Shown here: piece after piece, positions 1 through 55,764 of the stretch | Numbering within the stretch: position 1 is the first letter of the stretch | Layout of the letters: each line of letters begins with the position of its first letter | NCBI GenBank assembly: GCA_020720115.1 | Contig: DYPD01000009.1 | Location: forward strand, 1 to 55,764 | Reading direction: 5' to 3' | Source: Thiomargarita sp. | GTDB taxonomy: Bacteria > Pseudomonadota > Gammaproteobacteria > Beggiatoales > Beggiatoaceae | DNA: 55,764 bases | Position numbers and translations under genes: made by a program | Notes under the pieces: model-generated | Database searches by the model: none | What the model was told of the DNA's origin: nothing | What the model saw: only the letters and a program-made list of their open reading frames with translations

Positions 1-264
1 GAACGGGTTGGCGCACAGATTCCCGTGATGGGCGTTGGTTCTATTCACACCTTGCCAGACGCCGAACGCGCCCTGGCAACGGGCGTGCCCTTGTTGGCAG
101 TGGGTCGAGAGCTGCTGATGGAGCCACGCTGGGCAGAAAAAATCCGCACGGGTGAACCGGTGCGCGTCACCTTGTTGCGCCAGGCGCAACACGAGTTGCT
201 ATTGCCGGATGGCTTGTGGAAGGTCATTATGAATTCGCTCGGTTGGTTGCCCGTGGTGGATTAG
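1..264 (+). CDS. NADH:flavin oxidoreductase (old yellow enzyme family), C-terminal end
   Basis: Partial gene: frame 1 is open from the left edge to TAG at 262-264, giving about 87 residues. The visible part has the C-terminal end of the FMN-binding TIM barrel of the old yellow enzyme family: a G-V-G-S-I stretch (the phosphate-binding strand), a dAerAL..G segment, then AVGRELLMEPRW and a K-I-R-x-G motif, as in the usual 'GR.ll.DP.w..K...G' ending. Such enzymes use NAD(P)H and FMN to reduce activated alkenes or related substrates; the substrate cannot be inferred here. The tail after this motif (about 40 residues) is hydrophobic and not diagnostic. The N-terminal part lies outside the window. 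Confidence 0.8.
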   Translation, partial: ERVGAQIPVMGVGSIHTLPDAERALATGVPLLAVGRELLMEPRWAEKIRTGEPVRVTLLRQAQHELLLPDGLWKVIMNSLGWLPVVD

Positions 265-948
265 GCGATTGGCACAGATTTCACCGCAAAAACACCGTAA
301 ACGCAGAAAACGCGAAAACAGCATGAATTGATTTGGTAGTGCTCTCCGCCCCGCCTATGCGGTGAGACCTTTATTTAGATCGCGGCTAACCGCCACAAAA
401 CTGGCGCTTAGCCGTTATTGTATTGCGAGATATTTATCTAGCCAATAGTTTAATCTGTATTTGACTTCCCCGGTATTGGAAAGCTGTGCTGACAGCGTTT
501 TGCAGTATCCATAGCTTCTCTATTCAAACCCATGATTTTTTACCATCTTCATCACCTATCTTAAACAGATAAGGTTTCCTCTCCTTCAATACTCGTGCAA
601 CCCCTTTGCTCCTTCATCGCCTTACCTTTCCAATCAGCACGCTACTACACAACATATTTAACATCTGAAAGTCATTTATTGTAACAAAGCTTTGTTCTTG
701 ACTGTTCAGGCTAAATGTGTCAAAATATATCAAAATAGAGGTGAATCTAATTAAACCATCAGAGAAATTAATCAAGGCATCATTGCATTCAGTAGTAATG
801 CACGCGTAGAAAAATAAGGTTATCCATATAGATGGCGCATTTTTTTCTATAACACAGCAACCATTCGTTTCTTTAATCGCAATTTTGTCGTAACTTGTTT
901 TAGAGTTTGGTTTCTAGCTTAGTCCTTCAACAATAGGGAATATTACAC
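265..948. other. Intergenic region, no gene seen; one strong hairpin
   Basis: No supported coding region on either strand. The one clear structure is an inverted repeat at 383-414: 13-bp arms (CGGCTAACCGCCA and its near complement, one mismatch) around a 6-base loop, followed by TTATTGTATT. It could be a weak terminator for the gene ending at 264 or a REP-like unit. The right half is AT-rich and would hold the promoter for the gene starting at 949, but I cannot assign a convincing -35/-10 pair. Confidence 0.5.
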
Positions 949-1749
949 ATGTCTATCTGCAAAAAATTGCTTACCTTTTGTTTGGTATTATCATTTGGCT
1001 TAAATGCCTTTGCAGAAGAAAAAATTGAGCTGCTGTTTTACATCGGCATTACGATGGTTAAACCCATTAATGAACTCGCCAAAAATTTTAAGAAAACACA
1101 TGATTGTGAAATCAAAATTTTGCAAGGTGGTAGTCAGGATTTGTACGATAGCTTGAAAAGCAGTCAAAAAGGGGATTTATATTTAGCCGGCTCTTTGTCC
1201 TATCGCAAGAAATATTTGCCTGAAGGATTACTATTAGATAGCGCATTTGTTGGTTATAACAAAGTCGCATTAGTTATACCCAAAGGAAATCCAAAGCAAA
1301 TTCCTGCCGATTTAAGCGTTTTAAGTGATAAAAAATATCGGGTAGTTTTAGGTAATACGGAAAGTGGAAGCATTGGCGATGAAACCCAAAAAGTGCTCAC
1401 TAAATTTGGCAATTATGAGGCAGCAATTTTAAATGCGGTAGAATTAGTACCAGATTCAAGAAATTTAACCAAAGCAATTAAGGAAAATGAAGCAGATGTT
1501 GGTTTGAATTGGTATGCAACAACTTTTTGGTCTGATAATAAACAATACGTTGAAGCATTGGTAATAGATGAGAAATATGCAGAAAAAGCAATATTAGTGC
1601 TAAATCTACTAAAAACCTCTAACTATCAAGAACTTACAAAAGAATTCATGAAATATGCAACTGCTCAAGAAGGAAGGGCAATTTTTCATAAATATGGTTT
1701 CTTAGACGACAATGATTTACGGAATTTTGATAACATCACAGTTGAATAA
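949..1749 (+). CDS. Periplasmic substrate-binding protein (molybdate/phosphate-type fold)
   Basis: 266 residues with a clear Sec signal peptide (KK, then a hydrophobic run, ending near NAFA|EE). The mature part resembles extracellular binding proteins of the ModA/SBP_bac_11 type: an early strand followed by a helix with 'INELAKNFKK', a G-G-S-Q-D loop where an oxyanion would bind, a hinge 'VALVIPKGNP', and a C-terminal 'ATAQEGRAIFHKYGF' typical of this family. A ligand cannot be named. It starts 12 bases before a hybrid sensor kinase gene and has no ABC permease or ATPase beside it, so a sensing role as the kinase's periplasmic partner is more likely than transport. The start ATG has a modest AGGGA upstream. 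Both genes are much richer in A+T than the genes from 6.4 kb on, which may reflect a different origin. Confidence 0.75.
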   Translation: MSICKKLLTFCLVLSFGLNAFAEEKIELLFYIGITMVKPINELAKNFKKTHDCEIKILQGGSQDLYDSLKSSQKGDLYLAGSLSYRKKYLPEGLLLDSAFVGYNKVALVIPKGNPKQIPADLSVLSDKKYRVVLGNTESGSIGDETQKVLTKFGNYEAAILNAVELVPDSRNLTKAIKENEADVGLNWYATTFWSDNKQYVEALVIDEKYAEKAILVLNLLKTSNYQELTKEFMKYATAQEGRAIFHKYGFLDDNDLRNFDNITVE

Positions 1750-1761
1750 AGACAATACCAC

Positions 1762-4413
1762 ATGCTATTAAAAGATACCGTATTTAGAAATCTCTTAGCT
1801 TTGCTATTTGTTTTTACAATGGGTTATGGTGCGTTAGTCACTATTCATTTGACGTTTAATCGTATTATCGAGGAATTTGATGAGCAGATTAAAAATGAGC
1901 AGGCAAGATATAAAATTGGCGAATATATTTTGAAAGAAATTAGCGATCTTGAAAGCAAGTTTTATAAACTTGCCACCCTCTTTAACGAAAATGCGGCACT
2001 GAATGTTAAGCAAGAAATATTGCAAGACATAGCTTTAATTCATGAAGCGATTGATGTCTTGGAAAACGGTGGAACTTTGCGGACTAGAATTGAACTAAAT
2101 CTAGTAGAAATCCATGAAGTTTTAGAAGAAGCAAGCTATAAAAAAACCAGTAATGGAAAGCAAGTCTTTGAGGCAATTGATCTAAAACCCAAGCTAGCTG
2201 ATCTGCAAAAAAAGTTAAATGAAATGATTAATATCATAAAACTCAAACAACGTATTGTTAATAACGAAGAAATTACCTCAGAAGAGAAACAAAAAAGTCG
2301 CTTAAAAATAGAAATTTTCTTTAAGAAGATTCCGAGCCATTTTATTAGGATGCGTGAAAACACCAGTCGCTTGTTATACGAAAGCAAGCAAAACAGGTTG
2401 TCTATTGAAAAAAATATTCAAAACCAGAAATTTTTTTATTTGAAACTAGAAGTCATTGTGACCTTCCTCGTTGCTATTATTGTTGTCGTACTAGGTTATA
2501 TTTTATCTCGCCAAATTCAACGCACCAGCAAACAGCTAAGAATTGCCTCTGAAGACGCAAAGCGTTTGGCATTTGAAGCCGATCAAGCAAATATTGCAAA
2601 ATCGCAATTTCTCGCTAATATGAGCCATGATATTAGAACCCCATTAAATGCAATTATTGGCTTTTCTGAATTGCTTTGTCATGCTCCCCTCCCACTTAAA
2701 GAACAAGAACAAGCACATATTGTTTCACGCAGTGCAAAAGCCTTATTGGATATTATCAATGATATTTTGGATATTTCTAAGGTAGAAAGCGGAAAATTTG
2801 AAATCGTTTCAGAACCTTTTGATGTGCGTGCATCGTTTGAGCAAATGATTGAATTATTCTCCGTTAAGGCAAAAGAAAAACACATCAGATTAATCTATAA
2901 TGCAGACCCCGCTATTCCTCCCTTTTTGATTGGCGACTTTATTCGACTTCAGCAAGTTTTTTCTAATCTCTTAAGCAATGCAATCAAGTTCACACCAGAG
3001 CGTGGCTGCGTTTGTTTTGAAGTTGCAATAGTAACGCTTGCTCAAAATAGTGTAGCATTGAAATTTTCAGTAACTGATAGCGGCATTGGAATTTCTACAG
3101 AACAGCAGAGCGCTGTGTTTGAAGCTTTCACGCAAGCAGATGGGAGTATTTCAAGAAAATATGGCGGGACTGGATTGGGTTTATCAATTAGTTTAAAAAT
3201 AGTAGAAATGATGGGGTCTAGACTGGAATTAGATAGTGAAGAAGGTCGAGGAAGTTGTTTTTACTTTTCTTTGGCATTCTCGCTTGCAAGCCATCAAAAA
3301 AAATCCGCACCTTCTCTTCAAGAAAAAAACTATCAATATGTTGTATTACCATTAGAATCTGATCGAGAAAAACTTAGAATCAGTTTAGTAAGTGACCTTT
3401 CAGAGGTAGGTAATATCGTTGAACCACATAATTTACAGTCAATCGAAAAGATCGATCTTTTGTTTTTATTTAAAGAGAATCTTTCAACGGCAAATCTAAA
3501 TAAACTGAAACAACGTTTTAACTGTCCCGTTGTTTTTGTAGGAGATAGCAGCGTTATTGGAGAATATCCAGAAATAAAATCTATTGTTGAACACTATTTA
3601 GATGTGCCTATTTATGGTGCTAAAGTGTTTAACCTTATTGAAAAAGCCTTCCATATAACACCACAGGAAACAGAGATAGATTATCTAACAGCACGGTTTA
3701 ACGGAAAAATTTTAGTTGCAGAGGATAATGAAAACAATCAAAAATTAATTGAAGTTTTATTGGGTAAGCTTGGGTTAGAATGTGATCTTGCTAATAATGG
3801 TGAAGAGGCATTGGAACTCTATCAAAAAAACACCTATGATTTGGTTTTTCTGGATGTGAATATGCCGGTAATGGATGGTGTAACAGCAGTAAAAATAATT
3901 AAAACATTAGATAAAACAGCAATTCCAATTATTGCATTGACAGCTAACACCATTAAAGGTGACAAAGAAAAATATTTATCGGCAGGAATGGATGATTATT
4001 TGTCAAAACCCATTATTTTTAAGGCGTTAGTTGAAGTGGTTCATCGTTATTTAAATGTGTCTACCATAACTGAACCACTGACTCCATTAGAAACCAACAG
4101 TATGAAATACAGTAAAGCTTTAACGATGCAACAATTGGAGCTTGATGAAGAAACAGTAGATATGTTATTGGATGGTTTCTTTGAAACGCTTGATCCTGCG
4201 TTAGAAAATTTGAGAACGGCAAGCAGATCGCAAAATCATTTGGAAATTTATAAGGCGGCGCATTTTTTGAAAGGCTCTTGCGCTAATTTGGCAATGTACG
4301 AGGCGGTGGATATATTGCAAGAATTTGAAACCAATGCAAGAGAAAGTATTAAAGCAACTTATGATCTAAAGTCATTGGAAAAGCTATTTCAAGAAATCAA
4401 TGCTAACCGATAA
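1762..4413 (+). CDS. Hybrid sensor histidine kinase (TM-periplasmic-TM-HisKA-HATPase-REC-Hpt)
   Basis: 883 residues. Membrane segment about 10-32, then a helical, charged periplasmic region (about 33-228), then a second membrane segment about 229-248. The HisKA motif NMSHDIRTPLNAI places the phospho-acceptor at His289. The ATPase domain shows the N box (SNLLSNAIKF, 401-410), G1 (DSGIGI, 439-444) and G2 (GGTGLGLS, 468-475). A receiver domain begins about 648 (LVAEDNENNQ), with phospho-acceptor Asp698 in LVFLDVNMPVMDG and the conserved Lys in LSKP. A C-terminal Hpt domain has His834 (AAHFLKGSCANL). This is a full phosphorelay up to Hpt; the final response regulator is not in the window. The helical periplasmic domain plus an adjacent binding protein recall TorT/TorS-like systems (inference). 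Low GC like its upstream neighbour. Confidence 0.92.
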   Translation: MLLKDTVFRNLLALLFVFTMGYGALVTIHLTFNRIIEEFDEQIKNEQARYKIGEYILKEISDLESKFYKLATLFNENAALNVKQEILQDIALIHEAIDVLENGGTLRTRIELNLVEIHEVLEEASYKKTSNGKQVFEAIDLKPKLADLQKKLNEMINIIKLKQRIVNNEEITSEEKQKSRLKIEIFFKKIPSHFIRMRENTSRLLYESKQNRLSIEKNIQNQKFFYLKLEVIVTFLVAIIVVVLGYILSRQIQRTSKQLRIASEDAKRLAFEADQANIAKSQFLANMSHDIRTPLNAIIGFSELLCHAPLPLKEQEQAHIVSRSAKALLDIINDILDISKVESGKFEIVSEPFDVRASFEQMIELFSVKAKEKHIRLIYNADPAIPPFLIGDFIRLQQVFSNLLSNAIKFTPERGCVCFEVAIVTLAQNSVALKFSVTDSGIGISTEQQSAVFEAFTQADGSISRKYGGTGLGLSISLKIVEMMGSRLELDSEEGRGSCFYFSLAFSLASHQKKSAPSLQEKNYQYVVLPLESDREKLRISLVSDLSEVGNIVEPHNLQSIEKIDLLFLFKENLSTANLNKLKQRFNCPVVFVGDSSVIGEYPEIKSIVEHYLDVPIYGAKVFNLIEKAFHITPQETEIDYLTARFNGKILVAEDNENNQKLIEVLLGKLGLECDLANNGEEALELYQKNTYDLVFLDVNMPVMDGVTAVKIIKTLDKTAIPIIALTANTIKGDKEKYLSAGMDDYLSKPIIFKALVEVVHRYLNVSTITEPLTPLETNSMKYSKALTMQQLELDEETVDMLLDGFFETLDPALENLRTASRSQNHLEIYKAAHFLKGSCANLAMYEAVDILQEFETNARESIKATYDLKSLEKLFQEINANR

Positions 4414-4569
4414 CATTCGGTCACGGTCACATAAGCAACAGGAAGCTGTGAAAGTATTCTGAAAATGACTGTTTTTTGATGATGGCGCAAAAAAACGCAC
4501 TTCATCCGCCTTAGTGTGTCCTGACAGCAATTCCCGTTTTAGCAAAAAAATCCATGTACAAGAGAATAC

Positions 4570-4662
4570 TATAGTAGGATTACTCAATAATTATGTTTTC
4601 ATAGATATTAAGTATATGATTTAATATATTTTTTATTATAAAAATCCAGTAATCAGACTATA
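4570..4662 (+). mobile_element. 93-bp MITE, copy A (most diverged)
   Basis: 93 bp from TATAGTAGGATTACT to its imperfect inverse (ccagtaatcagactata). Same length and ends as the copies at 5056, 6283 and 17751, but with more substitutions in the AT-rich centre, so it is the oldest copy. It begins and ends with TA, as expected for elements mobilised by IS630/Tc1-type transposases (family knowledge; no transposase is present here). Confidence 0.85.
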
Positions 4663-4774
4663 ACGTGTGTAAAGGTTACTCTGTATTGCAGACACAGTAT
4701 CCTCTTCCCAGAATAAATTAAGGGAAAAGAGGGAGAAATTATATTTTGACGCACTACAGAAAGATTTAGAAAAA

Positions 4775-4857
4775 AGGTAGTGGTGCATACAGGATGATAT
4801 TTATGCTTGGAAGCCGCGTTCTATCGTGACAAAACCATTCTTATTGCACCACTACCT
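4775..4857. repeat. Short element with 13-bp perfect terminal inverted repeats
   Basis: AGGTAGTGGTGCA at 4775-4787 is exactly inverted at 4845-4857 (TGCACCACTACCT), enclosing about 57 bp with no reading frame. A partial third match (accactacc) follows near 4923. It could be a very short non-autonomous element or a palindromic relic. Only one full copy is present in the window, so mobility is not shown. Confidence 0.5.
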
Positions 4858-5055
4858 AATTTAAATATTGCTCCAAAACTGGCTGGGTTAGGTTGAGTTG
4901 TAGACATGTTCATTCTTATAAAACCACTACCACCGCGCCGTCACCGCCATTATGCAATCCCCAAATATCGCATTGATGTTTATCACGGGTTTTCTTTTTC
5001 GTTCTTTCGCGCCGCGTCACGGTCATTCAGTCAGTAAGATGCAAATCACTCAATT

Positions 5056-5148
5056 TATAGTAGGATTACTCAATAATTATATTTTTATAATTATTAAGCA
5101 TATGATTTTATATATCTTTTATTTTAAATATTCAGTAATCCGACTATA
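5056..5148 (+). mobile_element. 93-bp MITE, copy B
   Basis: Same orientation as copy A. It differs from the reverse complement of copies C and D by only one or two bases. Terminal repeats are TATAGTAGGATTACTcAAT on the left and TATAGTCGGATTACTgAAT (inverted) on the right. The frame through it is open for all 31 codons and would encode a hydrophobic stretch. Confidence 0.9.
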
Positions 5149-5201
5149 CTTACTATCTTAGAAAAGACTCAAAAACATATGAAAATAATTCCAAAATCCA
5201 T

Positions 5202-5365
5202 TAGACTTGTTGCGACATAAATCCAGTAAAAATGCGGAGTTCGAGAATATAACTGACTCCAAATTTTTCAGATTTCAGCTAAGCCATTGATTTTTCATAG
5301 TCATCAAGCCAAAGCACTTTTTATAAGACATTGATTTTTCTTGTTTTATAGGCGCAACAAGTCTA
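5202..5365. mobile_element. Larger MITE (164 bp), copy 1
   Basis: Bounded by perfect 13-bp inverted repeats, TAGACTTGTTGCG and CGCAACAAGTCTA; the palindrome extends two more bases each side, consistent with a short AT target duplication. A second copy of about 166 bp lies at 54808-54973 with conserved internal blocks (ccagtaaaaatgcgg, atttttcagatt, cattgatttt). No reading frame. The ends resemble those of some IS5-group elements, but the parent transposase is not in the window. Confidence 0.85.
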
Positions 5366-5399
5366 ATGAAAAACTGACTTCCTCTTCTCCAATACTTAT

Positions 5400-5594
5400 T
5401 TATAAATACTTTTCACTCAAAACTTCCAGCAAAATTTCTTTATCGGTCTTAGTGGTCTGCACATAGTGGTATTCAGCCCCTAACGCCTTTTGTGTTTGAA
5501 TTAAGTCTATGTTTAATTCATCAGCAAACGGGACGGATACTAGCGCATTGGTGGGTAATGGGCAAGCTAATATTGTTTCGTGACTGGGTATCAT
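5400..5594 (-). CDS. Small hypothetical protein (64 residues)
   Basis: A 64-codon frame starting at ATG 5594. The product is mostly polar with a predicted helical C-terminus (KTDKEILLEVLSEKYL). I do not recognise it. It sits between the larger MITE and a broken Rpn gene, in a region of gene debris, so it may be the remnant of a longer gene. No clear ribosome-binding site was seen upstream of the ATG. Confidence 0.25.
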   Translation of the reverse strand: MIPSHETILACPLPTNALVSVPFADELNIDLIQTQKALGAEYHYVQTTKTDKEILLEVLSEKYL

Positions 5595-5717
5595 AATTCT
5601 CGATTAAAAGTCAAGTTTGTTGTTCATCGTTGTTCATCATTTCATGCTGTGTTTATTGGAACGAGGCAAGGCAATAAGGAAAATAAGCAAATTTCTACAT
5701 TTTTACAACATAACTCA

Positions 5718-6282
5718 TCAATCTTCCGCAAACATCTCATCTAAATTTTCCGCGGTCAACAACACTTCTGCCCAACTCATCAGTTGCTGAGTATCCGCCT
5801 GAATAATTTTTTCTTCAACAGAGACAGGAATAGTGCCAAATTTCGCCATGAGCTGGCGGCGTAAAATAACCGCCTGACCGTCGTGCATTCCCTGCTGCAT
5901 CCCTTGCTGCATTCCCTGCTGTAAAATTGCCTGATAACTGGGTAAATCACTTAATTTGAGTGTACTTAACATGGTTTTTTCCTCGTATACCAGGTGTTGC
6001 AAATCACGATTGCTGGAAAGTATTTCTAACATTTCCAGATAATTATGTAACTGGCGGGTATCATTTTGCAACAGATATTGTAGGCGCTGGACAATCGTGC
6101 GCACCACTTCACGCGGCGGTTTGCCTTTAAAGTCACATAAAATCGCCAGAATCAGTGCATCTGGCGTGGGCTGTTGGAGAAATTGACTGCAATCAAGCGT
6201 TTGCATGTTGATAAGGTGATAGTGGTAGCGCCAGCCATCATTTTCCACATGATCCGCCATTCGCAACGGCGGTTTGCCAATG
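5718..6282 (-). pseudogene. Rpn-family recombination-promoting nuclease/putative transposase, C-terminal part only
   Basis: About 188 codons ending at 5718, in frame with the adjacent 93-bp MITE. Recognisable features of the Rpn/PD-(D/E)XK 'putative transposase' family are YIGKPPLRM at the junction, then 'YHYHLINMQTLDCSQFL', 'DALILAILCDFKG', and the signature tail of repeated QQGM units before a helical C-terminus (MAKFGTIPVSVEEKI). The N-terminal nuclease core, which holds the acidic ExQ-type catalytic residues, is absent: the reading frame runs straight from the gene into the MITE at 6283 and then into nifA in another frame. An ATG inside the MITE could in principle start a fusion product, but it would lack the active site. 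Almost certainly non-functional as a nuclease. Confidence 0.8.
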
Positions 6283-6375
6283 TATAGTCGGATTACTGAA
6301 TCTTTAAAATAAAAGATATATAAAATCATATGTTTAATAATTATAAAAATATAATTATTGAGTAATCCTACTATA
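6283..6375 (-). mobile_element. 93-bp MITE, copy C, at the nifA/rpn junction
   Basis: Reverse orientation relative to copies A and B, nearly identical to copy D at 17751. One side is the 5' part of nifA (cut after the codons for FIGVPIY). The other is the 3' part of an Rpn gene (starting at YIGKPPLRM). Both fragments lie on the minus strand. A simple insertion would leave the same gene on both sides; here the two sides are different genes. Confidence 0.9.
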
Positions 6376-6744
6376 AATAGGTACGCCGATAAAAGGCAAA
6401 TCCAGATCGTAAAGTCCCAGTTTGCCGGCAAAACGCAGATCGCCACCGGCACTTTTGATAATGATGGTGGTTTTTTCTTCCAACACTGAGCCGATAATGC
6501 CCTCGCCTGGTCCATATCTGACTTCGCCAGGCGGCATTTTGCCACCCGCGTAGGCGGCGCTGAGGCGCAATTCTCCGTCAAAGCCCAGCAAAGTCACTAC
6601 GCCGTACTGCATTTCCGCGTACTTGTGCAGTTTTTGCAGCACCCCATCCAGGGCACTTTGCAGGTCAAGCGAGCGATTCAATACTTTGCCCACTTCAAAT
6701 AGGGCTTCAAGTTCGTATTCAATCAGTTCTGCGCGGGTTTGCAT
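6376..6744 (-). pseudogene. nifA: nifA 5' fragment: N-terminal GAF domain of the nitrogen-fixation activator NifA
   Basis: Starts at ATG 6744 (MQTRAELIEYELEALFEVGK), 20 bases after the nifL stop. An upstream ATG at 6852 lies inside nifL and is not credible. About 118 residues form the NifA-type GAF domain: 'EVGKVLNRSLDLQSALDGVL', then 'VRYGPGEGIIGSVLEEKTTI' and 'DLRFAGKLGLYDLDLPFIGVPI', matching the pattern known from Azotobacter NifA. The gene stops being nifA exactly at the MITE: the AAA+ sigma-54 activation domain and the helix-turn-helix are missing, and the frame ends a few codons into the element. The product could not activate transcription. Position directly after nifL supports the assignment. 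Confidence 0.85.
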
Positions 6745-6763
6745 GGTATAGCTAATCACCTTA

Positions 6764-8287
6764 TTAGAGTGAACTGGCGGGATGAATGGGGAGACGCACA
6801 ATAAAACGCGCTCCTTGATGATAATGGAGATCGAGATCAAGAGTGCCAGCATGGCTATTGACGATCTCTTGAGCGCGGGTTAAGCCTAGACCATTACCTC
6901 CATATTGGTGGCTTTTGTTACTAAAAAAGGGTTCAAAAATACGAAATCTGAGTTCATCGGGAATGCCGGGTCCCGTGTCGCTGATTTCTGCACACAGGCT
7001 TTCGTCCTGGATACGGGTGTGAATACTCAATAGCGGCGAACGCTGTTTGCGGTTAGTACACATGGCATCAATGGCGTTATCAATTAAGTGCTTAAATAAA
7101 CTGCGTAAATCACCTTCCAAGCCATTAATGGAGGGGTGGCCAACCCACCACTATGCCTTCAGACAACAGACGTTCAGTGCTTAAAATGAGCACATCACGC
7201 AGTAAATCATTCAAATTAACCGGTGAGAATGCTTGGGGTTTTTGTGGGGGCACGCTGTAACCTAGGGTTTCCAGTGCCGTTTGTCCTGCGTGCAAAGCGG
7301 TTTTGAGCAAGTCTTGTAAGGGATCGGCGGGTTTTCCGGCATTGCGGCGTTCCAGCAAACCCAGCGCGGCTTCCAGCATATTAAAGGGCACTTGGAATTG
7401 ATGAATGGCGCCACGCAGGCTTTCGCGTAAACTGTCCGCCACTTCGTTTTCTGCCATCATGGCGCGTAAGGCATTGATGCGCACGGCTTCTTGCTGCTTT
7501 TTTAGGTCTGTAATATCTTTGGCAACCAGCAACAAATGCGTGCGTTGATTGCCGTCAAAAAAGGCTTCTGCTTCTGAGGCTTTGACGTTAATCCAAATGC
7601 CTGAACAGCTAAACCAGCGCACTATACCTGGCTGGCAGCATTCCACCTGCACTTCCTGAATATCCATGCGCCCGCCGTTATTTTTCAAGCTAAGCCAGCG
7701 CGTACCGATGCGTTGGCGCAAATGCTCCAAAAATACCAGGGCTGGCTCATTTTCTGGCGAATGTTGAATGAGTTTTTGGTACTCATGATTAGCCAGCACC
7801 AGTTGTTCGTTTTCATCCAGCAAGGCAATCACCACAGGCGCAGTATCTACAACGGATTCAATCAGTTGCTTTTGTGACTGAACTTGCTGCTGTAGCCGAT
7901 GAAAATCGGTAATGTCGCGGTGCATTCCTAGGTAATAGGCGGTCTTGCCATCGTTATCCAGCACGGGCGCTATGGTCATTTCTGCCAAATAACGCTCACC
8001 ATCCTTGCGCCGATTGACCAATACCCCAGTCCAGGATTTTTGCTGCAACAAGCGCCCCCACAGGGTCTTGTAGATAATTGACGGGGTTTTTTTATCCGAC
8101 AAAATGGATTCGTTGTGCCCGACCAGTTCGCCGACGCTGTAGCCCGTCACGCGCTCAAAAGCTGCATTGGCATACAAAATACAGGCATTCAAGTCGGTGA
8201 TGGAAATCGCTACTTCGGATTGTTCAACGATTTCGTTAAACAAACTGGGGGTAGCAGGGGAGCGGCGGTGGCTTTTTGTGCTTCCAT
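6764..8287 (-). pseudogene. nifL: nifL, redox/nitrogen-responsive anti-activator of NifA, with two frameshifts
   Basis: Reconstructed product of about 500 residues with the NifL layout. PAS1 (FAD-binding type) has 'ITDLNACILYANAAFERVTGY', 'NESILSDKKTP' and 'TLWGRLLQQKSWTGVLVNRR', then 'YYLGMHRDIT'. A second PAS follows, then a linker with 'RINALRAMMAENEVADSLRE' and 'AIHQFQVPFNMLEAALGLL'. The C-terminal ATPase domain has the N box LIDNAIDAM, G1 DTGPGIPD and G2 GGNGLGL. Two lesions are visible. Near 8255-8259 a C5 run separates the ATG at 8287 (preceded by GAGG) from the PAS frame by one base. Near 7135-7140 a C4 run shifts the frame just before the ATPase domain, so the first long frame ends at 7125. 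Function of the intact family: flavin-based sensing and inhibition of NifA. Confidence 0.88.
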
Positions 8288-8304
8288 AAAATGCGCCTCA
8301 TGGC

Positions 8305-8592
8305 TTAATCTTCGTCATCATCATTATCGTCGTCTTGATCACGACGTTTTACCGTGTTGGGATCAGCAATCAAAGCGCGGTAAATTTCCACTCGATCATG
8401 TTCTTGCAGCACGGCATTCAGTTTGGAAAGCTTGCCATAAATCCCCACTTTCTGCTGATCCAAATCTAATTCTGGGATTTTTTCCAAAATACCAGAACGC
8501 TCAATGGCTTCGCGGACAGTGCTCCCTTCTGGCACATCTAAACGCAACCAGAGTTGGCGCCGCGGATCGGCGTAAGCGACTCCTATGTTCAT
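8305..8592 (-). CDS. rnfH: RnfH family protein (ubiquitin-like fold)
   Basis: 95 residues, start ATG 8592 with a TAGGAGA-type site upstream. The sequence has the RnfH pattern: 'VAYADPRRQLWLRLDVPEGS', 'TVREAIERSGILEKIPELDL', 'KVGIYGK' and 'LQEHDRVEIYRALIADP', then a basic patch and a strongly acidic tail (DDDNDDDED). RnfH-type proteins have a beta-grasp fold and are encoded at the end of rnf clusters linked to nif genes in Azotobacter and Rhodobacter relatives; their role in the complex is unclear. It lies between rnfE and nifL on the same strand with short gaps (24 and 17 bases) and appears intact. Confidence 0.88.
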   Translation of the reverse strand: MNIGVAYADPRRQLWLRLDVPEGSTVREAIERSGILEKIPELDLDQQKVGIYGKLSKLNAVLQEHDRVEIYRALIADPNTVKRRDQDDDNDDDED

Positions 8593-8616
8593 GAATAATT
8601 TCTCCTAATGACTCAA

Positions 8617-9309
8617 TCAAGCGGTGCGCATGTCTAAGAGGGGCTGTTCTGTGACTTGCGCTTTAGCTTTTTGCTGGGCGCGTTGGTCTAACACCTGTTT
8701 GCCTGCCATCAAAAAGCCCATTACCAGGAACCCGCCAGGCGGCAAAATCATGATCAAATAGCCGCGATAATCTTGAATCAGGGTTAATTCCATAAAGCCA
8801 AAGGCATCCCCTAGCAGCAACGAAGCGTTGGCAAACAAAGTGCCGCTACCGATAATTTCTCGAATTGCGCCTAACACCACCAAAACAATAACAAAACCTA
8901 AGCCCATCATTAAACCATCCAGGGCAGCAAGATTGACCGGATGGCGTGAAGCAAAGGCTTCAGCACGCCCCAGAATGAAGCAATTGGTTACAATCAGCGG
9001 GATAAATAAGCCCAGCACCTTATATAAATCATGTAAAAAAGCATTAATACTCATATCCACAACGGTCACGGTCGCCGCAATCAGCAAAATAAACACTGGA
9101 ATTCGCACTTCGGGCGTCACTATGTCTCGCACCAGAGAAATAATCACGTTAGTCCCTACCAGCACTACCAGCGTTGCCAGCCCCATACCCAAGCCATTGG
9201 TGGCGCTTGTTGTCACTGCCAAGCTTTGACACAGTGCTAAACCTTGCACTAATACCGTATTGTTATCCCATAAACCTTGACGCATCAAAGTTTTATAATT
9301 CATTTCCAT
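8617..9309 (-). CDS. rnfE: Electron transport complex subunit RnfE
   Basis: 230 residues, intact. About six membrane segments and the RnfE/RsxE signatures: 'GLWDNNTVLVQGLALCQSLAVT', 'NGLGMGLATLVVLVGTNVIISLVRDIV', 'RIPVFILLIAATVTVVDM', 'LGLFIPLIVTNCFILGRAEAFAS' (the conserved IVTNC) and 'LPPGGFLVMGFLMAG'. RnfE is an inner-membrane subunit of the Rnf complex, which links NADH-ferredoxin electron transfer to ion movement; in diazotrophs it helps supply low-potential electrons to nitrogenase. The cytoplasmic tail (QRAQQKAKAQVTEQ) is variable. It sits between broken rnfG and intact rnfH. Its partners D and G are disrupted here and A, B and C are not next to it, so whether a complex can form is open. 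Confidence 0.95.
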   Translation of the reverse strand: MEMNYKTLMRQGLWDNNTVLVQGLALCQSLAVTTSATNGLGMGLATLVVLVGTNVIISLVRDIVTPEVRIPVFILLIAATVTVVDMSINAFLHDLYKVLGLFIPLIVTNCFILGRAEAFASRHPVNLAALDGLMMGLGFVIVLVVLGAIREIIGSGTLFANASLLLGDAFGFMELTLIQDYRGYLIMILPPGGFLVMGFLMAGKQVLDQRAQQKAKAQVTEQPLLDMRTA

Positions 9310-9336
9310 GTTGATTACCTCGCTTAAAGGGAAGGT

Positions 9337-10030
9337 TTAGCGGTTATAGCTAGGCGCTGTGACGGGTTGCGCAACAGATTCTTGCATTTTCGGCTGCGGT
9401 AGCGGTTTTTGCAGAATTTCCGTTTTATGTGCGGCAAAAAAATCCAAGCCTTGTTTAACCGCTTTTACATAAGCACGGGGGTAATGGTCGCGCCAGTAAA
9501 TTGATCAAACTGTCCGCCATCTTTTTTCACCGCCCAACCACTTTCGCTGGGATCAGTTAAAGATTTACCGTTAAAACTCAGCACCCAAGGATTTTTAGCT
9601 AATTCGATTTTGTCGCCTAATCCGGGCGTTTCTGCATGTTCTAAGGTGCGCACGCCAAGAATAGCACCGTGTCCAACCCTATGAGCACGCGCAAGGTACT
9701 GCAATAACCAGGTTCCGACATTTCATAAGCAACTGCGCTCACTTGCCCGTCTTTGCGGGCAATAAACAAGGTTATTGGCTTGCCATCGGGCATATTGATA
9801 AGCAGGGTTTCGTCTAACAAATTACCCTCATAATAGTTATCGGGAATCACCTGCATGAGCGATTACCGCTGTTCTTCGGCTTTCGCAAACTCAATTGCTT
9901 GACGGGTTTCCACATGCGCAATGACCAAAGCCGCGCCGCACAGAAAACCAATACCGCCCAGCAACATGCCGTGATAGGACAAGCGGTTGCGGTAAGAAGG
10001 GTTTTTAGAAGCCGTTTTTTGCAGTGCCAT
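9337..10030 (-). pseudogene. rnfG: rnfG, flavin-carrying periplasmic subunit of Rnf, with one stop and two frameshifts
   Basis: The frame from ATG 10030 encodes the N-terminal membrane anchor (HGMLLGGIGFLCGAALVIAH) and reaches an in-frame TAA at about 9863-9865 (EEQR-stop-SLMQVIPDN). Reading on gives NYYEGNLLDETLLI and SEPGY...RVLIGLD, where one base is missing near 9670. The next frame carries [23 protein letters not shown] and the FMN-attachment motif FTGATIT (threonine in S/TGAT). A second one-base loss in a C5 run near 9477-9481 then moves the last part ([16 protein letters not shown] to SYNR-stop) to another frame. Total length if repaired is about 231 residues, normal for RnfG. Three separate lesions make this a pseudogene unless the sequence is wrong; the nonsense codon cannot be explained by a homopolymer error. 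Confidence 0.85.
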
Positions 10031-10035
10031 CGCAG

Positions 10036-11135
10036 TTACTCCTGAGCCTTAGCAGGCTGTTTTTCTGCCCGTGTTTTCAATGGTTTACCCTTAAAATCCC
10101 GTCCGTAAATGCGGGGTCTGAGATAATGATCAATCAGCGGCGCGACAGCGTTCATAAGCAGCACCGCAAAACCGACGCCTTCTGGAAATGAACCCCAAGT
10201 GCGGATGAGAAATTCCACCAATCCGATACCAACGCCAAAAACGATGCGTCCCATATTGGAACTGGGTGCGGTGACTGGATCGGTTGCAATAAAGAACGCC
10301 ACCAACAGGGTGCCACCATTAAACCAGTGAAACAGCACGCTGGTGTAACGGTCGCCGTCGTAGAAGCTAAAGCTGGTGGACAGCAGCAACACTGTGGTCA
10401 GCACGGCAAGCGGAATATGCCAAGTAATGACGCGCCGATACAGCATGTAAAGACCGCCCAGCAACAGCAACAGTGATGAAGTCCCCCCCCCAAGCTGCCC
10501 GCCCGCCCGCCTAAAATTGAAGGTAAGTGTGTGTAATCACGCAAGATTTCTGGCACGCTGTGATGTAGCGTCATTTCGGTTTTCACATGTCCCAACCAGG
10601 TTGTGCCGGATAAAGCATCAAAATGCGCCTGACCACCGCCGGCAAAGGTAATAGACAGGGATTCTAAAAAACCCGGTGCTTGCGCAGAAAATAAGGGCGC
10701 AGGCACAATCCAGGTGGTCATTTCCAGCGGGAACGCAACCAGCAGCATCACCCGCGCTAACATAGCGGGATTAAACAGGTTTTGCCCGATACCGCCAAAC
10801 AAGTGCTTGCCAATCACAATGGCGAAACTTACGCCCACCACCGGAATCCACCAGGGCGCCCAGGGCGGTAGCGTCAGCGCAATCAAGAGTCCCGTCAAAA
10901 TCGCCGAGCCGTCTTGCAAAAATAACTTGATTGGCTTGCCAAAAATGTGCAGGCAAGCGGCTTCTGTCAACAAAGCCGTAGCGATACTCAAAAAAACCAG
11001 GTTAAACGCTGGAAAACCAAAGAGATACACGCCAAACACACTGGCCGGCAAGACCGCCAGAATGACTTGGCGCATGACCCAGGGAACAGAGGTTGGCGCA
11101 TGAATATGAGGGCTACTGATAAGAGTGCTGTGCAT
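10036..11135 (-). pseudogene. rnfD: rnfD, membrane subunit of Rnf, frameshifted at a C9/G9 tract
   Basis: ATG 11135. The first frame gives the RnfD N-terminal two thirds: 'SPHIHAPTSVPWVMRQVILA', 'VIGKHLFGGIGQNLFNPAML' and 'FDALSGTTWLG', where the Thr of SGTT is the expected covalent FMN site. It loses frame at nine consecutive C (10483-10491 on the plus strand). The next frame continues as LLLLGGLYMLYRRVITWHIP, then 'GGTLLVAFFIATDPVTAPSS', 'GVGIGLVEFLIRTWGSFPEGVGFAVLLMN' in order, and the conserved 'IDHYLRP.IYGRDF'. Seven or ten G in the coding strand would restore one frame of about 366 codons. RnfD translocates ions and electrons in the inner membrane. First gene of the operon, with the sigma-54 control region upstream. 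Confidence 0.88.
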
Positions 11136-11176
11136 GGGAATGTGCCTATCAAGGAAAACGCTGTGGCGGTTTTCAA

Positions 11177-11192
11177 GGCATTCCCCGTGCCT
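11177..11192 (-). promoter_or_regulatory. Sigma-54 promoter of the rnfD operon
   Basis: On the minus strand this reads AGGCACGGGGAATGCC: GG at -24 and GC at -12 separated by exactly 10 bases, with GGCACG identical to the consensus TGGCACG core and ATGC in place of TTGC. A start site about 12 bases on (near 11166) would leave a leader of about 30 bases to the rnfD ATG. Confidence 0.75.
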
Positions 11193-11209
11193 GTTTTTAT
11201 TATATTAAA

Positions 11210-11222
11210 AATCAATTTGTTA
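11210..11222 (+). promoter_or_regulatory. Probable IHF binding site
   Basis: AATCAATTTGTTA fits WATCAANNNNTTR fully. It lies between the NifA site and the sigma-54 promoter (about -44 to -56), the usual place for the IHF-induced bend that lets NifA touch the polymerase. Confidence 0.6.
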
Positions 11223-11241
11223 CAAAAACAAACCAGGATAT

Positions 11242-11257
11242 TGTTGGCTATCCGACA
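11242..11257 (-). promoter_or_regulatory. NifA upstream activator sequence (TGT-N10-ACA)
   Basis: TGTCGGATAGCCAACA on the minus strand (TGT-N10-ACA), at about -76 to -91 from the predicted start. The motif is symmetrical, so it also reads TGT-N10-ACA on the plus strand. Its spacing to the IHF and sigma-54 elements is what NifA-controlled promoters show. Confidence 0.75.
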
Positions 11258-11274
11258 AACGGCGAAAGCCAAAA

Positions 11275-11310
11275 AAAATGCCTTCGTCGTAAAAACAACA
11301 AAGGCATTTT
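11275..11310 (-). terminator. Rho-independent terminator of the HAD phosphatase gene
   Basis: Arms AAAATGCCTT and AAGGCATTTT (10 bp) around a 16-base loop, followed on the minus strand by a run of T. It separates the gene at 11329-11988 from the rnfD transcription unit. Confidence 0.8.
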
Positions 11311-11328
11311 AGCTGAAGAAAAAAACTT

Positions 11329-11988
11329 TTAGCGCAAGCTGATCACCGCCCAGCCGCGTTGCAGAGCCAGTGAACGCAAGGTGTCATCAGGATCAACAGC
11401 CACCGGATGCGTTACCTGTTCGAGCAAGGGTATATCGTTGTGCGAATCGCTATAAAACCAGCTTTCTGCCGCCTGCCAATCAAATCCTTGCTGCGCAGCC
11501 CACAAATGGAGGCGCTTGACTTTGCCTTCCGCATAACTGGGGATGCCAGTTAATTCGCCCGTGTAGCGCCCATTCACCTGTTCTGGTTCTGTCGCAATCA
11601 AATTATCAATCCCCAACAGCTCGGCGATAGGCTCGCTCACAAAGCGGTTAGTCGCGGTGATAATCAGCAAGAGTGCGCCAGCGGCGCGATGTTTTTCAAT
11701 TAAATCAAAGCTATGGATGGCAATCATGGGCTTGATTGTGCGCTCGACATAGTCCGCCCGCCACGCCAACACCTCCTCCAAGGGATGCTCAATCAACACT
11801 CTCAGTTGAAATTTCTGGTAGGCGTAAATGTCCAGGCAACCCTGCAAATAATCCTGATAAAAGCCGGCATGGGCTGCGCCGTATTGCTGTGCGTCATACA
11901 GCCCTCGTGCCACCAGGTAGTGCCCCCAGCCCAGATCGCTGTCACCCGCAAGCAGGGTATTGTCTAAGTCAAAAATAGCTAATTTCAT
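11329..11988 (-). CDS. HAD-IB family hydrolase (SerB-like phosphatase)
   Basis: 219 residues. Motif I is FDLDNT with nucleophile Asp7 and general acid/base Asp9. Motif II is the Thr in LLIITATNRF. Motif III is the Lys in YAEGKVKRL, and motif IV is YSDSHNDIPLL with the two acidic metal ligands. The cap-domain segment after motif I ('AGDSDLGWGHYLVARGL') matches the HAD-IB subfamily of small phosphatases often annotated as SerB-like or HisB/histidinol-phosphatase-like. The physiological substrate is unknown. It is a single-gene unit with its own terminator and runs in the same direction as the rnf operon but is separated from it. Confidence 0.88.
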   Translation of the reverse strand: MKLAIFDLDNTLLAGDSDLGWGHYLVARGLYDAQQYGAAHAGFYQDYLQGCLDIYAYQKFQLRVLIEHPLEEVLAWRADYVERTIKPMIAIHSFDLIEKHRAAGALLLIITATNRFVSEPIAELLGIDNLIATEPEQVNGRYTGELTGIPSYAEGKVKRLHLWAAQQGFDWQAAESWFYSDSHNDIPLLEQVTHPVAVDPDDTLRSLALQRGWAVISLR

Positions 11989-12067
11989 ACGGGATTAAGC
12001 TCGCTAAAAAAACCGCTCAGGCATCATATTTGCTGAATCAAGGTATCAACCAAGAGGAATGAAAACC

Positions 12068-12535
12068 ATGTCAGCCTGCATTCACCCCGATCATATCAAA
12101 GACATTCCCGGCATATCCAAAAACCTGCCAACTGCCTCGTTTGCAGAACTATGCCCTCCCGTCATCAAACTGACCACCAATTTTGAAATCACCGCTAACC
12201 TAACGGCTGAAATAGCCTTAATGGACGCAGTGAGAAAACAGGAAGATTATATGGAATTACCTGATGCTTCGGCGAAAAAAGCCTACTTAATTGGACAAAT
12301 GGATGGCAACATGCTCAATCTACGCTTGACTCGTGCAATTCATAGTCAAGCGCCAGTGGATATTGAACACTTGCTGCCAGATATTGAAAGCAAATCCATT
12401 CACTACAAACAAGGATTGAAAAATTTTGTATTGAGCAAAACTTTTCCCTTAGCATTAAAATTATTTTATGAATCCCCGCGCAGTCGTAAAGAACGCATCG
12501 CCTTCATGAATACCGTATTAGACAAACTCCGTTAA
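12068..12535 (+). CDS. Hypothetical protein (155 residues)
   Basis: I chose ATG 12068 rather than 12059 because AAGAGGA ends about 9 bases before it, while it would overlap the upstream ATG. The product has no signal peptide or membrane segment. The N-terminal third contains Cys/His (ACIHPDHIKDI), the middle is a helical acidic region (TAEIALMDAVRKQEDYMELP), and the C-terminus is basic (ESPRSRKERIAFMNTVLDKLR). I do not recognise a family. It is divergent from the HAD gene and convergent with the DUF4139 gene, so it is probably monocistronic. Confidence 0.6.
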   Translation: MSACIHPDHIKDIPGISKNLPTASFAELCPPVIKLTTNFEITANLTAEIALMDAVRKQEDYMELPDASAKKAYLIGQMDGNMLNLRLTRAIHSQAPVDIEHLLPDIESKSIHYKQGLKNFVLSKTFPLALKLFYESPRSRKERIAFMNTVLDKLR

Positions 12536-12540
12536 AAAAC

Positions 12541-12558
12541 GCCATCTTCCCTGATGGC
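12541..12558 (-). terminator. Terminator between convergent genes
   Basis: GCCATC-ttccct-GATGGC hairpin. On the minus strand it is followed by GTTTTTTAAC, so it best serves the DUF4139 gene ending at 12570; on the plus strand the U-tract is weaker (ATTTCTT). Confidence 0.7.
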
Positions 12559-12569
12559 ATTTCTTGCTG

Positions 12570-14009
12570 CTACATTTTTTGCAGTTCTACATTCGCTTTC
12601 TTAGCATTCTTACCTTGTCGTGTATCCACCTCGTGAATTAAATCACGCTTTTCTCCCGCCGCTATCTGCGTAGTAAATTCAACTGTTTGATAGTCATACA
12701 ACTGAGCTGGAAATGCACTGCGAAATAATACATCTCCGCCATAACTGCGACGTACTTCTACCTCAATGGCTTTAGCTGTATAATTGCGAATGCGTTGAGC
12801 ATACAAAGCATGTTCATCCCAGCCCGCCACGCTGCTATTGCTGTCTAATTGAACACCCCCGCCTAACTTGCGATACACTTCAATTCCATTTAATTTAAAT
12901 AAAATGTCATCGCGCCAGGCTTTCAATTGTACCAATTCAAAAATGACCGACGGGTCTGCACCCAAATTTAATTCTAACTTATCCCCAATCGGTACATACT
13001 GAATACTTTGCTCGGCTAAAAAGCTTAAGCTTTCATTGGCATTGCTGCGAAATACGCGCACCATACCATCAGGCAAGGGCGTGTCGCCTAACTTAGAATC
13101 CTTGTCATTACGCAGCAAATACAAGCGTACTAATTCATCCCCATATTCTTCTGGGCGATAACGATACTGAATACTGAAAGGCACTTCATCCGCCTTAAAA
13201 CTGCGCAAACGCTTTGACCAACCATGCGGAATAGTTTCAGTCCCCTCAATGGTATACAAAAAATATTCGCTTAAACTTTCTTTAGCCACTGCTTTAGGTT
13301 GTGACGTTGCATAATCTGCTGACATAGCCATCATTGGCGCACTCTCTGCTGCTAAATCTAAAGATTCATCCATTCGGCGCATTTTCTGTTGCACAGCTGG
13401 TATGCGTCCGTCTACTTGCGGCATTGGTGTTTGAGCAAGTTGCGCAATTTCTTCCACTAAATTAATAGTACCCACCACTAACCGCACTTGTGCATTTTCA
13501 TAATCTTCACCTGAATTATTGGTAACGCGCACAAAACTTTCTAATTGCATCTGAGTTTCTGCTGGATTCGTAATGGCGGTATAGTCGGCTTGCCAATGAA
13601 TACCTGAAGTGAAATAACTGATTTCAATTTGAATACTACCAGCATATTCGCTTTGTACTTGCCAATAGAGCATTTGTGGTTTGTCGTGTGGAAAAGTAGT
13701 ATCCAACAAGGCGAGTTGATCTGTTTGCGATAAGAAACGCAGCTCTACTGAAGTCGGATCAATCAGCGTATTTGCCCAAGAAAATTGCAAAGGATTTAAA
13801 CCCTTACGCACGCTGACCGTACGCAAATCACGCACTAGAGTTAAATCTTCACCATTATAAATAGTCAGTTGTACTGATTCTCGCGGCGGTACGGTAGACA
13901 AATCAATATTGTTAGCCATTGTACTTAAGCTGGCAACAAACAGCACCACCCCTAACAGCGCGCACAAACTGAATAGGGATTTCTGTACTTTAAGTGTACT
14001 CATGAGCAT
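12570..14009 (-). CDS. DUF4139 domain protein, exported (first of a pair)
   Basis: 479 residues. N-terminal hydrophobic export signal (SLFSLCALLGVVLFVASLST), then the DUF4139 pattern: 'TIYNGEDLTLVRDLRTVSVR', 'NPLQFSWANTLIDPTSVELR', 'YFTSGIHWQADYTA', 'GEDYENAQVRLVVGTINLV', and a C-terminal 'VEFTTQIAAGEKRDLIHEVD'. The family is related to the mucoidy-inhibitor A group and is periplasmic or surface located; its biochemical role is not known. A charged, low-complexity insertion (MRRMDESLDLAAESAPMMAM) lies near residue 215. A weaker paralogue lies at 14493-15680 on the same strand, with a broken Rpn gene between them. Start ATG 14009; an internal ATG three codons later is also possible. Confidence 0.75.
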   Translation of the reverse strand: MLMSTLKVQKSLFSLCALLGVVLFVASLSTMANNIDLSTVPPRESVQLTIYNGEDLTLVRDLRTVSVRKGLNPLQFSWANTLIDPTSVELRFLSQTDQLALLDTTFPHDKPQMLYWQVQSEYAGSIQIEISYFTSGIHWQADYTAITNPAETQMQLESFVRVTNNSGEDYENAQVRLVVGTINLVEEIAQLAQTPMPQVDGRIPAVQQKMRRMDESLDLAAESAPMMAMSADYATSQPKAVAKESLSEYFLYTIEGTETIPHGWSKRLRSFKADEVPFSIQYRYRPEEYGDELVRLYLLRNDKDSKLGDTPLPDGMVRVFRSNANESLSFLAEQSIQYVPIGDKLELNLGADPSVIFELVQLKAWRDDILFKLNGIEVYRKLGGGVQLDSNSSVAGWDEHALYAQRIRNYTAKAIEVEVRRSYGGDVLFRSAFPAQLYDYQTVEFTTQIAAGEKRDLIHEVDTRQGKNAKKANVELQKM

Positions 14010-14082
14010 CTAACTCCATGTGCTAAAATGTCAAATAAGAGAGTAAAGGATAAAACACTGAAAAAATGCAACTGAGTTACTT

Positions 14083-14475
14083 TTATTCATCTAAAATTGC
14101 AATAAAATAAACAGGTGCAAGCTTAAACAACCAATTACCTTTGCTTCGACTATGCTCAGCACAAGTCTTGGCTTGTTCTCGAATCGGAAAAGTGGCGTAA
14201 TACACTGAGCGATCTTTGAAATAATTCATTTTGGCTTTCTGCATTTCCACAATGAAGCGTTCGCCAGTGGTGCTGAGGCAATGAATATCAAAAATCGCTT
14301 TGCGTTCTAAGGGAATATCTGGCAATTGTTCGCTGTTTTTGAAATGTAATTCAGCGATTTGATGCTGTGGTGGCAAAAGCTGATTGAGGAAATCGGTCAA
14401 TAAATCTTTATTGGCTTCTTCTTCAAACAGCTTCTTAAAACCGAAATCAGTGTAAGGATTAAGATATTTTGACAT
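14083..14475 (-). pseudogene. Rpn-family nuclease/putative transposase, N-terminal part only
   Basis: Starts at ATG 14475 (MSKYLNPYTDFGFKKLF). Residues typical of the PD-(D/E)XK Rpn family are present: Asp63 in the KAIFDIHC strand and E77-x-Q79-K80 in FIVEMQKAK. The frame ends with TAA after FIAILDE, at about 130 residues, while full family members are about 290, so the C-terminal half is gone. An in-frame insert (TCAEHSRSKG region) carries CTGAGCATAGTCGAAG, a short sequence of the kind dispersed in many bacterial genomes. The catalytic residues survive, so a truncated nuclease might still fold, but a remnant is more likely. It lies 17 bases downstream of the second DUF4139 gene. Confidence 0.7.
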
Positions 14476-14492
14476 ACGCGCACAAGCCTCAA

Positions 14493-15680
14493 TCAATTCC
14501 ACTCATTTTTGAATAGCAAAGCTAATTCAAAAACTTGCGGTTTAGCTTCGCCACCGGTCAAGTGTGGAGGCAGCGGCACATGAAACACCAGTTTATCAAA
14601 GCTGCTCAGTTGTTTATCTGGTTGAGCGGGTAGGGTGGTTTCTTTAAGCAACTCCCATTCAACTTCTCTTTCATTATAACCGCGCAACTGGTCGCGTAGG
14701 TGACGCAGATTTTCTACTATGTCTAGGGTCACGCTGTCGGTTTTGAAATTTTCGACTTCGTATTTAATCACCACTGTGTGATTAAAGAGGTTACCGGCGA
14801 TGCGCTGCTGTTCGCTGTGTGCGATGGTGCGTTTGACCACTAGGTCTTGGGCGGTGCCAAGAAAGAGCTTGAGTTTGTCGTCTAAGGGGGTGAATGCGCC
14901 CCAATCTTCTCCGACAAAGGCGCTGCTGCCTTGGCTATCTTGTTGAAAAATACGCATTTTTCCGTCTGGGAGTGCAAATTGTCCGAGTTGATGTGCAGCG
15001 TCGTTGTGTAACACATAGTGCATGGGGATATTCAACTTTTTCTGGGCTTCATTTAAGTAGCCGTATTCTTGTTCGTCGGCGGTGTAGGTTTTTTCTAGCA
15101 GCACTTGGGAGAAATTGGCTAGGCGCAGTTTTTTGTTTTGGTTAATACCGAGATCGGTCTGTAGGGGTTGGGCGATGCCAGCCCAGATTTGAGCGCCGTT
15201 GAATTGCTCATTTGCACGGTTTTCGATACTCAGGTCGGTGGAGAGTTGCAGGGTTTTTTCGTCGCTGGCGGTCAGTGCTCGATAGCTGAAAGTTTTATCC
15301 AGATTATGCAGTACATAGCTGATGCGCACTCGCGCTGCACCGGCTTGTTTGGCGCCTATTTGCCAGACGAGTGCTTGTTCGTTAGGCGGATAGCTGACGG
15401 AGAGCACTTGCACTGCGTCGCCAGTGGGTTCTAGCACGCGAAAGACGATGCTGTCGGGATCAATGGAGGTGTTTGCCCAAGCGAAATCTACTTGGTTTTC
15501 GCCAGGCAACAGGGGCACATAGCGTTCTTCCTCGATTAGCGTTGCATGTACCTGATCTAGCTGAATTTCTACCCGTTCTCGTAGGGGCAAGGTGATGAGT
15601 TTGATGCGTGCCCACACTTCTAAGGGCGCACAGAGGGCGGGCAGTAAAACCAGCGCGGTATAAACATTTTTTCGCAACAT
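14493..15680 (-). CDS. DUF4139-like exported protein (second of a pair)
   Basis: I chose ATG 15680 (MLRKNVYTALVLLPALC): it gives a clean signal peptide ending near EVWA|R and has CAGGAGT about 10 bases upstream. The longer frame would add 48 residues without such a signal and would overlap the apaH promoter. The protein (395 residues) matches its neighbour at 12570-14009 in order of blocks: 'PLLPGENQVDFAWANTSIDP', 'ARVRISYVLHNLDKTFSYRA', 'IENRANEQFNGAQIWAG', and a C-terminal strand-rich domain ending FELALLFKNEW. It lacks the long acidic insertion. Probably an ancient tandem duplicate. Function unknown. Divergent from apaH. Confidence 0.75.
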   Translation of the reverse strand: MLRKNVYTALVLLPALCAPLEVWARIKLITLPLRERVEIQLDQVHATLIEEERYVPLLPGENQVDFAWANTSIDPDSIVFRVLEPTGDAVQVLSVSYPPNEQALVWQIGAKQAGAARVRISYVLHNLDKTFSYRALTASDEKTLQLSTDLSIENRANEQFNGAQIWAGIAQPLQTDLGINQNKKLRLANFSQVLLEKTYTADEQEYGYLNEAQKKLNIPMHYVLHNDAAHQLGQFALPDGKMRIFQQDSQGSSAFVGEDWGAFTPLDDKLKLFLGTAQDLVVKRTIAHSEQQRIAGNLFNHTVVIKYEVENFKTDSVTLDIVENLRHLRDQLRGYNEREVEWELLKETTLPAQPDKQLSSFDKLVFHVPLPPHLTGGEAKPQVFELALLFKNEWN

Positions 15681-15822
15681 AAGGTGTAGACTCCTGTTTT
15701 GAGTGTTAGCTTGCGGGGTTTGGATAAAAAGCGCGGGGGCTGTGCGGTTGACGCTCTGCGCTGGTTTTGGCATCTTAAGCCAGTAATTTGATTTTCTTTT
15801 AAGCCCTGACACGGAAAAATTC

Positions 15823-16671
15823 ATGGCAACTTATGTTATCGGCGACATCCAAGGCTGTTATACACAATTGCAACAATTGCTGGAAAAAATCCAATTTGAT
15901 CCCGCACAAGATGCGCTTTGGTCGGTGGGCGATCTGGTTAATCGCGGCGCAGATTCGCTGAATACTTTGCGCTTTTTTAAGGGCTTGGGCAAGTCTGCCA
16001 AGGTGGTATTGGGCAATCATGACATGCACTTATTGGCAGTGGCGCACGGTAATCGTGAGCGTTATAAACCAGAGAAAGATACGCTGGAAGCGGTGCTGAA
16101 AGCTGAGGCTCGGGCGGAATTGATTGACTGGCTGCGGCAGCGTCCGCTGTTGCATTATGATGCCCAACAGCAAATGCTCATGATTCACGCGGGTTTGCCG
16201 CCGCAATGGGATTTAGCCACCGCACAAGCCTGTGCGCAAGAAGTGGAAAATACTCTGCGCAACGAAGATAAAAGCACGGCTTTTTTCAAAGAAATGTATG
16301 GTACAGACGAGAAAATCTGGTCGCCGAGCTTAAAAGGCATGGCGCGTTTGCGTTTTATTAATAGTTGCTTTACGCAACTGCGCTATTGCACTGTGAAAGG
16401 CAAGCTGTTGATGAAAAACAAAAGCAGTCCTACGCAGCTCATGGGTTCAGCAGAAGCGATGCCTTGGTTTAGCCATCCGCAACGCGCCACCCGCGACACC
16501 AGTATTGTGTTTGGGCATTGGGCGACCTTGGGCTATTACGCGGGCAATAATGTCTACGGTTTGGACAGTGGTTGCGTGTGGGGTGGACGCTTGACGGCGT
16601 TGCGCTTAGAAGATAAACAGTTGTTTCAAGTACAGTGCCCGCAAACGCAAAATCCGCTGGACTGGGGATAA
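15823..16671 (+). CDS. apaH: Symmetrical bis(5'-nucleosyl)-tetraphosphatase ApaH
   Basis: 282 residues, full length. Metallophosphoesterase motifs in order: GDIQGCY (residues 7-13; the common GDxQG variant of GDxHG), GDLVNRG, GNHDMHLLAV, 'MIHAGLPPQWDL', and GHWATLGYY near the C-terminus, then 'YGLDSGCVWGGRLTALRLED', the ApaH signature. The enzyme splits Ap4A into two ADP and can act as a decapping enzyme for Np4-capped RNA. Transcribed away from the DUF4139 gene. The ribosome-binding site is weak (CGGA). No oddities. Confidence 0.95.
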   Translation: MATYVIGDIQGCYTQLQQLLEKIQFDPAQDALWSVGDLVNRGADSLNTLRFFKGLGKSAKVVLGNHDMHLLAVAHGNRERYKPEKDTLEAVLKAEARAELIDWLRQRPLLHYDAQQQMLMIHAGLPPQWDLATAQACAQEVENTLRNEDKSTAFFKEMYGTDEKIWSPSLKGMARLRFINSCFTQLRYCTVKGKLLMKNKSSPTQLMGSAEAMPWFSHPQRATRDTSIVFGHWATLGYYAGNNVYGLDSGCVWGGRLTALRLEDKQLFQVQCPQTQNPLDWG

Positions 16672-16699
16672 CGTCAAGAAAAGCGGTGTAATTTGCTGA

Positions 16700-17689
<990 letters not shown>

Positions 17690-17750
17690 CTCCATTGTTC
17701 CATATTGAGTGACCGACTTTTGGCTTTATTTTTGAAAATTCCGACGATTT

Positions 17751-17843
17751 TATAGTCGGATTACTGAATCTTTAAAATAAAAGATATATAAAATCATATG
17801 CTTAATAATTATAAAAATATAATTATTGAGTAATCCTACTATA
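17751..17843 (-). mobile_element. 93-bp MITE, copy D, in the ppk1 leader
   Basis: Nearly identical to copy C. Its end lies 21 bases before the ppk1 ATG, leaving only the ribosome-binding site (AGGTGA) between element and gene. Any original ppk1 promoter must lie inside or beyond the element. Confidence 0.9.
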
Positions 17844-17864
17844 CTTAACTACAGGTGAACCTGC

Positions 17865-20168
17865 ATGACCACTGCACAGCAATCTAGTTCCGCTTCTGCA
17901 AGCTCAACCGCGTTAGCGGCACAGAGCGCCGATGAAAAAACCCCAAAGACATTGCCGCAAGCAGCACTGGTTTTACCTGCTGCGGAAACATCGCCGCTGA
18001 TAGAACTTCCCAGCGACACCCGCGAGTATGACTTGGATGCGCCTTTTTTGTACCTTAACCGTGAACTTACTTGGCTGAGTTTTAATCAGCGCGTGCTGCA
18101 CGAGGCGGAAGACCTGCGTACTCCGCTGATGGAACGCTTGAAATTCATTGCCATTGTCAGCGGCAATTTAGACGAATTTTTTATGAAACGCATCGGCGGC
18201 TTAAAACAGCAAGTCGGCGCGGGGATTCGCAAGCTTACGGTAGACGGACGCACGCCGCAGCAGCAAATTGATGTCTGTTGCCAGTTTGTGCAGGCATTGG
18301 AAAACAAAAAGCAGGCGTTGCTGCAAGAAATTATCGCGCTGATGCGTGAAGAAGCGATTGATGTGGTCAAGCACCAAGACCTCACTACCGAACAGCAACA
18401 AAGCCTGCGCAATTATTATCTGGAAAATATTTATCCGTTGCTAACGCCGCAAGGCATTGATCCAGCGCATCCTTTTCCCTTTATTTCCAATTTATCCATG
18501 AATTTGTTGGTCACCCTGCAAATGTCAGATGACCCTTACCCAACGCCAACCTTGGCGCGAGTAAAAGTCCCTACGGGCGCTGGTATACCGCGTTTTCTGC
18601 GCGTATCTAGCGAAGAGCAGCGTTTTGTTGCGCTGGAAGAAGTGATGTCGCATAACCTCGATTTGCTGTTTCCGGGCATGGATGTGGTGTCTTGTGAATT
18701 GTTCCGCGTCACACGCAATGCCAACACAGAACACGACGAAGAACGCGCTGATGACCTGATGAGCATGATCGAATCCGAATTGCGGGATCGCAAATTCGCG
18801 CCCATTGTGCGCCTGGAAGTCGCCAGCGATATGTCATTGGTACATCGCGGCATGTTGGCAGCAGAGTTGAGCTTAAATGAAAATGCCGATGTATTTGAAG
18901 TGTCCGACATGATGGGTATGAAGGACTTTTTTGAATTAGTGGGTTTGAAAGGCAAAAGCGAAAGTCTGCACGACCAACCGCATCAGGCAGCGGATCATCC
19001 CAAATTACAAGACGCGCCTAATATTTTTCACGCCATCCGCGAAAACGGCACCATTTTGCTGCACCATCCCTACCAATCTTTCACTAATTCGGTTGAGCGT
19101 TTTCTACGCGAAGCAGCGCGTGACCCCAAAGTGCGGGCAATTAAAATGACCCTGTACCGCACTTCCAGCGACACCAAAATCATTGATTACCTGATTCAAG
19201 CCGCGCTCAATGGCAAACAGGTCGCAGTGGTAGTCGAACTCAAAGCGCGTTTCGACGAAGCTGCCAACATCCGCTGGGCAAGCCGCATGGAAGAAGCGGG
19301 TATTCACGTCACCTACGGCGTAGTCGGCTTAAAAACCCATTCCAAAGTGGTTTTAGTGGTGCGCCAAGATTTCAGCTACAACAAAATCCAACGCTACGCC
19401 CACATAGGCACCGGCAACTACCACGCAGGCACGGCGCGGATGTATGCTGATCTGGGTATTCTCACTTGTAACGAAGACATAGGCGCGGATTTAACCCAGT
19501 TATTCAACTACTTAACCACAGGTTGGAATCCCAAACGGCATTACCGCAAAATCCTGCCTTCGCCTAAAATCCTGAAAGACGCGCTGCTGCACAAAATTGA
19601 CCGCGAAATTGCCCTGGTTAAAGACGGCAAAGCCGGCTTAATTCAGTTCAAAATAAATGCGTTAGAAGATATAGACGTGACTCGTGCGCTGTACCGTGCC
19701 GCCCGTGCCGGGGTGAAAATAGAGCTGATTGTGCGCGACACCTGCCGCTTCCGTCCTGGGCTGCCGAACTTAACGGAAAACGCCCGCGTCATCAGCATTG
19801 TCGGGCGCTTTTTGGAACACGCGCGCATTTACTATTTCCACAACGATGGTCAAGAAGAGTATTTCATCGGCTCGGCGGACGCCATGACGCGCAACCTGGA
19901 AAGCCGCGTGGAAGTGGTCACGCCCGTGGAAGACGCTAAATTACGCGAAGAACTGCGCTATGTGTTGGATACGCAACTCAATGATCACCGCACTGCTTGG
20001 GAAATGCGGGCTGATGGCAGCTATGTGCAAATGCAGCCTGGCGACGACAAAACCTGTGTTGGTGCGCAAGCGCGCATGATTGCCATGTACGAGCACCGCC
20101 ACCAGCACGCTGCGCTACTGAACAAACGGCAATTGCAACGAGTCAAACGTAGCAAGCGGAATCTGTAA
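17865..20168 (+). CDS. ppk1: Polyphosphate kinase 1
   Basis: 767 residues; the first 55 are low complexity (Ser/Ala/Thr-rich) and not part of the conserved enzyme, which starts at 'FLYLNRELTWLSFNQRVLHEA'. Conserved blocks: 'SGNLDEFFMKRIGGLKQQ', 'LLTPQGIDPAHPFPFISNLS', 'LHHPYQSFTNSVERFLREAA', 'KMTLYRTSSDTKIIDYLIQA', 'VVVELKARFDEAANIRWAS', then catalytic His492 in LKTHSKVVLV (equivalent of E. coli His435) and 'YAHIGTGNYHAGTARMYADL', and the second His (652) in FLEHARIYYFHND. The enzyme makes inorganic polyphosphate from ATP, reversibly. A CYTH-CHAD protein, a family often tied to polyphosphate, is encoded at 53137-54699. The start has AGGTGA upstream; a MITE occupies the leader. Confidence 0.96.
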   Translation: MTTAQQSSSASASSTALAAQSADEKTPKTLPQAALVLPAAETSPLIELPSDTREYDLDAPFLYLNRELTWLSFNQRVLHEAEDLRTPLMERLKFIAIVSGNLDEFFMKRIGGLKQQVGAGIRKLTVDGRTPQQQIDVCCQFVQALENKKQALLQEIIALMREEAIDVVKHQDLTTEQQQSLRNYYLENIYPLLTPQGIDPAHPFPFISNLSMNLLVTLQMSDDPYPTPTLARVKVPTGAGIPRFLRVSSEEQRFVALEEVMSHNLDLLFPGMDVVSCELFRVTRNANTEHDEERADDLMSMIESELRDRKFAPIVRLEVASDMSLVHRGMLAAELSLNENADVFEVSDMMGMKDFFELVGLKGKSESLHDQPHQAADHPKLQDAPNIFHAIRENGTILLHHPYQSFTNSVERFLREAARDPKVRAIKMTLYRTSSDTKIIDYLIQAALNGKQVAVVVELKARFDEAANIRWASRMEEAGIHVTYGVVGLKTHSKVVLVVRQDFSYNKIQRYAHIGTGNYHAGTARMYADLGILTCNEDIGADLTQLFNYLTTGWNPKRHYRKILPSPKILKDALLHKIDREIALVKDGKAGLIQFKINALEDIDVTRALYRAARAGVKIELIVRDTCRFRPGLPNLTENARVISIVGRFLEHARIYYFHNDGQEEYFIGSADAMTRNLESRVEVVTPVEDAKLREELRYVLDTQLNDHRTAWEMRADGSYVQMQPGDDKTCVGAQARMIAMYEHRHQHAALLNKRQLQRVKRSKRNL

Positions 20169-20190
20169 TCGCATTTCAGCAATAAAGATG

Positions 20191-20235
20191 CTATGCAGAC
20201 CTGCCAGGTTTTGCAAACCTGGCAGGTCTGCATAG
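20191..20235. repeat. 45-bp perfect palindrome between convergent genes
   Basis: Arms of 21 bp, identical on inversion, with a 3-base loop (TGC); core GACCTGCCAGGTTT. It lies between the ends of ppk1 (20168) and the radical SAM gene (20244). It may terminate both transcripts, though without a clear U-tract. The same type of palindrome is, as I recall, dispersed in many unrelated genomes. Confidence 0.8.
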
Positions 20236-20243
20236 CTGCCGTG

Positions 20244-21776
20244 CTACTCCGTATCAACACCTTTAAGATGCTGAATTTGCCGTGCTTTGGCGGATTGATG
20301 CACCTTTTGCCCAACTTGAGATTTGCCGCCATCTGCTTCACGCAAACACGCAGGGCGCTTAGGCACTTGATTTAACTCAAAATCTTCCAGCAAAGCTTGG
20401 CGTGCGTCATGCGCTTCTATAGCCAACACTTCAGTCAATCCTCGATAAAGCCAATCAAACAATTTATCCAGCGCAATTTGATGCGTCTGTCCGCTCTGCG
20501 CATACAACCAATCGCTAAACGCCATAAAACGCATAAAGGGCTGCTCACCCAGCAACAGCCGCCTCGCTTGCGGAAAGCGCCCGGAGTTCATGAACAAATC
20601 CCAATAACGGGCAAATCGGCTGATGCGCTGCATTTCTTTGAAACTAATGGATTTATTGCTCAATATGGGATAAGGCGGCAACGGGCTATAGCGCATGTCC
20701 CAGGCTTGGCTATGGCGACTGATGGGCGCTCCACGCAGACGCTTGAGAATACCGAGTTGAATTTCGTGCGGATTGAGCGCCACTAAGTCATCGAAACCTT
20801 GCGCAAAGCTGGCTAAATCTTCTCCAGGCAAACCCGCCAGCAAGTCGGTGTGCAGATGCGCGTGCGTTTGTTCGCGCAGAAAGCGCAGGTTGGCGTTGGT
20901 TTTAGCCGTATCTTGCCGACGGCTGATCCGAGCTTGTACGTCGGGGTTAAAGCTTTGGATACCGATTTCAAATTGCAGACTGCCTGGCGGAAATTGTTGA
21001 ATCAAAGTTTTGAGCGCGTCAGGCAAATTGTCGGGGATGAGTTCAAAGTGCAAAAAAGTCTGTGCGTCCAAGCGTTGCAGAAAAAAGGTGAGGATTTTTG
21101 CGCTCTGTTCGGTTTTTAAGTTAAAGGTACGATCCACAAACTTGAAACGCCGCGCACCACGCTCCCAGAGTTTTGCCATTTCCGCTAAAAATCTATATAA
21201 ATCAAAAGCATAAGCGGTTTTATCTAAGGCAGACAAACAAAATTCACAGCGAAACGGGCAGCCTCTGGAAGCCTCGACATAAATAATCCGCTGCGCTATG
21301 TCTTCATCCGTATAGGCATCATAGGGCAAAGCCAGTTCTGCCAGCGGCACAAACTCGGCATGGATGATTTTTTGCGCGGGCGGTTGCTCAGCTAACAGCG
21401 CCCGACAGAGTTGCGCGAAGGCTAAATCCGCCGCGCCGGTAATAACATAGTCCGCCCGTTCTGCTAACGACTGTTGCGCGGTTTCAAAGCTCACTTCAGG
21501 TCCGCCCAGCACTACTTGCACCTGGGGCGCAATCTGCTTAAGCAGCGCCACTATCTCATTGATTTCTCGTACATTCCAGATGTATGCCCCAAAACCGATA
21601 ATGCGCGGGTTTAACGCCAGCAATTGTTCGACTATGTCAAGCGGGCGTTGCGCAAGGGTAAATTCCAGAAGACACGCACGCGCCTGCAAATCCCCTAGAT
21701 TTGCCAGCAAGTAGCGCAGCCCAAAGGCGCTGTGAATGTAACGCACATTCAGGGTGGTCAGCAGTATGTCGGGCAT
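20244..21776 (-). CDS. B12-binding domain radical SAM protein (DUF4080-type C-terminus)
   Basis: 510 residues. N-terminal cobalamin-binding-like domain (about 1-135): LTTLNVRYIHSAFGLRYL, 'RIIGFGAYIWNV' and 'VVLGGPEVSFE'. Radical SAM core: RGCPFRCEFC gives Cys173, Cys177 and Cys180 (CxxxCxxC) for the 4Fe-4S cluster, then 'RRFKFVDRTFNL', 'FELIPDNL', 'LQFEIGIQSFNPDVQARISR' and 'HTDLLAGLPGED'. The C-terminal half, with 'ILKRLRGAPISRH' and 'YSPLPPYPILSNKSISFKEM', matches the DUF4080 group found fused to this core. Substrate unknown; relatives act in methylation or rearrangement chemistry. No maturase partner or small precursor gene lies next to it. Confidence 0.88.
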   Translation of the reverse strand: MPDILLTTLNVRYIHSAFGLRYLLANLGDLQARACLLEFTLAQRPLDIVEQLLALNPRIIGFGAYIWNVREINEIVALLKQIAPQVQVVLGGPEVSFETAQQSLAERADYVITGAADLAFAQLCRALLAEQPPAQKIIHAEFVPLAELALPYDAYTDEDIAQRIIYVEASRGCPFRCEFCLSALDKTAYAFDLYRFLAEMAKLWERGARRFKFVDRTFNLKTEQSAKILTFFLQRLDAQTFLHFELIPDNLPDALKTLIQQFPPGSLQFEIGIQSFNPDVQARISRRQDTAKTNANLRFLREQTHAHLHTDLLAGLPGEDLASFAQGFDDLVALNPHEIQLGILKRLRGAPISRHSQAWDMRYSPLPPYPILSNKSISFKEMQRISRFARYWDLFMNSGRFPQARRLLLGEQPFMRFMAFSDWLYAQSGQTHQIALDKLFDWLYRGLTEVLAIEAHDARQALLEDFELNQVPKRPACLREADGGKSQVGQKVHQSAKARQIQHLKGVDTE

Positions 21777-21803
21777 ACGAATTTTTCTGATAACTCAATA
21801 AAA

Positions 21804-21834
21804 AAATAGGCTTTTCTTAAGGAAAAGCCTATTT
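21804..21834 (-). terminator. Rho-independent terminator of the giant gene
   Basis: 13-bp perfect arms (AAATAGGCTTTTC and inverse) with a 5-base loop and a following T-rich run on the minus strand; 60 bases after the giant gene's stop and just before the radical SAM start. Confidence 0.85.
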
Positions 21835-21893
21835 ATAAAAGGGATCGCCGTAATGCTTTGCGGGCGGTTCTGCGACCAGCAAAGCAAAGGCGT

Positions 21894-24800
21894 TTAGCGG
21901 GGTAAGATTTCTCTGTTGCGCAGCGACCCGCCCGCTATGCCCAATAAGAGCAGTGATAACAACAACATTGCCCATTCTGACAGCGTCGGTATAGGCGCTG
22001 GTGGCTGCGGCGGTACTACCGTACCTGTGCCGCCCGTAGCTGTACCACCAGTACCACCGGTAGCTGTGCCAGTGCGCAGGGTGACCAGGTGATCTTCTAC
22101 TTCGCCGTCGGGTGCAGGACCTGTCGGGGGCAAGCTAGGTTCTGTGCTACAACGGAAGCGGGCATAGGTGCCTCCTAATTGCGCGGTTTGTGGCACGTTG
22201 AAGGTCAGTGCATTCACCCCTGAAGAGGCGGCTAATGTCATCCCTGTCGCTATTTGCTCGCCCACATCGTTCCAATCCCCATCTCGATTGAAATCAATCC
22301 AGGCGTTCAAAAAGCACACATTCGGCGTTGGTACTCGTACATTGATAGTACCGGGCTGACCAGGAATCAAATCAGTCACCAGATCAACGCCGTCATCAAA
22401 GTCATCTGTGCCACCTGGAACAGTCGTACCACCACCAGGCACAGTCGTTCCACCACCAGGCACAGTCGTACCACCACCAGGCACAGTGGTACCACCGCCA
22501 GGCACAGTGGTGCCGCCGCCAGGCACAGTGGTACCACCGCCAGGCACAGTGGTGCCGCCGCCAGGCACAGTCGCACCGCCGGAGACGCTGTTACTTGGAT
22601 TATCCGGGTCATCCGGGTTCACGCCTGTTCCCAGGAATACGCCCTGTTTCAGCGCGTGCCAAGCCCCACGATCCTGCAAACTCGTTGGATAGGGCGGCGG
22701 TGCATCGCCAAAGTCGCCTATGGGTTTGGTTGCAATCACCAGGCGGTAGTCTTCCACTTCGCCGTCGGGTGCGGGTCCTCTTGATCCCAAGCCCCGCTGT
22801 GTGCTGCAACGCAAGCGGGCATAGGTGTCTACACCTGCTACAGCGGCGGTGTCTGGTACGCTGAATTCAAGCGTATTGACATTTTGCGGCAAGGCGACAT
22901 CAGTAAAGATTTGCTCGCCTGCATCCTCAAAGTCACCGTCAGCATTGAAGTCAATCCAACCTTGTAGTAGGCAAGCGCCCGGTTGTGAAACCGCTATATC
23001 CACCGAGACAGTACCGCCAGGGGCGAAATTACCACGCGCCGCGACAACACCGTTCGCATCGCTGTTACCCGCCTGGTCGTCGCCGCTGGCTGCCGCGTCA
23101 GGGCGTCCGTCATTTTCTGCATCTACACCCGTGCCTAGGTGAATACCAGCAACTACTGTGTGACGTGCGCCATCAGAGCCAACTTTTGTGCCGTAGCTAT
23201 CAGGTGCGTCACCAAAGTCGTCAATGCCAATAAACATCAGACTGTAATCTTCCACTTCGCCATCAGGCGCTGCACCGCTAGAGCCTAAGTTGGGCTGAGT
23301 GCTGCACCGCAAACGGGCATAAGTGTATGTTCCAGTTTCGACTTCTGCTGGGACGCTGAAGCTGAGTGTATTCAATTTATCCGGCAACGGCTGATTGCGG
23401 AAAATTTGCTCACTGCTGTCATTAAAATCACCATCGCTATTGAAGTCCATCCAGCCTTGCAGCAGGCAGGCATTGGGTGCGGATACGGCAACGACTAAAG
23501 TGGCTTTTGTGCCTGGGCGCAAATCAGTTAAACCGCTGACTATGCCGTTTTCGTCTGCTGTGCCCACGCTGTCGTCGCCTTGCGCATCCTGCCTTGGCTG
23601 CCCATCGTTTTCCGCGTCAACACTGTTGCCTAAGTAAATATCGGGGGTAATAGAATGTTGCGCACCATTGTTGGCTTGCGTGCTGTGATAAGAATCAGGC
23701 GCATCACCATAGTCCACTAGGACGGCGTTCTGAATCTCGATTCTATAATCCTCAACTTCACCGTTAGGCGCTTTGCCGCTGTAACTCAAATCCGGCTGAG
23801 TGCTGCAACGGAAGCGGGCGTAGCTGCTACCTGCCTTGGCGGTTTCTGGTATCTTGACCGTCAAGGTATTGGTCAAAGCAGGCAACGGCTGATTGCGGAA
23901 AATCTGCTCACCACTATCAGCAAAATCACCGTCACCATTGAAGTCCATCCAGGCTTGCAACAAGCACACACCAACTGAAGGCACTGTCACCTGAAGGGTT
24001 GCCGTCTGCCCACGAGTCAGATCGCTGGGAAGCTGTACGCCATCTTCATCCGCCAAACCCTGGGCATCATCGCCATTCGCGCCAACACTGGGCTGTCCGT
24101 CAGCATCCGCATCCAGACGGCTGCCCAAGTGAACACCAGGAACAATTTCATGCCAAGCGCCATTATTCGCCAGTGTGCTCTGGTAGCTATCGGGTGCATC
24201 GCCAAAATCACCTTGAGGATTCAAGCGCAACAGATAATCTTCCACTTCACCGTCGGGTGCGTCGCCAGCAGAACCCAGTCCGGCTTGAGTGCTACAGCGC
24301 AAACGGGCGTAAATGTTGGCATCTACCACCGCAGTTGCTGGAATCTTAAAGCTCAAGGGCGTGCGTGTACTCGGCAATGCAGCGTCAGAGAAAATACGCT
24401 CGCCACTGTCTGCGAAATCGCCATCGGCATTGAAGTCCATCCAGCCCTGCAACAAGCAGGCATTAGCAACGGGTGTGGCAATGGTCAAAGTCACAGTACC
24501 CTCAGGTGACAACAGCCCTTGAATCGCCACAATGCCGTCCTCGTCTTGTTTAGCATTGCGATCATCGCCATCTGCGCCAATGCTGGCTTGACCCTCGTTT
24601 TCGGCATCTACGCTTGCACCCAAGTAAATATCTGCTTTTATTAGGTGACGTGCGCCGCCGCTGGCTTTTTGTGTCTTGTAGCTATCAGGCGCGTCGCCGT
24701 AGTCAAACAGGCTGCTGTCTAGGACTCTCACTTGATAATCTTCAACTTCGCCATCAGGTGCGTCCCCTTGTGCGGGCAAGTTAGGCACTGTGCTGCAACG

Positions 24801-27800
24801 GAAGCGGGCTGCGGTTAAGCCAGCTTGCGCTGTGGCGGGTAAGGTCACGGACAAGGTGTTGCTGACCGCTGTTAGACGTTGATTGAGCAAGATTTGCTCT
24901 TGGTTATCCGCAAAATCCCCATCGCCGTTGAAGTCCATCCAGGCTTGCAACAAGCACACTTCTGGCGCAGGCACGCTGACTTGCAGAGTAGCTGGCTGTC
25001 CGCGCACCCAATCGCCGATAAAGCGTATGCCGTCTTCGTCATCCTGCCCCGCGTTGTCGTCGCCTAACGCATCGCTACTAGGCTGTCCGTCGCTTTCTGC
25101 ATCTGCGTTATTCCCTAAGTGAATGCCAGATACTAGGGTGTGACGTGCGCCATCGCGTGCAGTTGTAGTGCCGTAGCTGTCTGGCAAATCGCCGTAATCT
25201 TTTTGCAATGCCAAGACTACAGGTAAGCGATAGTCTTCGACTTCACCGTCAGGTGCATCACCGGTTGAGGTCAATCCGGCTTGAGTGCTACAACGGGCGC
25301 GGGCATAGACAAAGGCTTGGGTAAGAGCGTCTGGCGCACTGAAGTTGTAGACCAGCTCGGTGCTATTAGGCTGCAAATCGGTGATTAAATGCTCACCGCT
25401 GTCTGCCCAATCGCCGTCGCCATTGAAGTCCATCCACAGGTTGAATAAGCAGACTTTGGCGGCGGGGAAGCGCAGCGCAACGCTGTTGCTTGTTCCCGCG
25501 AATAGGACGCCGTTGCTAAAGACTAAGCCGTCTTCGTCATCCGTGCTGCCCAAGTCATCGCCATCTGCTAACGCTGTGGGCTGACCGTCGCTGTCGCTGT
25601 CAACCTGAGCGCCCAGGTGAATGCCGGGTACTAGGATATGACGCGCACCTTGTTCACTGAGGCGGGTCGGATGCCCGGCTGCGTCGCCATAGTCGTAGGC
25701 TGTTTGGCTCAGTTGGATGGCATAGTCTTCTACTTCGCCATCTGGCGCAGGTCCCACTGCACCTAAGCTGGGCTGAGTGCTACAACGGAAGCGGGCATAG
25801 CTGTCGCCTAAGCTGGCTGTACTGGGTACGTTAATGCGCAAGGTATTGACTGTGCTGGTTAGACTTTGGTTGAGCAGTATTTGTTCGCCTGCGTCGCTAA
25901 AGTCGCCATCACGGTTGAAGTCCATCCAGGCATTGAGCAGGCAGATTCCGGCACGGGGGACGTGCACGGTAAGCTCGGCGGCTTGTCCTGGCACAAGCGC
26001 ACCAATGCTCACGCCGTCTTCATCATCGCGGCTATCGCTATCATCTGCATCAGCACCTGCACTGGGTTGAACATTGGCATTGGGGTCTATCTCATCACCC
26101 AAACGAATGCCATCTTTGATGATGTGAGAGGCGCCATTATTGCTGGCGGTGGTGCCGTAGCTATCGGGCGCATCGCCATAATCCAGTGCGGGTGTGATGA
26201 GGACGCGGTAGTCTTCGACTTCACCGTCTGGCGCATCGCCAGCAGAACCCAGCCCGGCTTGAGTGCTACACCGTAAGCGAGCATAGGTGTCTACGCCTGT
26301 TGCTGCGGTGAGCGGAACATCAAAGCTGACTTGAGTTTGCTGGGTAGGCAGAGCAACGTCGCTAAAGATTTGCTCGCCGTTATCGCTAAAGTCGCCATCA
26401 GCATTGAAGTCCATCCAGCCTTGTAACAAACACACATTGGCTGCGGGTGTGGCAATGGTCAGGGTGACTTTGCCACCGGGTGACAGCACGCCAAGACCGC
26501 CCACTATGCCATCTTCGTCGGTTTTTTCATGGGTGTCATCGCCATCTGCGCCAACGCTGGCTTGCCCGTCGTTTTCGGCATCTACGCTTGCACCTAAGTA
26601 AACGCCTGTTTTTATCAGGTGACGTGCGCCGCTGCTGGCTTTTTGCGTCTTATAGCTGTCGGGCAAGTCGCCGAAGTCATAAGCTTCGCCGACAATCTGA
26701 ATCGCATAATCTTCCACTTCACCGTCTTTTGCTGCGCCATTGGGCAACAAGCCCGTTTGGGTACTGCAACGGAAGCGGGCATAGCTGCCACCAGCACTGG
26801 CATTTTGTGGCACCATGAAGCCCAGATTATTGATTGTTGAAACCAGACGATGATCTGTGAACAGCTGTTCGCCAAGGTCTGCAAAGTCGCCGTCGCCATT
26901 GAAATCCATCCAAAGTTGCAAACGGCAGACTTCAGGCGTCGGAATTTGTACTTCAATCTGTGCGAGCTTGCCTTTCTCCAGCGGCGTCAAGAAACGCACG
27001 CCGTCTTCGTCATCCGCCGCACCATTGAGGTCATCGCCATTGGCTAAGGCATTGGGTTGACCCTCGGTTTCAGCATCTTCACCAGCGCCCAGATAAATGC
27101 CGGTCACTAGGGTATGACGCGCACCATCACTGGCAAGCAGCGTTGCATAGCTGTCGGGCAAGTCGCCGAAATCCAGCGTCAATTGGCTTGCGGGCACAAT
27201 GTTGACGAGATAATCTTCCACTTCCCCATCCGCTGCTTCACCGGTCTGGCTCAAGCCTGGCGTGGTGCTGCAACGAAAACGTGCGGCTGTTTGTCCGGGC
27301 AACGCATTGGCGGGCACTTGTAAGGTCAGCGTATTGCTGAGTGCTGGCAATGCTTGGTTAGTGAAAATTTGCTCACCCGCATCTTGCCAATCCAAATCGC
27401 CGTTAAAGTCCATCCAAGCGTTTAACAGACAGACATTCGCCGTTGGCACAGTCACCACCAGCGTTGCCGCCCTGCCTGGCACTAAGTCAGAACTAAAGGT
27501 TACGCCGTCTTCGTCGTCGCTGACTGCTACGTCATCGCCGTCTGCTTTGGCGCTGGGCGCTCCGTCTGTTTCCGCATCAATTTCATTCCCCAAGTGAATG
27601 CCGGAGCGAATCACATGGCTAGCGCCCTGGTCTGCTTTCAGCGTTGGGTAGCCTGTTGGCGCATCGCCGAAGTCATACACCAAGGCTTGCGCTACTTGCA
27701 GCGCATAGTCTTCCACTTCACCATCAGACGCTGCACCGGACGCTGCAAGAGCAGTTTGCGTGCTGCAACGTGCTCGCAGATACAGCAAGTCTTTTGGCAA

Positions 27801-30800
27801 GGTAGCGGGCAAAGTAACAGTCAGCGTATTCAACAAAGCAGGTAAAGTGCGATCTGCAAACACCTGTTCGCCCGCATCATTCCAATCGCCATCGCCATTG
27901 AAATCCATCCAAGCACTGAACAAGCAGACATTTGCCGTCGGTACTTTCACTTCCAAGCCCAGCACAGTGTTGGGCGCAACAGCAGTCGCCCCGCCCGCAA
28001 AGGTGAAGCGAATGCCGTCTTCGTCATCCACCCCATTCGTATCGTCACCCACCGCCATCAAATTAGGCTGACCATCGGCATCTGCATCCACACTCGCGCC
28101 TAGATAAATACCTGGGATAATCTGGTGTTTAGCCCCATTTTCAGCCGCCAAGGTCGGATGGCTTGCCGCATCACCCAAATCAAACTCCGCCGCTGAGAAA
28201 GTAATAGGATAATCCTCCACTTCACCATCGGGCGCTTCGTCACGATAGCTTAAGCCGCTTTGCGTACTGCAACGGAAACGCGCATAGCTGCTGCCTGGTT
28301 TAGCAGTGGCAGGCACTTTGACCAGCAAAGCATTGCTCAGCGCAGGTAACGGCATATCTTTAGCGATCTGATTACTGGCTTCACTGAAATTGCCGTTGCC
28401 TTCAAAATCCATCCAAGCACTTAAAACACAGGCATTTGCCGTCGGCACGCTAATGGTCAAAGTAGCGGACTGACCAGGAATCAGCGCCGGAATACTCACG
28501 CCGTCCTCATCATCATTGCCATCGTTATCATCACCGCCAGCAGTGCTAGAAGACTGACCATCCGCTTCCGCATCCACGCCCTTACCTAAATAAATCCCCG
28601 CTTTAAGCAGATGACGTGCGCCACTATGCGCCAGCATGGTTTGATAACTGGTCGGCAAATCGCCAAAATCCTTCGGCACTAAGATAGTCACCTGATAATC
28701 CTCGACCTCACCATCAGTCGCATAACCCGTAGGCTGTACTGCCAGAGTGGTCGTGCAGCGGAAACGCGCATAGGTTTTACCCGGCAACGCCGTTATAGGC
28801 ACATTCAGGCGCAAAGTATTGACCAATGCAGGCAAGGCAGTGTCCTTAAAGATGCGCTCATCAGCATCATTCCAGTCGCCATCCGCATTGAAATCCATCC
28901 AAGCCGAAAGTGCGCAAACATTGGCTTGCAGCACTGTCACCTGAATCTGTGCGGGTTTACCTGGCACTAAAGCTTGCAGGAAGGTCACGCCGTCTTCGTC
29001 ATCATCCGCTCTGGTGTCATCGCCCAAAGCCGCGTCGTCGGGTGCGCCGTTGCGTTCCAAATCCACTTTAGCACCCAGGAATACACCCGCTTTGAACTTA
29101 TGGTTTGCGCCGTCATCCGCCAACAAAGTGGGGTAAGGTGCGGGCGCGTCACCCAGATCAAGTTCAACCGGCGCATCGAGAATCGTCACCACATGGTCTT
29201 CCACTTCACCATCCAGCGCCAAGCCCGTTGACAAATCACCGCCTTGCGTAGAGCAACGGAAACGCGCATAGGTTTCGCCCAGTGAAGCATCGCCCGGAAT
29301 CGTCACGCTCAGGTTATTCACGCCAGCGGTCAAGGCGCGGTCAGTGAAGATTTGCTCTTTACTATCAAACACGCCGTTTTGGTTGTAATCCACCCACGCA
29401 TTCAGCTTGCAAGTGCCAACCGCCGCCGCCGTGACTTTCAGCGCACCGCTTAAAGTCCGTTGCCACTGTCCGACAAACTCAACGCCATCTTCGTCATCGG
29501 CACAGCCACCCATATTCACGGTAGGCGTAGAACCGCCCGCCGCGCCCGTATCATCTGCTGTCGCGCCCGTATCCTGTTGCGTTCCCGCGTCAGAATCCAC
29601 ACAAGCCCCTAAATAAGGCGCGTTGGTCACACCCAAAATATGCCGTGCGCCATTGTTAGCATCCGTAGTGCTGTAATCCGCCTTGCCATTGCCAGCGGCG
29701 GCATCAGGTGCATCGCCGTCATCCGTCGCGGTTAAGCTCGGATCAGGCAAAATTTGAATGCGGTAATCTTCCACCTCACCATCGGCTGCCAAACCGACGG
29801 GCGTATCACCGCCCGCCGTAGAGCAACGGAAACGCGCATAGGTATAACCCAACACCGCAGTAGCCGGAATCGTCGGAGTTAAAGCCTGCGTACCGCTGGT
29901 CATGTCTCCATTAGTGGCGATTTGCTCACCCGCGTCAAAAGTACCGCTTTGATCATAATCAATCCACGCATTCAGCTTACACGCCGTAGCAGAACTACTG
30001 GTCACTGTAATATTCGCAGTTTTACCTTCCACCAACGAAGCCGCAACGAAAGTCACGCCGTCTTCGTCACCGTTAGCCCCGCAAGTCCCATTCACCTTAA
30101 GATTGACCGCCCCTGTATAGGCTGTTGCACCATCATCTGCGGTTGCCAGGGTGTTTTGCGCTGTGCCGTTATCCGCATCCGCACAAGCACCCAAATAAGG
30201 CGCGTTAGTCACATTGAGCAAATGCGCCGCACCATTATCCTGCGGACGGGTTTGATACTCCGCCGCGACACTGCCTGCGGGTGTACCACTGGCGGACGCA
30301 AAACCTGACAGGCTATCGGGCGCATCGCCATAATCCAGAGACTCAATGGGATTTGGCTGAATAATCACCGCGTAATCCTCCACTTCACCGTCAGCGGCAT
30401 AACCATAAGGCGTATCATTGCCCACACTCGAACAACGGAAACGGGCGTAAGTCGTGCCCAGCGCCAACTCCGTACTGGCAGGCACAGCAACCGACAAATC
30501 GTGCGTACCTACTGTCATGGATTGATTAGTCGCAATTTGCTCACTGCCGGCAAAATCCCCGTTACCATTAAAATCAATCCAAGCATTCAGCTTACAAGTA
30601 CCACCAGTTACCGTGATTTTCAGCGTATTACCAATCGTGGTATTACTCACCAAGGCATACGGGAAAACCACGCCGTCCTCGTCGTTTGTGCAGCTTGTGT
30701 TGCTAGAGTCATCTGCTGTTGCGCCAACGCCCTGCAAACTACCGCTATCAACATCCACACAAGCCCCTAAAACAGGCGCATTGAGTACACCCACCTGATG

Positions 30801-33800
30801 CGAAGCTCCGCCGTCTATTGCAGTCGTGCGATATTTACCGGTCGTCCCGGTGCCTGCACCCGTATCAGACGCATCGCCAAAATCCGCATTCGCTGAAGGC
30901 TGAATCAAGACCTGATAATCCTCCACCTCACCATCCGATGCGGGCCCTGTGGGACTATCACCGCCCAACGCCGTCGGCGAACTACAACGGAAACGTGCGT
31001 AAGACACGCCCAAAGTCGCTGCTGCGGGAACGGCAATGGTTAAGCCTGAAGTGGAAGCAGCAGGGGCTAAACTGACAGCACCAGCACCCTGAATCACATA
31101 TTCATCGGTCGTATTTTCAAAAACGCCATTTTGGTTAAAATCTACCCAAGCATGAACCACACAGTTAGTCGCAGGTGAGACATCAACAGAACCCGCTTTA
31201 ATACTGATACTTGGAGTTGCACCCTGCACCAAACCCGCAGGCAAGGTCACGCCGTCCTCGTCGTCACCAGTATTTGCACAAGTACCGCGAGTACCCGTAC
31301 CCGTTGCCTTATCCGCATCTGCGGCTAGATTTTGCAAAGTACCACTATCCGCATCCACGCAATCACCCAAATACGGCGCACCCGCAACCAGCGCGTGACT
31401 AGCACCATTGTTATCGCGTTGAGTCGCGTAATTACCCACACCGACGCTACCAAGGGTCACATTGGGCGCGTCGCCATAATCCAAGCTATTAGCGACCGCT
31501 TGAATAGCGACGCGGTAGTCTTCGATTTCACCATCAGGCGCACCGCCGCTGGGCGACAAATTACCCGCCGTGCTACACCGGAAACGCGCATAGGTCAGCC
31601 CGTTTTTCGCATCGGCTGGCACAGTAAAGCTCAAGTCTTTGGTTTCTATGCTCCAAGAAACACTATCAGCAATCTGTTCACCGCTGTCATCCCAATCGTT
31701 ATCTTGGTTAAAGTCTATCCACGCATCCAACTTACAAGCTGCACCGCTGACCTCAACGCTGACTGTTTGCGCCACACCTGCATACAAGCTGGTGGGAATA
31801 GTCACACCGTTTTCATCATCAGGCGTACCCGTCGTGTCATCCCCATCCGCACCTACACTCGGCTGACCGTTGGCTTCGCTGTCAATGCCATCCGCACCCA
31901 CCGCAGCACCCAAACGCGGACCGACGGGATTAATCGCGTGATACGCGCCAGTATTGGCATTCAACGTAGGATATGTCGCAGGCGCGTCGCCATAATCCAA
32001 ATTCACCGCACCGGCTATCGTCACCAAATAATCCTCGACTTCACCGTCGGGAATTGCCAACCCATTTGCCGTGCCACCATAAGGCGTTAAACCGCCCGCC
32101 GTTGAACAACGGAAACGCGCATAGCTAACGCCGTTACTGATACCGCTACTTGGCACCGTGAAATTGAGATTATTCACACCCACGCTTAAAATTTGCTCGG
32201 TGGCAAACACAGTTTCGCTGCTTTCCCATTCGCCATCGCGGTCATAATCAATCCACGCATTCAGCTTACAGGTAGCGGGTACGGTGATTTGAATCGGCAA
32301 AATGACAGTATTAAGAGGTGTAGTCGTACTAGCCGTGATAAGCGTCGGCAACACCACGCCGTCTTCGTCGTCGCCGCCCGTGCAAGTGCCTTTCGTGGTC
32401 GGTGTACCGCCAGCAGGTACACCCGTATCATCCGTTGTCGCGCCCGTGCCTTGCTGTGTGCCATCATCAGAATCCACACAACTGCCTAAAAACACCGTAT
32501 CGCTCAAACTGTGATACGCGCCCGCGTCACTGGCTTTGGTTTGATAATCCGCATCCGTCGCGGGTAAGCTTGCAACAGCAAAACCTCTTGCCGCATCCGG
32601 CGCATCGCCATAATCCAACGCCACATCTGCTGGATTCTCCATGATAAGCACTTGATAATCTTCCACTTCACCATCGTTGGCTAAACCGGTTGGCGCATCG
32701 TCACCGCTGCTTGAACAACGGAAACGGGCGTAAGTGTTGCCCAAGGTCGCGCTGCTTGGGATAGTAATATTCAAAGCGGTATTAGTGCCTTTAGCCGCAG
32801 TCGCATTGGTCAGGACTTGCTCGTCAGTGTCCGTAAACACACCGTTTCGATTGAAATCAATCCAGCCATTCACTTTGCAATCCGTCAGTCCGCCGCCTTC
32901 TTTCAGCGTAATACTCACAGTGCTGTGGCGAATTAAACCAGTGGGCAAAGTTACGCCGTCTTCGTCGTCGTTGGCTGTTGTGCAGCCCCCAACAGACACG
33001 GTTACGGGTGTGCTTAAACCACCCGCCCCGCCCGTATCATCCGCCGTCGCGCCCACACCTTGCTGATCCCCCGTATCCGAATCCACACAAGACCCCAAAT
33101 AAGGCGCGTTGGTCACACCCAAAATATGCCGTGCGCCGTTATCTGCTGCTCTGGTTTGATAGTCACCAGGCGTTACACCTGAAGCGGCGGTTGTGCCTGA
33201 AGTTGCGTCTGGCGCATCGCCGTAATCAGTGGCAGTCAGCAACGGATTGGGCTGAATCTGCACGCGGTAATCTTCCACCTCACCATTGAGCGCAGGACCG
33301 ACGGGGCTATCGCCACCTTCACCCGTTGCGCCCGTACAACGGAAACGGGCGAAGGTGTAGCCGGTTTTCGCTGTGGTGGGGATGTTGAAATTGAAGTTTT
33401 GCGCTCCGCCTACCGTAGTGACAGTCGTAGTCGTGTCAGTCAAGATTTTCTCGCTGGCATCCCACACGCCATCCTGATTGAAATCAATCCAGCCATTCAC
33501 TTTGCAGTCTGCAATGGTGGCGGTGATGGTCAGTGAGGATTGCGGCGTAGGTGCTGTAATGCCTGCTCCCTGCATCAAATCCACATCATTGAGGTTGGTT
33601 ACGCCGTCTTCGTCATCATTACCTATGCAAGTGCCTTGTCCTGCACCGCCTGTATTGCTGTCATCCGCCACCGCTGTGCCATCTTGCAAACTGCCGCTAT
33701 CGGCATCCACACAATCGCCTAAGTAGGGGCCAGTGATGATATGCACTGCGCCATTGTTCGCGTTTAGCGTGGTGTAATCGCCCGGATTAGTACCTGCTGT

Positions 33801-36800
33801 GCCGTCTGGCGCATCGCCTAAATCGGTTTGCTCAGTATCAGTCTTGGGATAAATCACCACCGCATAGTCTTCGACTTCACCGTCCAATGCTAAGCCCGTC
33901 GGTGCATCACCGCCCACGCTAGAACAACGGAAACGGGCGTAAGTCGTGCCGAGTATTGCGTTGGCAGGCACAGCCGTGCTGACATCAACAGCTACACTGT
34001 TACCCGTGACACTTTGGTCAGCCGTGCCGATGCGTTCATTCACCAGGTCAAACACACCGTCTTGGTTGTAATCAATCCAAGCGTTCAGCTTACAGGTATC
34101 TGTTGCCGAATTATTTTGGCTGCTGCCTTTCACGGGAATATCAACCGTCACGCCGCGCACTAGGTTGACGGGGATAGTCACGCCGTCTTCGTCACCGCTT
34201 GCGCCGCAAGCACCGCTGGCGGTGTAAGGCAGGGCGGGTGAGGTTGGCGCATAAGCCGCACCTGTGTCATCAGCGGTCGCTAAACCTGTTGGCGTTGCGC
34301 CCTGTGTGCCATCATCTGCGTCCACACAGCTACCCAGACGCACTTTATCAGCCGCATTGGAAATCAAATGCACCGCGCCGTCTTTGGGTTTAGTCGTGTT
34401 GTAGTTCCCTTTTGCGGGTGTTGCTGTACCCGTAGTATCAGGCGCGTCGCCGTAATCAGAAGGCGTTAAAGCGGGATTGGGATAAATCACCACCTTGTAG
34501 TCCTCCACTTCACCATCAGGCGCAGGACCAAAGGCATCAATACCCGCTTGTGTGGTGCAACGGAAACGGGCGTAAGTCACGCCGGGTTTCGCGCCGCTTG
34601 GCACATTTTCAATCGTAATCGTGGTAGCGGCTGTATCAACTGTACCACCTTGGATCAAGATTGCATCAGCAATGATTTTCTCACCGCTATCAAAAATACC
34701 GCTTTGGTCAAAATCAATCCACGCACTGAGCTTGCAACTCTTGCCTGTTGCACCGCCACCCGTCACTGTGAGTTTGATTTCCTCGTCTTGTATCAACAGC
34801 GCATTGAAAACTACGCCGTCTTCGTCGTCTGTGTCTGCGGTGTCACCATCTGCATTAACATTTGGTACACTATCATCTTCCACATCCCGCGTTGCACCCA
34901 TAAAAGCATCCGCACCTGTGGCAACATGGCTTGCGCCATTGTTGGCTTGCTGGGTTTGATAGGAATAGGTAGTACCATCATGAGGCGCATCGCCATAATC
35001 CAATTGCTGCGAATCGCGGCGCAGGTAAATGCGGTAATCCTCCACTTCACCATCAACGGCTGCACCATCAGGCGACAAACCGCCCGCCGCGCTACAACGG
35101 AAACGGGCATAGCTGGTGCTGTTGGCGGCATCGGTTGGAATGAGGAAGGAAATCACATTGGGATTTGAAGCAGAAACCAAGGCTTGACTATTAACTACCT
35201 TTTCACCCGTTTCCCAATCACCATTAGCATTGAAGTCCACCCAAGCATCCAGCTTGCAGTCTGCACTGACATTCACTTTAAGCTGTTTAGTTGCCGCTGT
35301 TGTGGTATCCACTAGCCATTCAGTGTCGTGCAAAGGTGTAGGCGTTGCGTCATGCAAAAATACGCCGTCTTCGTCATCCGACGTATTGGTATCATCCCCA
35401 TTCGCCGCTACACCTTGCTGCCCGTCGGTTTCGACATCGCGCAAAGCACCCAAGGTAGCACCGGTTGCCACATGGCGACCACCGCCGTTGGTGGCGGCTG
35501 AAGTCACGGGATATTTATAAGTCGTGCCGTCATAGGGCGCATCGCCAAAGTCATAGCCAATCGCGCCAATGGTGACTTTGTAGTCCTCCACTTCACCGTT
35601 GGGGATTGTGCCGCTGGCAAAAATACCCGTTGGTGCTAATGGGTCTGTGCCTGTTGAAGTACAACGGAAACGGGCGTAGGTGACAGTGCCGTCAGTCACG
35701 CCGTTAGGTGTGGTAAAGCTGAGGAAATGCTCAGGAGGACTGGCGGCTAAATTAGCTGAACCCGTACCATCAAAGATTTGCTCATTGGCAACATCACCCC
35801 ACACGCCATTGCTGTTAAAGTCAATCCAGCCATACAGACGGCAAGCACCCTGTGTAACGATAGTGACAGGTACAGTGGCTTGCGCACCGCTGGGATTAGA
35901 TGGGATTTTATTCGGTAGCAATACGCCGTCTTCGTCGCCACCTGCTCCGCAAGTGCCGTGTTTAGTGGTTGGCGTAACTGTTCCTGCTGTATCCGTATTA
36001 TCAGAATCAGCATCAATGTTTTGCTGTGTGCCATTATCGGCATCTACGCAAGAACCTAGATAAACCGTGCTATCCAAAAGGTGATACGCGCCTAAATCAT
36101 TGGCTTTGGTTTGGTAATCCGCTGGGCTTCCCACTACCGCACCGCGTTTTGTATCAGGTGCGTCGCCATAATCCAAAGCGAAAACTGCGGGGTTTTCCAC
36201 CACTTGCGCGCTGTAATCTTCCACTTCACCGTTTTGTGCCAAGCCTGTGGGCGCGTCGCTACCTGCGCTTGAGCAACGGAAGCGGGAGTAGATAATTTTG
36301 TTTAACGTGAGGTTGGTCACTGTAGCTACGCTCGGCACAGCCACATTAGTGTTTACAGAACCGCTTGCATTTAGCGTCGTGTCAGCAGTAGCCCATAAGT
36401 TTTCGCCAGAGTCACCTAAGTTGCCGTTGCCATCAAAATCCATCCAAGCATTGAGCTTGCAAGCTGTGCCGCCACCCTCTGTCACGGTAATTTGGTTTTC
36501 TGCACCGCTGTAGTTACGAATCAAGCCCAGCGGCATGGTTACGCCGTCTTCGTCGTCATTAGTGCAACTTGTGCCAATGCTGACGGGCGTAGTTACACCG
36601 CCTGCCGCCGTGCTGTCGTCATTGCCTGCACTGCCTACTGCGCTGGTGCTTAAGCCCGTATCCGAATCCACACAAGCCCCTAAACGCGGTGCGCCTGTGC
36701 CGATGATGTGCCGTGCGCCGTCGTTGACAACGCCGCTAATGGCAATCAGCGTGGCATAGTCACCAGTGCCTAGGTTAGTGGATGTATCGGGCAAGTCGCC

Positions 36801-39800
36801 TAAATCCATTGCGGTTAAGCGTGGGTTGGGTTGGATGTAAACCTGATAATCTTCAACTTCGCCGTTAGAGGCGGTACCTGTGGGATTTTGTCCGCCATCG
36901 CTTGCGCCGCTGGTGCAACGGAAACGGGCGAAGGTGAGTCCGGGGGTTGTGCTGTCGGGGATGCTAAAGGTGACAGTCTGCGTACCTGTTACTGATTGAT
37001 TATTGATAATGCGTTCAGGGCTGCTATTTGACCAAACGCCATTGCGGTCTAAATCAATCCAGCCATATAAATGGCAGGTGGCAGAGGCTTTCACGGTAAT
37101 TGATGCGACGGGTGTACCGCTGTTACCTGCCCCTTGCATTAAATCCACATCGTTGAGGTTGGTTACGCCGTCTTCGTCGTCATTACCTATGCAAGTGCCT
37201 TGTCCTGCGCCTGTATTGCTGTCATCTGCCACCGCTGTGCCATCTTGCAAACTGCCGCTATCGGCATCCACACAATCGCCTAAGTAGGGGCCAGTGATGA
37301 TATGCACTGCGCCGTTTTGTTTGGCTAAGGTGGTGTAATTGCCCGTTCCTGTAACATCAGAACCATTGGCATTGCTTGAGCCTACACCTGTTGTATCAGG
37401 CGCGTCGCCATAGTCCACATTTTCGGAGGGGTTGGGATGGATAACCACCTTGTAGTCTTCCACTTCGCCATCTTTTGCGGCATTGACGGGGCTGTCGCCG
37501 CCTAATGTGGAGCAACGGAAACGGGCGTAGGTGGTGCCGATAGCAGCACCTGCTGGTACTGTAACGCTGGCTAAATTAAGTGTATCAGAACTGAGTAAAT
37601 CCTGATTATCAATGATTTTTTCGCTATCTGTTCCATCGCCAAACACACCATTTTGGTTGTAGTCAATCCACGCATTGAGTTTGCAAGTGCCGGTGCCGCC
37701 TGCGGTGACTGTCCAAGAAACCGCATTGCCGCGTACTAGCACATTGGGCGCAACATTGGTGATATTGTCTTTGACACCATCCTCGTCATCGCCCGCTGTA
37801 GAACAGGCGGCTGGTTTGGTGATATTGGGACCGCCGGATGCAGCATTGTTGTCATCCCAATCAGCATTTTGCATTTGCGCAAGAATGCCAAAAGTTCCGC
37901 TATCCGAATCCACACAACTACCCAACAATGGTTTGCCATCAAGCACTGCGTGAGCGGGTCCAAACTGTGAAACGCGGGTGGTGTAGTTACCTTTAGCCGT
38001 GACTTCGGGTAAAGCAGTATCGGCATCCGGCGCATCGCCAAAATCTGTTGCTGTCACAGAGGCTTTGGGGTAAATGCTGATGAGGTAGTCTTCGACTTCG
38101 CCGTTGGGTGCGGGGCCGAAATAGTCAATGTCGGGGCGCGTGGCGCAGCGGAAGCGGGCGTAGGTTTTGCCCAGTGCGGTGCTGGTTGGCACTGTGACTT
38201 GGTTTGTGCCTGTAGATAAATCTACAGTCATGCTAGTGCCTGTGGTTAATACGTCTTTAAGAATGCGCTCGCCTGCTCCGGTAAAATAGCCGTCGCCGCT
38301 GTAGTCTATCCACGCACTGAGGTAGCAAGTGCCGCCGTTGACGGTGACGGTTGCTTTAATCGGGTCGCCTTGTATGAGTGTGGGAATGCTGTTGACGGTG
38401 GTGGTGAAGCTCACGCCGTCTTCGTCTGCGCCGTCGCGATTTGCACCATTATTGTCATCACCAAAGGCGGTAACAGGTTGCCCGTCGGTTTCTGCGTCAC
38501 GAGTTGCGCCCAAGGTGGGTCCGCTGGCAACGTGGCTTGCGCCGTCATTCGCGGGAATTGCTTGTTTAGTGGTTTTGTAGCTATCCGGCGCGTCGCCGTA
38601 GTCCAAATTGCCGGTGTGTTTGATGTAGAGGCGGTAGTCTTCGACTTCACCATCCAGCGCGGGACCTGAGGGACTTAAGCCGCCTAATGTGCTACAACGG
38701 AAGCGGGCGTAAGCCGTGCCATTGGCGGCGGTGGCGGGGACAGTAACTGACAGGTTTAAGGTGGCACCACTGGCTATACTGGAAGTAGCACTGGAGGCTA
38801 TTTGCTCATTGCCATCATTCCAGTCGCCGTCAACATTGAAATCTATCCAAGCATCCAGTTTGCATGTGCCAGTACCATTAGCCGTGATGGCTAAGGTGTA
38901 ATTATCGCCTGGTGTCAATACTTGGTCTTGCAAAGAAGCTACACCGATTTTTACGCCGTCCTCATCATTTGTAGCACTCGTGTTATCGCCCGTTGCCGTT
39001 GCGCCCTGTTTGCCATCCGCTTCCGCGTCAACCGTCACGCCTAACATGGGTCCAGAAATCACATGCCGCGCTGCATAGCCCGCCAGCATGGTTGGGTAGC
39101 CGTAGGGGCTGGTGGAGGGTGCGCTGTCGGGCGCGTCGCCAAAGTCAAAGGTCATGCCGGTGGCGGCAATGGTGATGGGGTAGTCTTCAACCTCGCCGTC
39201 GGTGGCGGGTCCGGTGGACAGCAGGTTGCCTTCGGTGCTGCAACGGAAGCGCGAGTAGCTAGTGCCTACGGTTGCTGTGCTGGGTATGTTGGCAGTGATG
39301 TAATTCGCGCCCGGTTTGAGCAGTAGATTTTTGGTAATTTGCTCGCCAGTGTCAGTGAAAGCACTGTTTTGGTTGAAATCCATCCAAGCGTCTAAACGGC
39401 AAGCTTTGGAGGCGGTAACTAAGATCGGTGCGGGAATGCCTTGCGTGAAAGCTGGGGTGGGGAAAACTATGCCGTCTTCGTCGTCGGCAGTAGCACAACT
39501 GGCAGGAAATTCAGGCGAACCATCATTTGTATCATCCGCGGTTGCCGCACCTTGCAAAGTACCGTCATCGGCATCCACGCAGCTACCCAGATAAGGCGCG
39601 TTTGCGATTAAATTGTGCGATGCGCCATTATCAGCATTAAGGGTTTGGTAATTACCGCTACCTGTGCCTGCACCCGTATCAGGATTGTCGCCATAGTCGC
39701 GGGCTAAGGTGGAAACAAGGGTGACTTGATAGTCTTCTACTTCGCCATCAGAGGCTAAACCGGTGTGAGCCAAACCGGTTTGCGAAGCGCAACGGAAGCG

Positions 39801-42800
39801 GGCGTAGGTGGTTTGTGGAGACGTTGTGCTCCAGTCTGCCCATTGTTCACCTGCCAGAAGTTCTAAAGCTGCGGTAGAAGGCACGGTTACGGTTAAGTTG
39901 TTTGTGCCTGCGCTAAGGCTTTGATTAGTGAGAATTTGTTCGCCGCTGTCTGTCCAATCGCCATCCTTATTCAAATCTAGCCAAGCATTTAGATAACAGG
40001 CTTTGGAGGCGCTGACGGTGACGGCTGCGGTGCTGCCTGCGAGGAAGCTGGAGAAGAGTACGCCGTTTTCGTCGTCTGTGCCTGCGCTGTCGTCGCCGTT
40101 TGCATCATTAGGAGATGTCGCGGGTACACCGTTGCTTTCTGCATCCACGCTTGCGCCTAGATAAATGCCGCTGCCCAGCGCATGACGTGCGCCGTCTTCA
40201 GCTTGCGTAGTGTCGTAAGTATCTGGCGCATCGCCGAAATCTAAAGCGATGAAACCAAAGTCAACGCTCAGGTTGCTGTTTTTATCAGTATCTCCGTCGT
40301 TGGTGGGTTCGCTATTCGCAGCAGGTCCCAAGGTGACAGGCAAACTGTAAACGCCGGTGGCAGGCGCATAATCCTGGCTATTGTCATCGTTGTTGGTGTC
40401 GTTGTCGGGATCGGGTTTATTAGGCGAAGGCCCCGCAGAAGGCGAAAAGCTGTACAAAATCCCAGTGCCAAGTGCGCCGCTGGTGAAGTTTGCGGGGGCG
40501 ATTTGCACAATGTAATCGCCAGCGGGTAAATTGCTGAACAAATAACGTCCGGTTTCGCTGCTTAAGGTCGTTGTGGTCGTTGTGCCGAAAAATTCGCTGG
40601 CTTGAGCGATGCTGTCAGGTGTGCCGCCTGCACCGTCACCTGCATCCAAGTACAGATTGACCACCACGCCATTAATGCCGCTTTCATTGAAGGGCGGATA
40701 AGATTTGTACAGCCCGTCGTTGTCGGAATCAGCCCAGACTAGGTTGCCTAAGCTGAAATCGCCGGTTTTGGGCAATAAGCCTGCGTCTAAGGTCAGGTCT
40801 TGCATTCCGCCGGTGGGTAATGCAGTGACATGGGTGCAGTAGTTAGAGCTTCCTACATCAGTAACATCTGAATCTTTGCTGTCGTCTGTTGTGGCAGCAT
40901 TTGCAGCAGTAAAGTCGGTGGCAGTAATGGGCAGGTCAAAGCAGACAAAATAGCTGCCTGGATCAAGGTTGGCGAATTGGTAATAACCGGAATTGCCAAA
41001 GGGATCGTTGGCGGTGGTTTTAGTATCCTGCAAGGCATCACCCGCCCCTGGTTCTAGTGTTCCGTCCCCGTCATCTTTATATAGCTTAACCGTCACGCCA
41101 TTCACGCCGTCAGCGGTGGCTTCGTTCTGAATGCCATCAGGTAAGCCAGTCCCAGCCCCATCCGGATCACGGTCAAACCAGACATAGTTGCCTACGGAGA
41201 CTTTAACGGATTTGATGAGACCTGCGTCCCAGTTCCAATCTTGTTGGTCAGCAGTCAGGGTTATAACATCAGTAATGCCTGTGGTTGCATTTGCATCAGA
41301 ATCCCCAGTATCGCTGGTGGTGGTGCCTGCGCCTTGCGCTGTAAAAGTATACCCCGTCGGCAAAGCAAATTTGACGTAGTAACTACCTGCGGGTAATTCG
41401 GTAAAACGATAATAACCCGGATTGCCATCGGCATCGTTGATAGTGGCGGTTTCGCGCAAGAAAGTACCGTCGGATTTGTACAACTGCGCAATCACATAAT
41501 TAATGCCTGGCTCGCCGCTGTCTTGTATGCCGTCGTTATCGGTGTCTTCCCACACATAATCACCCAACATCGCCAGTTGATTGGGCATTAAGCCAATGCC
41601 GACTTTATTGGGTTCTGCGCTCAACTGACTGTTGGCATCGGTGCGGGTTGCTACATAAGCAAAAGAGTTCCAAGCAATTTCACCATTGGTCGGTGCATTG
41701 GCGGGAGCTACCATAGCGAAATCAAAAGTCAGGCTGTCTTTGGGATGCAGGGTTAATGCGCCGAAATGTAGGCGGAAAGAACGCACGGTTGAAGGATCGT
41801 CGGGTAATACCGCTGTCCAGTTGGGTTCATCGCACACGGCGGGGAATTTACCCGCAACTATGTCACTGCTTTTTGCCACTTCAACACGGCAGGGATTGCT
41901 GCTGAGGCTGTATTCAACGGTCACGCCGGTGGGGGTTTTAATCGGACCAGTCAGCAAGGGAGACCAAGCCGTGCCGCGTGCGCTAGTATCTTTTACGCCG
42001 GTGTCGCCGACGATGGGCAGAATATCAATAATGGTGATGTCTTTGACCGCAATATTACCGGTATTGGTAACGGTCATTTTGTAGTCAATCGCACCATTAG
42101 GCACAGTCAAACCGGTTTCTGGGACTTTGTGATAGTAGCTATCCAGTTGTCCTTTAACCCATTTTTCTGAAGCCAGTTGCGCAATGGCAACAACAGCAAA
42201 GGTTTGGTTGCTGGTACAGAGCAGGTCGGTGCTGTTGCCATCACCATCCAGATTGGACACCACACTGGCTTCAGTCGTAGGCGCTGAAACGCAGGCTAAA
42301 TCCTCAGTTGCTCCAGTAGTACCAGAAGGCACGGATAAGTACAGGGTATTGCCAACCTCGCCGGGTTCGGTGTAAGGCTTGATTTTGGCTTGGAATTGAA
42401 TAGAGATTTTTTTCGTCTCATTGGCAGGCAAGCCCGCCGTGCTATTAAATTTCCAACGTAACAGGGTGCGCCCGCTGCCTTGGTAGTCATAAATCACTTC
42501 GACGGTTGGGTTATTAATGCCATTGCTATTAGGGTTGTAACCCGTACCACTGCCACTGATTAGCGTGTAACCTGAACTGGCTACACTCATGGGCACAAAT
42601 TCCAACGCTGCTGGCAGAAAATCCGTGACGGTAAAGACTTTCATATCCGTCGTTGCCGCGCTGGTATTCCACACATCAAGGCGGTAAGTCAGGAGCGCGT
42701 TAGGCACGGCGGCGGGGACTGTGCTTTCCAGCACTTTTTCAGCATTAGGCACGACGCTGGGATTGAGGACATCGGTAATCTGGCAGACAGGGGTGGATGT

Positions 42801-44912
42801 GGCGGTTTTTTCTTGATTTGGGGCTGTGCCTGTGTAACCAGAAACGGTATCTGGGCCTTTGTAGGTATGATGCCAAGCATTGGTGGCGCAGTTGGTGAAT
42901 TGGTTGCCATGCACAATATTTGTTGAGCCACCACTACTGTACAAAGTCGTGCGCAAAGTGCCGATAATGCGCGGGCGGTTGTTGCCGGATAGACTCCAGC
43001 CGTGAGGGATTTCTAAAGGATTAGCGGTCTTGCTTTTCAGCGTCCAGCTTACGCCTGTTAAATGGGTTGCAGGTAAAGCAGGCGTGCTTGATGTTGTAAT
43101 AGATTTGTTTTCAGTTGTGGTATAGGTTTGGCAATTTGCAAAATCAGTTGGATGAGTAGGATTTGCGGCTGTGGCAAAACAGACTTCTACTTCAACCAAA
43201 CTATCATTTAAACCAAAATTCCCGCTTTTAACGCTGGTGATGTCTAAATAATCATCCGCAGTCGCCGTAACACTCTTCAAATAATCCACCAGAGTCAAGC
43301 CATCCAAAGGCACATTACCCGTGTTTACCGCACCCAGCGCGTATTCAACGGGTTTGCCAACAAATGCCTTATCGCCAGCCAGATATACGCCTGAAGGTTT
43401 AATCAGTTCTTTGCTGAGGGTGACGGAAGGATTGGGCGCGGCAATGCTGTTGCTGGGCGACATAGTTATGTTGGGCGGAGGCGTGGGTCCCGGTGGCGAT
43501 GTTGCTGCCAGCGTTGCAGCGTTTTGGATAGATGTGCCGGAAAGGTTATTGCCTGCTAAATCAGGATTGGCTCTCAGTTTGACCGTGACAATGATCGGGC
43601 TGGTATTACCCATAAACGGCGGTGCTGAACCAAAACGCCATTCCACCCCTGTCACATAAGAACCACCTAAAGCTAAAGCGGAGGCTTGCAAGGTCGTATT
43701 GTCGTCTTGATCAAAGCCGGTAGAGCCCGTCCATTGGGTGTAGCTGCTGTAAGTGCCTGATGCGGTTTTGTAATAGACTTCTGCCCCGCTGAAATCTTGG
43801 TTATAAACCCCCGTAGTGACAGAAATTAATTCTAAATAAGGCGGCAAGGTATCGGTGACGGTAAAAGGACTTAAGGGGACGTTACCGGTGTTTTTCGGTG
43901 TGAGTTCATAACTGAAAATTTGACCATCAGCGGGATTGGTTGGATTGGTTTTATCAAAAGAAGTGGTGGCTAACGGAATGACAAAAGCGTGGTTGCTAGT
44001 GGATGAATCGCTAAAGCCAGCAGTAGCGCCATAAGTACCCGATGGATATAGGGCTGCGATGTTAGCAACATTGTTGACTATGGTGGATTGCGTAAAAGTG
44101 CCACCTGGATAAGTGACAGTGACTTGGACAGTTTTAGAGTCGCTAATTGAGCAATTGGCGGCGCCACACAAATACGTGGAACCCCAAGTTACCACGCCAG
44201 CCGTAGTAGGGGTAACGCCGTAGCTGGCAGACACAAAAACCGCACCCACAGGCAAGGTATCGGTAATCACCGGATTAAACAAATACACCAGACTGCTTTC
44301 AGGCTTAATGGTGAGGCTATAGGTGACAGGCTGATCCAGTACCGCCGAGCCGTTATAGGTTTTGTCCAAATTCCAGTTGTTCGGTGCTTCGGCTTCAACT
44401 GCAACGCTATTACTGCTGCCAGAAGTGACATTGCTACCCGCCACAGTCGCCGTATTGGTTGCAACATAACCGTCAGGCGTTTCACCTAGCTTAAAGCGCA
44501 CATTCAATTCGAGTTCGCCCGAATCACCGGCTTTTAAGGCAGCGTTAAAGTTAATTTTAACTGTGCCAACAGGGCTTTCACTGATAGACACAATCTGCGT
44601 GGGATCAAATAGGCTGCTCAGATATTCAATGCCAGCAGGCAAAACATCCGTAATCACTACATCTTCGCAATCGCCCACCACCGCCGCGCAGCTATAGGCA
44701 ATGCCATAGGTAAAGGTTTTGCCCGCATTGACCGGCAATGTTACTTCAGTCGCAGCTTTGCGCGCCTGCATATTCAGCGGTACGGTGGCATTGGCTGCCC
44801 AGGCGGGCGACCAGGCTAAACTCAAATACAAACCTAGCAGGGCTGTTGCGAAGGTCGAACAGGGCGATAACCAACGCCGAGTAACAGCAGGGGGATTTAT
44901 TGAGCCGTTCAT
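21894..44912 (-). CDS. Giant secreted GEVED-repeat protein (about 7,672 residues) with IPTL-CTERM tail
   Basis: Start chosen at ATG 44912, which has TAGGAGT 6 bases upstream; the longer frame from 44984 lacks this. Signal peptide about 1-39 (ending WSPAWA|A). Residues about 40-1110: some six DUF11-like repeats (patterns such as 'FTVTDTLPPYLELI' and 'TNTGNIAVKDITIIDILP'). About 1115-1555: three SdrD_B-like domains (GDYVWEDTDNDGIQDSGE, GNYVWFDRDPDG, GNLVWADSDNDGL). About 1556-7609: some 33 repeats of 165-185 residues, each with DYGDAPD, DDEDGV, a calcium-loop-like WxDFNxDGDW and a final RFRCS...DGEVEDY (GEVED domain). Near residues 7445-7500: eight VPGGGTT units. The end is PIPTLSEWAMLLLSLLLLG plus a basic tail, an IPTL-CTERM sorting signal. 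Likely a surface or matrix adhesin, calcium-stabilised (inference). No frameshift over 23 kb. Confidence 0.95.
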   Translation of the reverse strand: MNGSINPPAVTRRWLSPCSTFATALLGLYLSLAWSPAWAANATVPLNMQARKAATEVTLPVNAGKTFTYGIAYSCAAVVGDCEDVVITDVLPAGIEYLSSLFDPTQIVSISESPVGTVKINFNAALKAGDSGELELNVRFKLGETPDGYVATNTATVAGSNVTSGSSNSVAVEAEAPNNWNLDKTYNGSAVLDQPVTYSLTIKPESSLVYLFNPVITDTLPVGAVFVSASYGVTPTTAGVVTWGSTYLCGAANCSISDSKTVQVTVTYPGGTFTQSTIVNNVANIAALYPSGTYGATAGFSDSSTSNHAFVIPLATTSFDKTNPTNPADGQIFSYELTPKNTGNVPLSPFTVTDTLPPYLELISVTTGVYNQDFSGAEVYYKTASGTYSSYTQWTGSTGFDQDDNTTLQASALALGGSYVTGVEWRFGSAPPFMGNTSPIIVTVKLRANPDLAGNNLSGTSIQNAATLAATSPPGPTPPPNITMSPSNSIAAPNPSVTLSKELIKPSGVYLAGDKAFVGKPVEYALGAVNTGNVPLDGLTLVDYLKSVTATADDYLDITSVKSGNFGLNDSLVEVEVCFATAANPTHPTDFANCQTYTTTENKSITTSSTPALPATHLTGVSWTLKSKTANPLEIPHGWSLSGNNRPRIIGTLRTTLYSSGGSTNIVHGNQFTNCATNAWHHTYKGPDTVSGYTGTAPNQEKTATSTPVCQITDVLNPSVVPNAEKVLESTVPAAVPNALLTYRLDVWNTSAATTDMKVFTVTDFLPAALEFVPMSVASSGYTLISGSGTGYNPNSNGINNPTVEVIYDYQGSGRTLLRWKFNSTAGLPANETKKISIQFQAKIKPYTEPGEVGNTLYLSVPSGTTGATEDLACVSAPTTEASVVSNLDGDGNSTDLLCTSNQTFAVVAIAQLASEKWVKGQLDSYYHKVPETGLTVPNGAIDYKMTVTNTGNIAVKDITIIDILPIVGDTGVKDTSARGTAWSPLLTGPIKTPTGVTVEYSLSSNPCRVEVAKSSDIVAGKFPAVCDEPNWTAVLPDDPSTVRSFRLHFGALTLHPKDSLTFDFAMVAPANAPTNGEIAWNSFAYVATRTDANSQLSAEPNKVGIGLMPNQLAMLGDYVWEDTDNDGIQDSGEPGINYVIAQLYKSDGTFLRETATINDADGNPGYYRFTELPAGSYYVKFALPTGYTFTAQGAGTTTSDTGDSDANATTGITDVITLTADQQDWNWDAGLIKSVKVSVGNYVWFDRDPDGAGTGLPDGIQNEATADGVNGVTVKLYKDDGDGTLEPGAGDALQDTKTTANDPFGNSGYYQFANLDPGSYFVCFDLPITATDFTAANAATTDDSKDSDVTDVGSSNYCTHVTALPTGGMQDLTLDAGLLPKTGDFSLGNLVWADSDNDGLYKSYPPFNESGINGVVVNLYLDAGDGAGGTPDSIAQASEFFGTTTTTTLSSETGRYLFSNLPAGDYIVQIAPANFTSGALGTGILYSFSPSAGPSPNKPDPDNDTNNDDNSQDYAPATGVYSLPVTLGPAANSEPTNDGDTDKNSNLSVDFGFIALDFGDAPDTYDTTQAEDGARHALGSGIYLGASVDAESNGVPATSPNDANGDDSAGTDDENGVLFSSFLAGSTAAVTVSASKACYLNAWLDLNKDGDWTDSGEQILTNQSLSAGTNNLTVTVPSTAALELLAGEQWADWSTTSPQTTYARFRCASQTGLAHTGLASDGEVEDYQVTLVSTLARDYGDNPDTGAGTGSGNYQTLNADNGASHNLIANAPYLGSCVDADDGTLQGAATADDTNDGSPEFPASCATADDEDGIVFPTPAFTQGIPAPILVTASKACRLDAWMDFNQNSAFTDTGEQITKNLLLKPGANYITANIPSTATVGTSYSRFRCSTEGNLLSTGPATDGEVEDYPITIAATGMTFDFGDAPDSAPSTSPYGYPTMLAGYAARHVISGPMLGVTVDAEADGKQGATATGDNTSATNDEDGVKIGVASLQDQVLTPGDNYTLAITANGTGTCKLDAWIDFNVDGDWNDGNEQIASSATSSIASGATLNLSVTVPATAANGTAYARFRCSTLGGLSPSGPALDGEVEDYRLYIKHTGNLDYGDAPDSYKTTKQAIPANDGASHVASGPTLGATRDAETDGQPVTAFGDDNNGANRDGADEDGVSFTTTVNSIPTLIQGDPIKATVTVNGGTCYLSAWIDYSGDGYFTGAGERILKDVLTTGTSMTVDLSTGTNQVTVPTSTALGKTYARFRCATRPDIDYFGPAPNGEVEDYLISIYPKASVTATDFGDAPDADTALPEVTAKGNYTTRVSQFGPAHAVLDGKPLLGSCVDSDSGTFGILAQMQNADWDDNNAASGGPNITKPAACSTAGDDEDGVKDNITNVAPNVLVRGNAVSWTVTAGGTGTCKLNAWIDYNQNGVFGDGTDSEKIIDNQDLLSSDTLNLASVTVPAGAAIGTTYARFRCSTLGGDSPVNAAKDGEVEDYKVVIHPNPSENVDYGDAPDTTGVGSSNANGSDVTGTGNYTTLAKQNGAVHIITGPYLGDCVDADSGSLQDGTAVADDSNTGAGQGTCIGNDDEDGVTNLNDVDLMQGAGNSGTPVASITVKASATCHLYGWIDLDRNGVWSNSSPERIINNQSVTGTQTVTFSIPDSTTPGLTFARFRCTSGASDGGQNPTGTASNGEVEDYQVYIQPNPRLTAMDLGDLPDTSTNLGTGDYATLIAISGVVNDGARHIIGTGAPRLGACVDSDTGLSTSAVGSAGNDDSTAAGGVTTPVSIGTSCTNDDEDGVTMPLGLIRNYSGAENQITVTEGGGTACKLNAWMDFDGNGNLGDSGENLWATADTTLNASGSVNTNVAVPSVATVTNLTLNKIIYSRFRCSSAGSDAPTGLAQNGEVEDYSAQVVENPAVFALDYGDAPDTKRGAVVGSPADYQTKANDLGAYHLLDSTVYLGSCVDADNGTQQNIDADSDNTDTAGTVTPTTKHGTCGAGGDEDGVLLPNKIPSNPSGAQATVPVTIVTQGACRLYGWIDFNSNGVWGDVANEQIFDGTGSANLAASPPEHFLSFTTPNGVTDGTVTYARFRCTSTGTDPLAPTGIFASGTIPNGEVEDYKVTIGAIGYDFGDAPYDGTTYKYPVTSAATNGGGRHVATGATLGALRDVETDGQQGVAANGDDTNTSDDEDGVFLHDATPTPLHDTEWLVDTTTAATKQLKVNVSADCKLDAWVDFNANGDWETGEKVVNSQALVSASNPNVISFLIPTDAANSTSYARFRCSAAGGLSPDGAAVDGEVEDYRIYLRRDSQQLDYGDAPHDGTTYSYQTQQANNGASHVATGADAFMGATRDVEDDSVPNVNADGDTADTDDEDGVVFNALLIQDEEIKLTVTGGGATGKSCKLSAWIDFDQSGIFDSGEKIIADAILIQGGTVDTAATTITIENVPSGAKPGVTYARFRCTTQAGIDAFGPAPDGEVEDYKVVIYPNPALTPSDYGDAPDTTGTATPAKGNYNTTKPKDGAVHLISNAADKVRLGSCVDADDGTQGATPTGLATADDTGAAYAPTSPALPYTASGACGASGDEDGVTIPVNLVRGVTVDIPVKGSSQNNSATDTCKLNAWIDYNQDGVFDLVNERIGTADQSVTGNSVAVDVSTAVPANAILGTTYARFRCSSVGGDAPTGLALDGEVEDYAVVIYPKTDTEQTDLGDAPDGTAGTNPGDYTTLNANNGAVHIITGPYLGDCVDADSGSLQDGTAVADDSNTGGAGQGTCIGNDDEDGVTNLNDVDLMQGAGITAPTPQSSLTITATIADCKVNGWIDFNQDGVWDASEKILTDTTTTVTTVGGAQNFNFNIPTTAKTGYTFARFRCTGATGEGGDSPVGPALNGEVEDYRVQIQPNPLLTATDYGDAPDATSGTTAASGVTPGDYQTRAADNGARHILGVTNAPYLGSCVDSDTGDQQGVGATADDTGGAGGLSTPVTVSVGGCTTANDDEDGVTLPTGLIRHSTVSITLKEGGGLTDCKVNGWIDFNRNGVFTDTDEQVLTNATAAKGTNTALNITIPSSATLGNTYARFRCSSSGDDAPTGLANDGEVEDYQVLIMENPADVALDYGDAPDAARGFAVASLPATDADYQTKASDAGAYHSLSDTVFLGSCVDSDDGTQQGTGATTDDTGVPAGGTPTTKGTCTGGDDEDGVVLPTLITASTTTPLNTVILPIQITVPATCKLNAWIDYDRDGEWESSETVFATEQILSVGVNNLNFTVPSSGISNGVSYARFRCSTAGGLTPYGGTANGLAIPDGEVEDYLVTIAGAVNLDYGDAPATYPTLNANTGAYHAINPVGPRLGAAVGADGIDSEANGQPSVGADGDDTTGTPDDENGVTIPTSLYAGVAQTVSVEVSGAACKLDAWIDFNQDNDWDDSGEQIADSVSWSIETKDLSFTVPADAKNGLTYARFRCSTAGNLSPSGGAPDGEIEDYRVAIQAVANSLDYGDAPNVTLGSVGVGNYATQRDNNGASHALVAGAPYLGDCVDADSGTLQNLAADADKATGTGTRGTCANTGDDEDGVTLPAGLVQGATPSISIKAGSVDVSPATNCVVHAWVDFNQNGVFENTTDEYVIQGAGAVSLAPAASTSGLTIAVPAAATLGVSYARFRCSSPTALGGDSPTGPASDGEVEDYQVLIQPSANADFGDASDTGAGTGTTGKYRTTAIDGGASHQVGVLNAPVLGACVDVDSGSLQGVGATADDSSNTSCTNDEDGVVFPYALVSNTTIGNTLKITVTGGTCKLNAWIDFNGNGDFAGSEQIATNQSMTVGTHDLSVAVPASTELALGTTYARFRCSSVGNDTPYGYAADGEVEDYAVIIQPNPIESLDYGDAPDSLSGFASASGTPAGSVAAEYQTRPQDNGAAHLLNVTNAPYLGACADADNGTAQNTLATADDGATAYTGAVNLKVNGTCGANGDEDGVTFVAASLVEGKTANITVTSSSATACKLNAWIDYDQSGTFDAGEQIATNGDMTSGTQALTPTIPATAVLGYTYARFRCSTAGGDTPVGLAADGEVEDYRIQILPDPSLTATDDGDAPDAAAGNGKADYSTTDANNGARHILGVTNAPYLGACVDSDAGTQQDTGATADDTGAAGGSTPTVNMGGCADDEDGVEFVGQWQRTLSGALKVTAAAVGTCKLNAWVDYNQNGVFDSKEQIFTDRALTAGVNNLSVTIPGDASLGETYARFRCSTQGGDLSTGLALDGEVEDHVVTILDAPVELDLGDAPAPYPTLLADDGANHKFKAGVFLGAKVDLERNGAPDDAALGDDTRADDDEDGVTFLQALVPGKPAQIQVTVLQANVCALSAWMDFNADGDWNDADERIFKDTALPALVNTLRLNVPITALPGKTYARFRCTTTLAVQPTGYATDGEVEDYQVTILVPKDFGDLPTSYQTMLAHSGARHLLKAGIYLGKGVDAEADGQSSSTAGGDDNDGNDDEDGVSIPALIPGQSATLTISVPTANACVLSAWMDFEGNGNFSEASNQIAKDMPLPALSNALLVKVPATAKPGSSYARFRCSTQSGLSYRDEAPDGEVEDYPITFSAAEFDLGDAASHPTLAAENGAKHQIIPGIYLGASVDADADGQPNLMAVGDDTNGVDDEDGIRFTFAGGATAVAPNTVLGLEVKVPTANVCLFSAWMDFNGDGDWNDAGEQVFADRTLPALLNTLTVTLPATLPKDLLYLRARCSTQTALAASGAASDGEVEDYALQVAQALVYDFGDAPTGYPTLKADQGASHVIRSGIHLGNEIDAETDGAPSAKADGDDVAVSDDEDGVTFSSDLVPGRAATLVVTVPTANVCLLNAWMDFNGDLDWQDAGEQIFTNQALPALSNTLTLQVPANALPGQTAARFRCSTTPGLSQTGEAADGEVEDYLVNIVPASQLTLDFGDLPDSYATLLASDGARHTLVTGIYLGAGEDAETEGQPNALANGDDLNGAADDEDGVRFLTPLEKGKLAQIEVQIPTPEVCRLQLWMDFNGDGDFADLGEQLFTDHRLVSTINNLGFMVPQNASAGGSYARFRCSTQTGLLPNGAAKDGEVEDYAIQIVGEAYDFGDLPDSYKTQKASSGARHLIKTGVYLGASVDAENDGQASVGADGDDTHEKTDEDGIVGGLGVLSPGGKVTLTIATPAANVCLLQGWMDFNADGDFSDNGEQIFSDVALPTQQTQVSFDVPLTAATGVDTYARLRCSTQAGLGSAGDAPDGEVEDYRVLITPALDYGDAPDSYGTTASNNGASHIIKDGIRLGDEIDPNANVQPSAGADADDSDSRDDEDGVSIGALVPGQAAELTVHVPRAGICLLNAWMDFNRDGDFSDAGEQILLNQSLTSTVNTLRINVPSTASLGDSYARFRCSTQPSLGAVGPAPDGEVEDYAIQLSQTAYDYGDAAGHPTRLSEQGARHILVPGIHLGAQVDSDSDGQPTALADGDDLGSTDDEDGLVFSNGVLFAGTSNSVALRFPAAKVCLFNLWMDFNGDGDWADSGEHLITDLQPNSTELVYNFSAPDALTQAFVYARARCSTQAGLTSTGDAPDGEVEDYRLPVVLALQKDYGDLPDSYGTTTARDGARHTLVSGIHLGNNADAESDGQPSSDALGDDNAGQDDEDGIRFIGDWVRGQPATLQVSVPAPEVCLLQAWMDFNGDGDFADNQEQILLNQRLTAVSNTLSVTLPATAQAGLTAARFRCSTVPNLPAQGDAPDGEVEDYQVRVLDSSLFDYGDAPDSYKTQKASGGARHLIKADIYLGASVDAENEGQASIGADGDDRNAKQDEDGIVAIQGLLSPEGTVTLTIATPVANACLLQGWMDFNADGDFADSGERIFSDAALPSTRTPLSFKIPATAVVDANIYARLRCSTQAGLGSAGDAPDGEVEDYLLRLNPQGDFGDAPDSYQSTLANNGAWHEIVPGVHLGSRLDADADGQPSVGANGDDAQGLADEDGVQLPSDLTRGQTATLQVTVPSVGVCLLQAWMDFNGDGDFADSGEQIFRNQPLPALTNTLTVKIPETAKAGSSYARFRCSTQPDLSYSGKAPNGEVEDYRIEIQNAVLVDYGDAPDSYHSTQANNGAQHSITPDIYLGNSVDAENDGQPRQDAQGDDSVGTADENGIVSGLTDLRPGTKATLVVAVSAPNACLLQGWMDFNSDGDFNDSSEQIFRNQPLPDKLNTLSFSVPAEVETGTYTYARLRCSTQPNLGSSGAAPDGEVEDYSLMFIGIDDFGDAPDSYGTKVGSDGARHTVVAGIHLGTGVDAENDGRPDAAASGDDQAGNSDANGVVAARGNFAPGGTVSVDIAVSQPGACLLQGWIDFNADGDFEDAGEQIFTDVALPQNVNTLEFSVPDTAAVAGVDTYARLRCSTQRGLGSRGPAPDGEVEDYRLVIATKPIGDFGDAPPPYPTSLQDRGAWHALKQGVFLGTGVNPDDPDNPSNSVSGGATVPGGGTTVPGGGTTVPGGGTTVPGGGTTVPGGGTTVPGGGTTVPGGGTTVPGGTDDFDDGVDLVTDLIPGQPGTINVRVPTPNVCFLNAWIDFNRDGDWNDVGEQIATGMTLAASSGVNALTFNVPQTAQLGGTYARFRCSTEPSLPPTGPAPDGEVEDHLVTLRTGTATGGTGGTATGGTGTVVPPQPPAPIPTLSEWAMLLLSLLLLGIAGGSLRNREILPR
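22411..22578 (-). repeat. 8 x 21-bp tandem repeat encoding VPGGGTT
   Basis: Eight uninterrupted 21-bp units, differing only in third positions of a few codons (gta/gtg/gtt, ccacca/ccgccg). They sit in the last GEVED unit, where other units carry the Asp-rich GDD...DEDGV linker. Multiples of 21 keep the frame, so copy number can vary without breaking the gene. Confidence 0.9.
33561..33752 (-). repeat. Internal duplicated block 1 of the giant gene
   Basis: About 190 bp nearly identical at DNA level to 37125-37313, differing by one 3-base indel and a handful of substitutions, while the flanking parts of the same repeat units have diverged. It encodes NLNDVDLMQGAG, DDSNTGGAGQGTCIGNDDED and the LGDCVDADSGSLQDGTAVAD portion. 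Confidence 0.85.
37125..37313 (-). repeat. Internal duplicated block 2 of the giant gene
   Basis: Partner of 33561-33752; six GEVED units apart. The near identity, including silent positions, points to recent conversion or exchange between repeats. Confidence 0.85.
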
Positions 44913-45406
44913 CTTGGGACTCCTAATTCTAATTTGACAAAAAATGACACATAAAGGCATTGCGATATGGGCGCGAAAATGCAAGAAAAAATCCTTTTGC
45001 CGAGCGATCTTATTGTTTTAGATGGGTATTTCTATCTAATCTCGGCGCAGTTCCAAGCAGATTTTGCGTCTGTTTTGGATGCAGGTTCTTTTATTAGATG
45101 CAGGTTCTTTTATTAGATGCAGGTTCTTTTATTAGATGCAGATTCTTTTATTATAGGATAGTTTTCTATCCAATACACTCATCATTTCGGATGAGTGTGG
45201 GGTATTTGGCGATAGAAATATTTTGTTATTATTTGTTATTAAAGGTATCTGTGGGGGAAGGGGATGCGTTTTTAATCCTGGGCTGCGACACTTGGCTGTT
45301 GCAGATGGGACAGGGGTTGGTGTCGCCGCTAGGTTTTGGGATGGATGCTAAGCTGGGCTTAGCATTTCTAGGGTTCAGTGAATGGCGGGCGGGGGTTGGC
45401 ATCTGC
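44913..45406. other. Leader region of the giant gene
   Basis: About 490 bp between the TonB receptor stop and the giant gene start. No gene is supported (a plus-strand frame at 45098-45424 has no family features). It contains the 4 x 19-bp array (45078-45153) and a small GGATAG-tttt-CTATCC hairpin right beside it (about 45157-45172). The promoter of the giant gene should lie here; I see no clear -35/-10 match. Confidence 0.5.
45078..45153. repeat. 4 x 19-bp direct repeat upstream of the giant gene
   Basis: GATGCAGGTTCTTTTATTA repeated four times head to tail; the fourth copy has one change (GATGCAGATT). It lies 166-241 bp upstream of the giant gene's ATG. No palindrome within the unit and no spacer, so it is not CRISPR-like. 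Confidence 0.95.
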
Positions 45407-47450
45407 TTAAAAGTGATACTTTAAGCCTAGATAAATGCCGCGTCCTTGGCGGGCGGGTAGGGTGTTGAGCACTCCCCGTACTACTTCATGGCTGTAGACC
45501 GCTTCATCTAACAGGTTGTAAACATAGCCGTTTAATAACAGGCTGTTGTGTTGTGAAACGCCGAGCCAATGACCTATATCTAAATTTAAGTTTAAAGTCA
45601 TCAGGTGTACTGCGTCTGCTGGCGGATTGACATACTGGGTTATACCGCTGCGGACATTGATGTCATGTGCCGCAGAAAAGTAGTTGTCGTAGAGTCCTAC
45701 GCTTAAATCAGGTGAAAAATCATAGCTTAAGCCCACTTTTGCCATCCAATTGGGCACTGTGCTGTAGTCTTTGATGTGTTCTTGCTGATTGCCTTGATAA
45801 GACAAGGAGGAGAGTATGATGAGCTTGTCTATGGGGGTGAATTTGGCTTCTAGTTCTATGCCTTGTTGTTTGAGTGTGCCAGCATTAATGTAGCTGCCAA
45901 AATCGTCGCTGCCAATGGTGTAGGCAATCAGATTTTTCTGGCGGCTGTTAAAGTAGGTCAGTGACCATTGGGTGCGTTGGTTTTGGTAGAAAAACTGTAA
46001 ATCATAGGTGTTGATGGTTTCGGGGGCTAAAGCGGGGTTGCCTACTACTATCGGTGGTGCATTCATGGCATTTTCAAATTCAAAAGCCGCACGATAGGCT
46101 TTGCTAAAGAGTGCTTTGACGCCCATTGTGCTGTTGATTTGATAAATAGCGCCCGCTCTGGGAACAAAACTCCAGGTTAAGCCGTCTGGTTTAACCGCCT
46201 GTGCGCCAATAATGAGTTTTAAGTCATGCGTGGCTTGGTAAGCTGCTTGGGAATACAGGGTGTACCAGGTTTCGCGGTAATCTTTGAGTACTTCATCCAC
46301 TCTCGGCGTATTTTTAGGATAGGCGGTGGTATGCCCGCTGGTGTTATATAGGGTGGCGCCCAATAGCCAAGAAAACTGCTCGTTTTCCCAATAGTGAGTG
46401 GTTTCTAATAGCCAATCCTCATTGCCTTCATTGGTATTGGCATTGACCGAGGTAAAGTCGGTATCACGCCCGTTGTAGGTCAGATTGGTTTGCAAAACGC
46501 CAGCGCTCGGAAAACTCATGCGTATAGCCTAAATCAGCAAACAGGCGTTGGCTATCTGCTTGATTAGCTTGCCAAGACCACAGAGGTACTTCCCCTAAGT
46601 GCCCTTCTCGGCTATTAAAAACTCCTAAGTCCAGATTCCAATTGCTGTAGTCTGCGTGCAGATAAGCACCCAGATTGCTTTCATCCCATTTTTTACTGTC
46701 GCTTACGCCTTCTTCATCCACCATGCGAAAATCCCAGCCGTCTTCCAACCAGCGACTCAAACCGCCGCTGAGGGTTAAGCCCTGATCTTGGCAGCCAAAA
46801 GCGGCTTCCACTTTGCGCGCACCAAAGCTGCCCGCCGAGACAGCCATTTGCCCTTCATGCGTGCCTGCCGCTAATTGCTTGCCTTGCTTGGTAATGATAT
46901 TGACTACGCCGGAAAAGGCATTAGTGCCATACAGCACTGAGCCGGGTCCGCGTACTATTTCGATTTTTTCGATGGTTGCCAGCGGAAAAGCCGTATAAAT
47001 CGGGTAATTAATGCCGCCTGTGACCCCTTCTTTGAAAGGGCGACCGTTGAGCAACAGCAACACATGCACATCAAAGTCGCTTATCACATCACCGCGAAAG
47101 GATAAGGTATTTTGTGGATACATAATCAGCATGGGTTGATATACGCCGACCACCCGCTCCAGCACTTCATATAGGCTATTAGCACCAAAGCGTTCTATTT
47201 CGTTTGCTGTAATCACGCTGATAGCGCCAGGGGCTTGAGCAAGGTTTTCTTCGGTTTTGGAGGCGACGCTTACTGAAGTCTCTAGCAAAGCTTCTAGCGG
47301 CATGTTCAGCAGCATGTCCATATTGAGAATAGAGGCTTCTGTACTGGATTTAGCTTGCTCTGCGCAATTAAAGGCACTGAGGTTCTCAGCACTTAAGCTA
47401 CTGAACACTGTTAAGATGAATAGCAGGCTGTTTATTGGGGGGCGTTGCAT
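45407..47450 (-). pseudogene. TonB-dependent outer-membrane receptor, one frameshift
   Basis: ATG 47450 (AGGA 8 bases upstream) gives a signal peptide and 'LLNMPLEALLETSVSVASKT', then the plug domain: 'APGAISVITANEIERFGANS', 'LYEVLERVVGVYQ', 'IEKIEIVRGPGSVLYGTNAF' and 'GVVNIITKQ'. The barrel continues but the frame breaks near 46485-46510 (end of first frame 46464); the second frame runs from VLQTNLTYNGRDTDF to the terminal strand GIYLGLKYHF, with a final Phe as needed for barrel insertion. One T fewer in a TTTT run would join the two into about 680 codons. Likely substrate classes are siderophores, haem or cobalamin; nothing here decides. The lesion may be real or a sequence error. Confidence 0.82.
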
Positions 47451-47537
47451 TTTAAGTATCCTAATGTTCTGCCTTTTGCGGAAAAATATTTCCATAAAAA
47501 GCCTTTGAATGCGTTTCTAATGCGGCTGAGGGTGTGC

Positions 47538-47562
47538 GCACCCGCAAAAATTTTGCGGGTGC
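47538..47562. repeat. Intergenic palindrome
   Basis: GCACCCGCAAAA-a-TTTTGCGGGTGC: 12-bp arms around one base, between the LprI-like gene and the TonB receptor. No strong U-tract on either side; possibly a terminator or protein-binding palindrome. Confidence 0.6.
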
Positions 47563-47596
47563 TAACAGGCTTGGCGAACCGGTCTGTCCACCGTTT

Positions 47597-47965
47597 TTAA
47601 GGATTATTGACCATCGAGCTCATGAAGTTAATTTCTTGAACACGCTCTAAAATGGCTGCCAGCAACTCCTGCTTACCCGTTAAAGTATCGCGCTCTTGGG
47701 TACGCCATTGGCTTTGTGCTGCTGTCAATTTTTTCTGTGCTTCGCCTTGCAAAGCATTGCGATATTGTTGATAAACCAGGTTAAGCAAATGATCCGCTGT
47801 CTGTAATTCAGGATAACGGCAAATACTTTGCTCAGATGGCTTCAGCTTCGCATTGGGTGCTTTACACCAACTGGGCACGCAGCTTTCCGCTTCAGCAGCG
47901 AAGGCTGGCAGACTGGTGGTGAATAATACGGCTAAAAAAGCAGTTTTGATACGCTTAAATTTCAT
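47597..47965 (-). CDS. LprI-like (lysozyme inhibitor LprI family) exported protein
   Basis: 122 residues with a signal peptide (FLAVLFTTSLPAFA|AE). The mature part has the LprI N-terminal-domain pattern: Cys-rich start (ESCVPSWCKAP), then 'SICRYPELQTADHLLNLVYQQYRNAL', 'KKLTAAQSQWRTQERDTL', i.e. the usual C..peL...D..Ln..Y, then L..aQ..W...RD. The Cys normally found after RD is replaced (RDTLTG), and the chain ends early. Proteins of this family are periplasmic; lysozyme inhibition has been shown only for some. Upstream of the TonB receptor on the same strand. Confidence 0.7.
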   Translation of the reverse strand: MKFKRIKTAFLAVLFTTSLPAFAAEAESCVPSWCKAPNAKLKPSEQSICRYPELQTADHLLNLVYQQYRNALQGEAQKKLTAAQSQWRTQERDTLTGKQELLAAILERVQEINFMSSMVNNP

Positions 47966-48061
47966 AGGCTTAGACTTCTCTGCAAGGATTAAGAAGGTTG
48001 TTTGCTATACTAGCAAGTGATAAGTGCTTTGCTGCAAAACAGGGCACTGAGCGGCATGACT

Positions 48062-48100
48062 AAGGCTTTCATTATAAAGCCTTTGCCAAAACTGGCAAAG
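48062..48100. repeat. Two adjacent hairpins before the gspF-like gene
   Basis: AAGGCTTT-cattat-AAAGCCTT (48062-48083) and CTTTGCCA-aaac-TGGCAAAG (48081-48100) share a few bases, so only one can form fully at a time. They lie between two divergent genes, in the region that must hold the promoter of 48194. Function unknown; mutually exclusive stems could matter in the leader RNA. Confidence 0.5.
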
Positions 48101-48193
48101 ATTTTAAGGGAATACAATTAGACGACCGCGGTACGTCCCTATTTTGTAAACTTATTTGGATAAGCAGGTTCTTTCATTGGATAAATTAAGCGT

Positions 48194-49444
48194 ATGCACT
48201 TTAAATACAAAGCAATGAATCAAGACGGACGTCTGGTGTCTGGCGAATTGCAAGCTGATAATCCAGAAGATTTAGAAGCCCGCTTACAGCGTCTACAACT
48301 GGATTTAATTAATTACCGTCTGCAAAACAATAGTGGGCGTAGCAAATTCAAATTAAATTTTGGCAAAAACTATGTTACCCGCGAAGAAATCATTACCTTT
48401 TGTATTTACATGGAGCAATTATTAAAAGCCGGTGTGCCCTTATTACAAGGCTTAGAAGACATGCGCGATAGTTTAGAGCAATCGCGGTTTAGAGATGTGG
48501 TGGCTTCTTTAATTGAAGATGTGCAAGGCGGACAACAATTGTCCTATGGAATGCAACGCTTTCCAGAAGCCTTTGATACGGTATTTGTAAGCTTAGTGAA
48601 TGTTGGAGAAGAAAGTGGCGAACTTGCCGAAGTGTTTAAGCATTTAACTATTTCCTTGAAATGGCAAGATGAAATCATTTCACAAACCAAGAAATTATTA
48701 ATGTACCCTAGTTTTGCTGCTGCCACTATTTTTGGCATGTTATTTTTTATGATGGTCTTTTTAGTTCCGCAAGCTAAAATCTTTATGCTCAATATGATTG
48801 GAGAATTGCCCCTAGAAACTAAAATTCTTATCAATATTTCTGACTTTGTAGTGAACTATTGGATGCCGCTGTTGGTGACACCGTTTTTATTGATTATCGG
48901 ACTCTGGATTGGAATGCGCGTTAGCTACCGCGTGCATTTTATGGTGGATAAAGCTAAGTTAAGTGTGTGGATTGTTGGACCTATTATGCAGAAAATCATT
49001 CTGGCGCGTTTTGCTAGCTTCTTTGCACTCATGTACAGCGCGGGTATTACGGTCATGGAAAGTCTGGTTATTTTGCAAAAGACAGCAAACAATCTAGTGA
49101 TTGAAAAAGCCTTAGAAGAAGTGCGTGAGTTAATTGCCGATGGTAGCACCATCACCAATAGCTTTGCTGAAGTGAAACTGTTTCCGCCGCTGGTGTTGCG
49201 AATGCTCAGTGTCGGCGAAAGCACCGGTGCTTTAGATCATGCCTTGAATAATGTCAGTTATTTCTATGACCGGGAAGTGAAAGAATCTATTGGCAAATTA
49301 CAAGCGATGATTGAGCCTATTATGATTATTACTTTGGGTATCATTATGGCAGCCATGATAGTTTCAATTCTGGGACCTATTTACGATGTGGCTATCCAGA
49401 ATGCCGATACCGCCAATTCTGCCGCACCGCCGGAGATTCCATAA
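48194..49444 (+). CDS. GspF/PilC-type inner-membrane platform protein
   Basis: 416 residues with two type II secretion F domains (about 55-190 and 260-390). It starts FKYKAMNQDGRLVSGELQAD as in PilC/GspF. First domain: FCIYMEQLLKAGVPLLQGLE and 'VGEESGELAEV'. Second: 'FASFFALMYSAGITVMESLV' and the conserved 'LSVGESTGALDHALNNVSYFYDREV', then 'IEPIMIITLGIIMAAMIVSI'. Three membrane segments. Polytopic platform of type II secretion, type IV pilus or MSHA-like machines. First gene of a three-gene unit (next start 4 bases after its stop). Confidence 0.9.
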   Translation: MHFKYKAMNQDGRLVSGELQADNPEDLEARLQRLQLDLINYRLQNNSGRSKFKLNFGKNYVTREEIITFCIYMEQLLKAGVPLLQGLEDMRDSLEQSRFRDVVASLIEDVQGGQQLSYGMQRFPEAFDTVFVSLVNVGEESGELAEVFKHLTISLKWQDEIISQTKKLLMYPSFAAATIFGMLFFMMVFLVPQAKIFMLNMIGELPLETKILINISDFVVNYWMPLLVTPFLLIIGLWIGMRVSYRVHFMVDKAKLSVWIVGPIMQKIILARFASFFALMYSAGITVMESLVILQKTANNLVIEKALEEVRELIADGSTITNSFAEVKLFPPLVLRMLSVGESTGALDHALNNVSYFYDREVKESIGKLQAMIEPIMIITLGIIMAAMIVSILGPIYDVAIQNADTANSAAPPEIP

Positions 49445-49448
49445 GTAC

Positions 49449-51125
49449 ATGGCACGACCTGTTTCTAAGGTGTTTTATTTTACTGATTATGTGCTGATTA
49501 TTTACCAGGTAATTAATCGGCAAGTCAATGAAGAACGCCGGTTCATTTTGAATGCTGAAGGGCAAGCCAGTTTTGCGAATTGGTTGCTTGATAGTGGCAT
49601 TCAGCCCTTGTCTATGCCGGTGGCTATTGTTGTAGAATCACGCTTAGAAGAATATCAGCTTGATACCATACCGCATGTGCGTGGTAGAAACCGCACCGAG
49701 TTGCTCAATCACCGCCTGCGCCGTCTGTATACAGTGCCTTATACCTATGCCAAAGTTCTGGGGCGCGTGACGAGTTCTCCAGTCAGTGGCAAGCGCGTGG
49801 ATGATCGCGTCTTGTTTAGTGCGTTGGGTAATGCTGAGATGTTTTTGCCCTGGATTCGTTTGTTGTTGACGCAGCGCATTTCAATTCGCGGTATTTATTC
49901 TTTACCCTTGTTGAGTCAGCAGCCCTTAAAAGAACTTGAATTACCCGATAATATTTTGCTGGTGACACACACTGAGCAGGTTGCCGCCAGCGTACCCCAG
50001 GGCTTGCGCCAGTCTTTTTTTCATAAGGGGCATTTATTTGCCAGCCGCCTAACGCCGCTGCCCATACCAAGCCCTGAGCCAGGAGAAAGCGACTATGCCG
50101 CTTATGTGTGCAACGAAATTCTCAAAACCCAGCAATATCTTGGCGGCCATGTTTTATTAAATCCAGACCAGGTATTGACAGTTCTATTGATTGGCAAGCC
50201 CGAAGATTTAGTACAAATACAGCAGAAAGTGACAGAAAATCCGCAACCTGGCTTGCAATTTCGCTTTCATGCGCTGGATGATTTTTTACGGCAAGGTGGT
50301 TTACGCCACACCAAATCCGCAGCATTTTTCCACTTTCTACCCATACAGCAAGTTGCGCGAGGCACAATACCCAATCATTATGCACAAACGGGCGAACGCT
50401 TCTATGACATCCATTTACAGTTGCAGCAACGCCTCTATAACGCCAGCCAAATCATTTTTGTGCTCGCTCTACTCACCAGTAGCCTATTTGCTTATTGGGG
50501 CTGGCAAACGCAGCAAGACAATGCAGTGCTGGAAGCTAAAATCCAGCGTTTGCAGGATGAATATAAACAAACACAAGACAAACTAGGTACTCACATTGAA
50601 CCTCGGCACATGCGCAATGCGGTCGAAGCTGCTGAACAACTCCGCGAAAACCGCCTATCTCCAGAACAAGCTTTGGCGCTCATAGGCGCTGAATTGCAGA
50701 ACTTCCCTGCATTAAAATTGCGCACAATCAAATGGTCAATCAATGAAGTGGTAGACGCCATTGAAGCCAGGGGTGCGGGCAGTAGCGCCTTTTTAGCCAA
50801 AGCCATTGAAGCTCGGCGCAAAGCCGGAAAATTACACACTAATTTTGAACAAATAATTGAATTAGAGGGGCAAGTCTGGTCTTTACGAAACAATCTTCCA
50901 CAAGCGCAACGCACTTTTGATTCCTTCGTACAACATCTGCGGCGGCTACCCAATATTAGATTAGAAGTGCAAGAGCAACCTGTTAATCCCTACAAATTAG
51001 GCGAAGCTTTTCGCAGCAGTTTAAGTAAAGACAAACAAAACAATCAAGCAGACGCGGGATTTAAGCTCGATATTAGGGTGATGCCAGAACCAACCAATTT
51101 GCCCTCCCGTGACACATCACCATGA
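49449..51125 (+). CDS. Probable GspL- or PilM/PilN-like assembly protein
   Basis: I chose ATG 49449 (MARPVSKVFYFTDYVLII), just after the upstream stop, over the longer frame at 49386 that overlaps the gspF-like gene. 558 residues: a cytoplasmic N-terminal part (about 1-330), one membrane segment (ASQIIFVLALLTSSLFAYWGW, about 340-360), then a coiled-coil-rich periplasmic part starting QQDNAVLEAKIQRLQDEYKQ. This topology (large cytoplasmic domain, single TM, coiled coil, ferredoxin-like end) is that of GspL or a fused PilM-PilN. Family identity is inferred from topology and neighbours, not from a motif. Its stop overlaps the next ATG (ATGA). Confidence 0.6.
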   Translation: MARPVSKVFYFTDYVLIIYQVINRQVNEERRFILNAEGQASFANWLLDSGIQPLSMPVAIVVESRLEEYQLDTIPHVRGRNRTELLNHRLRRLYTVPYTYAKVLGRVTSSPVSGKRVDDRVLFSALGNAEMFLPWIRLLLTQRISIRGIYSLPLLSQQPLKELELPDNILLVTHTEQVAASVPQGLRQSFFHKGHLFASRLTPLPIPSPEPGESDYAAYVCNEILKTQQYLGGHVLLNPDQVLTVLLIGKPEDLVQIQQKVTENPQPGLQFRFHALDDFLRQGGLRHTKSAAFFHFLPIQQVARGTIPNHYAQTGERFYDIHLQLQQRLYNASQIIFVLALLTSSLFAYWGWQTQQDNAVLEAKIQRLQDEYKQTQDKLGTHIEPRHMRNAVEAAEQLRENRLSPEQALALIGAELQNFPALKLRTIKWSINEVVDAIEARGAGSSAFLAKAIEARRKAGKLHTNFEQIIELEGQVWSLRNNLPQAQRTFDSFVQHLRRLPNIRLEVQEQPVNPYKLGEAFRSSLSKDKQNNQADAGFKLDIRVMPEPTNLPSRDTSP

Positions 51126-51790
51126 AAAATCAAATTGCCAACTTGCATGTGCAAAACCAAGTCGCCGAAATTGAATGGAAGCTCTTGCACACGCCTCTGT
51201 TGATTTTGCTGGTTAGCTTAGCTTTAGCCATCACCCTATTGACCAGTGCGTGGTTTTACAACACACAAATGCAGACCCTACAAAGTCAAGCAAGTAACAA
51301 CTTAACCGAGATTGAAGACAAGCATAAAAGTTCTCAAGAAGCACTGGCAGTTTATCAAAGCTTTGCGGATAAATTTAAACAATTACAAACCCATTATTTC
51401 CTACAACCAGAAGAGCGGAGCAACCAATGGTTAGAGCGTATTGAAGGCTTAAAGAACTGGAAAGAGTTTCTCACGATTTTAGATGCCAGTAGTGAAGGTA
51501 CTGAAAACTACAATCTGTCTGGCGTGCAAATGGAAAAAGATTTCATAATTAAAATTTGGAAACTGCGCTTAAAAATGCAACTCCTACACACCAGAAACCT
51601 GATAGAATTTATTGATTATCTCTACTCAACTTACCCAGATGGCTTGTATAATTTCAAAGAATGTGAGCTGGTATTAAAACGTGAATTTGAGTATGATTGG
51701 AGAGAAAATATCAGCGCTGATAATCTGGAAGCCAGTTGTGTATTACAATGGTATGCAGCGGAAATTCGCCCAGACACCCCTAGCAATTAA
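51122..51790 (+). CDS. Probable GspM/PilO-like protein
   Basis: 222 residues starting in the ATGA overlap with the previous gene. A short cytoplasmic N-terminus, one membrane segment (LLILLVSLALAITLLTSAW), then a coiled coil (LQSQASNNLTEIEDKHKSSQ) and a compact C-terminal domain. This is the usual PilO/GspM layout, following gspF- and gspL-like genes in the order platform-L/N-M/O. No sequence motif proves it. No secretin, ATPase or pilin gene is in the window, so the machine (pilus, T2SS or a reduced system) cannot be fixed. Confidence 0.55.
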   Translation: MKNQIANLHVQNQVAEIEWKLLHTPLLILLVSLALAITLLTSAWFYNTQMQTLQSQASNNLTEIEDKHKSSQEALAVYQSFADKFKQLQTHYFLQPEERSNQWLERIEGLKNWKEFLTILDASSEGTENYNLSGVQMEKDFIIKIWKLRLKMQLLHTRNLIEFIDYLYSTYPDGLYNFKECELVLKREFEYDWRENISADNLEASCVLQWYAAEIRPDTPSN

Positions 51791-51797
51791 TTAAGCA

Positions 51798-52391
51798 ATG
51801 GAGCACACTAAAATGCTGAAAACAATGCAACAATTTTACACTCGTGAAGAATATCTGGCATTAGAAGAACAAGCCGAGATAAAACACGAATTTTTTCAAG
51901 GTGAAATCTTTGCAATGGCGGGCGGTACTTTTAATCATGCAAAAATTTCTTTGAATATAGTCGTCAGTTTAAGCAATCAGTTACGCGGTAAAAACTGTAC
52001 GCCCATGAACAGCGACATGCGCGTTCATACGCCATCGGGTTTGGATACTTATCCAGATATTTCAATCTATTGTGGCAAACCTGAGTTAAGCGATAAACAA
52101 CACTCTTTGCTTAATCCAGTGATCATTATTGAAGTGCTGTCGCCTTCTACCCGCAGTTATGATCGCGGTGACAAATTTGTACTCTATCGTGCGCTGCCGA
52201 GTTTGCGTGATTATGTGTTAGTAGATTCCGAGCGCATGTTTGTTGAGCATTTTCGGCGCACCGATGCTAATGAATGGATTCTACATGAATACCAAGATTC
52301 AACTGAAACACTTCATTTCTCTGTGCTTGAAGAAACCCTGAGTTTGGCTTCCATATATGAAAGCATTGAATTTGACGTATCTGAGTCTTAA
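51798..52391 (+). CDS. Uma2 family endonuclease, copy 1
   Basis: 197 residues of the Uma2/DUF820 PD-(D/E)XK family: FYTREEYLALEEQAEIKHEF at the N-terminus, 'GEIFAMAGGTFNHAKI', then Asp87 in TYPDISIYCG, Glu112 in IIEVLSPSTRSYDRGDK and Lys126. These are the expected catalytic residues. Family members are putative nucleases, frequent in multiple copies in filamentous bacteria and cyanobacteria; role unknown. An alternative start at 51813 (MLKTMQQF) has GGAG 9 bases upstream. Nearly identical to the gene at 52505-53140. Confidence 0.88.
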   Translation: MEHTKMLKTMQQFYTREEYLALEEQAEIKHEFFQGEIFAMAGGTFNHAKISLNIVVSLSNQLRGKNCTPMNSDMRVHTPSGLDTYPDISIYCGKPELSDKQHSLLNPVIIIEVLSPSTRSYDRGDKFVLYRALPSLRDYVLVDSERMFVEHFRRTDANEWILHEYQDSTETLHFSVLEETLSLASIYESIEFDVSES

Positions 52392-52504
52392 AAAATACAC
52401 CGAATTATAGCAAAATTAACTGACATGTTTTCGCTATATGCCAGTTTACGCAATTAAGATTTCTATCAATCAAACAAGAATATAGTCGCGGATAATTCTA
52501 AACA

Positions 52505-53140
52505 ATGGAATACACTCAAATGCTGAAAACAATGCAACAATTTTACACTCGTGAAGAATATCTGGCGTTAGAAGAACAAGCCGAGATAAAACACGAATTT
52601 TTTCAAGGTGAAATCTTTGCAATGGCGGGCGGTACTTTTAATCATGCAAAAATTTCTTTGAATATAGTCGTCAGTTTAAGCAATCAGTTACGCGGTAAAA
52701 ACTGTACGCCCATGAACAGCGACATGCGCGTTCATACGCCATCGGGTTTGGATACTTATCCAGATATTTCAATCTATTGTGGCAAACCTGAGTTAAGCGA
52801 TAAACAACACTCTTTGCTTAATCCAGTGATCATTATTGAAGTGCTGTCGCCTTCTACCCGCAGTTATGATCGCGGTGACAAATTTGTACTCTATCGTGCG
52901 CTGCCGAGTTTGCGTGATTATGTGTTAGTAGATTCCGAGCGCATGTTTGTTGAGCATTTTCGGCGCACCGATGCTAATGAATGGATTCTACATGAATACC
53001 AAGATTCAACTGAAATACTTCATTTCTCGGTGATTGAAGAAACCTTGAGTTTAGCTGCCATGTATGAAAGCATTGAATTTATTCCAACAGAACTGCAACA
53101 ACCGAGTTCTGATACGACCCCAGTTAATCTTGCAAAATGA
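52505..53140 (+). CDS. Uma2 family endonuclease, copy 2 (tandem duplicate)
   Basis: 211 residues. After three changed codons at the 5' end, a block of about 440 bp matches copy 1 with essentially no difference. The last 70-80 bp diverge sharply (about ten substitutions), and the tail (IPTELQQPSSDTTPVNLAK) is different and longer. Catalytic residues are the same as in copy 1. Its stop overlaps the start of the CYTH-CHAD gene by four bases (ATGA), so the two are probably translated together. The 113 bp between the Uma2 copies hold no gene. Confidence 0.88.
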   Translation: MEYTQMLKTMQQFYTREEYLALEEQAEIKHEFFQGEIFAMAGGTFNHAKISLNIVVSLSNQLRGKNCTPMNSDMRVHTPSGLDTYPDISIYCGKPELSDKQHSLLNPVIIIEVLSPSTRSYDRGDKFVLYRALPSLRDYVLVDSERMFVEHFRRTDANEWILHEYQDSTEILHFSVIEETLSLAAMYESIEFIPTELQQPSSDTTPVNLAK

Positions 53141-54699
53141 AGCAATATATCCGTCAATTTCGGCTAGAAGATGCCAGCCAAATCAGCCTAATTCAACAAC
53201 AACTGGCGGCTCTTATGCCGCTACAAATCAGTGTAGAAGAAGTGCGGCACTGCACTTATTACGACAGTTTTGATTGGCGTTTATACAAAAAGCAAAAGCT
53301 CTTGGTGGCGCAACAGCAGGAAGAATCTCTGTTGCTGTATCTGGAAAATCTGCCCTCTGGGGTGCGGGGGATACCCTTGCAGGTGAAAGAAATGCCGCGT
53401 TTTGCTTGGCATTTGCCAGATAGCCCCCTGCGCGAGGAAGTGGATGCTTTGCTGGATATGCGTGCTCTGTTGCCACAGTTGAACGTGGCTTTGCATGAGT
53501 CGCGTTGGAATTTGTTGGATAAAACGGCGCAGCAGGTTTTGTTAAGCCTGCGTTTGAGCAGCCTACATGTACACTCCAAACACCAGGTAGCGCCTTCGCT
53601 ACCGACTTGGATAGTGCTAGAACCGGTGCAGGGGGAGGGTAAAGTGGCGCGGAAAATCAGTGAGTTTTTGCAAAGTAGTTTGCATTTGCCGGTAGAGGAT
53701 ACGCCGCTGGCGGTGCATTTGCTCAGTCACAGCAATCAGCCACCGAGCACCCATAGCAGCAGCTTTGCCGTGCCCTTAGAACCAACAATGGCGGCTAATC
53801 AAGCGGTTAAACAAATACTGAAGGTATTGCTGACACATTTGCGCGACAACGAGCCAGGCGTCTTGGCGGATTTGGATACCGAGTTTTTGCACAACTATCG
53901 GGTAGCGGTGCGCCGTACTCGCACGGTACTGGGGCAAATCAAGCAGGTGCTGCCAAAAAGCATGGTTGAACGAATGCGCAAGAATTTTGCGCAGTTAGGT
54001 GAATTTAGTACGCCGGTGCGCGATTTGGATGTGTATTTGTTGAATTTTGAGGACTATCGCGCATTGCTGCCGCAGCCTATGCAGCCCGACTTAGAGCCAT
54101 TGTTGCATTATTTGCAGCAGCAGCGTGCGCAAGAATTAGGGCGCTTGCAGCGGCATTTACAAACTGCCACGCATAAAAAATTTATCCGCGATTGGCAAGT
54201 GTTTTTGAATGCTGCGGCGCGTCCACAGCATTCGCTGACGCATTCTGCCCAGCCGATTAAAACGGTAGCGGATGAGTGCATTTGGCAAGCCTACAGCAAA
54301 ATGCTCAAAATGGGCGAAGCCATTACCCCTGATTCTCCAGCAGATGCCCTGCATGAGGTGCGTAAACAGGGCAAAAAGCTGCGCTATTTGATCGAATTTT
54401 TCAACACCCTGTATGCACCGAAAAAAATCAATAAGTTGATAAAAAACTTCAAAATTTTTCAGGAAACCCTGGGAGCAATTCAAGACTATGCGGTGCAAGC
54501 AAATTACCTGCGCACTATTGCTGACGCGCTGGGCGCGGCGGGTACGCTCAATACAGCTCATTTGTTAGCGATGGGTATGTTGGTGGGACACATAGAACAG
54601 TTACAGCAGCAAGCACGGGCAGCTTTTAGTGAGCATTTTCAAGCCTTTGCCGACGCGCAAAACCAGCAGTTGTTTAGCCGCTTGTTTAAGTCGCCCTAA
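53137..54699 (+). CDS. CYTH-like/CHAD domain protein
   Basis: 520 residues. The N-terminal part (about 1-195) looks like a degenerate CYTH triphosphate-tunnel domain: 'YYDSFDWRLYKKQKLLVAQQ' in the position of the yfDT...L......R strand pair, but the usual ExEx(K/R) entry motif is not evident. From about 215 on it is a CHAD domain: 'VKQILKVLLTHLRDNEPG', 'LHNYRVAVRRTRTVLGQI', 'LHEVRKQGKKLRYLIEFF' and 'LGAIQDYAVQANYL', helical and rich in conserved His/Arg/Lys. CHAD domains bind inorganic polyphosphate (established for several members). ppk1 at 17865 in the same window fits a polyphosphate theme. Overlaps the Uma2 gene by 4 bases. Confidence 0.85.
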   Translation: MKQYIRQFRLEDASQISLIQQQLAALMPLQISVEEVRHCTYYDSFDWRLYKKQKLLVAQQQEESLLLYLENLPSGVRGIPLQVKEMPRFAWHLPDSPLREEVDALLDMRALLPQLNVALHESRWNLLDKTAQQVLLSLRLSSLHVHSKHQVAPSLPTWIVLEPVQGEGKVARKISEFLQSSLHLPVEDTPLAVHLLSHSNQPPSTHSSSFAVPLEPTMAANQAVKQILKVLLTHLRDNEPGVLADLDTEFLHNYRVAVRRTRTVLGQIKQVLPKSMVERMRKNFAQLGEFSTPVRDLDVYLLNFEDYRALLPQPMQPDLEPLLHYLQQQRAQELGRLQRHLQTATHKKFIRDWQVFLNAAARPQHSLTHSAQPIKTVADECIWQAYSKMLKMGEAITPDSPADALHEVRKQGKKLRYLIEFFNTLYAPKKINKLIKNFKIFQETLGAIQDYAVQANYLRTIADALGAAGTLNTAHLLAMGMLVGHIEQLQQQARAAFSEHFQAFADAQNQQLFSRLFKSP

Positions 54700-54807
54700 T
54701 ACCCGGCTATGTGATTTTGATGAAGTGAACCCTGCCCTTTGACAAGCGTTCAGCCAGTTGTGCAACACTTGCCGCCAAAAACAACATTCAGCCTAGTCAG
54801 GCTAGAA

Positions 54808-54973
54808 TAGACTTGTTGCGGTATAAAACCCAGTAAAAATGCGGGGTTTGGAAACATGACTCCCTCCCAATTTTTCAGATTTTAGTCAATTTCAGCTAAC
54901 CCATTGATTTTCCGTAGTTGTTAAATCAAGGTGTTTTTTGTAACTTATTGATTTCATAGCCGCAACAAGTCTA
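54808..54973. mobile_element. Larger MITE (166 bp), copy 2
   Basis: Same ends as 5202-5365 (TAGACTTGTTGCG / CGCAACAAGTCTA) and same internal blocks in the same orientation, with scattered substitutions and small indels. Flanked by AT-rich bases. Confidence 0.85.
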
Positions 54974-55025
54974 ATTTAGTCGAGAGGAATTTTGCAAGCA
55001 AACCGCCACGACAGTTCCATAAAAA

Positions 55026-55047
55026 AGGGGCTGCAAATGCAGCCCCT
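55026..55047 (-). terminator. Rho-independent terminator (minus strand)
   Basis: AGGGGCTGC-aaat-GCAGCCCCT with six T following on the minus strand. Directly downstream of the gene fragment ending at 55088. Confidence 0.8.
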
Positions 55048-55087
55048 CATGATTTACTCGCTGTATCCTGTCAAATTATCTTGAAAA

Positions 55088-55189
55088 TTATTTGACAGTC
55101 ACCTTGAAGTTATACAACTCTTTTCCACCCGATTTATCCTTCACTACGCCATCCTTCACGCCCTTTCCTTGTAGCAACGCTCCGAGTTG
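55088..55189 (-). pseudogene. C-terminal remnant of an unidentified gene
   Basis: Frame ending TAA at 55088-55090 with about 33 codons (LLQGKGVKDGVVKDKSGG, then KELYNFKVTVK). A stop codon lies directly upstream, inside a small palindrome (GTAGCAAC-N7-GTTGCTAC, 55171-55193) that seems to interrupt the gene. It is followed by a good terminator, so it was once a real gene end. Family not recognised; the polar, lysine-rich end suggests an exported or structural protein. Confidence 0.35.
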
Positions 55190-55193
55190 CTAC
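55171..55193. repeat. Small palindrome interrupting the gene remnant
   Basis: GTAGCAAC-gctccga-GTTGCTAC, 8-bp arms. It looks like a dispersed short palindromic unit; only one copy is seen here. Confidence 0.5.
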
Positions 55194-55580
55194 GCACTTT
55201 TCTACGCTCTGCGTGGGGTGTCCTTCCTTTACCCCAAGACGCCGCAAGCCAGTCGGACAATGGGAAATCAATGGCTCGCACAAGCGGGCTTAGTCAGCTT
55301 AGAAAACCGCTATAACACGCTAAAACTTTCAAGGAAACCGCCGGATACGTTAATGTCCGGTGGCGTAGGAAGGCGGCAGAGGTGACTTTGCCTTTGACCC
55401 AATCACGGCTAAGCGTATTAACCAACATCAAAGGCAAGCAAACCACTCTCTGCAACCGGCACCGTCGGCGGTGTCGGTGCGAAAGCGACGTTTGTATTGG
55501 GTGATTTAACAACAATGGGGTTTGGGTTTCAATCACTCTCCTAAGAACCACCACCTCAGCGAAGCTAAAACACATAAAAA
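55190..55580. other. Degenerate region without an intact gene
   Basis: Short frames on both strands, none with family features. On the minus strand a stretch encoding VAFAPTPPTVPVAESGLLAFDV (about 55420-55500) looks protein-like but is closed by a stop at once. Probably decayed coding DNA plus short repeats. Confidence 0.35.
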
Positions 55581-55600
55581 AACCGAGCTAAAGCTCGGTT
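55581..55600 (-). terminator. Rho-independent terminator of the right-edge peptide gene
   Basis: AACCGAGCT-aa-AGCTCGGTT followed by seven T on the minus strand, 33 bases after the stop of the gene that enters from the right edge. Confidence 0.85.
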
Positions 55601-55632
55601 CTTAAGTAGATATTAATGTAAATTTAATCTTC

Positions 55633-55764
55633 TTAACATCCACCCCATCCACAACTTGGACTGCGCCCTGGAAGAAGGAAGAACTCTGAAAAAGCTACAT
55701 CAGCTTTTTCTCCGCCATAAGTATGACTACTAGGAGAATCACTAGCAGCAGTGGCATCTACTAA
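55633..55764 (-). CDS. 3' end of a small protein/peptide gene ending in CGWGGC
   Basis: Open on the minus strand from the right edge to TAA at 55633-55635 (43 codons visible). The visible product is Ala/Ser-rich, then has VAFSEFFLLPGRSPSCGWGGC as its end (read in two parts: VAFSEFFLLPG and RSPSCGWGGC). A helical, hydrophobic stretch followed by a short Cys/Gly/Trp tail at the very C-terminus recalls precursors of modified peptides (RiPPs), but no modifying enzyme is in view and the N-terminus is outside the window. It could equally be the tail of a small structural protein. A strong terminator follows, which supports a real, expressed gene. Confidence 0.45.
   Translation of the reverse strand, partial: LVDATAASDSPSSHTYGGEKADVAFSEFFLLPGRSPSCGWGGC

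What the first reader, a model, noticed from the sequence alone, without database searches (positions are those of the whole stretch)
5718..6744. nifA and an Rpn gene joined through a MITE: recombination between element copies
The 93-bp MITE at 6283-6375 has the 5' part of nifA on one side and the 3' part of an Rpn gene on the other, both on the minus strand. Simple insertion would leave one gene on both sides. Exchange between a MITE in nifA and one in an rpn gene, giving a deletion or an inversion, explains it. If an inversion, the reciprocal piece (rpn 5' part-MITE-nifA 3' part) should still exist and the switch could be reversible.
Basis: inference. Interest (0 to 1): 0.68.

Follow-up and report, generated by a model that had tools for sequence, protein, structure and literature searches.

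The report
MITE-joined nifA and rpn gene fragments
A small jumping element present in about 70 near-identical copies sits where the front of a nitrogen-fixation regulator gene meets the back of an unrelated gene, most likely because two copies recombined and deleted the DNA between them, in a genome whose nitrogen-fixation genes are already breaking down; this kind of damage is known, and an assembly error is not fully ruled out.

Summary
A 93-bp MITE (6283-6375, TA at both ends) joins the first ~123 codons of nifA to the last ~187 codons of an Rpn/DUF4351 gene, both on the minus strand. The genome holds roughly 70 near-identical copies. At least 13 other copies inside genes are clean insertions (removing the element restores one frame); this is the only assessed genic copy joining two genes. 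Both parent genes have a TA at the broken codon, so each half looks like an ordinary MITE insertion. The missing halves (nifA AAA+/HTH, rpn N-terminal part) were not found in the 99.5%-complete genome. That fits a deletion between two directly repeated copies and speaks against an inversion with a surviving reciprocal piece and, less directly, against a chimeric join. nifL is frameshifted and nifH and nifD each carry an in-frame TGA, so a reversible nifA switch is unlikely. Caveat: contig ends suggest an assembly with k=55, below the element's length, so the join depends on read pairs not seen here. MITE-MITE recombination deletions are documented experimentally (Pseudomonas MITEPsy2), and MITE-disrupted genes are known in Beggiatoaceae. 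Verdict: junction confirmed, mechanism partly as proposed, new instance of a known kind, modest interest.

The parts
6283..6375 (+). 93-bp MITE (TA + core 6285-6373 + TA), one of about 70 copies; carries T at position 51, as do only two of the other aligned copies
6376..6744 (-). 5' fragment of nifA (N-terminus and truncated GAF domain); its frame stops inside the MITE at 6355
5718..6281 (-). 3' fragment of an Rpn/DUF4351 gene, lacking about 100 N-terminal codons
6764..8243 (-). nifL, split by a frameshift near 7120-7150 into two frames
8305..8592 (-). rnfH
8617..9309 (-). rnfE
5056..5148 (-). second copy of the MITE, inverted relative to 6283-6375; one flank shared with C31:7970-8062, the other not
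4570..4662 (-). divergent MITE copy (87-88%); a near-empty site exists in the paralogous C31 segment
17751..17843 (+). another MITE copy in the window, direct orientation

Best explanation
Two copies of an IS630-like, TA-targeting MITE had inserted into nifA (at the Tyr codon after GVPI) and into an rpn gene (at the Tyr codon of YIG). Homologous recombination between these two near-identical, directly repeated 93-bp copies deleted everything between them: nifA 3' part, intervening DNA and rpn 5' part. One MITE now joins nifA 5' to rpn 3'. Shown: the junction, the TA at each cut, the absence of both missing halves from the assembly, clean insertions elsewhere. Inferred: that the two genes once lay on one replicon in the same direction, and that the event was homologous recombination. 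The event fell in a lineage where nifL, nifH and nifD also look broken.
For: Both families carry TA at exactly these codons in relatives or paralogues: nifA ATTTAC/ATTTAT in L071, L083, L086, L088, L089; rpn ATTTATATAGG, GTACATCGG, TTTACATAGG. Both complementary halves are absent from a 99.5%-complete genome. At least 13 other genic copies, by my count, restore one frame on excision, with Pfam domains running across the joint for SLATT_2, ammonium transporter and LRR, so this copy is the exception. Other MITE-edge exchanges are seen: a 312-bp MITE-spacer-MITE2 unit 100% identical in the window (5056-5367) and C31:7970-8281 with different outer flanks, and a C31 segment homologous to the window up to the MITE target and not beyond. 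The rpn fragment has native composition.
Against: No relative with the pre-deletion order was found. nifA in the same-genus genome G001 is intact but is followed by psd, not rpn. The assembly appears to use k=55, so the join across a 93-bp repeat is not proven by k-mers. The other two MITE-edge exchanges could themselves be assembly effects. Absence from the bin is not absence from the organism; the shortest contig seen is about 5.2 kb.
Confidence: 0.68

Rival explanations
1. Assembly chimera: the assembler walked from nifA into a MITE and out into the rpn flank of another copy; in the cell both genes carry simple MITE insertions.
For: Eight or more contigs start or end inside a MITE about 50-55 bp in, and three contigs end exactly 53 bp + TA outside one, which I read as k=55, below the 93-bp repeat. 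The genome is a 185-contig set with 4.36% contamination. The 312-bp unit appears in two contexts.
Against: The other assessable genic copies are joined correctly. A chimera predicts that both missing halves exist; neither is in a 99.5%-complete assembly. A 93-bp repeat is normally spanned by read pairs.
Confidence: 0.2
2. Inversion or translocation between MITE copies, with the reciprocal rpn 5'-MITE-nifA 3' piece surviving and the state reversible.
For: An inverted MITE copy lies 1.1 kb away (5056-5148) and many copies exist in both orientations.
Against: No nifA central/HTH part and no orphan rpn N-terminus anywhere in the assembly; sequence beside the 5056 copy is neither; nifL frameshift and nifH/nifD stops.
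Confidence: 0.05
3. nifA and rpn were first fused by illegitimate recombination at a shared ATTTA microhomology, and a MITE inserted later at that TA.
For: Excision leaves one open 356-aa frame, and related genes of both kinds can carry ATTTA at the joint.
Against: A later insertion at one given TA is improbable: about 73 copies over about 200,000 TA sites, roughly 4e-4. An open shared frame is expected by chance about one time in three.
Confidence: 0.04
4. Transposase-mediated one-sided or aberrant transposition of the MITE produced the adjacent deletion, without a second copy in rpn.
For: The MITE family looks recently mobile (near-identical copies; inferred empty alleles at three contig ends).
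Against: An adjacent deletion would have to end by chance at a TA of rpn; the only DDE_3 match in the assembly is a broken remnant at C48:6777-6902.
Confidence: 0.03

Closest known systems
MITEPsy2-mediated deletion in Pseudomonas savastanoi plasmid pPsv48C (PMC6354349)
   Same: Recombination between two directly repeated MITE copies (228 nt) deletes the DNA between them (8.3 kb, frequency 3.8e-3 when the toxin-antitoxin systems are neutralised).
   Different: There it was observed experimentally on a plasmid; here it is inferred from one assembly, with a 93-bp element and breakpoints inside two genes.
MITEs of Candidatus Thiomargarita nelsonii (Beggiatoaceae; PMC4853749)
   Same: High-copy MITEs, one family with TATAG ends and a suggested IS630 link, interrupting metabolic genes; gene disruption or fusion near the hupL MITE.
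   Different: Sequence relation to this MITE was not tested; no nifA-rpn junction was seen in the passages read.
IS630/Tc1-mariner-type MITEs in general
   Same: TA at both ends of the copies, short TIRs, no long ORF, strong hairpin (-23.4 kcal/mol).
   Different: No intact parental transposase was found; only a degenerate DDE_3 remnant.

Membership tests
MITE (miniature inverted-repeat transposable element) | short, non-coding, multi-copy, near-identical | tested here: met
   93 bp; 40 copies listed in a capped search, 146 TIR matches in the genome; nearly all aligned copies differ at 0-3 positions
MITE (miniature inverted-repeat transposable element) | terminal inverted repeats | tested here: met
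   TAGTCGGATTACTGAA / TAGTAGGATTACTCAA
IS630/Tc1-type MITE | TA target site duplication | tested here: met
   aligned copies have TA at both ends; excision to one TA restores frames in many genes; near-empty site in C31 for the 4570 copy
IS630/Tc1-type MITE | TIRs shared with an autonomous IS630 transposase | tested here: inconclusive
   only a broken DDE_3 remnant at C48:6777-6902, next to a MITE; the IS630-type element in G019 nifA has other ends
MITE-MITE recombination deletion | different genes on either side of a single element copy | tested here: met
   NifA on one side, Rpn/DUF4351 on the other
MITE-MITE recombination deletion | intervening halves lost from the genome | tested here: met
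   (in the assembly; absence from the organism itself cannot be tested here)
MITE-MITE recombination deletion | ancestral order with two MITE copies seen in a relative | not tested
   the search of 40 related genomes was for nifA; the rpn side and MITE copies were not searched across them, and no second genome of the same species is held
invertible DNA switch | reciprocal junction present | tested here: not met

The most novel reading that the evidence does not exclude
MITE copies act as recombination substrates that repeatedly rewire this genome in a mixed population, and the nifA-rpn junction coexists with cells that keep intact nifA, so that diazotrophy is a polymorphic, MITE-governed trait.
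Probability: 0.06. Interest if true: 0.6.

Novelty: new member of a known kind. Interest (0 to 1): 0.27.

Why it matters
It is a clear sequence-level case of MITE copies removing a master regulator, with each kind of product readable in one genome: clean insertions, a probable deletion scar, and other MITE-edge exchanges. Together with lesions in nifL, nifH and nifD it suggests a Beggiatoaceae-like lineage (my inference) losing nitrogen fixation while nifK, nifE and nifN still look intact. It also shows how MITEs longer than the assembly k-mer can mislead MAG-based claims.

Tried and rejected
Looked for nifA 3' part: the best other sigma-54 activators match TIGR01817 only from about residue 175 on, without the NifA N-terminus, all far below its cut-off; C69 is a contig-end fragment of another activator. 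Looked for an orphan rpn 5' part: none. Considered a foreign-DNA chimera: the left 6.3 kb looked odd (tetranucleotide r 0.62-0.75 with own contigs), but the anomaly is confined to a low-GC island at about 600-5700, and the rpn fragment and bases 1-500 have native-like GC, so composition does not argue against the junction. Considered local inversion between the 5056 and 6283 copies: flanks do not fit. Searched for a second copy of the flank of contig C100 to see its empty allele: only C100 itself. A genome-contig scan with the nifA fragment gave only distant hits. One call failed for wrong frames and was replaced by reading the ORFs; NifK, NifN and NifE are named by eye from the translations.

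Full report
Observation. The sequence at 5718-6744 is as described. The element at 6283-6375 is 93 bp with TA at both ends. On its right, minus strand, lies the NifA N-terminus: TIGR01817 positions 2-117, E 5.9e-18, and a truncated GAF domain. The NifA frame runs a few codons into the element and stops. On its left, minus strand, lies the C-terminal 187 aa of an Rpn-type protein with DUF4351, aligned over its length with one intact paralogue at 50% identity and over its first 135 residues at 52-60% with two others. nifL, rnfH and rnfE follow upstream of nifA, so this is a genuine nifLA locus.

The element. The genome (3.86 Mb, 185 contigs, 99.5% complete, 4.4% contamination) lists 40 copies in a capped search, and 72+74 matches to the terminal repeat against none for the reversed pattern, so roughly 70 copies. 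Nearly all aligned copies differ at three or fewer positions. The window copy shares a T at position 51 with only two of the other aligned copies, C15 and C124, both clean insertions. The aligned copies carry TA at both ends. A paralogous segment on C31 offers a near-empty site for the divergent 4570-4662 copy. The only DDE_3 (IS630-type) match in the assembly is a broken remnant beside a MITE on C48, so the parent transposase is not identified.

Is this copy special? Removing the MITE and one TA restores a single frame in at least 13 other copies by my count (L002, L003, L006, L009, L017, L021, L023, L025, C14:15511 (L149), L145, L153, L155, L158), and in L007 apart from a nearby frameshift. 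For some of these a Pfam domain clearly runs across the joint: an ammonium transporter, SLATT_2, LRR. Several were judged by frame continuity only. The window copy is the only assessed genic copy with two different genes on its sides.

Where the genes were cut. In relatives the NifA codon after GVPI is often Tyr (ATTTAC, ATTTAT), and the Rpn paralogues have Tyr in YIG (TAC, TAT). Both therefore offer a TA at the exact break, and the joint equals a MITE insertion in nifA on one side and a MITE insertion in rpn on the other. This also explains why excision gives an in-frame nifA-rpn ORF: both cuts lie at the same codon phase. The in-frame fusion is most simply a coincidence of that phase.

The missing halves. 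No locus matches the NifA central and C-terminal parts above the family cut-off; the other matches are sigma-54 activators starting near position 175 of the model. The only Rpn N-termini of this subfamily belong to three intact paralogues. A deletion predicts both absences. An inversion or a chimera predicts both presences. In a nearly complete genome this favours deletion, although bins can lack short or tangled contigs (the shortest contig I saw is about 5.2 kb).

Assembly. Contigs C35, C42, C71, C114, C137, C46, C48, C51 and C52 begin or end about 50-55 bp inside a MITE, and C100, C139 and C82 end exactly 53 bp plus TA outside one. I read this as k=55 with branching at the MITE boundary; this is inference, not a record of the assembler. 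It means the MITE is longer than the k-mer and joins rest on read pairs. It also suggests empty alleles at three sites in the sampled population; a search for one of them found no second copy in the bin. The chimera rival therefore keeps a fifth of the weight.

Other MITE-edge exchanges. Window 5056-5367 (MITE, 53-bp spacer, a second ~166-bp repeat family) is 100% identical to C31:7970-8281, with different sequence outside both ends. A C31 segment is homologous to the window up to the TATA where a C31 MITE sits, and not beyond. These fit MITE-edge recombination but could also be assembly effects.

Context. nifL is frameshifted near 7120-7150. nifH and nifD on C106 each have one in-frame TGA. 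The ORFs I read as nifK, nifE and nifN are open throughout. Related genomes also show damaged nifA: an IS630-type ORF interrupts it in G019, G024 has a frameshift and G007 a TGA. Loss of nitrogen fixation under relaxed selection is the simplest reading; a nifA on/off switch is not.

Comparison with the known. Deletion by recombination between two direct MITE copies was shown for the 228-nt MITEPsy2 (PMC6354349). High-copy MITEs interrupting genes are described in the giant sulfur bacterium Thiomargarita (PMC4853749). The present case works the same way and is a new instance, not a new kind.

Noticed in passing
G000:C106:4729-5553 and 3136-4353 (L101): nifH and nifD each carry a single in-frame TGA in otherwise intact frames, and nifK lies on a different contig (C139).
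   Followed up: partly
window 600-5700: Low-GC island (about 0.32-0.37 against 0.48) holding a solute-binding-protein-like ORF and a hybrid histidine kinase, between stretches of native composition.
   Followed up: partly
window 5202-5367: A second repeat family of about 166 bp, MITE-like, with more than 20 copies in the genome; termini near TTAGACTTGTTGC.
   Followed up: no
L088 (G019:C5) 1501-3902: In a relative, nifA is split by an IS630-type transposase ORF with both halves present: a simple insertion.
   Followed up: partly
G005:C102:19780-19834: 55 bp 100% identical to the MITE in another genus of the family, of k-mer length; possible transfer or co-assembly.
   Followed up: no
G000:C100, C139, C82 ends (L112, L111, L114): Contigs end exactly 53 bp + TA outside a MITE, suggesting MITE-free alleles in the sampled population.
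   Followed up: partly
L023 (C79:29772-29864): A MITE copy interrupts an ammonium transporter gene.
   Followed up: no
window 22000-40300: Long run of degenerate repeats, spaced mostly about 490-660 bp, which look like repeats of a large coding region.
   Followed up: no
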